From: Clostridia bacterium
GTDB taxonomy: Bacteria > Bacillota > Clostridia > UBA1212
Direction: 5' to 3'
DNA: 51,268 bases
Assembly (NCBI GenBank): GCA_017848335.1
Contig: JAGDAX010000142.1
Span: forward strand, 1-51,268
The notes under the pieces are model-generated. The model searched no databases. It worked only from the letters and a program-made list of their open reading frames with translations, and was not told the origin of the DNA. The position numbers were made by a program, and so were the translations under genes. Positions 1 through 51,268 of the stretch are shown here, piece by piece (position 1 is the first letter of the stretch; the number at the start of each line of letters is the position of its first letter).

Positions 1-3000
1 ATATGCCCGAATCGTCATCGTACGCCATTGGTTTGTCAAGAACGTTCTTCGCAAGCAGCAGCGCCTTGCCCGCGTCCGCCCGCTTTTCAAGCACGTGGAA
101 CTCCACGCCGTCGATGGTAACGGTGTCATCCGAGCCGGGCTCGATTTTACCTATCTTATACTGCCATCCCGGAACCGGGTCGGGGTCGGCAAAGCGCACC
201 CACATCGCCGGGCGGACGCCGATCGGCGGTTGTGTGGTATCGCATTTATAGCTGTGGATAAGACCGTAGTCGGTAACGGTAGCCACGTTATTGTCGTTGT
301 AGCAGGGCGAACGGAGCCACCAACATACACTGTTTCCGTACATGTCTGCCGTCTTCCAGCTTCCGCCGGGAGCGGTGAGCTTGGCGCCGTTATAGGTATA
401 AAACGCGTCGTTCGTAACGTCTTTGCTGTCTTGCTTGCCCCAAATATCGGTTTCGGAAAGCAGGAACACCTTGTCGCTCGATTCGACGGGGTTTGTCTGA
501 TCGTTGTACTTCGCCGCGGTGTATATATCCGCGGGCTCGGCAAGGGCGGCAAGCCGAGTCTTGCCGGCGAGCCATTCGCCGTTGAGCCACTTCTGAATAT
601 CGCTGCCCTCCCATGCCGGGGAATCGGAATCGAACGCCATAGCGGCAACGGTCTCCTTCGTAAGCAGCAGCGCCTTTCCGTCGTCCACCGCGAGGATATA
701 GAACTCCACGCCGTCGATCGTTACGGTTTCAGCCGATCCGGGAACGAAGTTCGCCGCCGCCGCCCTAAGGTCGTAAAGCTCCTTTGACGAAATGCCGCAG
801 TTCTTGCAGGATTCGTAATAAACGGCTGGGTTTTCGCAGTCGGCGGCGGATTTAAGGTATTCCGCGTCGACCTTTTTCACCCATTCGTGCCCCTTCGCGG
901 GGGTGAGAACGGTTTTCGGGTCGGTTATCTGCTTCTTTCCGTCCGCGTCTTCAAACAGCTTGCCGCATTTGGAGCATTCCCAGTGCTGCTTGGCGCAGCC
1001 GCCGGCGGTGCATGCCGCTTCCGACACGGGGCGTTCGATAAGTCTTTCGCCCATATCGCACCAGCATTCGACAACGGTCGCTGCGAGGGAAAAGCGGATT
1101 CGATCATAGCTGTTGCTGAAGAAGAACTCCCAACACGCTTGCTCGGTCCGAGCGTTGTCGGCGACTTTCAGCTCTACAATCACACTGCTTTCGCCGTCGT
1201 GGGTAATGTTGTAGCCGTTATGCAATATATAGGAAACAAAATATACAAACTTGTAGTCGTTTTCGAATACTTCCTTGCTGACGGCGATATCTCTGCCGTC
1301 CTTGGTCTTTAACGGCACCCGCACCCGGATCGTTTCGCCCCTCGGTATGGTTACTTGCGCATTCGATACTTCCCAGACGGTGTCGCCCAACACGGCCTCA
1401 AAGGTCAAGCAACTGAACTGGTTATTGTAATTGCCGCCTAAATACATGATGCTCCCGGCTTTGGATTCGTCTTTATTATACGAATGTTCCCAGCGTCGGC
1501 TTACATCATTAAAGGTCCAAGCCGCGTCCGGCAGATAAGTCGGCTCGAAGGTAATGGTAAGCTGCTTTCTATCATCGCTGCGTTTGGGTGTAAGAAAGTG
1601 TTCCTGCGCGACTGTCAGCGGGCCGTTCGGAGCTCTGTCGGTAAGAATCTGACCGTCGTTTGCGGTCAAACGGACAACTATCTTGTCGCCCACGTGGACC
1701 TGGAACGTGTCGTGATTGCTGCTGCCCGCTGGAGAGTACGTCAGCGGGTATTCCTCCTCCGGTCCGTCGTTCCTGCTCACCCGGCAGGTAACGCGGGGCA
1801 GTATCTCCACCTCTTCCGCCGCGGCGCCGCTGGAATTGACAAAGTACTTTTCGTCGGCGGAAAGACCTCCGCCCTCGGGCGCGGTAACGCAGAGCCACGG
1901 ATCGACGGTGATACCGTTGTACGCGTGCACCGCGTCAAATGACGTCGAAAACGAATGGGGGTAGTCGACCTTTTCCGCCCGGAACGCTAAAAGCTCCTTG
2001 CCGAAGCTGATTTTTTCGTTTGAAGCAACTCCGTGGTTTTCGTACGCGGCGACGTGAATATCGCCGCCGGCAAGGTCGATAGATCCCTGCGTAAAAATCC
2101 CGTTTGCCGCCGCGAGTCTTATCCTCCCGCCGGATATCGTAACTGTATTGCCCGAGCCGTGTGCAAACATCCCGTAGGTATCCACGGCGTCGAGACCGAT
2201 GTCTATATCGACGTCGCCTTCGACCGTAATACTGCCAAAGGTGAAGACGCCGTAGGCGGATGACGATCTGAAGTGCTGTAGCTGATTATACCACGGCTCT
2301 GCCGAAGGATCCTCCTCCGGATACTCCGCTTCGAATTTCACGGTAAGACTGCTGTCCTCATCCAGATAGAATCCTTCAGCCGCATATACCGCGGCTAATT
2401 GTCTCTGACCGATCATGCGCGACAGGGGCATAAAGTTGTAGTGTATGTTGACATCGGCGCCGTTGATGATTTTTAAGCCGTCGTTTATCAAGCCCTCAGA
2501 GGTGCCTATAGGGGCGCAATAGAACCCGCCGGGCGCAATTAAAAATTCATGGTCCGGACCGGAAAAAGCGGCGGAGATACTGCCGCCGTCAATAACAAGG
2601 CTGTATCCTTTTATCGCGCAGAAAAAGCCGACGGCGTTCAGGGCGGCGTCGTCGCTGCCGCCCGAAATGGTAAGCGCTTTACTGCAGAAGACGGCGCGTG
2701 CTTCGGTGATTTCGGCGTCCGTGCCGATGTAGACGATTTTGTTTTCGCCTTTGTATTGGATGTTCAGGACGTCCTTGGAGTATATACCGTAATCTGCCTC
2801 GGCCTTGCCGCCGGTAACGTTTATAACGGCGTCTTCGAGAGTAAGCGTTCTGGTTTGCGGGTCGAAAGACGCCTTGCCCGATTGGAGCAGGGATGAGATA
2901 TCACCGACGTTGTCGCTTGTTATCCTCGTCCCGGAGATCGCAAGCTTGTAATCCGCGGGTCCGTCGTCAGCAAGAACCGTCGTCGGCATTATGCCGACCA

Positions 3001-3064
3001 TTATAATCAGCACCATCAGCATGGCAGCTATTCTGTTGAATCGAATCGATTTTGTTTTTAACAT
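1..3064 (-). CDS. Secreted DUF6273 surface protein (C-terminus beyond window)
   Basis: The minus-strand frame stays open from an ATG at 3064 to the left edge, about 1021 codons, so the C-terminus is missing. An AGAGGAT ribosome binding site lies about 7 bases upstream. The first ~32 residues form a signal peptide (basic start, hydrophobic core, TTVLA-DD cleavage site). Residues ~40-430 are a beta-rich region with recurring SGG and DGG turns, as in parallel beta-helix or carbohydrate-binding segments. Residues ~655-755 hold Cys pairs and an HWECSKCGK motif typical of clostridial adhesin-like proteins. Residues ~775-955 match DUF6273: VTIDGVEFYIL, IQKWLNGEWL, KVFLLSETD, WWLRSP and GVRPAMWV. A second DUF6273 copy starts at ~980 with almost the same VTIDGVEF opening and is cut by the edge. 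Family assignment rests on motif recognition; the ligand is unknown. It has its own promoter at 3175-3202. Confidence 0.85.
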   Translation of the reverse strand, partial: MLKTKSIRFNRIAAMLMVLIIMVGIMPTTVLADDGPADYKLAISGTRITSDNVGDISSLLQSGKASFDPQTRTLTLEDAVINVTGGKAEADYGIYSKDVLNIQYKGENKIVYIGTDAEITEARAVFCSKALTISGGSDDAALNAVGFFCAIKGYSLVIDGGSISAAFSGPDHEFLIAPGGFYCAPIGTSEGLINDGLKIINGADVNIHYNFMPLSRMIGQRQLAAVYAAEGFYLDEDSSLTVKFEAEYPEEDPSAEPWYNQLQHFRSSSAYGVFTFGSITVEGDVDIDIGLDAVDTYGMFAHGSGNTVTISGGRIRLAAANGIFTQGSIDLAGGDIHVAAYENHGVASNEKISFGKELLAFRAEKVDYPHSFSTSFDAVHAYNGITVDPWLCVTAPEGGGLSADEKYFVNSSGAAAEEVEILPRVTCRVSRNDGPEEEYPLTYSPAGSSNHDTFQVHVGDKIVVRLTANDGQILTDRAPNGPLTVAQEHFLTPKRSDDRKQLTITFEPTYLPDAAWTFNDVSRRWEHSYNKDESKAGSIMYLGGNYNNQFSCLTFEAVLGDTVWEVSNAQVTIPRGETIRVRVPLKTKDGRDIAVSKEVFENDYKFVYFVSYILHNGYNITHDGESSVIVELKVADNARTEQACWEFFFSNSYDRIRFSLAATVVECWCDMGERLIERPVSEAACTAGGCAKQHWECSKCGKLFEDADGKKQITDPKTVLTPAKGHEWVKKVDAEYLKSAADCENPAVYYESCKNCGISSKELYDLRAAAANFVPGSAETVTIDGVEFYILAVDDGKALLLTKETVAAMAFDSDSPAWEGSDIQKWLNGEWLAGKTRLAALAEPADIYTAAKYNDQTNPVESSDKVFLLSETDIWGKQDSKDVTNDAFYTYNGAKLTAPGGSWKTADMYGNSVCWWLRSPCYNDNNVATVTDYGLIHSYKCDTTQPPIGVRPAMWVRFADPDPVPGWQYKIGKIEPGSDDTVTIDGVEFHVLEKRADAGKALLLAKNVLDKPMAYDDDSGI

Positions 3065-3107
3065 AAAAAAATCCTCTATGTACAAAGTATTATGGATCAA
3101 TAACATC

Positions 3108-3156
3108 AAAAAAGCACACAGTCCTGCGGGCAGATTCCACCGTTGTGCAATTTTTA
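3108..3156 (-). promoter_or_regulatory. Terminator-like hairpin in the leader of the surface-protein gene
   Basis: On the minus strand a GCACA/TGTGC stem, with an inner CTG/CAG stem, is preceded by an A run and followed directly by TTTTTT. It lies between the promoter at 3175-3202 and the start codon at 3064, so it could act as an attenuator. The outer stem is only 5 bp, which keeps confidence low. No known riboswitch consensus was recognised. Confidence 0.35.
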
Positions 3157-3174
3157 CGCACCCCGATCGTTAAA

Positions 3175-3202
3175 ATTTTACCAAAAAGCGTATGAAAGTC
3201 AA
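3175..3202 (-). promoter_or_regulatory. Promoter of the DUF6273 surface-protein gene
   Basis: On the minus strand, -35 TTGACT (3197-3202) and -10 TAAAAT (3175-3180) are separated by 16 bases. This predicts a leader of roughly 100 nucleotides before the ATG at 3064. Confidence 0.75.
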
Positions 3203-3349
3203 GTGCAAAACTTTGAACTTTCAGCTCATCTTTTTCTTTTGGACTGCAAAATGCGACCTGTATCCAAACAAGCGGCAGGCGCCGTTCAAGCGCATCCGCA
3301 AGGTGTGTTGTTTCAAAAACGGGCTCACAAAAAATTTACATATCGCCTC

Positions 3350-3387
3350 TTGACAAGCGAACACATGGAACATATGTTCGATATAAT
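3350..3387 (+). promoter_or_regulatory. LexA/DinR-type box next to a TATAAT element, no evident target gene
   Basis: A perfect palindrome GAACATATGTTC (3368-3379) matches the Firmicutes SOS box GAACNNNNGTTC. TATAAT follows at 3382-3387 and TTGACA precedes at 3350-3355. The TTGACA-TATAAT gap is 26 bases, too long for a normal promoter. Downstream on the plus strand there is only a 20-codon frame without a ribosome binding site, so no target could be named. Confidence 0.45.
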
Positions 3388-3449
3388 GATATTCGTGATC
3401 TTGTCGCATTTTGCTGACAAATCACGAACCAACACCGTAACCGCCTGAC

Positions 3450-3479
3450 AAAAAACGAGCAGACTCATCGAGCCTGCTC
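3450..3479 (-). terminator. Second terminator downstream of tRNA-Leu
   Basis: On the minus strand GAGCAG pairs with CTGCTC, with a further CTC/GAG pair inside, and the stem is followed by GTTTTTT. It lies about 80 bases past the tRNA and backs up the terminator at 3511-3556. Confidence 0.75.
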
Positions 3480-3510
3480 CCTTACATACGAAAATCAGAT
3501 AAGTTGAATA

Positions 3511-3556
3511 TATAAAAACTGAGTGTCCCTAACTCACTTGCGTTATGAACACTCAG
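3511..3556 (-). terminator. Terminator immediately after tRNA-Leu
   Basis: On the minus strand CTGAGTGT pairs with ACACTCAG (8 bp) around a 22-base loop and is followed by TTTTTATA. It begins 2 bases after the encoded CCA end. Confidence 0.75.
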
Positions 3557-3558
3557 CA

Positions 3559-3647
3559 TGGTGCCGGTGACCGGACTCGAACCGGTACGGAGCTCTCGCT
3601 CCGAGGGATTTTAAGTCCCTTGCGTCTGCCAATTTCGCCACACCGGC
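3559..3647 (-). tRNA. tRNA-Leu, anticodon UAA
   Basis: The acceptor arms GCCGGTG and CACCGGC pair perfectly, followed by discriminator A and an encoded CCA. The anticodon stem AGGGA/TCCCT encloses loop CTTAAAA, giving anticodon TAA (Leu, reads UUA/UUG). The long variable arm (GGAGC/GCTCC) is typical of class II tRNAs and the T-loop reads GGTTCGAGTCC. It is a single-gene unit with its own promoter and two terminators. Confidence 0.98.
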
Positions 3648-3662
3648 GACTGAACGATGGTT

Positions 3663-3691
3663 AGTATAGAATAATCGCGGCCAAAAGTCAA
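3663..3691 (-). promoter_or_regulatory. Promoter of tRNA-Leu
   Basis: On the minus strand -35 TTGACT (3686-3691) and -10 TATACT (3663-3668) are separated by exactly 17 bases. The tRNA 5' end follows 15 bases after the -10 box. Confidence 0.9.
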
Positions 3692-3747
3692 TAAAATTCG
3701 TCTGCCCGGACGCTAAGCGGCGAAGGGTTTTGAAGGGTTTTGAAGTG

Positions 3748-3812
3748 AAGAACACGAATGGTGCGAACGGATTTTGAAGCGAGGGACGCAAAGAACACGA
3801 ATGGCGCGGACG
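3748..3812 (+). repeat. Two imperfect direct copies in the tRNA-AEC gap
   Basis: AGAACACGAATGGTGCGAAC recurs about 43 bases later with two changes, preceded by a doubled GAAGGGTTTT. Apart from this repeat and the tRNA promoter, the gap 3648-3940 shows nothing I can support. Confidence 0.5.
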
Positions 3813-3940
3813 GAAGGCACAGCGGATCGCATCCGCAGCGGAGCACAGCCTCAAAAGAACGCATCTTCAGAAGAGCACAGCCTTCAGGGCAGCATTATTG
3901 CGCAGTTATCATCGCGGAAATTTATTCGCGGGCAAGCTCT

Positions 3941-4891
3941 TCACGGAAAAAGCTTCACGAGCAGCGGAATCAGCGGCAGCGTGGCCACGGAGAGGATCGT
4001 CGAGAGCGGGATCAGCCTTCCGGCGGTTTGCTTGTCGAAGCCGAACTTTTCGGCAAAAATCGAAGTCACTGTTGCGCAGGGCGTACCGCTCACGATAAGA
4101 ATTACTGTCAGAAGCGCCTTGTCCATCGGGAAAATGAGATTCACGGGGTAAAGCACCGCGAATGCAAGCAGCGGACAGGAGATCAGGCGCAGAGCGGCGG
4201 CCAGCCAAACGTTTCCGTCCTTGAAAAAGCCGGAAAAAGAATTGCGGGCCATCTGAAATCCCACCACAAACATCGAAAGCGGCACCACTGTCTCCTTCAA
4301 AAGGTCTATCACGTCGGTGAACACCGCGGGAACGTATTTATCCACCGGCAGCAGAAAAACGAGAATGCAGACGAATATCGTAATGACCGAGGGGTTCAGG
4401 ACAAGCTTCCTGACAGACATATATTTGCGGTCGCCGGTTGCAATGAAGCAGCCCACCGTCCAGAGAAAGACCTGAAACCCGATATTGAAAACGGTGGCGT
4501 AAATGGTGGCCTCGTCGCCGAGAATATTGCGGATCAGCGGTATCCCCATGTAGCCGCAGTTGCCGAAAATGACCGCGAAGCGGTACACCCTGCCCTTGAC
4601 GTTTCCGTCGAAGCGCTTCCCCGAGAAGAATACATACGCCGGTATCATGAACAGTCCGTGGCACACGAACGAAAAGAGCGCCGTCACACCCATATTCGCG
4701 AGAATGCGTGAATCAAAGCTCCTTATGTACGGAGACAGAAGCATTGCCGGCTGGGCAACGTAAAGAATAAAGTCGGCAAGACCTTTGGTAAAGCCCTCCC
4801 CGCTTATCTTCAGCTTGCCGAATATGAAGCCCGGAATGAGCAGAACCGCCAGAACGGCGGTCTGTGTAAGAACAATCAATACTTCTGTCAT
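3941..4891 (-). CDS. AEC (auxin efflux carrier) family transporter
   Basis: This 316-residue, strongly hydrophobic protein has about ten predicted membrane spans, the usual size and layout of the AEC/PF03547 permeases. Recognisable family features are the early VLLIPGFIFGKL and LYVAQPAMLLSP segments, a mid-protein FGNCGYMGIPLI element and a late SGTPCATVTSIFAEKFG segment that resembles the conserved C-terminal half. Bacterial members export or import small organic acids such as malate, but substrate cannot be read from sequence. No strong ribosome binding site precedes the ATG at 4891. It lies downstream of a lipoprotein gene, separated by a repeat array and a likely terminator, so it may be transcribed alone. 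Confidence 0.85.
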   Translation of the reverse strand: MTEVLIVLTQTAVLAVLLIPGFIFGKLKISGEGFTKGLADFILYVAQPAMLLSPYIRSFDSRILANMGVTALFSFVCHGLFMIPAYVFFSGKRFDGNVKGRVYRFAVIFGNCGYMGIPLIRNILGDEATIYATVFNIGFQVFLWTVGCFIATGDRKYMSVRKLVLNPSVITIFVCILVFLLPVDKYVPAVFTDVIDLLKETVVPLSMFVVGFQMARNSFSGFFKDGNVWLAAALRLISCPLLAFAVLYPVNLIFPMDKALLTVILIVSGTPCATVTSIFAEKFGFDKQTAGRLIPLSTILSVATLPLIPLLVKLFP

Positions 4892-4920
4892 CTTGTAAAA
4901 AACCGATTGGCGAAAACTGA

Positions 4921-5106
4921 GCCTTGAAACCGTGCCTTAAAACCGTGTTCTTAAATACGCGCCTTTAAATCCATGCCTTTAAAAACGTGCCTTTAAATTC
5001 GTGCCTTTAAAGCCGCGCCCTTAAATACGCACGAAAGCCAATGCCTAAAATAAGTGCAGAAAATAAGTGCCGAATATAAGTACCGGAAATAATGCCGGTC
5101 AAACGT
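4921..5106 (+). repeat. Degenerate 13-14 bp tandem array, about 13 units
   Basis: Successive units vary around GCCTTTAAATNCGT, for example GCCTTTAAATCCAT, GCCTTTAAAAACGT and GCCTTTAAATTCGT, then drift to GCCGAATATAAGT. There are no spacers, so it is not a CRISPR. It fills most of the 344-base gap between the AEC gene and the lipoprotein gene. Confidence 0.85.
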
Positions 5107-5149
5107 TCCTAAAACAGGTGCCGCGAAAAAGCTTATAAACCCCTGCACG

Positions 5150-5187
5150 GCCCTGCGGCCCCCTGTAACAGATCCGGGCCGCAGGGC
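5150..5187 (-). terminator. Likely terminator of the 5236-8247 lipoprotein gene
   Basis: On the minus strand GCCCTGCGGCCC and GGGCCGCAGGGC form a perfect 12-bp stem with a 14-base loop, starting 48 bases after the stop codon. The T-rich tract comes only ~20 bases later (CTTTTT), so termination is likely but not textbook. Confidence 0.55.
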
Positions 5188-5235
5188 TCTTATAAATGGA
5201 TCAAAAGCACACACAAATGACCCTAAGCAGCGAAA

Positions 5236-8200
5236 TCAGTCGCAGGTGACCCTGAGCGTCACGCTGTCGGTGAAATTCTCCATATTGACGATAAAGCTGT
5301 AGCTGAAGAAGCCGTCATAGGTATAATTCACCTGATAGCCGTCGAACTCCTCAACGTTAAGGACCAGGTCGGTCCACCCGTCGCCGGACTTCACCTGCAC
5401 CTTGGGCCTTGTCAGCTTCGAGAAGCCGTTGACGCGCACCGCGTTGGAGTTGCGTGAACCGGTCACCGTAAACTCGGCCGCGTTATTTTCGGCGTTAACG
5501 ATCACAAGGTAATCGTCCTCGACCACAGTGCCCACGTCGCAGGATCTTACGGACCAGGGATTCACTACGGAATCCTCGACCACGTATCTGACGTTGTCGT
5601 CGTTGTCCTGTTCCTTGACTCCGAAGGGCAGCAGAATGAATACCAGCTTGATCTTGTCGCCCTTCTTGAACTTCAGGGTGTCCTGATCGATGCCTATCTC
5701 CACCAGGTTGAGCATGGTCTTCCCTTCCTTAAACGTCGAATTCCTCAATACAAGGTTTCCGTCGTAGGCCCTGCCGCCCACGGAAATATCGTAGGACTTG
5801 ACTATGTATCCGAAGTTCTCAACGTCGTTGTCGTTCTGGAGACTGTAATTGTAAACGCTGACGTAGGGAGCTTCCTTGGCGAGCCTGTAGACGCCCACCT
5901 CGGAGGGATTGGAGGTATCGTTTGCAAGTGTCTCGACGGTGCCGTTCTCGGACTTATAAGCCGTATACTTCATGCACTGGAATCTGGGGTCAAAGCTGAA
6001 GACCGTGAACGTATTGCGGGCGTCCTCATAGGTCACGTCCTTGAGGCAGGTCGCCTCCATCGAATAATAGGTTCTGTTCTCGTCGTTGGACGGGAATTCC
6101 ACGTGCCTCAGCGTATAATCGAAGGCGCTGTCGTAGGAGCGGTAGGAATATTCCAGGTCAGCGTAGACAGGCCCGGAGGACTTGATGTTTGAGCCGGTAT
6201 ATTCGGACTCGTTGGCCACACCGTCCGTCTTAAAGGACAGGAATCTGAGGCGTCCCACAGAATTGTACTGGGGCTGGCCGGACCAGATAGTGCCGCTGCA
6301 GCCTCTGAAGTCAGGAAGCGTCCAGCCGTCTCTGCCATAGACGAAATAAGGAGCGATACAGTTGGACTCCGTCACGCCCGTCGAGAGGTGGTAGTACCCG
6401 ATGTGGAAGGCGATGGAGGACACCTGCTTCAGCCTGTTCACGCCCCAGTTCTGGTACATATTGAGCATAGTGTAAGTAAGGTCGGTGTTCTTTTTGACCA
6501 TCAGCGGGTACACGGTGTAGCCGTATTCGGGATCCTCCGGATCGTAATACCGCTCCTCAAACTCGCCCTTGAAATTCTTGCAGACCTCGGCCTGGATCGG
6601 CACGAGCACCTTGTTCTCGTCAAGGATCGTTGCGGCCTCAAGGCATCCGCTGGCGCCTATGCTCATGAAGTACAATTTGCGGTCATTGCTGTCGGCAGAG
6701 ACCTTCACAGTGCCGCCGTAATATTTGTTTGAGTTGGCCTTGCGGTACGCGCTGGAGAAGTCGGTGCCTGCCACGCTCAGCTCGTAAGCGCCGGTTACGT
6801 AGTTGTAGCCCAGAGCCTTGAACTTCGCGTTCTTCATGCTCTGCTCGGTCACCTCGTAGGACAGCGGGTTGCGTTCCAGATAGGCTTCGTTCCTGAGCGT
6901 GTCAAAGTCGACGTTCACGGAGGTGTATATCCTGTGACCGAACCTGTCGTCGCTTCCGGCCTTGTGTTTGCCGCTGACGTCCTTGTAGAGCTCTACGACG
7001 TAAAAGCCGTCCTTAAGCTCGATGCTCGAGTGTGATTCGCCGTCGTCCGCGACAATAAATCCCAGAAGGCCCGCGTCCTTTACGTCAAAGCCCACGTACT
7101 GGAAATCCGTCACCGCACCGCTGAGGCTCGTCAATACCTCACCGCCGGCGTTCATGAGCGAGACCGCCTTGACGGTATTGGCGGGGATCTCGTAAGTAAA
7201 GCCGAACGCGGAAAGGTCGTCCTGCGCCTCGTCGAAAAGAATGCGCACCTGGGAATTCACCTTGTCGGAATAGGAGTGCAGCGTCTGCTCAAAGCCGCAT
7301 CTTACAGTGCCCTGAGCCTCCTGCTTGCCGGTCCTGATATTCCCGATCTTAAACGTGTCGCCCTTCCTGCCGCCGTTAATGTCGAAGCGGAGCGTATAGA
7401 GGCTTGTGAGAAGCCCGTCAAGCTTCGGAACGTACACGATGACAGTCTGCTTTTTATTGTCGGCGCTGAACTTGAAGTTTACGTGGTTTTCGGAATTGAT
7501 TCCTCCGCTGCCCGCGAATGCGTAGTAGATCTCACCGGAGGAGGCGTTGCCTGAGCACGTGAGATCGAAAATAATGAGATTGTTCCCGTCCAGCTCGTGA
7601 TCCAAATCGAAATAGATATAAGGATCGTTTCCGTCGGAAATGGTGCCCGTGATGGCGCCGTCAGAGACCTTGGCGCCGTCTACCATGTTGCTGTTTATTT
7701 TCGTGCCGCCGGGAATGCTGACCTTCTTTTCATTTTGGTAAACCCCCGTGGCTCCCGAAGAAAAAGCGATGTCGCGGATGTTTACTTCGTAATAGTAATA
7801 ACCCATCTTGTTGGTGTTGACGCGGCCGATGCTGCCCGACTGAGAAGTCGTGAAACGCTTGCCGTCGGCTTTTTTGACAAAGCCGGTCATACCTCCGTCA
7901 AGAAGCACCTTGCCGTGGGCGGTTTTGATCTTATCGAGGCCCACGTTGTCGCTGTTCTTAAGGGCCACCTCTAAGATCGCATTTTCGTTCTTAACGATAA
8001 ACCTGTCGCGGCTGGTACTGTCGTAAACGCCCTGAATTTTATTCAGCATGTCGTTGGCGTACACGATACTCGCAGCCATTACGGATTCGTCCTCAATGCT
8101 CCTTGGAACAGGAGTCGGACTGGGTACCTCAGTAGGCATATTGTCATCTCCTCCCGAATCAGGGTTAACTGTGCAGGCCGCACCGGCAATCAAAAGTACC

Positions 8201-8247
8201 GCCGAAAGCAGAACCGCACAAATTCTGAAAAAATTTTTTAGCTTCAT
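5236..8247 (-). CDS. Large secreted lipoprotein of unknown function
   Basis: The 1003-residue product begins MKLKNFFRIC. A longer frame is open upstream, but this ATG is chosen because GGAGGT sits 9 bases before it and a signal peptide follows at once. The peptide ends LIAGAAC with Cys25 as likely lipidation site, although Gly at -3 is not the consensus. A short Asp/Gly and Pro/Thr-rich linker (PTEVPSPTPVP) then tethers a beta-rich body rich in Tyr, Asn and Asp. A segment near residue 300 (LYTLRFDINGGRKGD) resembles carbohydrate-binding modules. I recognise no catalytic domain. It sits last in the shape operon region, downstream of PBP2, but a 220-base gap with repeats separates them. Confidence 0.75.
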   Translation of the reverse strand: MKLKNFFRICAVLLSAVLLIAGAACTVNPDSGGDDNMPTEVPSPTPVPRSIEDESVMAASIVYANDMLNKIQGVYDSTSRDRFIVKNENAILEVALKNSDNVGLDKIKTAHGKVLLDGGMTGFVKKADGKRFTTSQSGSIGRVNTNKMGYYYYEVNIRDIAFSSGATGVYQNEKKVSIPGGTKINSNMVDGAKVSDGAITGTISDGNDPYIYFDLDHELDGNNLIIFDLTCSGNASSGEIYYAFAGSGGINSENHVNFKFSADNKKQTVIVYVPKLDGLLTSLYTLRFDINGGRKGDTFKIGNIRTGKQEAQGTVRCGFEQTLHSYSDKVNSQVRILFDEAQDDLSAFGFTYEIPANTVKAVSLMNAGGEVLTSLSGAVTDFQYVGFDVKDAGLLGFIVADDGESHSSIELKDGFYVVELYKDVSGKHKAGSDDRFGHRIYTSVNVDFDTLRNEAYLERNPLSYEVTEQSMKNAKFKALGYNYVTGAYELSVAGTDFSSAYRKANSNKYYGGTVKVSADSNDRKLYFMSIGASGCLEAATILDENKVLVPIQAEVCKNFKGEFEERYYDPEDPEYGYTVYPLMVKKNTDLTYTMLNMYQNWGVNRLKQVSSIAFHIGYYHLSTGVTESNCIAPYFVYGRDGWTLPDFRGCSGTIWSGQPQYNSVGRLRFLSFKTDGVANESEYTGSNIKSSGPVYADLEYSYRSYDSAFDYTLRHVEFPSNDENRTYYSMEATCLKDVTYEDARNTFTVFSFDPRFQCMKYTAYKSENGTVETLANDTSNPSEVGVYRLAKEAPYVSVYNYSLQNDNDVENFGYIVKSYDISVGGRAYDGNLVLRNSTFKEGKTMLNLVEIGIDQDTLKFKKGDKIKLVFILLPFGVKEQDNDDNVRYVVEDSVVNPWSVRSCDVGTVVEDDYLVIVNAENNAAEFTVTGSRNSNAVRVNGFSKLTRPKVQVKSGDGWTDLVLNVEEFDGYQVNYTYDGFFSYSFIVNMENFTDSVTLRVTCD

Positions 8248-8257
8248 ATAATTATTA

Positions 8258-8305
8258 CCTCCATACCTGAGTAATGCCTCCATACCTGAGTAATGCCTCC
8301 ATACC
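8258..8305 (-). repeat. Tandem 19-bp repeat that triplicates the ribosome binding site
   Basis: Two full copies of a 19-bp unit and a partial third lie directly before the lipoprotein start. Each contains TATGGAGG, so GGAGG occurs three times; only the copy nearest the ATG reads GGAGGT and has correct spacing. A second short array, TCTGAATA repeated three to four times, lies at 8343-8373. Confidence 0.8.
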
Positions 8306-8469
8306 GTGCAGCCACCGCATTGCAGGGCTGAATAATTGCATGGCTGAATATCTGAATATCTGAATATCTGAATTTCGTAATGAGTTAAGCAGTCGCCGTA
8401 ATATTCGGACGCTTGCGGTACGAACACGCCGCAGAAGCTGAAATAAAGCAGCACGCGCGTATCCTGCCG

Positions 8470-10635
8470 TCAAATAACCGGCCCCCTCATTTCAAACCAT
8501 TTTCCGAGCCTCTGGCCGCCGTCGGTGGTAGCCGGGTCCCTGTCGTAATGGTGCGTAAGCCCCTTGAAGCCCTCCTCGTAGGAGCCGCCGAAATAACAGT
8601 TTATAACGTCGCCCACAGTGGGAAAATTGTTGCCGCTGTACACGCCGTGCTCCAGCATCAGCGTAATGGCGATCTGCGGGTCATTGTAAGGCGCAAAGCC
8701 CGTGTAAAAGCCGTGGGAAGACTGCTCGTTGGTACCCGTCTGGGCCGTACCGGTTTTCCCCGCCAGGAAATAATGCGGATAAGTCGGCAGCTGCGCCTGA
8801 AGCTCCGCATAGGCGTCGATCATCTTGGTCATAGCCTCCTTGACGAGACTTATTGTGGCCTCCGAGGCTCCTGTCGGCACCGATTCGACCGGCGTCTCGT
8901 AAATTATATTTCCCTTGTGATCCGCCACACATTTCGAAACGTGCATATTGTGCATAGTCCCGCCGTTGGCGATGGCGCTGACGTAGCGGTTGACCTGGAG
9001 AGGAGTAAACGAGGTGTAAAGCTGTCCGATGCAGGTGGCGGCTGTGGATGCGTCTGTCCACTTGTGGAAGGTGCCGGCCTCAAAAATATCCATGGTGTCA
9101 GGATTGCTGCGGAAGCCCTTCTTTTCGGCAATTTCGATACCTGTGCTTTCGCCGAGCCCAAAGGTTTTGATCCAGTGATCCACGTTCTCGATGCCCGCGT
9201 CAATACCCACCGTCGCAAAATATATGTTGCAGGACCTTCCGAGAGCGTGGACAAGCGCCACGTCGTGGTGGTAGGACAGGCACTTCATGCGCCTGCCGGA
9301 CACGATAATATAACCCGGGCAGTTGATGATCCTCTTGGCGTCCGTAACTCCCGACTCGAGCCCCGCCACAGCGATGGCCGGCTTGATCATGGAGCCGATG
9401 GGATAAGTGCCCTGCGTGCAGCGATTCAGACTGGGCGAATCCGGGTCCGTAAAGAGCGCGGAAATTGCCGCCTGCGCCTTCTCGTCTGTCTTAGGCGCCA
9501 CGAAAATATTATTGTCAAATCCGGGATACGAGGCCATCGCGAGAATTTCTCCCGTGTTGACGTCCGACACCACGCCGGCTCCCGCGTTGCAGTCCCCGAA
9601 GTTGTCCACGTCGTTCCGCCTCGAAGCAGTATATTTTACGTTGTACTCGATGGACTCGTAAAGTGTCTGCTGCAAAAGAATATCGATAGTGAGATAAAGA
9701 TCGTCGCCGGGCACGGGAGCCTTGTATCCGTCCTCGTACACCTCGCCGCCGGCCGTCTTCACGTACCTGCGGTAGCCCCTCTCGCCGCGAAGGTAATCCT
9801 CGTAAAATTTCTCAACACCGAGCTTTCCGATTACGTCGTCGTTGAAATAACCCTCGTCCTGCTTCTCGACGTATTCCTCCTCAGAGATGGCGCGCACGTA
9901 ACCCAGCACGGGCCCCAGGGAAATATTGTTGACGTAATATCTCACGTACGTGAGCTCCGAGGTGACGCCGGGAAACTCCCTGCTCCTTGCGGTGATCTCG
10001 TCAATGGTAGCCTTGCAGGCCCTCGAAGCTATAACAGAAGGCCTCAGCGAATCAAGTCCGTACGTGTACGTCTGATACCTGAGGATCATTATCTTATATG
10101 CTTCATAATCCGAATAATCGTCCGCGATGTCGAAGACGTTGGTGCGCATGTAGTTAAAGGCACCCTGGGGCGTCTCGAAATAAGCCTTGTCGGCCTTCGA
10201 GCTAACCAGGTCGTTGACGAAGGCTTTCTTGTCGGCGGCTTCATTCTCGTCGTCGATCTTCTTACCCCAGGCCGGCGGGAAAAGCAGATAATCTCCGAGG
10301 AAATTCTCATAGACGTCATTGTTCTTTTCGAACACGGACACCAGCTCAAGGTACATTCTGTCGCGCTTGTCCTGATCGTCCTCCACGTTGATCATGTAGA
10401 TCTTATAGGCGATCTGATTGCCGGCCAGAAGAACTCCGTTTCTGTCGTAAATATTGCCGCGGGGCGCGTCAAGAGGCAGCTCGTACTCGGTGAATTTCGA
10501 GGCAGCCTCGGCGTGGGTGTCATTGTCGGCGATCTGGAGCAGGAAGAGCCTCACCGCCAGAGCCGCCATCACCAGCACAAGGACGACGGCCAGATAGAAT
10601 ATTCTGTTTGTGAAAAGCTTTTTAAGATTGTTCAT
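8470..10635 (-). CDS. mrdA: Penicillin-binding protein 2 (elongasome transpeptidase)
   Basis: This 721-residue class B PBP cross-links peptidoglycan during side-wall growth. One transmembrane segment (residues ~12-34) is followed by the dimerisation domain with PRGNIYDRNG (58-67). The transpeptidase domain carries all three active-site motifs: SMIK (Ser ~415), SCN (~468) and KTGT (~627). The motif around the nucleophile, YPIGSMIKP, has the spacing of PBP2-type enzymes. An insertion of ~60 acidic, aromatic residues follows the first dimerisation motif (residues ~85-150). It starts 6 bases after the mreD stop, so it is co-transcribed with radC-mreBCD, the normal neighbourhood for a rod-complex PBP. 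The C-terminus extends past the GGxYEEGF region with a short polar tail. Confidence 0.93.
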   Translation of the reverse strand: MNNLKKLFTNRIFYLAVVLVLVMAALAVRLFLLQIADNDTHAEAASKFTEYELPLDAPRGNIYDRNGVLLAGNQIAYKIYMINVEDDQDKRDRMYLELVSVFEKNNDVYENFLGDYLLFPPAWGKKIDDENEAADKKAFVNDLVSSKADKAYFETPQGAFNYMRTNVFDIADDYSDYEAYKIMILRYQTYTYGLDSLRPSVIASRACKATIDEITARSREFPGVTSELTYVRYYVNNISLGPVLGYVRAISEEEYVEKQDEGYFNDDVIGKLGVEKFYEDYLRGERGYRRYVKTAGGEVYEDGYKAPVPGDDLYLTIDILLQQTLYESIEYNVKYTASRRNDVDNFGDCNAGAGVVSDVNTGEILAMASYPGFDNNIFVAPKTDEKAQAAISALFTDPDSPSLNRCTQGTYPIGSMIKPAIAVAGLESGVTDAKRIINCPGYIIVSGRRMKCLSYHHDVALVHALGRSCNIYFATVGIDAGIENVDHWIKTFGLGESTGIEIAEKKGFRSNPDTMDIFEAGTFHKWTDASTAATCIGQLYTSFTPLQVNRYVSAIANGGTMHNMHVSKCVADHKGNIIYETPVESVPTGASEATISLVKEAMTKMIDAYAELQAQLPTYPHYFLAGKTGTAQTGTNEQSSHGFYTGFAPYNDPQIAITLMLEHGVYSGNNFPTVGDVINCYFGGSYEEGFKGLTHHYDRDPATTDGGQRLGKWFEMRGPVI

Positions 10636-10641
10636 AAAGAG

Positions 10642-11331
10642 CTACCGTCTCCTGAAGGAAATCGTTTGCGCCGACGCGGGGCCCGCTTTTTTCCATAGCA
10701 TAAAAATGGGGATAAAAAGGACGACGAAGATCACCGTCGTGTAAAGCGAGACCGGCAAAATGCGGTGCAGCAGGTGGTTCCCGTAATTCCCGTAAAGCCT
10801 GCCGCTGCCGGTGACATAAACGGTCATTATTCTCGCGCCAAGGCTGAACAAAGCGTTGAACACAGCGATATACAAAGGCCCGGACAAAAAATGGTACAGA
10901 AACCTTCCGCGCAGATTGAGCGAAGAAACCGCTGAGACCAGCGTGCAGTAAAGCATATAAAAGAGCGCGTAGAAGCCCAAATATCTTCCGAAGGCGATAT
11001 CCACCGTGAGGCCTGTCAGAAGGCCCGTGAGCATCGAAAAGGTGCTGCCAGAAAGTGACGAAAAAACGGTCAGAACCGCGAGAATAAGATTAGGCTTCGC
11101 GTAAAATATCCGCAGGTCGTTAAATACAGCCTCCTGAAGAAGGCCGAGCAGCGCGACCGATACGACCACAAGGATTATCCGCTTAAAGGTAACGGAGGTA
11201 TCCACCGGCTCCGAGCTCTGGAGCAGGCTTGACCTTTCGCCGATGTTGAAGCGCTCCGCGGAGGTGTCGTTGATACGGGGGGCCGATTTGGGCGAAAATA
11301 TTTTTTTGATTGCCTTAAAATTCAGCAGCAT
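10642..11331 (-). CDS. mreD: Rod shape-determining protein MreD
   Basis: The 229-residue product has about five membrane spans in residues ~48-225, including LLQEAVFNDLRIFYAKPNLI and GRYLGFYALFYML, typical of MreD. MreD links MreC to the Rod elongation complex in the membrane. Position between mreC and PBP2 supports the call more than sequence, since this family diverges fast. Start at 11331 has GAGG 6 bases upstream. The N-terminus is unusual: about 48 polar cytoplasmic residues precede the first span, whereas MreD usually begins almost directly with it. An 18-bp repeat array lies directly upstream. Confidence 0.85.
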   Translation of the reverse strand: MLLNFKAIKKIFSPKSAPRINDTSAERFNIGERSSLLQSSEPVDTSVTFKRIILVVVSVALLGLLQEAVFNDLRIFYAKPNLILAVLTVFSSLSGSTFSMLTGLLTGLTVDIAFGRYLGFYALFYMLYCTLVSAVSSLNLRGRFLYHFLSGPLYIAVFNALFSLGARIMTVYVTGSGRLYGNYGNHLLHRILPVSLYTTVIFVVLFIPIFMLWKKAGPASAQTISFRRR

Positions 11332-11346
11332 CCGTTCCTCTTTTTG

Positions 11347-11509
11347 TATGATACGGTACGTCAGTACGATATGTTACGTCAGTGCGATATGTTACGTCAG
11401 CACGATATGTTACGTCAGTGCGATATGTTACTTCAGTACGATATGTTACTTCAGTACGATATGTTACTTCAGTTTGATACGTTACGTGAACGCGATACGG
11501 TAAAGTCAG
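11347..11509 (+). repeat. 18-bp tandem array between mreC and mreD, nine units
   Basis: Nine contiguous units follow the pattern TACGATATGTTACGTCAG; the six central copies (11365-11472) differ at three positions only, the outer ones more. The period is a multiple of three, so it creates a spurious repetitive reading frame. It fills most of the 243-base gap inside the mre operon, starting 15 bases before the mreD start codon. Confidence 0.95.
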
Positions 11510-11574
11510 TCGGCGTCAGTCGGCAGGAATACTGCGGCGGTCGGCAGAAAGTACTGCGGCAGGCGCAGACCTTG

Positions 11575-12411
11575 CTAACCTTCTTCCCCGACAGGCACCA
11601 TTACGTAGACCTTCCCCAAAAGTCCCAGGTCCACCGCAGGCTCAACGATCGCGGTAACTATCCCGGTATCGCCGTCCACCGTTACGCTCTTTACGGTCCC
11701 GACCATGATCCCCGCAGGATAAGCGCCTCCGCTCTCGGCCGTCACTATGCGGTCGCCCACAAAAACCTTGGCGGTGGTGGGAATCCGGTCGACCCGCAGC
11801 TCGTAAGCATTGTTCTCACGCGAGACGCCCTTCACGCGCACGAGCTCGTTGGTCCTCGATATCCTGCACATAAATTCATTGTCCTCGTCGACTACGGTCA
11901 CAAGCTTTGAGGAATTGATGCCGTCCTCGGTCACCACACCGACAAGGCCCTCCGGCGCGATCACAGCCATGCCGCTCTTGACGCCCTGAGCCGTGCCCTT
12001 GTCGATGGTAAACGTGTTGAACCAGTCCGTGACGTCCTCCGCGATAATGGAAGCCGCCGTGAGCCTGTAGTCCTCGGAATACTCGCGCAGTCCCAGAAGG
12101 CTTCTCAGCTCGTCATTCTCGAGCCGCAGCCGCTGGTTTTCGTCCTCGAGAAGAGGTATCTCCGCGTTATTGTCGCGAAGCTCAGCCATTTCCTTTTGAA
12201 CGCTGCCGTAGGAAAAAACGTAGCGGAACCAGCCTGAGATCCCGTCGGCTGCCTTGCGGAATCCGTTCTGAACTATAGTGACCGGCGTGCCGAACACCTT
12301 GTACAGAAAGCTGAAATTGCCGTTGGGACTCGCAGACACCACAATAGACACCACAAGAATAATCGATATCACCGTGAGCGCAAACAATATTATTTTGGAA
12401 TTCTTCTTCAT
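11575..12411 (-). CDS. mreC: Rod shape-determining protein MreC
   Basis: The 278-residue protein has a short cytoplasmic start, one membrane span (residues ~7-28), a coiled coil (~70-110, with ENQRLRLENDELRSLLGL) and the extracytoplasmic double beta-barrel. Family landmarks are DWFNTFTIDKGTAQGVKSGM, GLVGVV and the late GDTGIVTAIVEPAVDLGLL. MreC scaffolds the Rod complex by contacting PBP2 and MreD. It lies downstream of mreB in the usual order. The ribosome binding site is weak. Confidence 0.95.
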   Translation of the reverse strand: MKKNSKIILFALTVISIILVVSIVVSASPNGNFSFLYKVFGTPVTIVQNGFRKAADGISGWFRYVFSYGSVQKEMAELRDNNAEIPLLEDENQRLRLENDELRSLLGLREYSEDYRLTAASIIAEDVTDWFNTFTIDKGTAQGVKSGMAVIAPEGLVGVVTEDGINSSKLVTVVDEDNEFMCRISRTNELVRVKGVSRENNAYELRVDRIPTTAKVFVGDRIVTAESGGAYPAGIMVGTVKSVTVDGDTGIVTAIVEPAVDLGLLGKVYVMVPVGEEG

Positions 12412-12448
12412 GGCAACACCGTCTTCATAAAGGAGCCTGACGGGATCG

Positions 12449-12511
12449 TCAGCCCGGTAAATTGCAGCCGGCTTCGTCAGCCGTAATTCAATTCAGCCGA
12501 ACACTTCAGCC
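12449..12511 (-). repeat. CGGCTGA micro-repeats beginning at the mreB stop codon
   Basis: On the minus strand GGCTGA or close variants recur about every 13-16 bases five times. The first copy includes the mreB stop (GGC-TGA). The array fills the mreB-mreC gap. Confidence 0.7.
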
Positions 12512-13537
12512 GGAATTTCTGTTCGTATTGATAAGCCGCCTGAGCGCCGGGTCTCTGAGGCACCTTCCGAGGCCCTCAGCCACGCAGTACTGCGCACCCT
12601 CGGCGACCCTCACGGGAACGTTGGTCTCAGTGCGCATAAATTCAGTGAGACCGCTGAGGAGCGAACCGCCGCCGCACATCGTAATGCCGTTGCGGATGAT
12701 ATCCGCACTGATCTCCGGCGGAAGGCCGTCCAGCACTCTTTTGGCGCAGTCAATGATCTGAATGGCGGAATCCTTGTAAGCGTCAATAAGCTCCGACGAC
12801 GAGATGCGCACGTTGCCCGGAAGCCCGCTCAGCATATCCCTGCCGCTGATGTCGGAATATTTTTCCTCACCCTTAGGGAAAACCGTTCCGGTCTTGATCT
12901 TGACCGTTTCCGCGGTCTTCTCGCCTATCAGGAGATTGTGCTCGTTTTTGATAAATCCGGAGGTCTGAACGTCGAAATTCTCGCCGCCGACCTTCACGGA
13001 ATCTCCCGCGATAATACTTCCCATGGAGATAACGGCCACCTCAGTGGTGCCGCCGCCCACGTCAATGATCATCGAACCCTCAGCGCCGTCCTCGGTAAAG
13101 GGCAGCCCCGCTCCGATGGCAGCCACCAGAGGGCTCTCGATAAGCCGCGGCTTGATGCGCGTAGTCTTGCCGAAGGCCGACTTGGCCGCCTCAAGCACCG
13201 CCAGCTGTTCGACCTCGGTGACGTCGGTATGAACGCTGAGAAGCATCTTCACGTTCCCGAACCTGGCGCCCAGGCCGAGCGATTTTGACAGAAAATATTT
13301 GAGCAAAAACTCGGCAATCTCAAAATCCGCAATTGCGCCGCCTCTCACAGGCCGCACGATCTGAATGGACTCGGGGGTCCTTCCGATAAGTCTCTCCGCG
13401 GCAGTACCCACGGCAACAGGCTTCCCGGAATTCAAATTGACCGCGACACACGTGGGCTCGCTGAGCACGATGCCCTTGCCCTTCACAAAAACGGTAGTAT
13501 TAGACGTTCCAAGATCTATGCCGATATCAAGCGCCAT
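12506..13537 (-). CDS. mreB: Rod shape-determining protein MreB
   Basis: This 343-residue actin-fold ATPase organises side-wall synthesis. Phosphate-1 motif GIDLGTSNT (residues 6-14) and phosphate-2 motif IDVGGGTTEVAVIS (~163-176) are present, as are the adenosine-region sequences MCGGGSLLSGL and the membrane-side RPVRGGAIADFE. Length matches the family. AAGGATG precedes the ATG at 13537. It follows radC, the order seen in many Firmicutes. The minCD genes often found further downstream are not in this operon, which continues instead to mreC, mreD and PBP2. Confidence 0.97.
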   Translation of the reverse strand: MALDIGIDLGTSNTTVFVKGKGIVLSEPTCVAVNLNSGKPVAVGTAAERLIGRTPESIQIVRPVRGGAIADFEIAEFLLKYFLSKSLGLGARFGNVKMLLSVHTDVTEVEQLAVLEAAKSAFGKTTRIKPRLIESPLVAAIGAGLPFTEDGAEGSMIIDVGGGTTEVAVISMGSIIAGDSVKVGGENFDVQTSGFIKNEHNLLIGEKTAETVKIKTGTVFPKGEEKYSDISGRDMLSGLPGNVRISSSELIDAYKDSAIQIIDCAKRVLDGLPPEISADIIRNGITMCGGGSLLSGLTEFMRTETNVPVRVAEGAQYCVAEGLGRCLRDPALRRLINTNRNSG

Positions 13538-13573
13538 AATTTTTCATCCTTCGAAATAAACTTTGAAAATAAA

Positions 13574-14284
13574 CTACAGGTGTTTCAAAATATTGTCAAT
13601 AATGCCCAGCCTTTTGAAGCTCACGTAGCTCGTCCTCGTTACGATAAAATGGTCAAGCATCTGAATGCCCAGGATCTGCCCCGCGCTGACAAGTCTCCCG
13701 GTAAGAGCAATATCGTTCTGACTGGGCGCAAGCGACCCGCCGGGATGGTTGTGCGCCACGATCACCCCGTAGCAAAGCTCCCTTACGGCGTCCGAGAATA
13801 CCTCCCTGGGATGCACAAGCGTCCCGTTAAGAGCCCCCTGACTGACAAGCCTTATTCCAAGCACGCGAAGCCTCGTATCCAGAAGCACGCATTTGAACAA
13901 TTCCTTGCTCTCGTAACCGAAATCAGCGGAAAGAAACCGACCCACCGCGTCAATATCCTCAGCAGTCGCAAGCCTCGGACAGTCATCTGCGCCTATGCGC
14001 CTGCAGGCCTCGGCGACAGCCTTGATCTGCAGCGCCTTGACCTTGCCGATACCCTTGACCGCGCGAAGCTCGGAAATTCCTCCCGAAAAAACATTTTTAA
14101 TGCTTCCGTCAAATTGCCGCAGAAGCTCTCGTGAAACCGTTAATGCATTATCTTCTTTGGTGCCGGATCGAATAAGTACAGCCAAAAGTTCTGAATCAGT
14201 AAGCGAAGAAGCACCGGATAATTCAAGTTTTTCGTACGGTCTGTCATATTCGGGCAATCCGGCAATCGTAGTTTTCTTACTCAT
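13574..14284 (-). CDS. radC: RadC/JAB-domain protein
   Basis: The ~236-residue protein begins MSKKTTIAGLPEYDRPYEKL, the typical RadC opening (helix-hairpin-helix region with AVKGIGKVKALQIKA near residue 80). The C-terminal JAMM metal-site motif is intact: VAHNHPGG, then S and D in SLAPSQND. The family keeps its DNA-repair name from an old misassignment; a metalloprotease-like or DNA-associated role is likely, function unproven. I chose ATG 14284; a TTG five codons upstream would overlap its GGGGTG ribosome binding site. First gene of the radC-mreBCD-PBP2 operon, with a strong promoter at 14320-14348. Confidence 0.93.
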   Translation of the reverse strand: MSKKTTIAGLPEYDRPYEKLELSGASSLTDSELLAVLIRSGTKEDNALTVSRELLRQFDGSIKNVFSGGISELRAVKGIGKVKALQIKAVAEACRRIGADDCPRLATAEDIDAVGRFLSADFGYESKELFKCVLLDTRLRVLGIRLVSQGALNGTLVHPREVFSDAVRELCYGVIVAHNHPGGSLAPSQNDIALTGRLVSAGQILGIQMLDHFIVTRTSYVSFKRLGIIDNILKHL

Positions 14285-14319
14285 AGCCAAGCACCCCAAA
14301 TAAAACTTTCACGAAGTGA

Positions 14320-14348
14320 ATTATACAAAAACGGACCTTGAATTTCAA
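14320..14348 (-). promoter_or_regulatory. Promoter of the radC-mre operon
   Basis: On the minus strand -35 TTGAAA (14343-14348) and -10 TATAAT (14320-14325) have the optimal 17-base spacing. A short TTCAC-TTC-GTGAA hairpin follows the -10. Confidence 0.88.
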
Positions 14349-14452
14349 TAAAATTGTGCAGCTGCGGGATTGGCGAATGCCGCTAAAGGCAAGAGGCCGG
14401 AGACCTCTATCCTTTAGCCTTTCCCGGCGCTAAACCCGGATCAACAATCCCC

Positions 14453-14481
14453 TTGTCGCGCCCCGCCGATTGTACTATAAT
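14453..14481 (+). promoter_or_regulatory. Promoter of glnS
   Basis: On the plus strand -35 TTGTCG (14453-14458) and -10 TATAAT (14476-14481) have 17-base spacing, placing the start of transcription some 30 bases before the ATG. No T-box leader fits in this short distance. Confidence 0.85.
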
Positions 14482-14519
14482 ATCCGCGTAAACTTTTCAA
14501 AGGATGTGAACCCTCAGAA

Positions 14520-16217
14520 ATGGCAGAATTCAAAGCAAATGACAACCCGGAGCTGGAGCTTTGCGCCTCCAATTTCCTTACGGACATTATAGACGAAGAC
14601 ATTGCCGCTGGCTTTGACCGGGAGATACACACCAGGTTTCCGCCCGAGCCCAACGGCTATCTTCACATCGGCAGCGCAAAGGCCATATTCATCAACGCTT
14701 CGATCGCCAGGAAGTACGGCGGCAAATTCAATCTGCGTTACGACGACACGAATCCCGAGAAGGAAGACACCGAGTACGTAAATTCCATTCTCGAGGATCT
14801 GCTGTGGCTCGGCGCGGAGCCCACCGGCGGCGTTTTCTACGGCTCGGATTATTTTGACAAATGCTGCGAATACGCAGTCAGGCTCATCAAGGACGGCAAG
14901 GCGTACGTGTGCGACCTTTCGCCGGATGAGATCAGGGAGTACCGCGGCACGCTTACTGCGCCCGGCAGGAACAGCCCTTATCGCGACAGGTCCGTCGAGG
15001 AGAACCTTGCTCTTTTCGAGCAAATGAAAAACGGTGAATTTGAGGACGGCAGCCGCACTCTTCGCGCAAAGATCGACATGTCCTCAGGCAATCTGAACAT
15101 GCGGGATCCCATCATTTACCGCATCTGCAAGGAGCACCACCACAGGCAGGGCGACAAGTGGGCCATTTACCCGCTTTACGACTTCGCACACCCCATTCAG
15201 GACGCCATCGAGGGCATCACGCATTCTCTCTGCTCCCTCGAGTTTGAGAACCACAGGCCGCTTTACGACTGGGTCATCAACAATATCGACTTCGACGAGA
15301 AACCGAAGCAGCGTGAATTTGCGCGCCTTAACGTGACCTATACTGTGATGAGCAAGAGATATCTCCGCCACCTTGTGGAGACCGGCGCCGTGGACGGCTG
15401 GGACGACCCGAGAATGCCTACGCTCTGCGGACTCAGAAGAAGAGGCTACACGCCCTCCTCTATTTTCAAGTTCGTCAAGAACGCGGGCATCGCCAAGGCC
15501 AACTCGCTGGTGGAGATCGAAAGCCTCGAGCATTTCATAAGGGACGAGCTCAACCAGACCGCCCTCAGAAGGTATGCGGTGTTAGACCCCGTGAAGGTCG
15601 TCATCACAAACTACCCCGAAGGCAAGGTGGAATATTTCGACGTCTCCAACAATCCGAACGACGAGAATGCGGGCACGCGCAAAATCGCCTTCACCCGTGA
15701 ATTGTACATCGAGCGCGAGGACTTCATGGAGGAGCCGGTTCCGAAATTTTTCCGCCTCAAGCCCGGCGGCGAGGTCAGACTTGCAGGCGCTTATATCATA
15801 AAGTGCGGCGAGATCGTTAAAGACGATAACGGAAGCATTGTCGAGATTCATGCGGAGGCCGACCTTGAAACCGCCAACAATATGCCTGCTGACGGACGCA
15901 AGATCAAAGGCACCATTCACTGGGTCAGCTGCACAGTAAATCACAGGGCAGACGTTATGGAATACGACCGCCTCTTCACGGAGCCGAACCTTATGGACCT
16001 GCCGGAGGATACCACTTATAACGACTATCTGAACCCCGAATCCGTAAAGGTTTACAAGGACGCCGTTATGGAGGAAAGCCTTAAATACGCAAAGCCCGGC
16101 GAGAAATTCCAGTTTATCAGAAAGGGCTACTTCTGCAAGGACACCAAGAACGTCAATACCTTCAACAGCATAGTCGGCCTCAGAGACACGTTCAAAAAAG
16201 AGGTCGGAAACGGCTGA
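14520..16217 (+). CDS. glnS: Glutaminyl-tRNA synthetase
   Basis: This 565-residue class I synthetase charges tRNA-Gln with glutamine. The HIGH-type motif is PNGYLHIGSAKA (HIGS at 49-52) and the KMSKS-type motif is MSKR near 276. The FPPEPNGYLHIG and LRYDDTNPEKED contexts, plus the C-terminal anticodon-binding beta-barrels (IKGTIHWVS, ~460), separate GlnRS from the related GluRS. Length equals the E. coli enzyme. Most Firmicutes rely on the GatCAB amidotransferase route instead, so a GlnRS here hints at ancient lateral gain, known in some Clostridia. It is the only plus-strand protein gene in the window, divergent from radC. The ribosome binding site (AAGGATG) is ~11 bases before the ATG, slightly long. 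Confidence 0.97.
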   Translation: MAEFKANDNPELELCASNFLTDIIDEDIAAGFDREIHTRFPPEPNGYLHIGSAKAIFINASIARKYGGKFNLRYDDTNPEKEDTEYVNSILEDLLWLGAEPTGGVFYGSDYFDKCCEYAVRLIKDGKAYVCDLSPDEIREYRGTLTAPGRNSPYRDRSVEENLALFEQMKNGEFEDGSRTLRAKIDMSSGNLNMRDPIIYRICKEHHHRQGDKWAIYPLYDFAHPIQDAIEGITHSLCSLEFENHRPLYDWVINNIDFDEKPKQREFARLNVTYTVMSKRYLRHLVETGAVDGWDDPRMPTLCGLRRRGYTPSSIFKFVKNAGIAKANSLVEIESLEHFIRDELNQTALRRYAVLDPVKVVITNYPEGKVEYFDVSNNPNDENAGTRKIAFTRELYIEREDFMEEPVPKFFRLKPGGEVRLAGAYIIKCGEIVKDDNGSIVEIHAEADLETANNMPADGRKIKGTIHWVSCTVNHRADVMEYDRLFTEPNLMDLPEDTTYNDYLNPESVKVYKDAVMEESLKYAKPGEKFQFIRKGYFCKDTKNVNTFNSIVGLRDTFKKEVGNG

Positions 16218-16252
16218 AGATGCTGAAGCTTTTGTTTTTCTGTCATGAATGC

Positions 16253-16285
16253 GAAACGGGTTCCGCCTGCGGCGGAACCCGTTTC
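16253..16285. terminator. Perfect 15-bp inverted repeat between convergent genes
   Basis: GAAACGGGTTCCGCC and its exact complement are separated by 3 bases. It lies between the glnS stop and the stop of the minus-strand gene at 16316, the place for a bidirectional terminator. Neither side has a clear T run, so the role is inferred from position and stem strength. Confidence 0.6.
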
Positions 16286-16315
16286 TGCAGCAGATCCGCG
16301 TTATTATGAAGCGGA

Positions 16316-16867
16316 TCAGATCTTATCCTGTTTGACCGTGAGTACGTCCGGCCTGTGCTCCCTAAGCCACGCGCAGATCTCGTTTTTAAACTCTCCGGGA
16401 ACAAACACCACGACCGCGTCGGGACGTTTTGTAGGAATGAACGCTACCGTATGCGGACTTATCAGCACGCACGCAAACTGATCCCACGCCTTTTTCGAAG
16501 CGCTCGAGCCGTCGTTTTTCAGCAGCCCGACGCAGCCGTCGTCTAAAGTCAAAGTCTCCGGCGCAAAGCTGTCTTTAAGATTCTTCCATCTCAGGCGCAT
16601 ATTGACGAGCACGGCAACGTTGATTAGCGAGACAGCGGCCATCGAGACGATGCCGATAACTGTCAGAATATCCGGTTTGTTTATGATCGCAAGCACGGCA
16701 AATACCGCGAGCAGCACCAGGCTCCCGATCAGACGCGCCGTAAAACGCCGGTACATGTTTTTAAAACGATAGCGCGGATTCTTCCACATATTCGCGGCCT
16801 GGAGCATAATGTTTACCGCCTCTTTATAGAACTCGTCGCTTTCCCTTTCGTTTAATTCAATTACCAT
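16316..16867 (-). CDS. YcxB-like membrane protein
   Basis: The 183-residue protein has a polar N-terminus, two adjacent membrane spans (residues ~46-64 and ~68-90) and a C-terminal cytoplasmic domain. That domain reads AWDQFACVLISPHTVAFIPTKRP, like the YcxB C-terminal fold (usually 'W..i..v...f.l.....iPk'). Function of YcxB proteins is not known. GAGGAAGG lies just before the ATG at 16867. The start overlaps the last 7 bases of the hydrolase gene upstream, so the two are translationally coupled. The 3' end faces glnS across an inverted repeat. Confidence 0.6.
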   Translation of the reverse strand: MVIELNERESDEFYKEAVNIMLQAANMWKNPRYRFKNMYRRFTARLIGSLVLLAVFAVLAIINKPDILTVIGIVSMAAVSLINVAVLVNMRLRWKNLKDSFAPETLTLDDGCVGLLKNDGSSASKKAWDQFACVLISPHTVAFIPTKRPDAVVVFVPGEFKNEICAWLREHRPDVLTVKQDKI

Positions 16868-17832
16868 AATCCTTCCTCAATTAGTTCATTTATAAAAATA
16901 TTGATTTCCCTGTCGTAGCCTTCTTCGTCGTTTATCCTGATGTGCGAGTGGCCGCCCTTGTCGAACCAGGACACCTTTTTGTGCGGCGATACGCATGAAG
17001 CGTAAAGCTTCCTGCTCTCCTCCGGCAGCGAGAAAATATCCCTGGTCGTGTAGATAAACAGTATAGGCTTTTGGAGCTTTTTGACCGCCTTGTAGGGCCC
17101 GTTGGAGATGCCTTTGGCGCCAGTCAGAATATAATGTATCAGCATCACCTGGTAGCACACCGGGAAGATCGGCTTGCTGCGCTCCTTCATGTGATTCTTG
17201 AAGGTCTCAAAGAAATTTTTGAACATTCCGTCGACGCAAAGACCGTTAAAATAGTCCGGGCATTCCTCGGCTGTGACCGTAAAGACAGCGGTCTGCGCGC
17301 CTATGCATATACCGTGAAGAAATACCGATTCGTTTCCGAACCTGTCGTGAAGGAGCTGCCCCCACTTGATGACGTCCCGGTATTCCTTGTATCCCAGCGA
17401 ATAATATTTTCCGTCGGAAAATCCAGTTGCCCGCATGTCGATGACCAGCACGTTGAAGCCGGCTTTCCTGTAAGGCTCCGCGAAATAGTAAGAATAGGCC
17501 AGGCTCTCGGTGCGTCCCGGTATGATAATGACCGCCCTTTTTGCGCCGAAGTCGAAATACTCGGCAAAAAGCCTGAGACCGTCGTTTTCGATCTCAAGAG
17601 GCGTTATGCGTTCCCTGTGCTGCTCCGCAAACTCAAGTCCTTTGTTGAACATAAGCAGCTGCTCCGGGTCGTCAGGCCAGGAGCATTTGCGCTCCCGGGG
17701 CTCCTTTTCGGGCCTTGAAAGAGTTCCCTCAAAGACCTTGTACGCGATAAGGAAAGTGAATCCGATGCCGAACAGCAGACCTGACGCCGCAACGATCCCG
17801 ACTGTTAAAACAATAATTTCAAAAACGTTCAT
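16861..17832 (-). CDS. Membrane-anchored alpha/beta hydrolase with Cys at the nucleophile elbow
   Basis: The 323-residue protein has an N-terminal membrane anchor (residues ~5-32) and an alpha/beta-hydrolase domain. The oxyanion region reads AVIIIPGRTES. The nucleophile elbow reads HGICIGAQ with Cys176 where Ser is usual (GxSxG becomes GxCxG), as in dienelactone hydrolase. Asp265 (YTTRDIFSLPE) and His295/297 (GGHSH) complete a possible triad. The paralogue at 20743-21690 has the same layout but a normal GISMG. It follows fakA by 9 bases and overlaps the YcxB-like gene, so it is part of the lipid operon. Substrate unknown; a lipid or acyl ester is a reasonable guess from context only. Confidence 0.85.
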   Translation of the reverse strand: MNVFEIIVLTVGIVAASGLLFGIGFTFLIAYKVFEGTLSRPEKEPRERKCSWPDDPEQLLMFNKGLEFAEQHRERITPLEIENDGLRLFAEYFDFGAKRAVIIIPGRTESLAYSYYFAEPYRKAGFNVLVIDMRATGFSDGKYYSLGYKEYRDVIKWGQLLHDRFGNESVFLHGICIGAQTAVFTVTAEECPDYFNGLCVDGMFKNFFETFKNHMKERSKPIFPVCYQVMLIHYILTGAKGISNGPYKAVKKLQKPILFIYTTRDIFSLPEESRKLYASCVSPHKKVSWFDKGGHSHIRINDEEGYDREINIFINELIEEGLW

Positions 17833-17841
17833 AAAGCTTTT

Positions 17842-19602
17842 TTAAACCACCGCGATAATATAATCGGCTATCTCCTGACCGCCTTCCAAAACGATGAATT
17901 CGATGTCCGGGAATGCGTCCCCGAGTGCCGAAACAACGCCCTCCGTGACATTCTCGTCCGTATGCCCGCCCGCAAAAATGAGAGCGGTCTCCATATCGCC
18001 TATATTGCCGCAGCGCCTGAGCGAATCCACGGCCACCCTTGCCGGTGAAGACTCGTCGGAGGCTACGATTATCTCGCTGACGATCCCTATAAAGTCTCCC
18101 TTTTTGCAAACAACGGAGTCGTTGTGATAATCCCTTGAGGCTCTGGCGATGGTCACGGGCACGGAGCACTTGACAATGCCCTCGATAAGCTTGACGCGCT
18201 CCTCCACGGAGAGCGTGGGATTGTCCGCGGCTATCCCGAAATAGCAGGCCGCCTGGTTGGGCGCGGGTATTATAATCGTGTTTCTGTCATCGGTGATGCC
18301 GATGGCCTGCCTTGCCGCGAAAATAATATTCGGGTTGTCCGGGAAAAGTATGATCGTGCCCTCGGAGGAAACCTTGCGGATCTTTTTTATGCAGCTGACG
18401 AACTCGCCGGAAGAGGTGTTCATGGTGCTGCCGCCGTCGATGACGATATCAGCGCCGCACTCGGAAAGAAACGAAATAGCGCCCTTGCCTGTCGCCACCG
18501 CGATCTTGTATATGTCCTTCACGGGAAGCACACACTCGCTGCCGCCGGAGAGGTTCGCACTGTCACCGGAGAGGTTCGCCCCTTCGCCCGGGGCCATTGC
18601 GCCTGCCGCCGGTTCTCTCCCGGACTGCTTCCCGGCGTCGCTTAGCGAGTTGTGCTGGATGCACATATTCTCGAGCTTGAAGGTCACGAATTCGCCGTAG
18701 TTCTGGGCCAGCTCGATAATGCGGGCAGGCTTGAAGGTGTGGACGTGTACCTTGATGCGCGAGCCGAGCCTTGAGGTGACCACGGAATTGCCCAGCCTTT
18801 CGAGATCGTCCGTGAACGAAGGCAGGTTGAAGGTGGAAATGTAATTCGCTCCCCTCATAAGCTGCAGCAGGAATTCCATGCAATAGCCGAACTTGAATTC
18901 GGTATTCTCGTTGAAATTGACGTTGGAAAGGTTGATGACAGCGCTTCTTTCGGTCTCCGACGGCTCGTCCTTAAAGTCAGCGACGTAATTCCGGTCGTTG
19001 AGATATTCGAGCATGCCCTCAAAAATGTAAAGAAGGCCCATGCCGCCGCTGTCCACCACGCCGGCCTCCTTCAGCACCGGCAGAAGCTCCGGAGTATTGG
19101 CCAGCGAAATCTTAAGCCTCGCAACGTACATGCCCAGAAGCACCTCAAAGGAGCAGCCCCTTGCAAGCTGGGGCCTTATCATCTCAATGCCTTCTCTGGC
19201 AACGGTCAGAATGGTTCCCTCCTTGGGAGACCTGCAGCCCTGATAGGCCGCCTTGTACGCGTGAATAAGAGCGGACGCCATCGACATGGGACCCATGGAC
19301 TCATACCGTCTGAGACTTCTTGCGAACCCGTCAAAGAAATTGGACACGATGACGCCGGAATTGCCTCTGGCGCCCATGACCATACCGTCGGCCATTGAGC
19401 GCAGGTACGCGTTCAGCTTATCGGTCTTTTCGGCTGAATTTATCCCGTTAATGAGAGTCAGCCTGATATTGGTGCCCGTGTCGCCGTCGGGTACGGGGAA
19501 AACGTTGAGTGAATTGACCTCCTGCTCGTGCTCCTTGATCCGTCTGAGCGCGCCGTGCATCATTCCTTCGAACGTTGTTCCGTTAATGCGATATGTTGCC
19601 AT
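17842..19602 (-). CDS. fakA: Fatty acid kinase catalytic subunit FakA (DAK2/YloV family)
   Basis: The 586-residue protein starts with a DhaK-like DAK2 kinase domain: NVFPVPDGDTGTN (residues ~33-45) supplies the Asp residues for magnesium-ATP, followed by GARGNSGVIVSNFF and VDSGGMGLL. The middle and C-terminal DegV-like YloV domain includes IVIDGGSTMNTSSGEF and IIIPAPNQAA. FakA phosphorylates fatty acids bound to FakB (DegV) to give acyl-phosphate. A DegV gene lies directly upstream, which makes the pair convincing. Residues ~325-350 form a low-complexity linker in which ANLSG is repeated, matching a 14-15 bp DNA repeat at 18545-18580. GGAG precedes the ATG at 19602. Confidence 0.92.
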   Translation of the reverse strand: MATYRINGTTFEGMMHGALRRIKEHEQEVNSLNVFPVPDGDTGTNIRLTLINGINSAEKTDKLNAYLRSMADGMVMGARGNSGVIVSNFFDGFARSLRRYESMGPMSMASALIHAYKAAYQGCRSPKEGTILTVAREGIEMIRPQLARGCSFEVLLGMYVARLKISLANTPELLPVLKEAGVVDSGGMGLLYIFEGMLEYLNDRNYVADFKDEPSETERSAVINLSNVNFNENTEFKFGYCMEFLLQLMRGANYISTFNLPSFTDDLERLGNSVVTSRLGSRIKVHVHTFKPARIIELAQNYGEFVTFKLENMCIQHNSLSDAGKQSGREPAAGAMAPGEGANLSGDSANLSGGSECVLPVKDIYKIAVATGKGAISFLSECGADIVIDGGSTMNTSSGEFVSCIKKIRKVSSEGTIILFPDNPNIIFAARQAIGITDDRNTIIIPAPNQAACYFGIAADNPTLSVEERVKLIEGIVKCSVPVTIARASRDYHNDSVVCKKGDFIGIVSEIIVASDESSPARVAVDSLRRCGNIGDMETALIFAGGHTDENVTEGVVSALGDAFPDIEFIVLEGGQEIADYIIAVV

Positions 19603-19626
19603 GTTTATACTCCGTCAAGAGCTTGC

Positions 19627-19734
19627 GCCTGAAATTAAAGTGCGTGAAAATTGAAGTGCCCGAAAATTGAAGTTCCCGAAACCTGAGTGCCTGAAATCTG
19701 AAATTCCCGAACACCTAAGTGCCCGAAACAGGCC
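19627..19734 (+). repeat. 15-16 bp tandem array, seven units, degV-fakA gap
   Basis: Contiguous units follow GCCCGAAAATTGAAGT, for example GCGTGAAAATTGAAGT and TCCCGAACACCTAAGT. The GTGCC-GAAA core resembles arrays at 4921-5106 and 49212-49259. Confidence 0.85.
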
Positions 19735-19753
19735 GTACGAAGACTGCGCCGTT

Positions 19754-19819
19754 TGCCGTCAGCGCCTGCCGTCAGCCGCTTGATGTCAAAGCTTAACGTA
19801 AGCCACCTGCCGTCAGCGC
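19754..19819 (-). repeat. Repeats containing the degV stop codon
   Basis: On the minus strand GCGCTGACGGCAG occurs at 19807-19819, where its TGA is the degV stop, and recurs almost unchanged at 19766-19779 and 19754-19765 past the gene end. Confidence 0.75.
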
Positions 19820-20739
19820 TTGCTGAGCCTCTCGTAAATCTCGGTTTCCTCCTTGAGATCCTTCGAAAGAGGTTTTCCTACGTAATATGCCGCCATGATG
19901 CCGGGGCCCGCGTTGGTGCCGCTGGCTCTGAATATGTCCGTGTAGTAAATTTCCCTGGGATTGTATCTTTCCCTGATCATATCCAGATATTTGAGCGCCT
20001 GCTCCCTGCGGTCGGATCCGGCCACGAGGATCACCTGATTTTCGGGATCCTCAATGGTTTCGCCGATGTAATCGAGCAGCACCTTATACGCGGATTTTTC
20101 ACCCTTAACCTTGCAAAGCACGGTGGTGAGTCCGGATTCGGAAAAATCGCCCACGGGCTTGATGCCTATGAGAGTTCCCATAAACGCTTTGGCATTGGAA
20201 ATGCGGCCCTTCTTGGCGGTAAACGCCAGGTCGTCATGCCAGCCGGCCTGATGAATACGGGGCTTAATGGCCTCCGCGTAAAGGTAGGTGTCGTAAAGAC
20301 TCACTCCCTGGCTTCTTTTGACTGCCGCCAGTACCGCGAGAAGGCCTGCGCCCGTCGCGAACTTCCTCGAATCCACGAGGTATACCTGGGCGTCCGGGTA
20401 TTCCTTGAGGACCTTTTCCTTCGCGCTGGTGGCAAAATCAAACGTGCCGCTCATTGCGGAGGTCATGCAGGTGTAGAAAATGCCGGTGCCCTTCTCGGCG
20501 TACCTTTTAAAGTGCTCGTATATCTCCATAACGGAGGGCGGCGACGTGTGGTAACCGTCAGGATTCTTGCGAAGCTTGGAATAGAATTCCTCGCTTGAGA
20601 CGGCCTCCCAGTCAAGTGTGGTGGGAATTTCCGAGCCGTCCGGAAGCGCCCAGTGCCCCGGAATATAATCAATGTCAAACTTCTCTCTGATGTCCTGCGA
20701 AAGGTCACAGGTGACGTCTACAATTATTGCGAAATCCAT
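19813..20739 (-). CDS. DegV family fatty-acid-binding protein (FakB-like)
   Basis: The 308-residue protein has the two-lobed DegV fold. The N-terminal VDVTCDLSQDIREKFDIDYIP, the SPPSVMEIYEHF segment with SPPS before a variable loop, and YTCMTSAMSGTF (where Ser/Thr contact the fatty acid carboxylate) are all present, as is the late FRASGTNAGPGIMAAYYVGK. DegV proteins bind fatty acids and present them to FakA. Position immediately upstream of fakA supports a FakB role. GGAG precedes the ATG at 20739. It starts 3 bases after the hydrolase gene ends. Confidence 0.92.
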   Translation of the reverse strand: MDFAIIVDVTCDLSQDIREKFDIDYIPGHWALPDGSEIPTTLDWEAVSSEEFYSKLRKNPDGYHTSPPSVMEIYEHFKRYAEKGTGIFYTCMTSAMSGTFDFATSAKEKVLKEYPDAQVYLVDSRKFATGAGLLAVLAAVKRSQGVSLYDTYLYAEAIKPRIHQAGWHDDLAFTAKKGRISNAKAFMGTLIGIKPVGDFSESGLTTVLCKVKGEKSAYKVLLDYIGETIEDPENQVILVAGSDRREQALKYLDMIRERYNPREIYYTDIFRASGTNAGPGIMAAYYVGKPLSKDLKEETEIYERLSKR

Positions 20740-20742
20740 AAT

Positions 20743-21690
20743 TCAATTCTCCTGTTCAAAAATTTTGCCAAGGAAAGCGCGAAGCCGCCCTGTGATCAAG
20801 CCGCGTCCCGCAAGGAACGCCTCGGCATGAGCAGCGCCCTCCACTATTACCAGATCTTTAATATCGCCGCCGAGAATATTGTATCGCTCCTCGGAGTCGG
20901 AAACCGGCACGAATTTGTCCGCTTCGCCCTGAATAATGAACGCCGGAATATTCACCCCGGCAAGCTCCGCGTTGGTGTCGCGCTTGATGTCAACTCCCAG
21001 GAATAACCGCCCGGCCAGGTACGAAACCCCCGAAAGCAGCGGCGTGTTCCGTCCGAAATTGGCGGCCAGAAGCGAATTGTATATGCTCTCGTAGCCGCTC
21101 TTGTAACCGCACTCCAGCACCAGAAATCTGATCTCCGGCACCTTCTGCAGCTCCTTCGCGGAGTAGCATACGGTGGCGCAGCCCATGGATATCCCGAAAA
21201 TTCCGATATCCGCGCCGGGGCTTCTGCCGCGAAGGTAATCCACCCAGCACAGCAGGTCGCCGCTCTCCCTGATCCCGAAGGTAATGTATTTACCGCCGCT
21301 TTCAAAATGCGCCCTGTGCGAAACGAGCAGAATATTGAAGCCCAGCTCCATGAAGGTCAGAAAGGCCGCGTGTACGTTATTGAAGGGAATCGCCCTGTAT
21401 CCGTGAAGAGCGATCACCGTCCTGTCGCTTCCGAAATCGTAATACCTGGCAGCCAGCGTGATACCGTCCTTCGATTTGATCCTCACCGGCTCGTAAGGAA
21501 TCTTCCGGATCTCGTCAAGAGCATCCCTGAGCTCCTTCTCGTACGGTGCGTAATGGGTCTTCGACAGATCCAGCGTCTCCAGCGGGATCTCCCTGCCGCG
21601 GTGGTAGGTCTTGAAAAGCCCGTACAAAAGGAAACCGAGCACAGGCATTATCACCAATATCAATATTCCTGCGAAGATATAATAGATCAT
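20743..21690 (-). CDS. Membrane-anchored alpha/beta hydrolase, canonical Ser nucleophile
   Basis: The 315-residue protein starts MIYYIFAGILILV, an N-terminal membrane anchor, followed by an alpha/beta-hydrolase core. IALHGYRA is the oxyanion loop, FGISMGCA (Ser168) the nucleophile elbow, QGEADKFVPVSDSE the acid and GAAHAEA the His. ATG 21690 is chosen because AAGGA lies 7 bases upstream; a longer open frame to 21858 is built from repeat DNA and is not credible. It belongs to the same family as the hydrolase at 16861. It sits between acp and degV. A lipid or ester substrate is likely but not shown. Confidence 0.88.
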   Translation of the reverse strand: MIYYIFAGILILVIMPVLGFLLYGLFKTYHRGREIPLETLDLSKTHYAPYEKELRDALDEIRKIPYEPVRIKSKDGITLAARYYDFGSDRTVIALHGYRAIPFNNVHAAFLTFMELGFNILLVSHRAHFESGGKYITFGIRESGDLLCWVDYLRGRSPGADIGIFGISMGCATVCYSAKELQKVPEIRFLVLECGYKSGYESIYNSLLAANFGRNTPLLSGVSYLAGRLFLGVDIKRDTNAELAGVNIPAFIIQGEADKFVPVSDSEERYNILGGDIKDLVIVEGAAHAEAFLAGRGLITGRLRAFLGKIFEQEN

Positions 21691-21804
21691 TCGGAATCCT
21701 TTATTCTGCGGATGTTTGTGCCCGTTTGAAGCTTTTGTAGCTCTGTACAGCCCATTTAACCGATTGCAGCCGGAAAGAGCACTGCTTAAAAACGGCAGGC
21801 AAAG

Positions 21805-21931
21805 GAGCACGGGAGCATGGGTGCAAATGAGCGCGGGTGCATGGGTGCAAATGAGCACAGGCGCTCAGACAGTGCCCAAACAGTGAGCAAACAGTGAGCA
21901 AAAAGTGAGCAAAAAGTGAGCAAAAAGCTCA
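21805..21931 (-). repeat. 24-bp and 11-bp tandem arrays starting at the ACP stop codon
   Basis: On the minus strand the ACP stop lies in GGC-TGA-GCTTTTTGCTCAC, and TTTTTGCTCAC or TGTTTGCTCAC is then repeated about five times. A two-copy 24-bp repeat follows (21805-21852). The array creates a false signal-peptide-like frame. Confidence 0.9.
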
Positions 21932-22183
21932 GCCCTGTTTCTGCCTCTCAATAAACGTCACCACGTCGCCCAGCGTCCTGAAATCGTTCATCTGCGTGCC
22001 GTCAAAGCTGACGTCAAAATCGTTCTCGATCACAATGATGAGATAAATCATACCGACGGACGAAAGACCGAAATAATCAAGCAGCCCCGATTCCTCGGTG
22101 CCGGCATTTATCCTGTCGGCGTCGCCCGGATTCTGGTAAATCAGTATCTCTTTAAGATGGTCAGCGATTTCTTTTCTGCTCAT
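21929..22183 (-). CDS. Acyl carrier protein
   Basis: This 84-residue acidic four-helix protein carries the phosphopantetheine motif FGLSSVGMIYLI, with Ser42 as attachment site; the usual Asp before it is Ser41. The downstream ENDFDVSF and TLGDVVTFIE segments are standard ACP helices. It is not next to fab genes, so it is probably a dedicated carrier for this cluster rather than the housekeeping ACP. Its ATG overlaps the TGA of the upstream acyl ligase (ATGA, 22180-22183), which suggests coupled, roughly equal expression with that ligase, its likely charging enzyme. AAAGGA precedes the start. Confidence 0.92.
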   Translation of the reverse strand: MSRKEIADHLKEILIYQNPGDADRINAGTEESGLLDYFGLSSVGMIYLIIVIENDFDVSFDGTQMNDFRTLGDVVTFIERQKQG

Positions 22184-23715
22184 TGATTGTTGTCCTTTGC
22201 GAATTTGTTATATCTCTTGATCTTCATTGCCGGCGTTCTCTCGAAGTCCTCCTTGCGAACGGTCACTCTGGCGGGACGCTGGTAGGACGGAAGCGACTCG
22301 GTCACCTTGCTGATCTCGCCGAGGAGAGTATTCTCGCGAACGTCCTCGGGTACCTTGGCGAGCTCGGACTCTCTTGCCACCACCTCGAGATGGAGGAAGT
22401 GCGGCCCGTCGCCGTCCGCGTCTTCAAACAGCTGGCAGTCCCTGACGTAGGGGCTCTCGTTGTAAAGGGCCTCCACCTCCTGCGGCGAAACGTTCAGACC
22501 GTTGGAAAGGATGATGACCTCCTTGATTCGCCCGACAATATAAAGGAAACCGTCCTCGTCGAACCTCACCAGATCGCCGGTCTTGAACCAGCCGTCCTCC
22601 GTGAATGCGTTCCGGGTCTCCTCGGGGTCGCCCACGTATTCCTTCATGATATTGACGCCCTTGAGGAGCAGCTCGCCGTTCTCGGTCTTCAGCTCCTGCC
22701 ACGGATAAGGCAGACCTACGGAGCTGGGCTTCTCAAGCGGCATGGGATTTCCGGACACCAGATTGGCCGACTCGGTCAGGCCGTAGCCCGGATAAAGATC
22801 GATTCCAAGCTTCTTGAACTCCCTGATAAGGTAAGGCGGCACGAAGGCGGCTCCGCAAATGATGGTCTTGACCGTGCCGAGCATGTTGCGCTTAAACATG
22901 CCGGAGAGGCCCAGAGCCATCTCGGCAAGCGCCGGGACGGTCACCAGAACGGTGGGGTTGTAATAGCCCACGTCCTTGAACAGATCCTTGTTATTGTTGC
23001 AGAAGCAGAGCGTGCTGCCAGTGTAGATCGAGGTCATAAGATTGCGGACAAGCCCGAAAACGTGTGAAAACGGCAGGCACAGAATGTATTTCTGGAAGAA
23101 AACGTCCCTCACGCCGTAGCAGCCGTAAAGAGCACCCGCCGCGATATTTGCGTGCGTGAGAAGAGCGCCCTTGCTTCGGCCGGTGGTGCCGCCGGTGAAC
23201 ATAATGACACACTCGTCGCCGCCCTTAACGTCGGCGCATTCCGCGACGGGCTCAGCCTTTTCGTTCACGTCAATTATCGCGAAGGCAGGCATTTTAAGCT
23301 TCAGCACGGACAGCTTTTCCTCGTACTCCTCACCGGTAATGAGGGCCTTGAGTCCGAACTTGTATGAGACGCCGAAAACGGTCATCGCGTCAAGCTGGGG
23401 CGGAAAAACAGCCGCCGTGATACCGAGACTTGCAAGAGCAAAAAAGGCTTTGACAAACTCGGGAGAATTTCTGTAAAGAATACCGGCTCTGTCGCCCTTT
23501 TTGAGTCCCCTGGCCAGTAAAACGCCCTTGAATTCATTGATGCGCGCGTCAAGCTCGCTGTAGGTAAGCTCGGCCTCGTGATCCTTCAGGGCAACCGCGT
23601 CGCCGTACTCTTTGGCGCTCAGCCACATATCTTTTACGGAATCAAATAATTTGAGCTTCGAAAAGGTTTCTTCGTCCGTGAACTTCGCGAACATACTCGC
23701 GTCTGCTATATACAT
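22180..23715 (-). CDS. AMP-forming acyl-CoA/acyl-ACP synthetase
   Basis: The 511-residue ANL-family enzyme activates a carboxylic acid as acyl-AMP and transfers it to a thiol. The A3 loop is canonical: FTGGTTGRSKGA (173-184). GYGLTES (A5), WFKTGDL (A7), GRIKEVI (A8 hinge) and the C-terminal Lys in TPAMKIKR are intact. Length fits medium- or long-chain fatty acyl or aryl acid ligases. Because its stop overlaps the start of a stand-alone ACP gene, acyl-ACP synthetase activity is more likely than CoA ligase, though sequence alone cannot tell. GAGGATG precedes the ATG. Downstream of it are the ACP and hydrolase; upstream are two PlsC genes. Confidence 0.92.
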   Translation of the reverse strand: MYIADASMFAKFTDEETFSKLKLFDSVKDMWLSAKEYGDAVALKDHEAELTYSELDARINEFKGVLLARGLKKGDRAGILYRNSPEFVKAFFALASLGITAAVFPPQLDAMTVFGVSYKFGLKALITGEEYEEKLSVLKLKMPAFAIIDVNEKAEPVAECADVKGGDECVIMFTGGTTGRSKGALLTHANIAAGALYGCYGVRDVFFQKYILCLPFSHVFGLVRNLMTSIYTGSTLCFCNNNKDLFKDVGYYNPTVLVTVPALAEMALGLSGMFKRNMLGTVKTIICGAAFVPPYLIREFKKLGIDLYPGYGLTESANLVSGNPMPLEKPSSVGLPYPWQELKTENGELLLKGVNIMKEYVGDPEETRNAFTEDGWFKTGDLVRFDEDGFLYIVGRIKEVIILSNGLNVSPQEVEALYNESPYVRDCQLFEDADGDGPHFLHLEVVARESELAKVPEDVRENTLLGEISKVTESLPSYQRPARVTVRKEDFERTPAMKIKRYNKFAKDNNQ

Positions 23716-23764
23716 AATCCATCCTCACTTTATATTTGCCAAAATCCAAAACCGCCTTGAAACC

Positions 23765-24538
23765 TCAGTCAACCAGAGATTTCAAATATTCCTCTTTTTG
23801 TCTGATCAGGAGAGACACCTCGTCAATACGTTCCATTGTGGGATATTTTCCAAGCATTCCGCATACGTCTACAGGCTCGCCGACAGCGACCCGGAGCCTC
23901 TGAAAAATATTGGCGCGTCTCTTGATGTAAACAGGCCAGATCGGCACCCCGCCCTGAAAGGCCATGAGCACCATGCCCGACTTTAAATTATCCACTATCT
24001 GCTGATTTTTTGCAAGTTCTTTTTCGTCATCCGTCCTCACCACGTGGCCCTCCGGAAACAGTGCCACCAGCCCGCCCTGCCTGAGCTCCGAGGTGATGGC
24101 CTTAAAGGAGCTGACGCCGAAATTGTCGCGATTGATGGGAATGCACAGAAATGACTTGAAGAGCCACTTGTTGAAGCGGTTTGAGATAAGCTCGTCCGTG
24201 CAAACGTAATGGTGCCGCCTGTACCAGATCGTCAGCATAAGATACATTGGATCCAGCACCGAAATGTGGTTGCTGACCAAAAGGCCGCCGCCCTTAAAAC
24301 GCTTCTTCGCGTTTTCGTTCTCATAGTACTTCCTGGGTCTGTACCAGATAAGGCCGGGCCACGCAGTGAAACGGACAAAATCATAGACAAAATATTTCAT
24401 GGCTATTTTACGGCTTGAGGCGGCTCTGTGCGCTTTTGACGACTTGTTCGGCGTCCCTTTCGGCACGTCCTTTAGAGCGTCTTTCGGCGCTCCTTTTGAC
24501 ATTTCCTTCGGCTCTCCGTCAGGTATTTCGTTTGTCAT
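23765..24538 (-). CDS. 1-acyl-glycerol-3-phosphate acyltransferase family protein (PlsC 1)
   Basis: This 257-residue LPLAT-family enzyme transfers an acyl chain to a lysolipid. The HX4D site is NHISVLD (His91, Asp96) and the substrate-binding motif is FPEGH (~161). IPINRDN and IWPVYI are further family elements. Residues 1-46 are an odd low-complexity tail with KGAPKDALKDVPKGTP repeats (DNA 24430-24530), absent from normal PlsC proteins; the functional start could be Met47 at 24400, but neither start has a strong ribosome binding site. It lies 49 bases upstream of the acyl ligase gene in the same operon. Confidence 0.88.
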   Translation of the reverse strand: MTNEIPDGEPKEMSKGAPKDALKDVPKGTPNKSSKAHRAASSRKIAMKYFVYDFVRFTAWPGLIWYRPRKYYENENAKKRFKGGGLLVSNHISVLDPMYLMLTIWYRRHHYVCTDELISNRFNKWLFKSFLCIPINRDNFGVSSFKAITSELRQGGLVALFPEGHVVRTDDEKELAKNQQIVDNLKSGMVLMAFQGGVPIWPVYIKRRANIFQRLRVAVGEPVDVCGMLGKYPTMERIDEVSLLIRQKEEYLKSLVD

Positions 24539-24662
24539 CCCGATCCGCAGTCTCCCTTCGTGCGGCCTTGCCGGCCTTGCTTATTTACAACTCACCGTTA
24601 TAGTTTCAAGTTTACCGTTTTCAGCTTCCGGCTTGCCGTTTTCGGTTTACATTTTACCGTCA

Positions 24663-24742
24663 GCCGTTTTCAGCTGTCGTTTGCCGTTTTCAGCTGTCGT
24701 TTGCCGTTTTCAGCTATTGTTTGCCGTTTTCAGCGTCCTTTT
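24663..24742 (-). repeat. 20-bp tandem array overlapping the 3' end of the second plsC gene
   Basis: Four contiguous units follow GCCGTTTTCAGCTGTCGTTT on the plus strand. The rightmost unit contains the plsC stop codon (24730-24732). More degenerate copies extend left to about 24596. Confidence 0.9.
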
Positions 24743-25368
24743 TCCGCCGCGGCAAGCTCGTTCCCCAGCTCGCGGATCCTGTCCCTCAGAAGCTCCGAGC
24801 ACGCCTCAAGATTGTCGCGCACGCTCAGGGCCTCGTCGTAGTGTTCCGTAAGATCTATGCGCTCACCCACCATGACCCTTGACCTTTTGAACAGCCTGAA
24901 ATATTGAGGCTCGATATAGACCGGAATTACCGGAACCTCGCTTGTGAGCGCGATATAAGCGCAGGAGGTCTTGAAGGGCAGCGGCTTTTCCTCCCCGGGC
25001 AGCGGGATCCTCGACTCCGGGAAAATGCCTGCCACGCCGCCCTTATCGAGAATTCTCTGAGTCTCGTGAATAAAATCCACGCTGTTGCGCTCCCTGTCCA
25101 CGCGAATCATCCCCAGAGGCTTAAGCAGCCATTTGAGCGACTTCTTTCCGTAAAGAACCTCTGCCGCCTGGACCCTTACCGTGCGCCTCCAGAAAAGGAA
25201 AAGCAATATCACGTAGTCAAATATCTGGTTGTGATTCGCGACAATGATCGCCGGTCCTTTGATCTTGTTCCTCGTTTTTCCGTCAACGTAACGCACCTTC
25301 ATATTGAAAAACATGAAGGCCGGAAGAATTCCCGTTATTTTTACGAACCAGTTGAACAGCTTGATCAT
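24730..25368 (-). CDS. Lysophospholipid acyltransferase family protein (PlsC 2)
   Basis: The 212-residue LPLAT protein has a hydrophobic N-terminus (membrane association), HX4D as NHNQIFD (His46, Asp51) and FPESR (~117), where most PlsC have FPEGT. The paired arrangement with PlsC 1 suggests two successive or alternative acylations. AAGG precedes the ATG at 25368, 33 bases after the ligase-ACP fusion gene ends. The last codons and stop fall in a tandem repeat. Substrate, whether lysophosphatidate or another acceptor, is unknown. Confidence 0.88.
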   Translation of the reverse strand: MIKLFNWFVKITGILPAFMFFNMKVRYVDGKTRNKIKGPAIIVANHNQIFDYVILLFLFWRRTVRVQAAEVLYGKKSLKWLLKPLGMIRVDRERNSVDFIHETQRILDKGGVAGIFPESRIPLPGEEKPLPFKTSCAYIALTSEVPVIPVYIEPQYFRLFKRSRVMVGERIDLTEHYDEALSVRDNLEACSELLRDRIRELGNELAAAEKGR

Positions 25369-25401
25369 GGCAATACCTTGAGGCTCCTATTCCGTCTGCT
25401 T

Positions 25402-27555
25402 TTACTTGGCATCTGCCCGGGCTTCCCGGAGATATTCCAGTATCGAAAGGCCCGTCGTAAACCGCCTGCCTTCAGTCTCGGTAAAACCGGTCCCGAACCT
25501 TTCCTCGAGAAGACTTATCATCTGATAATAGTCAAGCGAAGTCCCGCCCAGATCCTTAAAAAAGTCAGTCGCCGGCTTGACTTCACCGGCTTCAATACCG
25601 ATCACCTCCGCGAATATTTCCGCGGCAGTCCGAAGGTCGGCGTCATCCGCAATAAGACCTACCGCGCCTTCAGGTGCTTTTTGATCGGGGGCCGCGCCTT
25701 CACGTGAGTTTGAGGCAGCCTCCGCGGCTGATTTCTCCTCAGGTCCATTATGCCGGCTCCACTGCAACACGTCGGCTATTTCGCCGCTTATGAGCTTGCT
25801 GCGAATCTTGCTGCGGCTCACCTTGAAGTCGGATTTCGGCATCAGCTCAGCCTCAGTCAGAATGATCTCAGTGATCCTGCCGGTGAGAGAACGCTTTGCG
25901 ACGGTCTCCTTGACCTTATCGCGAATCATCTCAATTTCGGCGGCCCCGGCGCCCTTCCCGATCTGGCCGACCAGCACGGCGCCCTCCGAAAGACCCTTCA
26001 CGATGCAAAGATCCAAAAGCCCCGTGTCGGTAAAATATTTCTCCGCAATATTCGGGTTGAGATTTTCGCCGTCCGGCAGCACGATCACGTCGTCCGCCCT
26101 GCCGTCGATCCAGTAATAGCCATTCTCTTCACGCGCCAGGTCGTTGGTCTTGAACCACTCGTCATTGCCGCGGGGAACGCCGTTCTCGACGATCACCCTT
26201 GCCATAATATTGCCCTTGATCCAAAGAATCCCGTCACCGTCGATCCTGTGTGTGACGCACCTCATAGTGTGGCCCACGGAGCCCTTGATGACCTTACGAA
26301 CCTGCGGCCTCAGCTCGACGCAGGATATCCCGGTCTCAGTCATACCGTAGCCGTTTACGAGCCTGTAGCCGATATAGTTGAAGAACCTGAGGACCTCGGG
26401 CCTGATGGCGCCGCCGCCGCTTATAAGGAAGCAGATCGAATCCCCGAAAAGGTTATCCCGCACCTCCCTGAAGGCGATTCGCGAGAATAGCGTCCCCGCC
26501 GCGTTTCCGACCAGCGGAACTGAGTACAGAAAATCGCAGAGCCGGAACGCCTTTTCGAGCCTTCCGTAGGAATTCCTGTCTTTGACGGTCTTGACGGCGC
26601 TTTCGTAAATCTTGTCCCAGAATAAGGGCACCGCGAATATATGCGTCACGTGCCTCAGCCTCACCGTATCGAGAAGAGTGTCCGGCCGCAGGTCTTTTAA
26701 GAAAACGAAGCTCCTGGAATAAAACGAAAACCAGATATAGACCGCCACAAGCCCGAAAATATGATAAAAAGGCAAAAAGCAGAGGTGCTTCAATTCGCCC
26801 CTGAAGTGCTTTTTGATAAGCCTGTTCTTGCGGATGATCTCAAAGGAATATGAGATCTGATCGTGTATCGCCGCCGCATCGAAGCAGCAAAGCTTTATAT
26901 TCTGCGACGTGCCGGAGGTCATCAGGATAATGAACTCAGCGAAGCCGCGGGACTTTCTCCGTTCGTCAAAGCCAGAATATTTTCCAGGCTCATCGCAGCC
27001 CCGGAAGCATCCACGCTCATCGCAGCCCCGGGAGCTTCCACGCTCATTGCAGACGGCGGCCGATAACTCCCTTGTGCGCATAAGAGCGTCATCATATAGC
27101 TTCGACGCGATAATATGATTCCTGCCGGGAGCGTCCTCCGAGTCGCATATGACGAAATCAACCTTTTGCCTGTCAAGTATTGAATCAAGCTCATCCGGGG
27201 GAATCATAAGATTCATAAGCAAAGGATTGATGCCTGAAATGATAAGAGCCCAGAACACCTCTATCCAGAGGACGCTGTTGCTCATGTAAATGCCGCAGGT
27301 CACGGACTCCGAAAGCCCGGGCACCGCGCCTGAGAGAATATGATCGGAGAGCATCAATATCTCACGCTGACATTCGCCGTAAGTCTTGCGGATCACCTTC
27401 AGCCCGCTGTAAGTCTCCGAGAGTATGTTGTCCTTTTCGGAAAACATAAGCTCGAAAAGCGATTCGAAGGATATACCCATCTGGTCGAATCGCTCAAGCT
27501 TCTTTTTGACGTATTCGTTTACGCTGCGGGCGTTGCCGATGTTTTTTAGATGCAT
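25402..27555 (-). CDS. Acyl-adenylate ligase fused to an acyl carrier protein
   Basis: The 717-residue protein has an ANL ligase (residues ~1-600), an Ala/Glu-rich linker (~605-635) and an ACP domain (~637-717) with DLGGTSLDYYQM, Ser ~673 as phosphopantetheine site. The ligase core keeps FLPFYHIFGL, GYGMTETG and a hinge GRADDVIV. Its A3 loop is altered: TSGTSQNIKL (213-222) instead of TSGTTGxPKG, keeping only the Thr/Ser and Lys; A7 reads TND rather than TGD. Residues ~172-207 hold four 9-residue repeats rich in Arg, Gly, Cys. It resembles the ligase at 44587 more than the one at 22180. Likely self-loads its ACP, or is a regulatory or acceptor scaffold. No ribosome binding site is visible at the ATG, so the start is uncertain. 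Confidence 0.87.
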   Translation of the reverse strand: MHLKNIGNARSVNEYVKKKLERFDQMGISFESLFELMFSEKDNILSETYSGLKVIRKTYGECQREILMLSDHILSGAVPGLSESVTCGIYMSNSVLWIEVFWALIISGINPLLMNLMIPPDELDSILDRQKVDFVICDSEDAPGRNHIIASKLYDDALMRTRELSAAVCNERGSSRGCDERGCFRGCDEPGKYSGFDERRKSRGFAEFIILMTSGTSQNIKLCCFDAAAIHDQISYSFEIIRKNRLIKKHFRGELKHLCFLPFYHIFGLVAVYIWFSFYSRSFVFLKDLRPDTLLDTVRLRHVTHIFAVPLFWDKIYESAVKTVKDRNSYGRLEKAFRLCDFLYSVPLVGNAAGTLFSRIAFREVRDNLFGDSICFLISGGGAIRPEVLRFFNYIGYRLVNGYGMTETGISCVELRPQVRKVIKGSVGHTMRCVTHRIDGDGILWIKGNIMARVIVENGVPRGNDEWFKTNDLAREENGYYWIDGRADDVIVLPDGENLNPNIAEKYFTDTGLLDLCIVKGLSEGAVLVGQIGKGAGAAEIEMIRDKVKETVAKRSLTGRITEIILTEAELMPKSDFKVSRSKIRSKLISGEIADVLQWSRHNGPEEKSAAEAASNSREGAAPDQKAPEGAVGLIADDADLRTAAEIFAEVIGIEAGEVKPATDFFKDLGGTSLDYYQMISLLEERFGTGFTETEGRRFTTGLSILEYLREARADAK
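26961..27054 (-). repeat. In-frame 27-bp repeats inside the ligase-ACP gene
   Basis: Three and a half 27-bp units encode GSSRGCDER, GCFRGCDEP and GKYSGFDER-type peptides, placed just before the adenylate-binding loop. The two central DNA copies are nearly identical, so the expansion is recent. The frame is kept. Confidence 0.9.
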
Positions 27556-27604
27556 GATTTTTGGGTTGAGTGCCGTCCGCGCGAGCTATGGCCTGTAAGC
27601 TAAC

Positions 27605-27626
27605 AGCTATGGGACGGGAGCTACGA
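27605..27626 (+). repeat. Dispersed intergenic repeat, copy 1
   Basis: AGCTATGGGACGGGAGCTAC and the bases after it match 51218-51239 with two changes. The rest of the folD/ligase gap is made of short AGCTATGG/GAGCTG fragments, no gene seen. Confidence 0.6.
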
Positions 27627-27726
27627 TGCTTGAGCTGTGAGTCAGCTGCGCGGTGGCCATAGTCCATAGGCCGGAGTGCGCCGCGTGCCGGCTTATCACA
27701 GCTTGCCTTATGCCGCTGACCGGTGG

Positions 27727-28593
27727 TCAACTCACGTGCAGCCGCGCCGCCTTGACGGTATTATCCAGCAGCATCGTCACTGTCATCGGTCCGACGCCGC
27801 CGGGCACAGGCGTGATGAAGCCGCACTTGTCATAGCAGGACTCGAAATCAACGTCGCCGGTGACCTTGCCGTCAGGCTTTCTGTTGATGCCCACGTCGAT
27901 GATCACCGCGCCGGGCTTGACGTAATCCGCCGTTATAAAGTCGGGCTTCTTCATGGCCACCACGAGAATATCGGCCCTTTGCGTGACCTCCTTAAGGTCG
28001 GGCGTCTTCCGGTGGCAGACGGTCACGGTGCCGTCATTTTCCATCAGAAGCGCCGCAATGGGCTTCCCGACGATATTGCTGCGCCCGATGACAACGCAGG
28101 TCTTGCCTGAGATGTCCGTGCCGCTGGCCTTGATGAGCTCGATAATGCCCGCCGGAGTACAGGGCAGAAAATACGGATTGCCGTTGTAAAGACGGCCTGT
28201 ATTGACGGGGCTGAAGCAGTCCACGTCCTTGGAGGGGTCGATGGCCTCGATGATCTTGATCTCGTCAAGGTGCTTCGGCACAGGCAGCTGCACAAGTATC
28301 CCGTCCACCGAGCTGTCACCGTTAAGGGTGCCGATGAGCTCAAGAACGTCCTGCTCCGAAGAATCCGCAGGCAGCCTGTATTCCTCCGAAATGATGCCCA
28401 CGTCTTCGCAGGCCTTTTTTTTATTCCGCACGTAAATCGCGGAAGCGGGGTCGTCGCCCACCAGGATCACGCAAAGCTTCGGCGCCCTTCCGTAACCGGA
28501 AGCAAAAGCGGCGACCTCACCGCGGATCCTGTCCTTGACGGCGGCCGAAACGGCCTTGCCGCTTATTATCTTATTTTCCACAAATTGTGACAT
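27727..28593 (-). CDS. folD: Bifunctional methylene-THF dehydrogenase/cyclohydrolase FolD
   Basis: The 288-residue enzyme interconverts methylene-, methenyl- and formyl-tetrahydrofolate in the cytoplasm. Signature elements are YVRNKKKACEDVGI (catalytic Lys in KKK), DGILVQLPVPKHL, DVDCFSPVNTGRL, VIGRSNIVGKP (NADP loop) and the C-terminal TPVPGGVGPMTVTML. Length is standard. AGGAG precedes the ATG at 28593; it follows ftsK by 45 bases and may share its transcript. Its product may serve C1 or acetogenic metabolism, but no other pathway genes are here. Confidence 0.97.
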   Translation of the reverse strand: MSQFVENKIISGKAVSAAVKDRIRGEVAAFASGYGRAPKLCVILVGDDPASAIYVRNKKKACEDVGIISEEYRLPADSSEQDVLELIGTLNGDSSVDGILVQLPVPKHLDEIKIIEAIDPSKDVDCFSPVNTGRLYNGNPYFLPCTPAGIIELIKASGTDISGKTCVVIGRSNIVGKPIAALLMENDGTVTVCHRKTPDLKEVTQRADILVVAMKKPDFITADYVKPGAVIIDVGINRKPDGKVTGDVDFESCYDKCGFITPVPGGVGPMTVTMLLDNTVKAARLHVS

Positions 28594-28638
28594 CGATACT
28601 ACTCCTAAAACACATATTCACAACGTAAACAGCCGGGA

Positions 28639-31533
28639 TCACTTTCTGATCACCTTGCTGCGCTTCGACCCGGTGGCACGCTCGACAATGCCCTCCTCCA
28701 CCAGACGGTCCATGATATCCGCGGCGCGATTGTATCCCAGGTTGAAGGCGCGCTGGATGAGCGAGGTCGAGATCTCGCCCTTCTCCATGGCAAAATCAAC
28801 CACCTTGCCGTAGAGGTCTTCCTTTTCGCCGCCCTGCCCTTTGGGATCGCCGGGCTTATCGTTCTCAGGATCTTCGGCGTCCACAAGCGCAAGCGCTCCG
28901 TCGTCGTAAGATCCCTTGGCGGAGTGGGTCTTTATGAAGCCTGCCACCTCATTGATGGACTTGCCGTCAATAAAACCGCTCTGGACGCGTGTCAGCTTGC
29001 GGCCGTCGTACACGGGCGCGAAAATCAGGTCGCCCTTGTCAAGCAGATTCTCGCCGCCGCTCATGTCCAGAATGATGCGGGAGTTGATATTGTCCTTGAC
29101 ACGGAGACATATTCTCGAGGGGATGTTTGATTTAATGAGACCCGTGACAACGTCCGCGGAAGGTCTCTGAGTGGCGACTATAAGGTGCATGCCGCATGCC
29201 CTGGCTTTTTGGGCGATACGGTTAATAGCGGTCTCGACAGAGGCCTTGGCAACGGTCATAAGGTCAGCCAGCTCGTCGATCACGATCACGATACGCGGCA
29301 TCGTCCTGAGGCCGGGCTTTGTCACAGCCAGTGCGTTGTAAGAATCGATATCCTCCGTGTTGTATTTCGCGAAATAATTGTAACGCTTGTCCATCTCGCT
29401 GACGGCCCAGGCAAGAGCGGAGGCGGCCTTTTTGGCGTCGGTCACCACAGGCAGAAGCAGGTGCGGAATGCCGTCATACTTCTTGAACTCGACGATCTTA
29501 GGGTCGATAAGAATAAACCGAACCTCGTCGGGCGTTGACTTGTAAAGTATACTTGTAATGATGCCGTTGGTGGTCACGCTCTTACCGGAGCCGGTGGTAC
29601 CGCCGATAAGGAGGTGCGGCAGCTTATCCACGTCCATGACGATCGAATCGCCGTTGATGTCCTTGCCGACGGCGGCTGTGAGCTTGGATCTGGACCTGCG
29701 GAAGGCGTCGCTTGAGAGAATCTCGCGAAGGTAAACGGTGGACCTGATCCTGTTAGGCACCTCGATGCCCACGGCGCTCTTGCCGGGAATAGGAGCCTCT
29801 ATCCTGACCTTGTCGGCAGCCAGGAAGAATGCGATCTCGTCCGAAAGCCTCTTGATGGTCTCCATTCTGATGCCCACGGCAGGGACGATCTCATACCTGG
29901 TGACGGAGGGCCCTATGTAGTAATTGGTACAGGTGGCGTCGACGTTGAAATTCTTGAGCGTGTCAATGAGCTTCTTTTTGGTCTCCTCGCATATCGTCAT
30001 ATTGGCCCTGACGGCCCTCGATTTGGCCTCGCTGTCATAGCAAAGCAGCTCCAGCGGAGGATATTTGTAATTGCTGAATTCACCGGTGCTGAGGACCGGC
30101 GTTTCCATACTGTGCTGCGCGCTGCTTTCGGCGCTTTTATCCGGGTTCTGTTCCGCACCGTCGGAAGAACCTGCAGAAGCACCTGAGCCGTCCCTTGTAA
30201 AGCCGTCCCTCGCGAAGCCTTCTCCCGCAGGAATACCGTCCCCGTGACCGGGTCTGCCGTATCCGTCAGACGATTCTCCGCCGCGGGAATCTCCGCCCTG
30301 AGAGTCTCCGTCCATAGCCTTTTGGACAGCGTCTGTATTGGTGTACGAAAAGATTCCGGGGTCGAAATCCTCTGTCTCCGTGCTGCTGTCAAAGGACATC
30401 ATGTCCCTCTGAACCTTAGAGAGCGTCTCGCCGTAGTCCGGAATGCCCGGCGCCTTCGATTCGTCGTCAATGCCCACCAATGAAACGTGGCCGAAGCCGT
30501 TGTTGTCGAAATCGCCGTCCTCGTCGTCGAAAATAATATTCTCGAGCTCGACCTTTTTGGTGAAGAAATCGTCCGTATAATGCTTTCCGTCCTCCTGGTC
30601 ATCGAAGGGCGAATCGGAATCCGTGCCCATATCCAAAGGAGGCACGTCATCCTCGCCGCCGGTATCCGCCGCGGTGTTGCCGCCGGGAATGACCTTAATG
30701 GGCCTGTCGGTCTCGTCCTCATCGTCCCTGGCTGCGCGGACTCTTTTGACGCCCGCCGCCACCTGCTTGCCGGTCCTTGACATAAGCTCCCAAAGCTTCG
30801 TAAAGAAAGGCAGGAGCGAGAATTTAAACAGCAGCATCGTGAAGATCAGCGTAAGCGGAATAAGTATAACCAGCGCACCGACGCGCGAAACGTAATGCAG
30901 AAGCACGGTGGAAACCGCGCCCGCAAAGAGACCTCCGCCGAAGGGACTTACCGAGGTGGAGCTCCAGAGAGAGCTCAGCATCGAAAAGAATTCGATCTTT
31001 TCGTGCGTGCTCATATAGACCGTGTAAACGTTGGAGACCGAGTGGAGCAAGGCCGTCACTGTCAGAGAAAAAGCCGCCACCAGCGCGTTGACCTTGCCGG
31101 TAAAAGTGGACATATAAGTGCCCCTCAATATCGCGACCGAGAATGAAACGATATATATCAGCAGAAAGATCGTACCGAAAAGGCCGAAGAAGCCATAAAA
31201 TACGTTGGTGACGATCCTGCCCACGACGCCCGCCTTGTTGAACATGCAGACGACCATAAAGATGCAGAAGGTTATCAAAAGAATAGCCGTGATCTCGCGC
31301 TTGTTGGCGCTGCGTGTCTTGACGGTGACGGAGCTGTCCCCGCCGCCGGATTTTTTGGTATTTTGAGGCGTCTGCTTTTTGGACGTACCGCGGGTGGCGC
31401 CTCGTGCCGGGCTCCGGTTCGAGCTGCGTGCAGAACCGCCTCCCTGGCCTTTAACGCCGCTTCCTGCAGAACGCGAGCCGCCCTTCGTTGATTTGTTATT
31501 TGTTTTCTTTGGTTGATTTTTAGTGTTCGCCAT
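28639..31533 (-). CDS. ftsK: DNA translocase FtsK/SpoIIIE
   Basis: The 964-residue motor moves chromosomal DNA through the division or sporulation septum. A basic Lys/Ser/Gly-rich tail (1-75) precedes about four membrane spans (~80-230), then an Asp/Gly/Ser-rich linker (~270-510). The motor domain has Walker A GGTTGSGKS (~644-652) and Walker B VIVIDELADL. The C-terminal gamma winged helix (GEISTSLIQRAFNLGYNRAADIMDRLVEEGI) would read polar DNA motifs (SRS/KOPS). The linker contains minor repeats (RDGFTRDGSG). AGGAAG precedes the ATG, which overlaps the end of the upstream lipoprotein gene by 14 bases. Whether it acts as FtsK or SpoIIIE cannot be decided. Confidence 0.96.
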   Translation of the reverse strand: MANTKNQPKKTNNKSTKGGSRSAGSGVKGQGGGSARSSNRSPARGATRGTSKKQTPQNTKKSGGGDSSVTVKTRSANKREITAILLITFCIFMVVCMFNKAGVVGRIVTNVFYGFFGLFGTIFLLIYIVSFSVAILRGTYMSTFTGKVNALVAAFSLTVTALLHSVSNVYTVYMSTHEKIEFFSMLSSLWSSTSVSPFGGGLFAGAVSTVLLHYVSRVGALVILIPLTLIFTMLLFKFSLLPFFTKLWELMSRTGKQVAAGVKRVRAARDDEDETDRPIKVIPGGNTAADTGGEDDVPPLDMGTDSDSPFDDQEDGKHYTDDFFTKKVELENIIFDDEDGDFDNNGFGHVSLVGIDDESKAPGIPDYGETLSKVQRDMMSFDSSTETEDFDPGIFSYTNTDAVQKAMDGDSQGGDSRGGESSDGYGRPGHGDGIPAGEGFARDGFTRDGSGASAGSSDGAEQNPDKSAESSAQHSMETPVLSTGEFSNYKYPPLELLCYDSEAKSRAVRANMTICEETKKKLIDTLKNFNVDATCTNYYIGPSVTRYEIVPAVGIRMETIKRLSDEIAFFLAADKVRIEAPIPGKSAVGIEVPNRIRSTVYLREILSSDAFRRSRSKLTAAVGKDINGDSIVMDVDKLPHLLIGGTTGSGKSVTTNGIITSILYKSTPDEVRFILIDPKIVEFKKYDGIPHLLLPVVTDAKKAASALAWAVSEMDKRYNYFAKYNTEDIDSYNALAVTKPGLRTMPRIVIVIDELADLMTVAKASVETAINRIAQKARACGMHLIVATQRPSADVVTGLIKSNIPSRICLRVKDNINSRIILDMSGGENLLDKGDLIFAPVYDGRKLTRVQSGFIDGKSINEVAGFIKTHSAKGSYDDGALALVDAEDPENDKPGDPKGQGGEKEDLYGKVVDFAMEKGEISTSLIQRAFNLGYNRAADIMDRLVEEGIVERATGSKRSKVIRK

Positions 31534-32590
31534 TTGTATCTTCCTGTTTTAAAAGCTGCGCGGTAGCCGAGCTAATGAGCTTTTCCGCGTTGTTTTGGGC
31601 AATTTCGTATATAATTAAGTCTCTGTCGTATGCCTCCGCGTCGCCGGCCGATTCGATGCAATAGAGGTAATAGATTCCCTTCGCGGTGTTGATCGTGATT
31701 TTGTCGCCTTCTTCAAGACCGGTGATCCGTGTCCGCAGACTGTCCTTCGCCTCATCACCGTCAATGCGCAGGAGAAGCTCCTCCGACAGTATAATATTGT
31801 TTTCGTACCGTTCCGAGTCCTCGGAATATTCGTATATAAAACCGAGCATACTGTCCGAAGAGTCAACGGCTTCAAAAAGGCTTTGGAGCGCTTTGCCGCC
31901 GATACCGCCGGCTTTATCCGGCATGTCAGATCGATCCGCGCTGTCGGCTTTATCCTCGTCTTCGTCAGAGGATCCGCTTTGTGTCTCAGTCTCCGGGGCT
32001 CCTTCGCGTGAAGAGCTCACAAACGCATAGAGAAACGCGCAGGACCTTTCCGCAGGATTCGCCGCAATATACGCGTCAATCATATCATCCGTCACCCTGG
32101 GGATCTCTGCCTCGAGAAGATGATTTCTGAGAAGCCCGGACAGCCTGACAGCCGAAAAGACGTCGGCGAGATCCTCAAAACCGAAGCCGTACCTGAGCGC
32201 GGAAAGCTCGTCATACGTCAGTTCTCCGTCAAGCGCAGCAGGCGCAAAGGACGCCCTGATCTCCTCAAGGAAATTGCCGGCTTCCAGACGGGCCTCCGAA
32301 GCATCATCGTCGCTTAAAGACAGTCCGTGATCAGCCGCAATTCTGCAATACGAAGCAAGCATACGAGCAGCCTGGAGTGCGGTGCCGTCGTCATATCCCT
32401 CGCCCCTGTAATATTTGAAATAGTGGTCATACACCGGCGTGCCGTCAGAAAGACTGCTGACAGATTTGCGTTTACCGTCCCGGTTTTCTACTTCTCCGGG
32501 TGCGGAAGGCCCGGCACAGCCGTTAATTGAGATAAGTATGAGAAGCGGCAGCAGAACACATAAGGCAGAAGCTGAAAATTTCTTAACCAT
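31520..32590 (-). CDS. Lipoprotein with PrsA/SurA-like layout
   Basis: The 356-residue product has a lipoprotein signal peptide with lipobox INGC (Cys25). Residues ~70-175 are helical with TYDELSALRYGFGFEDLADVF and VTDDMIDAYIAANP, like the SurA/PrsA N-terminal chaperone helices. A disordered Glu/Asp/Ser stretch (~200-230) interrupts a region where a parvulin domain would sit. The C-terminal AYDRDLIIYEIAQNNAEKLI resembles the final PrsA helix. The parvulin active-site pattern is not evident, so it may be a chaperone without isomerase activity. Strong GGAGGTGG precedes the ATG. It overlaps ftsK by 14 bases. Confidence 0.55.
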   Translation of the reverse strand: MVKKFSASALCVLLPLLILISINGCAGPSAPGEVENRDGKRKSVSSLSDGTPVYDHYFKYYRGEGYDDGTALQAARMLASYCRIAADHGLSLSDDDASEARLEAGNFLEEIRASFAPAALDGELTYDELSALRYGFGFEDLADVFSAVRLSGLLRNHLLEAEIPRVTDDMIDAYIAANPAERSCAFLYAFVSSSREGAPETETQSGSSDEDEDKADSADRSDMPDKAGGIGGKALQSLFEAVDSSDSMLGFIYEYSEDSERYENNIILSEELLLRIDGDEAKDSLRTRITGLEEGDKITINTAKGIYYLYCIESAGDAEAYDRDLIIYEIAQNNAEKLISSATAQLLKQEDTNGEH

Positions 32591-32615
32591 TGTCCCGATA
32601 CCACCTCCCCTAAAG

Positions 32616-33338
32616 TCATTCCTTCAGCACTGTGAGCCTGAAGGTTTTAATCATTTCGGTAATCTCTTCGGCATATTCGCTGTAGACGTCGCCGTCCTCA
32701 TACATAACGCAAATGAGATAGACCGCAGCGGGTCTTGCAGCGCAATAGACCGTTCCCTTGTATTTATTTTCGCCCGTATTGAGCGTGAAGTCTCTTGCGT
32801 AAAGATCGTTGTTCTGATTGCCCACGTTTATTATGTCAACGTCGGAAAAAGCAAAACCCGTAAGGTCTTCGCCCAAAAGTCCCGTTTTCAGCTGCCGGCA
32901 GAAATATGAAGTAACGCTGCTGAGCGTAAGCTCCGCAAGACCGGTATCCTTTGAAGCCTTGTAAAAGAAGGATACCTTGATGCCCGTCTCGTCATCCAGA
33001 TGGGCCAGCTGGTCCTCTGAGGTTTCGACGTGTGACGGCTTGATCTCGGCCACCAGCCCCGTTTCCCTGTTCAGGAGAAAGCCGTTGGGCTCCTTGTTGA
33101 CGATATAAGTCTCGGGGCAGTCTACTCTGAAAAAGTACCGCGAAGCATTAAAGGTCATATAGCCCGGCTCCGGGTTATTGTCAATGGCATCCTCAAGCTT
33201 TTTAAGCAGAGGTACAGAAAATGCAAGAGCCACGGCAAGCACGAATATGATCAAAAATATAACTCTCTTGGCGGAGCCGCGGTTCGTGACCTGCTGCCCG
33301 TTTTCGTTTTCGTAATCGTTCACTGTCTCTCTGCTCAT
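32616..33338 (-). CDS. Single-pass membrane protein of unknown function
   Basis: The 240-residue protein has a 24-residue polar N-terminus, one membrane span (~25-46) and an extracytoplasmic domain. NRETGLVAEIKP and the C-terminal YSEYAEEITEMIKTF parallel DRETGLILMLAP and YNEYYEEYSETIGDF in the lipoprotein at 42026, so the two are probably distant paralogues. The shape recalls PsbP-like secreted domains, but I cannot name a family. It is 25 bases upstream of the PrsA-like lipoprotein gene and likely co-transcribed with it and ftsK. No ribosome binding site is seen before the ATG. Confidence 0.7.
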   Translation of the reverse strand: MSRETVNDYENENGQQVTNRGSAKRVIFLIIFVLAVALAFSVPLLKKLEDAIDNNPEPGYMTFNASRYFFRVDCPETYIVNKEPNGFLLNRETGLVAEIKPSHVETSEDQLAHLDDETGIKVSFFYKASKDTGLAELTLSSVTSYFCRQLKTGLLGEDLTGFAFSDVDIINVGNQNNDLYARDFTLNTGENKYKGTVYCAARPAAVYLICVMYEDGDVYSEYAEEITEMIKTFRLTVLKE

Positions 33339-33523
33339 ATCTGTATAGCGGTTGCGCTTTCCGCACGAATGTTAATATCGGTTGTAAGTAGACCGGATCC
33401 CGGCTTCAAATATGCACGGTTCCGGTCCTTCACAAGGACTTTCGACGCGCCTGAAGTCACTTGCCTAAAAGCCTGACATCACTTATTCGACGCGCCTTAA
33501 ACAGCTTGCCGGTATTCCGGGAT

Positions 33524-34768
33524 TTACTTGTCGATACGCCTGATCTCGTAGCCCTCCGCGTGTATAAAATCAATAAGGTCTCCCAAAACGGCGGAATTGG
33601 TGGACGAAATCGCGTGCAGCAGATAGACGCACCCGGGGTGGAGCGTGTCCTTCATCTTCTGAAGCGAAGCCGCGGGATCCGGCTGATTGTCGCGGTCATA
33701 GTCCCCGTAGGCAAAAGCCCAGAAAACCGTGTGATAGCCCATATAGCTCGCCAGCGCCAGGTCTCTCGGAGAAGAAGCTCCCTGAGGCGGCCTGTAGAAC
33801 AGCGTCGTGAAGTCGCTGCCGAGCGTCGCCTTGAGCTTCCTGTAGAGGGAGTTGAGCTCCTCCATAAAATCCGCGTCCGAAAGCGTAGGCATAATATAAT
33901 GATGCTCCGTATGCGACCCGATAAGGTGCCCCTCGTTAAGCATTCTCTGCATGATCGGCCCGGTGGACTTGTCGTCAACGTAGCCGCCGGTGACAAAGAA
34001 TATCGCAGGCACGTTTTTGGCCTTGAGCGTGTCAAGAATCTTCTCGGTGTATCCGTTTTCGTAACCGCAGTCAAAGGTCAGATAGGCGACCTTCCGGTCG
34101 GTATTCTTGCGGTAAATGCCGCCGTACTGCTTGAGGTAACCAAGCGTCGAGGCATATCTGTCCCAGGGATACGTAACGTTGCCCGAAGCGTCTCTTTTGA
34201 CAGCGCCGGGGTACCAGTCAAAGCTGCCCTCCGAGCAGTCCTCAAAATGATCTCTGGAAACGCCGTTCAGGAATGAAAAATCAACGCCGGCAGGATCTAT
34301 GATTCTGGCCGCCACCTCGTCGATACCCGTAGCAGAGGGCGTTGCACCAGAAGGCGTCGACCCAGAGGGAGTGTTTGCAGGAGTCGGCGTCACCACGGGA
34401 GCGGTCGTCGGCGTAGGCGTAGATGCGGACGGAGCCTGCGCGGTATCAGCAGCGCCTCCTTCAGTCCCTGTGGGTGTGGGCTCAATTACAGGCTGCGTCG
34501 GGCTTGTGCTCTCATTTATAGTTGCTTCCCCCGAAGGCTCAGGCGTCTCGGAGCCCGGCTCAGGTGTGGCCGCAGGTTCGGGAGTGTCAGTCCCCAGCGC
34601 CACGTCTCTGGTGGGAAGCGGCTGATCCTCCTTGCGGCTCGTTTTTATGAGTGCCGCGATCTCCACGACGATAAAAACTGCCAAAATGATCATGATAACG
34701 ATCATAAAGGTGGTCTTTTTGTTGCCGCTGAACCGAGTGTTCTTTTTAGTCTTATCTTCTGTAGCCAT
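33524..34768 (-). CDS. PdaA-type polysaccharide deacetylase, membrane-anchored
   Basis: Starting at ATG 34768 (GGGAG 9 bases upstream) the 414-residue protein has one membrane span (~20-42), a Thr/Pro/Ser-rich wall-spanning linker (~50-150, many TPxP) and a NodB-fold domain. Motif 1 is YLTFDCGYENGYTEKIL, the TFDxGYENG form of PdaA, where cortex delta-lactam enzymes usually have Asn in place of Cys. SHTEHH supplies metal-binding His residues, FYRPPQG is motif 3 and VYLLHAI motif 5. PdaA removes acetyl from muramic residues to make spore-cortex delta-lactam, so this suggests a sporulating ancestor. Own promoter at 34834-34863. Confidence 0.88.
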   Translation of the reverse strand: MATEDKTKKNTRFSGNKKTTFMIVIMIILAVFIVVEIAALIKTSRKEDQPLPTRDVALGTDTPEPAATPEPGSETPEPSGEATINESTSPTQPVIEPTPTGTEGGAADTAQAPSASTPTPTTAPVVTPTPANTPSGSTPSGATPSATGIDEVAARIIDPAGVDFSFLNGVSRDHFEDCSEGSFDWYPGAVKRDASGNVTYPWDRYASTLGYLKQYGGIYRKNTDRKVAYLTFDCGYENGYTEKILDTLKAKNVPAIFFVTGGYVDDKSTGPIMQRMLNEGHLIGSHTEHHYIMPTLSDADFMEELNSLYRKLKATLGSDFTTLFYRPPQGASSPRDLALASYMGYHTVFWAFAYGDYDRDNQPDPAASLQKMKDTLHPGCVYLLHAISSTNSAVLGDLIDFIHAEGYEIRRIDK

Positions 34769-34833
34769 GAGTTGGACTCCCATCTTAAAATACAAGAATA
34801 AACAGTGCGCCTGACGCCTGTTCACTTCTTTTG

Positions 34834-34863
34834 ATTATATCACATTCAACGGCTGAAATTCAA
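34834..34863 (-). promoter_or_regulatory. Promoter of the PdaA-type deacetylase gene
   Basis: On the minus strand -35 TTGAAT (34858-34863) and -10 TATAAT (34834-34839) are 18 bases apart, giving a leader of about 60 bases. It looks like a vegetative sigma-A promoter rather than a sporulation one. Confidence 0.75.
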
Positions 34864-34888
34864 CGATTTTTAACAGATCCGGCCATCT

Positions 34889-34921
34889 GAAAAAGAGCCC
34901 TCAGGCGAGCGGCCTCAGGGC
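34889..34921 (-). terminator. Terminator downstream of the PHP phosphatase gene
   Basis: On the minus strand GCCCTGAGGC and GCCTGAGGGC form a 10-bp stem with one mismatch and a 5-base loop, followed by TCTTTTTC. It separates the PHP gene from the deacetylase gene. Confidence 0.7.
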
Positions 34922-35033
34922 ATTGCGTACCTATTATTAGCAAAATTCATCGCAGAACACGCAAAGAACGCGCGATGCAATTTAAGGTGACTTTAAGCAG
35001 CAAAACGCGGAGCCTGCGAACCGATCCTCTGCG

Positions 35034-35093
35034 CCTGATATTGCCGGACATTGCCTGATGTTGCCGGACATTGCCTGGTATTGCCTGGTATTG
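35034..35093 (+). repeat. 20-bp/10-bp tandem array
   Basis: Two copies of CCTGATATTGCCGGACATTG (one change) are followed by two copies of CCTGGTATTG. It ends 10 bases before the PHP stop codon; nothing else but the terminator and promoter was seen in the 34769-35103 gap. Confidence 0.85.
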
Positions 35094-35103
35094 TCACAAA
35101 TCG

Positions 35104-35916
35104 TCAGATACCGTAAGCAAAAGGCTTTCTGGCCGAATAATAGAACAGCCTCCGGAAGCCGCAGCTTTTGATCATTTCAAGGCACTCTCCGAAGCTCCCG
35201 CCGGTATTCCCGGGCACGTGCGCGTCCGACCCCACGGTAAGGAGCTCGCCCCCCATCGCCTTGTAGGCCCTGAGGATCCCGGGCCCGGGCATGGTGAAGC
35301 CGTACGCCGCACAGGACGAAGTGTTGACTTCAAGCGCAATGTTCTTCGCGATAATGAGCTCCAATATCGCCTCAACGCATTCCCTGAAAGCCCCGCGGTC
35401 ATAATCGATACCGTGCTTGCCGACAATATACCTGTCAATGAGGTCAATATGCGCGCAAACATCCACGTCACAGGTGTTCATTGTCGCGTACAGATCGCGG
35501 TAATACGTCTCCACGAACAGGGCGAGCGTCTCAGGCGGCAGCGTTCTGAAATCGAAATCGTAAAGCGAAACGTTTTCGCCTCGATAATAAATCTCGTGGA
35601 CAGACCCGATGATCACGTCAAACGGCAGCCGCCCCGCAAGCCTTTTGAGGTTATCCGGATTCCTGATGCCGCCACCTGCCTCCATCCCGAAAAGGAGCCT
35701 GAGCTTCGGCCTCGCCGCCTCTTCGCGTGAATCGAGGAAATTCCGGTACGAATTCAGAATCGGAAGGGCGTTGTTTTCCTCCGTGCTTTTGTAATTATCG
35801 AAATGGTCCGTGAACGCGATCCCCGAAAGGCCGATCCCCGAGGCCATCCTGATAATTTCCCCGGGGACTGCTTTCGAATCATGGGATGCGTTGGTGTGCA
35901 GGTGCATGTCGAACAT
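35104..35916 (-). CDS. PHP-domain phosphatase, HisJ-type histidinol-phosphatase
   Basis: The ~270-residue protein starts MFDMHLHTNASHDS, the first PHP metal-binding motif (HLHT, SHDS). Further motifs are FTDHFD, GMEAG, GSVHEIYY, CAHIDLI, LEVNTS and TVGSDAHVP, all metal ligands of the trinuclear PHP site. This set and the length fit HisJ, which dephosphorylates histidinol phosphate. Other PHP hydrolases share the motifs and no his genes are nearby, so the substrate is uncertain. ATG 35916 is chosen by family alignment; a TTG eight codons earlier is possible and no clear ribosome binding site distinguishes them. Confidence 0.82.
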   Translation of the reverse strand: MFDMHLHTNASHDSKAVPGEIIRMASGIGLSGIAFTDHFDNYKSTEENNALPILNSYRNFLDSREEAARPKLRLLFGMEAGGGIRNPDNLKRLAGRLPFDVIIGSVHEIYYRGENVSLYDFDFRTLPPETLALFVETYYRDLYATMNTCDVDVCAHIDLIDRYIVGKHGIDYDRGAFRECVEAILELIIAKNIALEVNTSSCAAYGFTMPGPGILRAYKAMGGELLTVGSDAHVPGNTGGSFGECLEMIKSCGFRRLFYYSARKPFAYGI

Positions 35917-35969
35917 AGTGTTTGATGTTGTGAAATACAATTTATGAGTTATGAATTATGGGATCGGAG

Positions 35970-36122
35970 AATTTAAGGCTAGAGGCAAAAGGCCGGAGAA
36001 CACCGGGCGCCGGCCACTCGAATTCCGCGCAGCGCGGCATTCTCCGGCGGCAGAAATCTCCGGCCTCTGGTCTCCGGCCTCTATCCTCTTGCCTCTTGCC
36101 TCTTGCCTCCGGCCTCTTGCCT
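35970..36122 (+). repeat. Composite repeat with an 8-bp GCCTCTTG array
   Basis: The gap upstream of the PHP gene holds GGCAAAAGGCCGGAGAAC, an inverted GCCGCGCTGCGCGG element and then repeated CTCCGGCCTC and GCCTCTTG units. Related AGGCCGGAGAC sequences lie at 14391-14420 and 51107-51150. No gene was found. Confidence 0.7.
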
Positions 36123-36138
36123 GTCAGTTACTGATTTC

Positions 36139-37164
36139 TCACTTGATCCTGACCACCCAGCCCTCAGGCCCTTCAATGCGGCCCATCTGGATGCCCGTAA
36201 GCGTATCGTATAGTTTCTGCAGCACCGGCCCCATTTTCTCCATTCCGCTTGGGATCTCGATCACGCCGCCGTCGTACGTAATTTTGCCGACCGGCGAAAT
36301 CACAGCCGCGGTGCCGCAAAGGCCTGCCTCGACGAATTCCTTGACGTCCTCAAAGGGGATCTCGCGTTCCTCGACCTTCATCCCGAGAATATGCTCCGCC
36401 ACGTAAAGCAGCGACCTTCTGGTGATGGAAGGAAGAATCGTTGACGATTTCGGCGTAACAAGTGCACCGTCCTTCGTCACGAAAATGAAATTCGCGCCGC
36501 CGGTCTCTTCCACGTGCGTTCTGGTGGCCGCGTCAAGATACATATTCTCGTTGAAGCCGAGAGCGTGTGCGTGTTCGATCGCAAAAAGGCTCATTGCGTA
36601 ATTCAGGCCGGCCTTTACGTGTCCGGTGCCTCTGGGCGCCGCGCGGTCAAAGTCGCTGACCATGAGCGATACGGGCCTGGCGCCGCCTTTGAAGTACGGG
36701 CCGACGGGCGACACGAAAATCCTGAACTGATAGTTTACAGCCGGTTTTACGCCAAGCACGGGGCTTGTCGCGAACATTACCGGTCTCACGTATAAAGTGG
36801 CGCCGGATCCGTAAGGAGGAACGAATTCCTCGTTCGCCGCGACGACAGCCTTCACGGCCTCGACGAATCTGTCCTCGGGAAACACGGGCATACAAAGCCT
36901 TTTGGCGCTTTCGGCCATTCTCGAGGCGTTGAGATCGGGTCTGAAGCAGACGATCTCGCCCTTCTCGGTCCTGTAGGCCTTAAGGCCCTCAAAGCACGTC
37001 TGGGCGTATTGGAGCACGCCGGCAGACTCGTTTATGACAACGTTGGAATCGGTGGAAAATCTTCCCTCGTCCCATTTTCCGTCAATATAATCGGAAACAA
37101 ACCTGACGGGTGTTTCTCTGTATTGGAAGCCTATGTTCGGCCAATCCATTTCGGGTGCAGACAT
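36139..37164 (-). CDS. ilvE: Branched-chain amino acid aminotransferase
   Basis: The 341-residue PLP enzyme makes or degrades Leu, Ile and Val. FEGLKAYRTEKGEIVCFRPDLNASRMAESA is read in the N-terminal part, the catalytic Lys lies in GTGHVKAGLNYAMS, and EETGGANFIFV and PSITRRSLL give the PLP and substrate site of the long BCAT subfamily. ATG 37164 is chosen because AAAGGATGG sits before it; an upstream open frame of 30 codons covers the leader. It has its own promoter at 37227-37254 and no T-box. A 7-bp hairpin (GGAGGCC/GGCTTCC) lies in its short leader. Confidence 0.96.
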   Translation of the reverse strand: MSAPEMDWPNIGFQYRETPVRFVSDYIDGKWDEGRFSTDSNVVINESAGVLQYAQTCFEGLKAYRTEKGEIVCFRPDLNASRMAESAKRLCMPVFPEDRFVEAVKAVVAANEEFVPPYGSGATLYVRPVMFATSPVLGVKPAVNYQFRIFVSPVGPYFKGGARPVSLMVSDFDRAAPRGTGHVKAGLNYAMSLFAIEHAHALGFNENMYLDAATRTHVEETGGANFIFVTKDGALVTPKSSTILPSITRRSLLYVAEHILGMKVEEREIPFEDVKEFVEAGLCGTAAVISPVGKITYDGGVIEIPSGMEKMGPVLQKLYDTLTGIQMGRIEGPEGWVVRIK

Positions 37165-37226
37165 AAAAACCATCCTTTCAAAGCTTGCGGAAGCCGTGCG
37201 GGCCTCCGTTTTTGAATCGCGACTAT

Positions 37227-37254
37227 TGTATACCTTTCCGGCAAGAGGTGTCAA
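37227..37254 (-). promoter_or_regulatory. Promoter of ilvE
   Basis: On the minus strand -35 TTGACA (37249-37254) and -10 TATACA/TACAAT around 37225-37232 are 16-18 bases apart. The leader is ~55 bases. Confidence 0.82.
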
Positions 37255-37286
37255 GAAAAGTTAAGAACTCTACGAATCACTACGCA

Positions 37287-37934
37287 TCATTTCCTGAAGC
37301 TGAGCTTCGACTCCTGTCCCTTAAAGAGCCGGACGATATTCGCGTGGTGTCTCACGATCAGCAGCAGACAGAGCAAAACGGACACAATGAGAAAGACCGT
37401 CAGCCCCTTTGTATTATCGGGCCAGCCGCCAATGAAAAACACCGCGAAGGGGTAAGCAAGGGCCGCGAAGACCGAGCCCAGCGAGACGTACCTTGAAACG
37501 GCTGTCACAACGACGAAAACGGCCAGCGCGATAAGAGCCGGCAGCGGCGCCAAAAAGAGCATCACCGAGAACGAAATAAGCACGCCCTTCCCGCCTTTAA
37601 AGCCGAAATACACAGGCCAGTTGTGACCGCAGACGGCGCCGCAGGCGGCGGCCATCATTGAATTGAGCCCCAGGTGGTGATCAGAGAGCGCCCAGTAAAT
37701 AATAATGCAGGGTATCAGGCAGGCCACGATGCCCTTCATGAAATCTATTATAAGCGTCAGGGCCGCCGCCTTCCTGCCGAAGGTTCTTAGCATATTGGTG
37801 GTCCCGGCGTTGCCGCTGCCGAATTCCCTGATATCCTTTTTATAGATGATCTTAGACACGATAACGGCCGCGTTGACGCTTCCCAGAAGGTAGCCGACTA
37901 AGGCGAAAACAACGATAATAATAAAATCCGGCAT
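37287..37934 (-). CDS. plsY: Acyl-phosphate:glycerol-3-phosphate acyltransferase PlsY
   Basis: This 215-residue membrane enzyme acylates glycerol-3-phosphate at position 1 using acyl-phosphate. The three cytoplasmic motifs are clear: GSVNAAVIVSKIIYKKDIREFGSGNAGTTNMLR (motif 1, with SGNAG), HNWPVYFGFKGGKG (motif 2) and VRHHANIVRLFKG (motif 3). Five membrane spans are predicted. ATG 37934 matches the family start; the longer frame overlaps der and is rejected. It lies 28 bases after der, the common der-plsY order. It is the predicted consumer of acyl-phosphate from FakA/DegV in this window. Confidence 0.96.
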   Translation of the reverse strand: MPDFIIIVVFALVGYLLGSVNAAVIVSKIIYKKDIREFGSGNAGTTNMLRTFGRKAAALTLIIDFMKGIVACLIPCIIIYWALSDHHLGLNSMMAAACGAVCGHNWPVYFGFKGGKGVLISFSVMLFLAPLPALIALAVFVVVTAVSRYVSLGSVFAALAYPFAVFFIGGWPDNTKGLTVFLIVSVLLCLLLIVRHHANIVRLFKGQESKLSFRK

Positions 37935-37962
37935 AATCTTGACTGCCAGGCTGCGCCGCGGC

Positions 37963-39306
37963 TTACCTGACGTTTTCCTCCATTGCTTCTCTGTCATTCT
38001 TTTCGCGAAGCTTGAAAACAAGCGGCGTTCCCTCAAATCCGAAATTGCGGCGGATCTGATTCTCGATGTACCGAAGGTATGAAAAATGAAAAAGCTTCAC
38101 GCTGTTGCAGAATATGCAGAACGTGGGGGGCCTTACGGCCACCTGCGTCATATAGTAAATTTTAAGACGGCGGCCCTTGTCGGAGGGCGGCTGCACCACA
38201 GCCACTGCCTCGTTGAGGACGTCGTTTAGCATGCCGGTGGAGATGCGCTTCTGATTCTCGCGGTCGACGTTTACGATGGTCTCAAAAAGGTTCGGAACGC
38301 GCTTTCCGGTGAGAGCGGAAATGAACACGATGGGTGCGAACATCATAAAATTAAAGCTGTTGAGCACGCTCTCCCTGTACTTTTCGAAGGTGCCGGTCTC
38401 CTTGTCGATAAGGTCCCACTTGTTGACGGCCACCACCAGACCTTTGCCCTTTTCGTAGGCATATCCCGCGATCTTGGTATCCTGCTCCGTAACTCCGTCC
38501 ACCGCGTCCACGACGATCACGCAGACGTTGGATCTGTCCACCGCGTCAAGAGCACGCATCACACTGTAGCGCTCGATATTCTCGGTCACGCGGCCTCTCT
38601 TGCGCATTCCCGCGGTGTCAATGAAGCAAAACCTGCTGCCGCCGACCGTGGCATACGTATCAATGGCGTCGCGCGTGGTGCCGGCGATATCGCTCACGAT
38701 GACACGGTTCTCCCCGAGAATTTTATTGATGAGCGAGGACTTGCCCGCATTGGGCTTGCCGCATATGCAGACCTTTATGACCTCATCCTCGTCGTCATCC
38801 GCCGGGGCCTCCGGAAAATATTCATAAATCTTATCAAGAAGGTCGCCGATGCCCAGGCCGTGGGCCGCCGAGACGCAGAACAGGTCGCCGATGCCGAGAT
38901 TGTAAAAATCATAGGCCTCCGCCGGCGGTTCGCCGATCGTGTCCACCTTATTGACGCAAAGAATGACGGGCTTGCCGGACTTCTGCAGCATTGACGCGAT
39001 CTCGCTGTCAGCCGAGGTGATGCCGTCCTTAAAATCGACAATAAAAACAATGACGTCAGCAAGGTTAATGGCGGTCTCCGCCTGGTGCCTCATGGCCTTC
39101 GGGATAATTTCCTGCGAATCGGGCTCGATGCCGCCCGTATCGACAAGCGTAAATCCCCTGCCTCGCCATGTCGTGTCCGCGTATATCCTGTCCCTCGTAA
39201 CGCCGGGAGTGTCCTCGACAATGGAAATTCTCCTGCCGCAAATATAATTAAACAGTGAGGATTTGCCCACGTTGGGCCTGCCCACCATTGCAACCACAGG
39301 TTTCAT
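37963..39306 (-). CDS. der: Ribosome-assembly GTPase Der (EngA)
   Basis: The 447-residue protein has two tandem GTPase domains and a KH-like C-terminal domain. Domain 1: GRPNVGKSS (G1), DTPGVTRD (G2 region), DTGG (G3), NKVD (G4). Domain 2: GKPNAGKSS, DIAGTTRDAID, DTAG, NKWD. The KH-like end reads RPPTFCIFCNSVKLFHFSYLRYIENQIR. Der is needed for 50S subunit maturation. The ATG at 39306 has GAGGTGA 6 bases upstream. It lies between the DUF512 gene and plsY, a conserved clostridial order. Confidence 0.98.
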   Translation of the reverse strand: MKPVVAMVGRPNVGKSSLFNYICGRRISIVEDTPGVTRDRIYADTTWRGRGFTLVDTGGIEPDSQEIIPKAMRHQAETAINLADVIVFIVDFKDGITSADSEIASMLQKSGKPVILCVNKVDTIGEPPAEAYDFYNLGIGDLFCVSAAHGLGIGDLLDKIYEYFPEAPADDDEDEVIKVCICGKPNAGKSSLINKILGENRVIVSDIAGTTRDAIDTYATVGGSRFCFIDTAGMRKRGRVTENIERYSVMRALDAVDRSNVCVIVVDAVDGVTEQDTKIAGYAYEKGKGLVVAVNKWDLIDKETGTFEKYRESVLNSFNFMMFAPIVFISALTGKRVPNLFETIVNVDRENQKRISTGMLNDVLNEAVAVVQPPSDKGRRLKIYYMTQVAVRPPTFCIFCNSVKLFHFSYLRYIENQIRRNFGFEGTPLVFKLREKNDREAMEENVR

Positions 39307-39382
39307 AAAAATCACCTCTTTTGTAATCAGCGCCTGCCGCGATGCAGCCTGCCTTTCGGCAGCCTTACCGAAAGTCCCTGCC

Positions 39383-40786
39383 TTACCGCCGCTTTCGTGA
39401 GAGTCCCCGTTCCTGCCTTAAGGCCGCCTTCCCGAGAAGCAGCTTCTCGCAGAATACCGCCCCGTCATTTTCCACGGCCACCACGGTCTTGTCCAGCGCC
39501 TTTTCGATATCGTCGGTGGTGATATCGTCCAGCAGCACGTTTTCGCCGGCCCTCAGCATGCTTTCCGGAATGAAGACCAGCTCGCCCGGAAGCTCCATCC
39601 TCTTGAGCGTTCTGATCAGATCCTGCCCGGTAACAAGACCGGACACGGTGACCTCGTGCCCGAAAAAGTCGTTTAAGACAGGCACCACGGCGATATCGAA
39701 GGCTTTGTGAGCTGTCTCGCAATAATCCTTCAGTCTCGCGACCTGCGCGCTTATCATCGGATAAGCCATCGTGCCGCAGACCACCGTGCCCCGGATCTTC
39801 CGCTTAAAAAACAGCCTGCGCCTGACACGGGCCAGCCTTCTCCTGTCGCCCATAAATTCGTCCACCTGACTCTCAAAGAGCCTGAGCATTCCCACGCCGT
39901 CCTCCAGAGCCGGAAAACCGTCGTAGTCCTCATAGTCAGGCACCGTAAGGCCCGCCTTCACGTAGAACTCGTCGGAGGCATACACAAAGGAATTGCCGCG
40001 CAGGATCAAAGCCATCCTGCGATAGTCTTCGACCAGCCTTATGGTATCAATTGCTTCCTGCTTTGTAAAGGGGCGAAGCTCCGGCAGTCCCTCACGGTAT
40101 CTGGTGAGACCCACCGGCACCACCGACAGCGAATTGAACTCCTTCGGATAGTTAAGAAGCGTGTCCAGCGTAAAGCGCAGCTCCTCGCTGTCATTCCAGC
40201 CGGGCACCAGCACGATCTGACCGTTAACGGTAATTCCCGCGTCCGTCAATATCTTCAGCTTCTCGGCAATATTCCCGGCGCCTTTGTGACCCAGCATTCT
40301 GACTCTGAGCTCAGGGTTCATCGTGTGAATGGAGACGTTGACGGGCGAAATATGATAGCCGGCCAGCCGCTTCAGCTCCTCCACGGAGCAATTGGTCAGC
40401 GTCGCGTAATTCCCCGTAAGGAACGAAAGCCTCAGGTCGTCGTCCTTAAAATAGAGCGACTCCCTCATACCCGGCGGCATCTGGTCAATGAAGCAGAAAA
40501 TGCAGGAATTGGCGCAGTGCCTGTCCTTCGCCAACATTATATTCCGGAACTCAAAGCCCGGATCCTCGTACTCGTCCTTGACGAGACCGAGCTCAAGCCG
40601 TTTGCCGTCTCTTATGACCGCGACCTCAGGGTCCCTGTCGCAGATATAGTACCGGTAATCGAAAATATCGACGATCTCATGCCCGTTGATCTCGACAAGA
40701 GCGTCACCCGCGACAATCCCCGCCTCAGCAGCAGGGCTTCCGGGCGTCACCGACAATATTACCTTTTCCTCGATCTCCCTGTACAC
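39383..40786 (-). CDS. DUF512 protein: PDZ plus radical-SAM-like iron-sulfur protein
   Basis: The ~467-residue protein begins with a PDZ domain (SVTPGSPAAEAGIVAGDALVEINGHEI, residues ~8-35). A radical-SAM-type cluster motif follows: CANSCIFCFIDQMP (~93-106, CxxxCxxC). NVSIHTMNPELR, a SAM/TIM-barrel strand, comes next; the C-terminal DUF512 half includes VYASDEFY and GDRRRLARVRRR. Function is unknown; the gene's steady place beside der suggests a link to translation or envelope biogenesis. GTG 40786 with AAGGGG upstream is preferred to a TTG seven codons earlier. rpmF and its terminator lie upstream. Confidence 0.88.
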   Translation of the reverse strand: MYREIEEKVILSVTPGSPAAEAGIVAGDALVEINGHEIVDIFDYRYYICDRDPEVAVIRDGKRLELGLVKDEYEDPGFEFRNIMLAKDRHCANSCIFCFIDQMPPGMRESLYFKDDDLRLSFLTGNYATLTNCSVEELKRLAGYHISPVNVSIHTMNPELRVRMLGHKGAGNIAEKLKILTDAGITVNGQIVLVPGWNDSEELRFTLDTLLNYPKEFNSLSVVPVGLTRYREGLPELRPFTKQEAIDTIRLVEDYRRMALILRGNSFVYASDEFYVKAGLTVPDYEDYDGFPALEDGVGMLRLFESQVDEFMGDRRRLARVRRRLFFKRKIRGTVVCGTMAYPMISAQVARLKDYCETAHKAFDIAVVPVLNDFFGHEVTVSGLVTGQDLIRTLKRMELPGELVFIPESMLRAGENVLLDDITTDDIEKALDKTVVAVENDGAVFCEKLLLGKAALRQERGLSRKRR

Positions 40787-40880
40787 AAAAGGCCCCTTGA
40801 CACACAATCAGTAAATAAAAAAACTGTCTCAGACGGCTCCGGCTTAGATAATACGGACAGCCGAACAAGGCAGTAATCTT

Positions 40881-40905
40881 AAAAAAAACAGCTGCAAATT
40901 GCAGC
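40881..40905 (-). terminator. Terminator of rpmF
   Basis: On the minus strand GCTGCAA and TTGCAGC form a tight stem, followed by TGTTTTTTTT, 15 bases after the rpmF stop. Confidence 0.85.
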
Positions 40906-40919
40906 CGTTATAGAGGGAA

Positions 40920-41102
40920 TCATTCCTCTGCCATCTTGATAACCTCGCGTCCTTTGTAAAAACCGCAGGAGCCGCAAACAGCATGCGCAAGCTTAAGGTT
41001 ATGACACTGGGGGCATTTTACCAGAGCGGGCGCCTCCAATTTCCAATTGGCTCTTCTCGAACGACTTCTGGCCTTTGACCATCTTCTCTTAGGGCAAATC
41101 AT
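40920..41102 (-). CDS. rpmF: 50S ribosomal protein L32
   Basis: The 60-residue basic protein opens MICPKRRWSKARSRSRRA, close to the usual L32 start (PKRRxSKxR), and has a zinc ribbon CPQC...CGSCG, the zinc-binding (C+) form. ATG 41102 has GGAGGTG directly upstream; a longer frame is only leader. The gene forms its own transcript between a strong promoter and a strong terminator. yceD, its frequent partner, is not adjacent. Confidence 0.97.
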   Translation of the reverse strand: MICPKRRWSKARSRSRRANWKLEAPALVKCPQCHNLKLAHAVCGSCGFYKGREVIKMAEE

Positions 41103-41124
41103 TTTTACACCTCCTGCTTCATAT

Positions 41125-41170
41125 AAGATATTTCGTAAATTCCCGTAATTTATCCGTACGGGAATATCTT
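41125..41170 (-). promoter_or_regulatory. Structured RNA leader of rpmF
   Basis: In the transcript AAGATAT pairs with ATATCTT (7 bp) and, inside, ATTCCCGT pairs with ACGGGAAT (8 bp, sharing the junction AT), with an 11-base loop and an asymmetric 8-base bulge. It lies between promoter and ribosome binding site, the place of autoregulatory ribosomal-protein leaders. I know no described L32 leader with this shape. Confidence 0.5.
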
Positions 41171-41190
41171 CCTCAGTACAGACGGAGAGC

Positions 41191-41219
41191 ATTATAACAT
41201 TTTAATATTTTCGAGTCAA
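41191..41219 (-). promoter_or_regulatory. Promoter of rpmF
   Basis: On the minus strand -35 TTGACT (41214-41219) and -10 TATAAT (41191-41196) have 17-base spacing in an A/T-rich context: one of the strongest promoters of the window. Confidence 0.93.
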
Positions 41220-41253
41220 GCAAAATTTTCAAAAACTCTGCGGAAAACTCAGC

Positions 41254-41919
41254 TCAGCAGAAATCCGGCTCAGACCGAAACTCTGCCGGAACGCCGAGCC
41301 TCGCGGCAAGGTCCTTGTCGAGCCTTATATACGAAGCCCACAGGGCCTGATACCTGAAGCCGGCCTTTTTATTGTCGGAATTTCTCCCGTATTTTCCGTC
41401 GCCCGCCACCGGATACCCGAGGTGCGCCATATGCGCTCTGATCTGGTGCGTCCTGCCGGTGCCGAGCCTGATCTCGCACCGGGTAATATTTCTGTCCGCA
41501 AAGAACTCCCCTCTCTTGACGTAGGTCTCCACGGGACGTGCCAGCCTGCGCGGGGTATCGTAGATGTATACGATGCTCTTCCGGGCGTCCTTAAAGTGAA
41601 ACGCTTTGAAGAGAACAAACCGGTCGCCCTTGCCGAACCTCCTGTCCGGATCGCCGATGAGAAAAGCCGTGTAAACCTTGGTTATCCTTTGCTCTTTTTG
41701 AGCATCCTCGACAAGCTTCAGCGTCTCTTCATTCCGCGCAAGCATTATAAGGCCGCCGGTATTGCGGTCAAGCCTGTGGCACAGCAATGCGTCTCCGCAC
41801 ACGTTTCTTCTCACGTTATCGATAAGAGAATCGCTGTCGCCGGGGTCCTTCTCGCACACAACGCCCTGCGCCTTTTCGCAAACTATCAGGTTTTCATTCT
41901 CGAACAAGACCCTGTACAA
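41254..41919 (-). CDS. RluA-family pseudouridine synthase
   Basis: The ~221-residue protein converts uridine to pseudouridine in rRNA or tRNA. The catalytic motif is LLCHRLDRNTGGLIMLA (catalytic Asp in HRLDR), with RITKVYTAFLIG and the late GRTHQIRAHMAHLGYPVAGD and KYGRNSD. No S4 domain precedes it, as in short RluA/RluC-like enzymes. The frame is open to an ATG at 41994, but that stretch contains a terminator for the gene upstream (41957-41989), so TTG 41919 with GGGG upstream is preferred. Target site unknown. Confidence 0.88.
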   Translation of the reverse strand: MYRVLFENENLIVCEKAQGVVCEKDPGDSDSLIDNVRRNVCGDALLCHRLDRNTGGLIMLARNEETLKLVEDAQKEQRITKVYTAFLIGDPDRRFGKGDRFVLFKAFHFKDARKSIVYIYDTPRRLARPVETYVKRGEFFADRNITRCEIRLGTGRTHQIRAHMAHLGYPVAGDGKYGRNSDNKKAGFRYQALWASYIRLDKDLAARLGVPAEFRSEPDFC

Positions 41920-41956
41920 GCCGATCCCCGCTTTCCAAAATTCAGCCGTTCCACCT

Positions 41957-41989
41957 AAAAACCACCGCCCCGAATCAGCGGACGGTGGT
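41957..41989 (-). terminator. Terminator of the 42026-42754 lipoprotein gene
   Basis: On the minus strand ACCACCG and CGGTGGT form a 7-bp stem followed by TTTTTA, 37 bases after the lipoprotein stop. Confidence 0.8.
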
Positions 41990-42025
41990 CTCATGTTTAC
42001 TGTTAGATCGATTCAAAGAAGCTCA

Positions 42026-42754
42026 TCAGCCGACGTCGGAAGTCTCCCAGCCTCTCTTGCGGAAATCGCCGATCGTCTCGCTGTACTCTTCGTAGTACTC
42101 GTTATAGAGACTGCTTTTTGCCTCGAAGGTCACGATGAAGTATTCAGTACCGTTCATAACGATATTGTAAACACCCTGCCAGTCCTCACCGTCTCTGGTA
42201 AACGTGTAAGAAACCGTGGTGAACTGAAGCTTACTGTACTTGGCAGTGAATATCGTGGACTCGCCCTTTTGGAGGAACGTCTCCCTGGGAGCGCCGATGT
42301 AATGCTTGTTGTTGAAATAGAAAGGACTGTCGGGATCCTGAAGCCATCCGACAACGTCGTTACGGGACGTGGTCATGGTGATGCCTTCGCCGTTATGGAA
42401 ATAAACAGCATATTCAACGCCCTCAATGGCCGTAAAGGATTCGGTACCGTCTCCGCCTATGGTCTTAACCGGAATAGGCGAACCCTTCTCGTCAGGCTCG
42501 GAAACCAACGGAGCGAGCATAAGAATGAGACCGGTCTCCCTGTCTACGATCCATTTTTCCGCATCACCGCGGATAATGCCCCAGTTGGTTCTGTAACCCT
42601 GCTGGAAATAATAGCGCAGGTTCTCTTCCTGATTGGGAAGCTTACCCTCCTCGTCGATCTGTGTTTTGTTCTGTTTGCAAGCAAAAAGAACAACAGCCAT
42701 AGACAGAACAAGAAGTGATGCGACAGTGATTTTGATTAATTTCTTTATTTGCAC
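42026..42754 (-). CDS. Small secreted lipoprotein of unknown function
   Basis: The 242-residue product starts at GTG 42754: GGAGGG lies 7 bases upstream, and an ATG five codons earlier is part of that ribosome binding site. Signal peptide and lipobox LFAC (Cys26) make it a lipoprotein. The body contains WIVDRETGLILMLAP, YAVYFHNGEGITMTTSRND and YNEYYEEYSETIGDF. The first and last segments correspond to parts of the membrane protein at 32616, so a shared fold is likely. It is flanked by terminators on both sides and seems to be a single-gene unit. Confidence 0.78.
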   Translation of the reverse strand: MQIKKLIKITVASLLVLSMAVVLFACKQNKTQIDEEGKLPNQEENLRYYFQQGYRTNWGIIRGDAEKWIVDRETGLILMLAPLVSEPDEKGSPIPVKTIGGDGTESFTAIEGVEYAVYFHNGEGITMTTSRNDVVGWLQDPDSPFYFNNKHYIGAPRETFLQKGESTIFTAKYSKLQFTTVSYTFTRDGEDWQGVYNIVMNGTEYFIVTFEAKSSLYNEYYEEYSETIGDFRKRGWETSDVG

Positions 42755-42802
42755 AACTAATCCCTCCATAAATTAATCTTATACCGATTTATTAACGAAA
42801 AC

Positions 42803-42826
42803 AAAAACGATACAAGAAATCGTATC
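42803..42826 (-). terminator. Weak terminator between the 43049 gene and the lipoprotein gene
   Basis: On the minus strand GATAC and GTATC pair over an 8-base loop and are followed by GTTTTTG. The stem is short. The rest of the 42755-43048 gap holds an 11-bp GTAAAGAGCCG doublet near 43000 and no gene. Confidence 0.4.
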
Positions 42827-43048
42827 CGTTCGTGCGCTAATTTTAACAAACAATTTCATTAAAATCAACACTTATTTTCTTCACGCCGCCAATGAGCGAG
42901 TTATCTTAAAAATACCTTAAAAGGCGTTTTGAAATCAGGGCGAAGCCGCGTAATCTCGTACGGTTCCGCCGCAGATCCCGGCTGTTTTCCGCCCGTAAAG
43001 AGCCGGTAAAGAGCCGGCCTGAAAAGAGCGTTCAGTCCGCCCTGACCG

Positions 43049-44551
43049 TCAGTCTGCCCTTGCCTTGTGATTGCGCGCAAATTCCGCCCCGGTGTACCTT
43101 GACGTGATATAAAACAGCAGGAAGAGAGACACGTAGAACATAAACCGGACGCTGATGATATTCCTGATCCCCGTCACCGACGACTTCAGTATCGAGAGCC
43201 AGTTCTGGGCGGTGGCCATTTCGGAGGTGCTCTTGTAGAATTTCAGATTGAAGGTCACCGTACCGTAGCTGTCGTACGATCCGAGATACGCAAACAGCCT
43301 TCCGTCGGAAAGCAGCCCGGGATAGTAATAGTAATTACAAGGCACGTGAATAATTGCCGAATCCGACAGCGTCATATCCGCGTAAAGGTAATGACAAGAC
43401 ACCGCATAACTGCCTGAGGCGGCAGTCGGCGCAGTCTTGGAAACGATCAATGCCAGCGGCGTCCTTGCTCCCGTATCTCTTGCTTTTTCGGAAGCGCTTA
43501 TCGCGACGGGCCTGAAGCTGCTGACTCCGGCCGAGGGCGAAACCTCAAGAGGAGTATTGATGAGACCCAGCCGGCCGCTTTGGGCGTCGATTTCGCTGAT
43601 GAAAAAAGAGCACCAGGGGTCGTTGGCGTAATCCGAAGCCAGCAATACCTCGCAGTATCCGTTGGCGCGTCCGATGGCCTTAGAGGCAATATCCGCAAGC
43701 TCCTGCCCGGTGAATTCCTTCCCGTCGGCAGTCTTTACGGTTTCCCCGAAGGCCTCCGTGTCAAACCTTCTGCCGGTCACGTATACCTTGCCGTCCGCGC
43801 CGTCAAAAATATTTTCCACCTTGTATTCGTATTCCTTTTGGGAAACGTTCACCGAGAACCGCTCGCTCCCCGACCGCTCAAACGCGGAAATATACGGACT
43901 GCGCGCACCTCCCGCGTCAACGGTTCCGGTCACGAAGAATTTCCCTCCGGCAAAATAAACTCCGCTGATTTCAATATCGTCGGAAAGCGACACGTTGAAC
44001 AGAGTCTCCCCCGAAAGCGTATTAAACGACAGCACGCCGCCGTTTCTCACCGTCAGCACGCACACCTCGCTGTCCGTCAGGCAGGAATAAGCCTTGATGT
44101 TTTCCTCCGGCCCTTCAGAAGCAAATACGCCGCTGCCCGATATTCTGCATTCGCCTGATATCTCATAAACCGCTGCGCCGCCCTTGCTGTCGGCAAGCTC
44201 GATCAGCACCCTGCTGCCGTCGGACACTGCCTGCCGGTATTCAAATCCGTACCGGCCCGAGAAGCCGCCTATATTGACGGGCTTACCGTTCCGGTCGTAG
44301 GTCTTCACAAAAATAGAGGTATTGCTGAGTATGTCGTCTCCCTCAAGGTAGCTGCCCACCACGAACAGGGAGCCGTCATCCATCGGGAATATATCCCGTA
44401 TCTGCATGGACGTCATAAAAGCGTCGTCCTTGTCCGGGGAATAATATCCGTCAAGATATTTTATGGTAAAGACATAAAACAAACTGACCGCGAGAATCAC
44501 GCAAAATATTATTATGAATATTCGCAAAACGGTATTGATTCCGCTATCCAT
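43049..44551 (-). CDS. Membrane protein with an extracytoplasmic propeller-like domain
   Basis: The 500-residue protein has an N-terminal span (residues ~5-28), a long beta-rich outer domain with recurring DGS/GGK turn motifs (MDDGSLFVVGSY, AGGKFFVTGT, ADGKVYVTGR), and a C-terminal span (~468-488, ISVRFMFYVSLFLLFYI). The repeats look like beta-propeller blades, but no catalytic residues or family were recognised. GAGG precedes ATG 44551, which is 35 bases after the acyl ligase stop, so both are probably one operon. The pairing with an acyl ligase hints at a role in acyl or envelope chemistry, without proof. Confidence 0.72.
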   Translation of the reverse strand: MDSGINTVLRIFIIIFCVILAVSLFYVFTIKYLDGYYSPDKDDAFMTSMQIRDIFPMDDGSLFVVGSYLEGDDILSNTSIFVKTYDRNGKPVNIGGFSGRYGFEYRQAVSDGSRVLIELADSKGGAAVYEISGECRISGSGVFASEGPEENIKAYSCLTDSEVCVLTVRNGGVLSFNTLSGETLFNVSLSDDIEISGVYFAGGKFFVTGTVDAGGARSPYISAFERSGSERFSVNVSQKEYEYKVENIFDGADGKVYVTGRRFDTEAFGETVKTADGKEFTGQELADIASKAIGRANGYCEVLLASDYANDPWCSFFISEIDAQSGRLGLINTPLEVSPSAGVSSFRPVAISASEKARDTGARTPLALIVSKTAPTAASGSYAVSCHYLYADMTLSDSAIIHVPCNYYYYPGLLSDGRLFAYLGSYDSYGTVTFNLKFYKSTSEMATAQNWLSILKSSVTGIRNIISVRFMFYVSLFLLFYITSRYTGAEFARNHKARAD

Positions 44552-44586
44552 TGACGTACCTCGTTGATCTATGATGGTTGGAAGAT

Positions 44587-46347
44587 TCACTTCAGCTTAT
44601 CCAGCTTGATGTAATTGCCTTCCTTCGCCTCGACCTCGCGCTTTATGACGACGCGCCTGATCTTGATCCCGTTTGAAAGCGGCAGCTCGTCCTTTGTGAG
44701 CAGCGCGTAATTGACCTTCTTGTACACAGGCAGCAGACCGTTTCTCTCGGCGATGCTGCGGCGGATCGACTCAACCATATCAGCGTCACCGAAATGTTTC
44801 TCGTCCACCTGGCACACGATGACGATGTCCTCGTAAAGCGGGTTGGCGTCCTTCTTGATGCCGAGAACGGTGAAATTCTTGATGCCGTCGATGTTGAGGA
44901 AGGTGTCCTCGAGCTCGTCCGGGTAGACGTTTTCGCCGGATTCATTGACGATGACCTCCTTGAGGCGACCTTCGATGTAAAGAGCGCCGTCCTCCATTCG
45001 GCCTATGTCGCCGGTTCTGAACCAGCCTTCCTCGTCAAGCTCGCGCTCGATGTGCTCGCCGCCCTTGACCATTGCGCTGTGGAGGGACCTGCCCCTTATG
45101 ACCAGCTCGCCGGCGGAGGAATCCTTCTCGTTGAAGGGAACGACCTTGTATTCGATGGACGTCACGGGCACGCCGACGCAGCCGCGCAGACGGTATTTGA
45201 TCTGGTGGCGCCTTTCCATTGACGAGATGCCGACCTCGGTCATGCCGAAGCCGCAAATCGTGTAATAGCCGATGCCGTTGATGATCCTGAGAGACTCGGG
45301 AAGCACGTGGCCGCCGCCGCAGATGATGCACTTGACGTCAGTGCCCGCCAGCTCGTTCAGAACCGCCTTTTTGAAGAGCGCCTTCGAGACCTTGATGCCG
45401 AAATCCGTGCCGAGACGCTGCGCGAAAATGCCCAGTCCGATCATGCGCTTAAACATGAACTGCTTGAACCCGGACTGCTTCGAGACCTTGCCGAGAATGC
45501 CCTTCGCGATATTGTTCACGAGAAGAGGCACCGCGAGAATGTGCGTGACCTTGTGGTCCCTGCAGGCGGAAAGCAGCACGGAGGGGGCGATCTTGTCGGG
45601 CACTATCTGCGAGCTGCCGAAGAAGCTGTACCAGAGATAGTTTGCCAGAAACCCGAAAATGTGATTAAGCGGAAGGAAGCAAAGGTTGCGCTTCGGCTCG
45701 TCGTTGCAGATGTATTCGTTCTTGGTGATGATCTCGCGCGCCGTCAGGAACTGGGCGGTCATAGCCTCGCAGTCGTAAACGAAGATCTTGGCGGTGCTGG
45801 TGGTGCCCGACGTGCAAAGGGCCACCTCGTCGCCCCAGTCGTAGGAATTGATGCGCTCGGTGTAGGTCTTTGAGGTCCTGTCGGCCTGGGCGGCGATCTC
45901 GAGAATGTGTCTCTTGTCGAGCCTCACAACGTCGCCCGCATTGATCGTCCGGATGCCCTCGTACTCCTGGCCGTCGTTGGTGATAATGGCCACCGCGGCG
46001 GATTCTTTGATGAAATACTCGGTGAGAGCCTTGTCGTGCCTCGCGTCAATAAGGAACGGCCTGTACCCGGCCATGAGAATGCCCCAGAAGATCTCGAACC
46101 ATTCGGGGCAGTTGGCCAGCTTGAAGCAGACGAAGCCTTTCGGACAGCCTGCCAGGAATTCCTTGATCCTGTCGGCGCAGTATTCGCTGACAAGCTCCTG
46201 GTCGCGGAAGCTGAGCTTGACAATGCTGCCGTCAAGCTTGTATTCGACCGCCGGGCTGTCTTCGTGTGCGGAATACGTCCTGAATATGCTTCTGTATGAA
46301 AGCTCCTTCTCGAACTCGTCCAAAAGAGCAAGGCATCTTGTTATCAT
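44587..46347 (-). CDS. AMP-dependent acyl ligase with altered A3 loop
   Basis: This 586-residue ANL enzyme has FGMTEVG (A5), WFRTGDIGRMEDG (A7), GRLKEVIVNESGENVYPDELE (hinge) and a C-terminal Lys in SNGIKIRR. Its A3 loop reads TSGTTSTAKI (179-188), keeping TSGTT and Lys but losing the usual Gly-x-Pro and final Gly. FLPLNHIFGFLANYLWYSF and KVTHILAVPL align with the ligase-ACP fusion at 25402 (FLPFYHIFGL, HVTHIFAVPL), so the two form one subfamily, distinct from the canonical ligase at 22180. No ACP domain is present. GGAGGAC precedes the ATG. Substrate unknown. Confidence 0.88.
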   Translation of the reverse strand: MITRCLALLDEFEKELSYRSIFRTYSAHEDSPAVEYKLDGSIVKLSFRDQELVSEYCADRIKEFLAGCPKGFVCFKLANCPEWFEIFWGILMAGYRPFLIDARHDKALTEYFIKESAAVAIITNDGQEYEGIRTINAGDVVRLDKRHILEIAAQADRTSKTYTERINSYDWGDEVALCTSGTTSTAKIFVYDCEAMTAQFLTAREIITKNEYICNDEPKRNLCFLPLNHIFGFLANYLWYSFFGSSQIVPDKIAPSVLLSACRDHKVTHILAVPLLVNNIAKGILGKVSKQSGFKQFMFKRMIGLGIFAQRLGTDFGIKVSKALFKKAVLNELAGTDVKCIICGGGHVLPESLRIINGIGYYTICGFGMTEVGISSMERRHQIKYRLRGCVGVPVTSIEYKVVPFNEKDSSAGELVIRGRSLHSAMVKGGEHIERELDEEGWFRTGDIGRMEDGALYIEGRLKEVIVNESGENVYPDELEDTFLNIDGIKNFTVLGIKKDANPLYEDIVIVCQVDEKHFGDADMVESIRRSIAERNGLLPVYKKVNYALLTKDELPLSNGIKIRRVVIKREVEAKEGNYIKLDKLK

Positions 46348-46418
46348 TTCTAAAAGTCCTCCAATGAATTTTAAGAATCTGTATTTATAAAACGTTTGCG
46401 GTTAGTAGGGGGCGGCAA

Positions 46419-46457
46419 AGTGCCAAGCGCCTTGTGCCTCTGGCCTTTCTTGGCACT
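46419..46457 (-). terminator. Hairpin starting in the ybeY stop codon
   Basis: On the minus strand AGTGCCAAG and CTTGGCACT form a perfect 9-bp stem; its first bases are in and next to the ybeY TAG. Only TTTGCC follows, so it is a possible rather than certain terminator. Confidence 0.45.
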
Positions 46458-47022
46458 ATCCCCTGGTATACCCGCCCTCGCTCAGTATCTTCTCGGCCAG
46501 CGGCTTCATGACCGCCTCATCCTCCGCGGTCTCGTGGTCGTAGCCCATCAGATGCAAAAAGCCGTGACACAGCAGGAACGCCAGCTCCCTCTTCACGGAA
46601 TGGCCGTATTCGGCGGCCTGCTCCTTCACCTTCTCGACGGACACAACCAGCTCTCCCAGCATTATTGCGCCTGTCTCGGGGTCAAGGTCATATTCGTCAA
46701 AAACACCGTCGCCCTCCCTGAGGTCAAGGAACGGAAACGAAAGCACGTCCGTTGCCCTGTCGACGCCCCGCTCGGAGCTGTTGATCTCGCGGATCATTTC
46801 ATTGTCGGTAAAATACACGTTGACGCAGGTGCCGGTATCCGCGGCAAACTCCGGGAAACGGGCCTCGGCCTTCGCGAGAATATCGTCAGCCACCTCGCAA
46901 TACTCCAGAAGAGCGGCGTCAGTCATGAGTTCACCCGGGCGGAGCCCGCAGCTTTCCTTATCGAGGTCGGCGCGCGTCTCGGCGCTGCTGACGGTTGGCG
47001 CAAAAAGGTACTCGACTATCAT
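46456..47022 (-). CDS. ybeY: Endoribonuclease YbeY
   Basis: The 188-residue zinc RNase matures 16S rRNA 3' ends and takes part in ribosome quality control. The signature HGFLHLMGYDH (three His zinc ligands) lies near residues 153-163, preceded by RATDVLSFPF and GELVVSVEK. About 25 extra residues near the N-terminus (SSAETRADLDKESCGL) are not typical. Its ATG overlaps the phoH stop by 4 bases (ATGA, 47019-47022); the phoH-ybeY pair is conserved in Firmicutes. AGGA precedes the start. Confidence 0.95.
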   Translation of the reverse strand: MIVEYLFAPTVSSAETRADLDKESCGLRPGELMTDAALLEYCEVADDILAKAEARFPEFAADTGTCVNVYFTDNEMIREINSSERGVDRATDVLSFPFLDLREGDGVFDEYDLDPETGAIMLGELVVSVEKVKEQAAEYGHSVKRELAFLLCHGFLHLMGYDHETAEDEAVMKPLAEKILSEGGYTRG

Positions 47023-47987
47023 CTGTTATTCCTCTCCTCGTCTTTTTCGTAAGCCTTGATGATCTTCTTCACAAGGTCGTGGCGCACCACGTCCTGCTCT
47101 GTGAGATACACGAACGCGATATCGTCGATCCCGTCAAGAATATCCCGCGCCTTAAGCAGGCCTGACCTCTTGCCTCCCGGAAGGTCGATCTGCGTGACGT
47201 CGCCGTTTATTACCATTTTCGAGCCGGTTCCGATGCGCGTGAGAAACATTTTGAGCTGCTCTCGGGTGGCGTTCTGGGCCTCATCGAGAATGATAAACGC
47301 GTCGTTCAGAGTCCTTCCCCTCATGTAGGCCAGCGGGGCAATCTCAAGCACGCCCTTCTCGAATTTCTTCTGGAAGGAATCCTCGCCCATGATCTCAAAC
47401 AACGAATCGTAAAGCGGCCGCAAATAGGGATCGATCTTGTCCTGCAGGTCGCCCGGCAGGAATCCCAGACTCTCGCCCGCTTCAACGGCAGGCCTCGTGA
47501 GTATAATACGCTTAACTTGATTTTTTCTTAATTGCGAAACTGCCGCCGCCACCGCCAGGAAGGTCTTGCCGGTACCCGCAGGGCCGATTCCGAAGGTGAT
47601 GGTGTTGGAAAATATCTTGTCCACCAGCTCCTTCTGGCCGCGTGTTTTGGGCTTGATGGGCGTGCCCTTGCTGCTGAGGCAGATGCTGTCCACAAGACCG
47701 GCCGAGGAAGTGTTTCCCCTGCCCGTGCTGACCATGTCGCAATAATACGCCGCCAGCTGTCTCGTTACGATCTCGCCGGTGTCAGCGTGGGAGATCACGT
47801 TTTTGACGACCGAGAATGCATTGTCGGCGTCGCGCTCATTCTTGGCCTCAATACGGAAATTTCCGTCCCCCACAGTGATGCTGACGTCAAAGGCGTCCTC
47901 AATGATGGCGACGTTTTCGTCATTTGCGCCGAATATATTCTTCAGCATATCCGTGCTTAATTCGGCAGGAAACAGTTTTTCTGTCAA
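47019..47987 (-). CDS. phoH: PhoH-like ATPase
   Basis: The ~322-residue protein has a small KH-like N-terminal region (~1-95) and a PhoH P-loop ATPase domain: GIGPAGTGKTFLAV (Walker A), FIILDEAQNATREQLKMFLTRIG (Walker B) and VINGDVTQIDLP (sensor region). PhoH proteins are thought to act on RNA together with YbeY. TTG 47987 is preferred because AAAGGAT lies just before it; another TTG seven codons upstream lacks a ribosome binding site. Upstream, at 48085-48118, degenerate GTTTGCAAACGTC repeats occupy the gap. Confidence 0.93.
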   Translation of the reverse strand: MTEKLFPAELSTDMLKNIFGANDENVAIIEDAFDVSITVGDGNFRIEAKNERDADNAFSVVKNVISHADTGEIVTRQLAAYYCDMVSTGRGNTSSAGLVDSICLSSKGTPIKPKTRGQKELVDKIFSNTITFGIGPAGTGKTFLAVAAAVSQLRKNQVKRIILTRPAVEAGESLGFLPGDLQDKIDPYLRPLYDSLFEIMGEDSFQKKFEKGVLEIAPLAYMRGRTLNDAFIILDEAQNATREQLKMFLTRIGTGSKMVINGDVTQIDLPGGKRSGLLKARDILDGIDDIAFVYLTEQDVVRHDLVKKIIKAYEKDEERNNR

Positions 47988-48208
47988 GCTTAGATCCTTT
48001 CGTGTCAACTAGTGTCAACGCTAAAAATTGTGCAGAAGCAAATTGCAAAAGTCAGATGATCAAGGGGCAGTGCTGCAAACGTCAGGTGTGCAACGTTCAG
48101 GTTTGCAAACGTCGACCGTTTCAGCGGCGCCGGTGCGGCCGTCTCCGGCTTAACCGGAACGATGAGCGCCGCGGCACAAACCTTAATTGAAGCCTTGTCA
48201 AACAGCTC

Positions 48209-49132
48209 CTACGCCCCGATAAACGCGAGAATGTCCCTGATGACCTCTTCGCGGGCGGTGTCGTTCAAAATCTCGTGCCGGTTGTTTTCGTACAGCTTCA
48301 TTGTGACGTCCTTGCCGTTCTTCTTGAGGCTTTCGTAAACCTTCTGAACGCCCTTGCCGTAATCGCCCACCGGGTCGTCGGTGCCGGAAACCAGCAATAC
48401 AGGCATCGTGTCCGGGAAGTCCTCTAACCAGGCAGCCTTGTTGCACCTGTCGGTGAGCTCCAGCAGATCGCCCATGGCCGAGACCGTGAATTTATAATTG
48501 CAGAAGGGGTCGTTATCGTACTTCTCGCGCACGGAGCGGTCCTTTGTGAGCCAGGCGCGGACGTCGTCCTCATCCTTGAATTTCTTGTTGTAAGCACCAA
48601 AGGCCATATTATCAAGGAATTTCGAAACGTATTTGTCTCCCTTCGCCTTTTTGGTCAGCTTGACAAGAGCCTTGCCTGCGCCGGTGGCGGGATTCGGGCC
48701 GCCTGTGCCCATAACAACGAGCTTCCGCGGCGTGACGTATTTCCCTGCTGAAACCCTCACGATAAACGAGCCCATGCTGTGGCCCATCAGAAAGTACGGG
48801 AGGTCGGCTCCCACGATTTCGGCGGCGCTTTTGCGCATTTCTTCAACGTCCCGGGCGAGGTGATCCCAGCCGTTTTCGGGCGCGATGAATCCAAGCTCTC
48901 CGGGGCCTGCGGTGTTGCCGTGCCCGAGGTTGTCAAAGCCCGCCACGGCATAGCCGGCGGCGCAAATGCTGCGCATAAATCCGTCATACCTGCCGATATA
49001 TTCAGTCATACCGTGTACCACGTGGAACAATCCCTTGGGCGACTCGGAGGGCAGATAAAGCCTCCCGAGAAGCGTGTGGATCCCGTCCGACGACGGCGCG
49101 GTAATCTCCTTCAGCGTGATATTTTCGTTCAT
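48209..49132 (-). CDS. Alpha/beta hydrolase, monoacylglycerol-lipase-like
   Basis: The ~307-residue cytoplasmic hydrolase carries HGMTEYIGRYDGF (oxyanion loop, typical of monoglyceride lipases and S33-type Hydrolase_4 enzymes), GHSMGSFI (Ser nucleophile, near residue 118), SGTDDPVGDYG (acid) and NNRHEILND (His). FDNLGHGNTAGP is also family-typical. It would release fatty acid and glycerol from monoglycerides or cleave lysophospholipids. Its neighbour glpK would use the glycerol. ATG 49132 has AGGTGG upstream; an in-frame GTG three codons earlier is inside that site. Confidence 0.87.
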   Translation of the reverse strand: MNENITLKEITAPSSDGIHTLLGRLYLPSESPKGLFHVVHGMTEYIGRYDGFMRSICAAGYAVAGFDNLGHGNTAGPGELGFIAPENGWDHLARDVEEMRKSAAEIVGADLPYFLMGHSMGSFIVRVSAGKYVTPRKLVVMGTGGPNPATGAGKALVKLTKKAKGDKYVSKFLDNMAFGAYNKKFKDEDDVRAWLTKDRSVREKYDNDPFCNYKFTVSAMGDLLELTDRCNKAAWLEDFPDTMPVLLVSGTDDPVGDYGKGVQKVYESLKKNGKDVTMKLYENNRHEILNDTAREEVIRDILAFIGA

Positions 49133-49211
49133 ATTTTCCACCTGCTAATGATATTGTCAAATCCTCACGGCATCCTGTCAAAACCGGATCAATTGTGTGA
49201 GTTAAGCTTCC

Positions 49212-49360
49212 GAGAAACCCGAGTGCCGAGAAGCCCAAGTCCCGGGAGGTCCAAGTACCGTCCGCTCGAGGCCCATCATTTCAGGCTCCGTCAGAGCAAG
49301 ACCTGTCAGTTCAAGGACTTTCAAGTTCAGGGCCTGTCAGCTCAAGGCCTGTCAGCTCAC
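49212..49360 (-). repeat. 16-bp and 15-bp tandem arrays starting at the glpK stop codon
   Basis: At the right end, CCTGTCAGCTCAAGG-type units repeat about four times; on the minus strand the first includes GAG-TGA, the glpK stop, then TGAGCTGACAGG again. Further left, three 16-bp units of the form GAGAAGCCCAAGTCCC follow (49212-49259). Confidence 0.85.
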
Positions 49361-50853
49361 TCCTCTTTGCCCGAAAAGCTCCTGCACGCCCTGACCGCCG
49401 CATTGAAGCTTTCCGTGAGATTTATTCTCGCGTCCTCTTCCATGGCAGGCGCAAAGCATTTCCCCGCGGGCAAAATCTCCCTGAGGCTCTCTACCGACTC
49501 AAAGAAGCCCGTCGAAAGCCCTGCGATAACGGCAGCGCCAAGCGCCGTTGCCTCGGTGTAACCGGTTCTGATAACCGGTATGCCCGAAATTCCGGCTTGA
49601 AAATCAAGAAGGAAATCATTGTTGGCAGCGCCGCCGTCCGCCAGAAGCGACTTGAATTCCACGCCCAGATCCTTCTCCATTGAAACCAGAAGCTCGTTCG
49701 TCTGGAAAGCGATGCTCTCCAGCGCGGCTCTCACGATATGGGCGCGTGTGGTATTGGCGGTGATCCCGAAAATCGTTCCCCTCGCCTCCATATCCCAATA
49801 AGGCGCGCCAAGGCCCGTAAACGCCGGCACGATATAAACGCCGCCGTTGGAATCCACGCTTTTTGCAAGATTTTCGGTCTCGCGGGCAGTGGCAATGATC
49901 TGCAGCGAGTCTCTCAGCCATTTAACGAGAGCGCCGCCCGTGAACACGCTGCCTTCGAGGGCGTATTGCGGGGTCTTTTCGTCAAAGCAAACCGCAAGCG
50001 TACCCAGCAGTCCGTGGCGGCTGTGGGGCACGCTGCTCCCGGTGTTCGCCAGCATGAAGCAGCCCGTGCCGTAGGTGATCTTGATGTCGCCGAATTCGGT
50101 GCAGAGCTCCCCGAAAAGAGCCGCCTGCTGGTCGCCCGCAATGCCCCTTATCGGGATATTGGAGCCGTTATAGCTGACAAAGCCGAAGTCGCCGCCGCAG
50201 GGCAGCACCTTGGGAAGCATAGACTCAGGAATATCCAGAATCTCCAGCATTTTCCGGTCCCAGCAAAGCCTGTTGATGTCAAAGAGCATGGTCCTTGACG
50301 CGTTCGTGTAGTCGGTGACGTGATATTTTCCGGCTGTAAACTTGTACACGAGCCACGTGTCGACAGTACCGAAAAGAAGGTCGCCTCGGTCTGCGGCTTC
50401 GCGTGCACCCGGAACGTTGTCCAGTATCCACTTGATCTTGGGGCCGCTGAAATATGCGTCGGCCTTAAGCCCCGTAGTCTCGCGAATGTAATCCTCGTGA
50501 CCGGCGGCCTGAAGCTCGCGGCAGATGCCTGAGGTCCTTCTGCACTGCCACAGGATCGCGTTATATACAGGCTTGCCGGTGTTTTTGTCCCAGACGATTG
50601 CGGTCTCGCGCTGGTTTGTGATACCCACCGCGGCAATCTCCTCCGGGAGCGCACCGGCCTTCTCGATAGCATCAATGATGCAGTAAAACATGCTGCTGAA
50701 AATCTCGTCAGGGTCTTCCTCGGCATAAGCGGGCTTCGGAAAATACTGGTGTATCTCGTGCTGTGACACAGCCACCACGTTCGCGTTTTTGTCAAAAACT
50801 ATCGCTCTCACGCTTGTCGTTCCCGCGTCGCAGGCAAGGACGTACTTTTTCAT
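49357..50853 (-). CDS. glpK: Glycerol kinase
   Basis: The 498-residue FGGY-family kinase phosphorylates glycerol to sn-glycerol-3-phosphate. DAGTTSVRAIVFD (phosphate-1), GITNQRET with the substrate Arg, ILWQCRRTS, a catalytic Asp in GIAGDQQAALFG, and YGTGCFMLANTG all match GlpK. Length equals the standard enzyme. AAAGGAG precedes the ATG and a promoter lies at 51022-51049, leaving a ~160-base leader. No glpF or glpD is adjacent; the monoglyceride-lipase-like gene follows instead. Confidence 0.97.
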   Translation of the reverse strand: MKKYVLACDAGTTSVRAIVFDKNANVVAVSQHEIHQYFPKPAYAEEDPDEIFSSMFYCIIDAIEKAGALPEEIAAVGITNQRETAIVWDKNTGKPVYNAILWQCRRTSGICRELQAAGHEDYIRETTGLKADAYFSGPKIKWILDNVPGAREAADRGDLLFGTVDTWLVYKFTAGKYHVTDYTNASRTMLFDINRLCWDRKMLEILDIPESMLPKVLPCGGDFGFVSYNGSNIPIRGIAGDQQAALFGELCTEFGDIKITYGTGCFMLANTGSSVPHSRHGLLGTLAVCFDEKTPQYALEGSVFTGGALVKWLRDSLQIIATARETENLAKSVDSNGGVYIVPAFTGLGAPYWDMEARGTIFGITANTTRAHIVRAALESIAFQTNELLVSMEKDLGVEFKSLLADGGAANNDFLLDFQAGISGIPVIRTGYTEATALGAAVIAGLSTGFFESVESLREILPAGKCFAPAMEEDARINLTESFNAAVRACRSFSGKEE

Positions 50854-51021
50854 AGAGACTCCTTTAAGTCAGATCCACCGCGTCGATAGACCCGGTTTGT
50901 CCTGAATTCGAACGTTCCCGAGAATCAAAGTAATACCGTAGAAAATTCCCGATAAGAGGCAAAAATCACGATGATCCCGGCGGACATATGAAATTGCCGC
51001 CCGATTCGCTGCCCCTCGCGA

Positions 51022-51049
51022 ATTATACCACCAAACGGGGCAAAAACAA
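51022..51049 (-). promoter_or_regulatory. Promoter of glpK
   Basis: On the minus strand -35 TTGTTT (51044-51049) and -10 TATAAT (51022-51027) are 16 bases apart. The leader of about 160 bases (50854-51015) has no clear operator or riboswitch. Confidence 0.72.
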
Positions 51050-51106
51050 AATGTTAAATTCAGTTCCGCTGATTGCCGGTCAGTGCCCGGAACAGGATAG
51101 TGCTAT

Positions 51107-51239
51107 GCCAGAGACCGGAGGGTAGATACCGGAGGCCAAAGGCCGAAGAACGCTGCGCGGATACAGAGTGCTTAGTGCCGGGCGCCGCTTCGCGGCAGTT
51201 ACGGGATATGAGTTAAGAGCTATGGGACGCGAGTTACGA
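51107..51239 (+). repeat. Dispersed intergenic repeat, copy 2
   Basis: GAGACCGGAGG/AGGCCAAAGGCCGAAGAAC resembles 35972-36001, the GCCGGGCGCCGCTTCGCGG stretch resembles the inverted element there, and 51218-51239 matches 27605-27626. No gene is seen between 50854 and the right edge. Confidence 0.55.
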
Positions 51240-51268
51240 ATCAGCCAACAGCTGAAAAGGACCCCGCG

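Follow-up and report, generated by a model that had tools for sequence, protein, structure and literature searches.

In E. coli, the LplT-Aas system re-acylates the cell's own lysolipids (PMC11416262), and among the sphingolipid genes of Rhodobacteria an acyl ligase lies next to a dedicated ACP (PMC9386255). One study reports that the uncultured gut lineage RF39 has lost fatty-acid synthesis altogether, and it also cites a 1979 description, by Hazlewood and Dawson, of a fatty-acid-requiring, lipid-degrading rumen Butyrivibrio (PMC6784871).

Here, we analyse a locus in a 51,268-nucleotide stretch of DNA from a Clostridia bacterium (contig JAGDAX010000142.1; hereafter the window). The best explanation of our analysis is that this locus parallels LplT-Aas in function but does not belong to that system, using separate, different proteins. 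Both unite an acyl-ACP synthetase with a PlsC-type transferase, and many relatives of the locus carry an MFS transporter. In the Gram-negative system, however, Aas holds both activities on one polypeptide, whereas the window and the mapped relatives encode them in separate ORFs. The locus moreover has two ligases, two transferases, its own carriers, and added FakA/DegV and hydrolase-like enzymes; LplT is missing, with no transporter gene in the window and an MFS_2/GPH protein instead in relatives. With the FakA-FakB-PlsX pathway of Staphylococcus and Enterococcus it shares FakA motifs, a DegV-family partner and, inside the locus of some relatives, PlsX, but its FakA/DegV pair is divergent, stands second beside a housekeeping cluster and is joined to ligases and PlsCs. 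As in the Rhodobacteria sphingolipid genes and for AasS-type ligases, an acyl ligase adjoins a private ACP; the locus nevertheless lacks serine palmitoyltransferase, and its partners are PlsC, FakA, DegV and hydrolase-like enzymes. Our literature search found no published description of this gene set.

A lipid-acylation locus conserved among Clostridia

The ORF map of the window shows nine minus-strand genes at 16861-27555, separated by short gaps or overlapping. An earlier note on this DNA had described a co-directional set of eight, although its own list names nine; the common direction stands, and the count becomes nine. Profile searches bear out the gene families named there (FakA, DegV, ACP, ligases, a PlsC pair, a ligase-ACP fusion and hydrolases) and place the two hydrolases in the S33-type α/β group. 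The features are, from the first gene of the unit onwards:

25402..27555, minus strand: LIGACP, AMP-binding (ANL) acyl ligase with a C-terminal acyl carrier domain (PF00501 111 bits, PF00550 39 bits)
24730..25368, minus strand: PlsC2, lysophospholipid-type acyltransferase (PF01553 73 bits)
23765..24538, minus strand: PlsC1, second lysophospholipid-type acyltransferase (PF01553 71 bits)
22180..23715, minus strand: LIG, canonical AMP-binding acyl ligase (PF00501 203 bits)
21929..22183, minus strand: free ACP (PF00550 23 bits, over cut-off; 4-base overlap with LIG)
21697..21928, minus strand: repeat gap at the C0 place of relatives (11- and 24-base tandem repeats)
20743..21690, minus strand: HYD_B, N-terminally anchored serine α/β-hydrolase (PF12146 36 bits; GxSxG)
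19813..20739, minus strand: DegV, FakB-like protein (PF02645 170 bits)
19603..19812, minus strand: repeat gap at the C1 (MFS_2/GPH transporter) place of relatives (16/31/47-base repeats)
17842..19602, minus strand: FakA/YloV, homologue of the fatty acid kinase catalytic subunit (TIGR03599 415 bits, cut-off 396)
16861..17832, minus strand: HYD_A, N-terminally anchored α/β-hydrolase (Cys176-Asp265-His295 conserved)
16316..16867, minus strand: 183-aa membrane protein, outside the conserved unit (7-base overlap with HYD_A)

Conservation was counted over 61 homologous loci, from several families of Clostridia, that are long enough in sequence. The gene order is the same in 58 of these, which rules out a chance gathering of lipid genes, and all nine genes are present in 40. 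The earlier note would have given up its reading had the set not been conserved elsewhere; these counts remove that concern. PlsC2 is found in all 61 loci, the free ACP in 57, PlsC1 in 53 and LIG in 47, and the flanks of the loci are mostly unrelated to each other. Carriers are many uncultured gut and rumen Clostridia. A search for plasmid-borne copies returned nothing closer than distantly related ligases of Fusobacterium and Ilyobacter.

The probable role of the locus is acyl salvage and re-acylation, as a dedicated unit on the inner side of the membrane. Acyl groups would come from fatty acids outside the cell or from the cell's own lipids; the two anchored enzymes of hydrolase type would free them or pass them on, a direction of reaction that we infer. 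The two ATP-dependent ligases would then load both the free ACP and the fusion's carrier domain, the FakA/DegV pair could possibly make acyl-phosphate as a second route, and the two PlsC-type enzymes would attach the acyl groups to glycerol lipids or lysolipids. There is good support for the earlier proposal of a system dedicated to lipid acylation and equipped with two ligases and carriers of its own, in that the unit is conserved, catalytic motifs are kept and FASII is usually absent.

Two ligases and two carriers

The features of ANL acyl ligases (P-loop, A8 region, catalytic lysine) are all present, and in LIG the P-loop and the catalytic Lys498 are conserved. In LIGACP, the carrier Ser673 and the ligase Lys578 are invariant in 13 relatives. 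The phosphopantetheine serine is retained in at least 98.5% of members of both carrier families (Ser673, 89 members of LIGACP; Ser42, 67 members of the free ACP). A ligase-ACP pairing of the sphingolipid type was considered and rejected, there being no palmitoyltransferase gene in the unit.

A divergent FakA/DegV pair beside a housekeeping system

The locus FakA scores over cut-off with PF02734, PF21645 and PF13684 as well as with TIGR03599, and residues D39, D41, T42, C241, H286 and H288 are conserved in 66 members; it misses the stricter FakA_VfrB equivalog cut-off (300 against 975 bits). It matches PDB 7w7h, a dihydroxyacetone kinase-related kinase paired with a DegV-family chain, at E=3e-76 and retains the conserved residues. 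For FakB we take the relevant sites to be Thr61, Ser93 and Arg170, together with His266 and Arg202 (S. aureus numbering). The equivalents of the first three, T65, S97 and R179, are conserved in the locus DegV family. At the His position this family has Asn or Ser, and at the Arg position mostly Ala or Glu (Asn and Glu in the window), whereas His and Arg are both retained in the housekeeping FakB that the window's genome also encodes. The earlier view of the pair as an ordinary FakAB kinase is not upheld, given the missing His and Arg and a separate canonical FakA-FakB-PlsX-ACP cluster elsewhere in the window's genome. That genome also has a separate PlsC, so the locus is an extra system.

Such a system could instead serve the biosynthesis of a single special lipid of the membrane, be it a glycolipid, an ether lipid or an amino lipid; the ligases, carriers and PlsC pair would provide and attach unusual acyl chains, and the hydrolase-like enzymes would be transferases of this pathway and have no part in salvage. 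Two PlsCs and two carriers beside a separate housekeeping PlsC, PlsX, ACP and FakA do suggest a private channel, the invariant Cys nucleophile of HYD_A favours acyl transfer, and the flanks in L036, L042, L134 and L136-L138 hold glycosyltransferase-like genes. However, the unit has no conserved head-group gene, and its strong enrichment in FASII-less genomes points to ordinary fatty acid supply; we consider a special-lipid pathway unlikely.

PlsC enzymes and the acceptor lipid

Both transferases are over the PF01553 cut-off and carry the HX4D and FPEG motifs of PlsC/AGPAT enzymes: N90-H91-x4-D96 and FPEG are conserved in PlsC1, and N45-H46-x4-D51 and an FPE motif (FPES in the window) in PlsC2. 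Their best-scoring models are the Aas-type PRK08633 and AGP_acyltrn, both far under cut-off (62.8 against 1221 bits for PRK08633; 58.3 and 58.7 against 102.95 bits for TIGR00530 AGP_acyltrn). Since no gene in the unit names the acceptor, phosphatidate, a lysophospholipid, a glycolipid or a non-membrane product are all possible; glycerol lipids or lysolipids would be the acceptors in the salvage unit that we propose.

A cysteine-type and a serine-type hydrolase fold

The nucleophile elbow of HYD_A reads GxCxG rather than the GxSxG of serine α/β-hydrolases of the lysophospholipase or monoacylglycerol lipase type, and Cys is the nucleophile in 61/61 aligned members. HYD_B, by contrast, is of the GxSxG serine type, with Ser224, Asp314 and His344 conserved (numbering of the 371-aa ORF 20743-21858), so that of the "two anchored hydrolases" described before, HYD_B alone keeps its assignment. 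For HYD_B, 21690 is a likelier translation start than 21858, the first GTG of the ORF, because part of the 21690-21858 stretch is a tandem repeat.

An AlphaFold2 model of HYD_A (pLDDT 93.3) has the Pf2001 esterase as its nearest fold (Z 31.2, rmsd 2.3 over 265 residues), and among its structural neighbours are DcsB, a thioesterase, and GrgF, a hydrolase. HYD_A, a cysteine-type enzyme, may act as a transferase or a thioesterase. DcsB and GrgF both come from natural-product pathways, and ligase-carrier fusions are typical of pathways to secondary metabolites. That the locus supplies acyl chains for a secreted metabolite or signal (an N-acyl or polyketide-like product) is nonetheless highly improbable: the conserved unit holds no gene for a synthetase, condensation or export, and its near-constant order across a wide range of genomes is unlike patchy clusters of that kind.

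Additional genes in relatives

Relatives insert two more genes, the LRAT/PLAAT-like C0 and the MFS transporter C1 (MelB/MFSD2 group); the window locus has neither, and its repeat-filled gaps sit at both places. C0 is found in 51 of the 61 long loci, in most of these at the place of the 21697..21928 gap. It is an LRAT/PLAAT domain, often fused to an Sfp-type phosphopantetheinyl transferase (PPTase), and its nearest known proteins are PLAAT3/HRASLS phospholipase A/acyltransferases and Sfp, with PLAAT3 giving the best PDB matches. An invariant His and an NCEHF catalytic motif are common to the C0 of relatives and the PLAAT/HRASLS and LRAT acyltransferases, from which C0 differs in being bacterial and often fused to a PPTase, as well as in being missing from the window.

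C1 lies at the place of the 19603..19812 gap or beside FakA in 34 of the 61. In a single-sequence search its sole match was MFSD2A, whereas its family profile matched only SUC1, weakly, and found neither MFSD2A nor MelB. With a structural model, Foldseek ranked MFSD2A first and MelB next; VIA-align tied both with other MFS folds. In the salvage unit of relatives, C1 would import a lipid or lysolipid, the LRAT/PLAAT-like enzyme would shift acyl chains or set them free, and the fused PPTase would activate the carriers.

Association with loss of fatty-acid synthesis

Of 38 relatives of the window, 15 carry the locus, and none of these has FabH, FabF or FabZ; the 15 include four genomes of the window's genus with 95-97% completeness. 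FabF is present in 10 of the 23 non-carriers (Fisher p=0.003, uncorrected for kinship), and 13 relatives have neither FabF nor the locus. Beyond these relatives, FabF passes the cut-off in 22 of 75 carriers, compared with 291 of 393 Clostridia. A strict link of the locus to FASII loss was rejected on these 22 and on five class-level carriers of one genus that likewise have FabF, and the locus is therefore not simply a replacement for lost synthesis. The usual lack of fatty-acid synthesis in carriers fits the use of external or recycled fatty acids, as the earlier note had proposed.

The MFS gene is in the locus of 36 carriers without FabF (10 lack it) and of 2 with FabF (20 lack it), and all 7 of 7 advance forecasts stated alongside this association were correct. 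We do not regard the association as proven, as only 3 to 7 independent contrasts remain after kinship correction and these are not significant.

FabF-positive carriers could also mean that the locus serves housekeeping repair only, re-acylating self-generated lysolipids with no role in uptake, which would make it a functional equivalent of Aas in Gram-positive bacteria. Such repair is carried out by LplT-Aas in E. coli (PMC11416262), the window locus has no transporter, and the best PlsC scores, though far under cut-off, are with PRK08633 and AGP_acyltrn. Against this, the locus is enriched in FASII-less genomes and contains FakA/DegV, a pair with known relatives that use free fatty acids, leaving repair alone quite improbable.

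A wider form of the salvage reading, which we hold to be possible rather than probable, is that fatty-acid-requiring Clostridia have a new self-contained route of membrane-lipid assembly from scavenged acyl chains or lysolipids. Its two private PlsCs would be supplied by two ligase-carrier pairs, the divergent FakA/DegV, a PLAAT-like enzyme and a cysteine-type acyl-transferring α/β-hydrolase, and FASII-less lineages would have in addition a lysolipid importer of the MFSD2 kind. For membrane building by cells without fatty-acid synthesis the locus supplies named genes, also in Ruminococcaceae bacterium P7 (L086), which is apparently in culture, and it may indicate a growth supplement for FASII-less lineages, a free fatty acid or lysolipid.

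Borders of the unit

The nine genes are predicted to be co-transcribed; a terminator scan of the locus gave nothing above chance, and a promoter scan gave unconvincing candidates. The 183-aa membrane protein at the HYD_A end matched no family over cut-off in the profile search, and it adjoins HYD_A in one other locus of the window's genus (L031, identical to L046).

Gene content and conservation of the locus

The genes of the locus are separated by short gaps or overlap one another:

27555 down to 16861, minus strand: nine-gene unit, in the order LIGACP (AMP-binding ligase with C-terminal carrier fusion), PlsC2, PlsC1, LIG (second ligase), ACP, HYD_B (anchored alpha/beta-hydrolase), DegV, FakA, HYD_A (anchored alpha/beta-hydrolase)

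Pfam and NCBIfam confirmed each of the nine families, in line with an earlier note that had described a lipid-acylation locus at 16861-27555; that note gave the gene number as eight while listing nine, and the start of HYD_B is corrected here, probably to 21690, since tandem repeat occupies some of the sequence between that position and the first GTG of the ORF. FolD and FtsK lie upstream, and a small membrane protein gene overlaps the HYD_A end.

A LIGACP profile search of GTDB genomes gave 290 relatives, of which the best 80, the closest by design, were gut or rumen Clostridia nearly throughout, judging from their titles. Together with relatives found earlier, these yielded 94 distinct loci mapped with family models, and genes were counted in the 61 that extend 9.5 kb or more beyond LIGACP. 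PlsC2 was present in 61/61 loci, DegV, FakA and HYD_A in 58 each, ACP in 57, PlsC1 and HYD_B in 53 each and LIG in 47, although the family models derive from these same loci and easily recruit weak members. Gene order, which is independent of that effect, was canonical in 58/61 loci, and 40/61 held all nine genes, bearing out the expectation that the set is conserved elsewhere. Because so many genes stay together across proteins often less than 40% identical, this comparison argues strongly for a functional unit; the flanks differ from locus to locus in most cases. More distant carriers have a reduced core of LIGACP, PlsC2, DegV, FakA and HYD_A. A variant unit in FabF-containing genomes (L136-L138, f43/g58) comprises LIGACP, a PlsC2 grown to ~466 aa, DegV, HYD_A, FakA and an 850-aa ligase, and is flanked by a glycosyltransferase-like gene.

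Additional genes in relatives

Between ACP and HYD_B, 51/61 loci carry C0, an LRAT/PLAAT-like gene with an invariant His and an NCEHF motif, fused in many genomes to an Sfp-type phosphopantetheinyl transferase (for example L034:11496-12749). The C-terminal region of C0 looks degenerate or is absent in several carriers that have FabF. C1, an MFS_2/GPH transporter gene adjoining FakA, occurs in 34/61 loci; Foldseek placed its model (pLDDT 84) closest to MFSD2A, a lysophosphatidylcholine symporter, and then MelB, while VIA-align ties these with other MFS folds. PlsX lies inside the locus of some relatives.

The window appears to have lost both C0 and C1, because repeat-bearing gaps of ~230 and ~210 bases sit exactly at their positions. 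Short tandem repeats occur at 19632-19729, 21799-21927, 24609-24734 and 26983-27052, between genes of the operon and inside LIGACP; the gene order of relatives suggests that two of the four mark lost genes.

Association with loss of fatty-acid synthesis

Among 38 relatives, FabH, FabF and FabZ, our markers of type II fatty-acid synthesis (FASII), were detected in 0/15 fusion carriers, including window-genus genomes 95-97% complete, and FabF in 10/23 non-carriers. FabF exceeded the cut-off in 22 of 75 further carrier genomes, counted without stated completeness so that some absences are possibly assembly gaps, versus 291/393 Clostridia. FASII loss is thus far more frequent among carriers, yet it is no fixed rule: those 22 carriers have FabF, and 13 relatives without FabF also lack the locus.

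C1 was present in 36 and absent from 10 carriers missing FabF, versus 2 and 20 of those with FabF, and all seven forecasts made in advance on this pattern were correct. On the tree, the independent contrasts numbered just 3 to 7, and significance was not reached, so we treat the C1-FabF association as a lead.

Catalytic residues

Motifs are kept in both ligases, both carriers, both PlsCs and FakA. The nucleophile elbow of HYD_A is Cys in 61/61 aligned members, a pattern that holds in divergent relatives, and Asp265 and His295 are also conserved. Its model (pLDDT 93) has an esterase/monoacylglycerol-lipase fold, closest to Pf2001 esterase, with DcsB and GrgF, natural-product enzymes that likewise rely on cysteine, among later neighbours. 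We infer that the Cys makes acyl transfer or thioester cleavage more likely than simple lipolysis. Basic residues follow the N-terminal helix, which by the positive-inside rule suggests a cytoplasmic catalytic domain.

In the locus DegV, Asn or Ser replaces the FakB His and mostly Ala or Glu the Arg, whereas His and Arg are both retained in the housekeeping FakB of the window's genome. Mutation of this His reportedly reduces S. aureus FakB2 activity strongly, so acyl-phosphate production by the locus FakA/DegV is not assured.

Separate housekeeping lipid genes

The locus is an additional, dedicated set and not the housekeeping system, because a second FakA (522 bits versus 415 for the locus FakA) in a FakA-DegV-PlsX-ACP cluster, a further PlsX-ACP pair, PlsY (within the window) and a better-scoring PlsC all lie outside it in the window's genome. 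One genome in which FabH, FabF and FabZ were undetected has two PlsX-ACP clusters, one with a full FakA-FakB set (L139, L140; G000:C161, C23).

Proposed mechanism and comparison with known systems

In the mechanism that we infer, the locus would be transcribed as an operon, LIG and LIGACP would load scavenged or recycled acyl chains onto private carriers, FakA/DegV perhaps activating chains too, and PlsC1 and PlsC2 would join the chains to lysolipids or glycerol lipids. Release or movement of acyl groups may fall to HYD_A, HYD_B and C0, and C1, where present, may take in a lipid. The sequences themselves establish which genes are there, how they are ordered, their motifs and the lack of FASII in most carriers. 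The dedicated acylation system proposed earlier is supported by the conserved unit and the enrichment for FASII loss; its ordinary FakB, with His and Arg replaced, is not.

LplT-Aas (PMC11416262) works similarly, but the locus lacks its defining architecture; compared with the FakAB pathway, it has FakA without a standard FakB. Our literature search, with most subscription journals outside its reach, found no account of this operon. The gene set gains significance from a long-known fatty-acid-requiring rumen isolate, as mentioned in PMC6784871, and from the FAS loss reported for the RF39 lineage (PMC6784871).

Other observations

Two further features lie outside the operon:

44587-46347, minus strand: third ligase, LIG3, related to LIGACP without the carrier domain, adjoining YbeY-PhoH
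2-3109, minus strand: open-ended ORF, 1036 aa or longer, with a secreted-looking leader

Conservation of LIG3 extends across the genus and to other families (L043, L044, L045). In several relatives (contigs G017:C91, G028:C160, G029:C261, G008:C16), an ORF of ~590-680 aa carries an acyltransferase domain and a second acyltransferase ORF lies 2-3 kb from it, possibly another lipid system.
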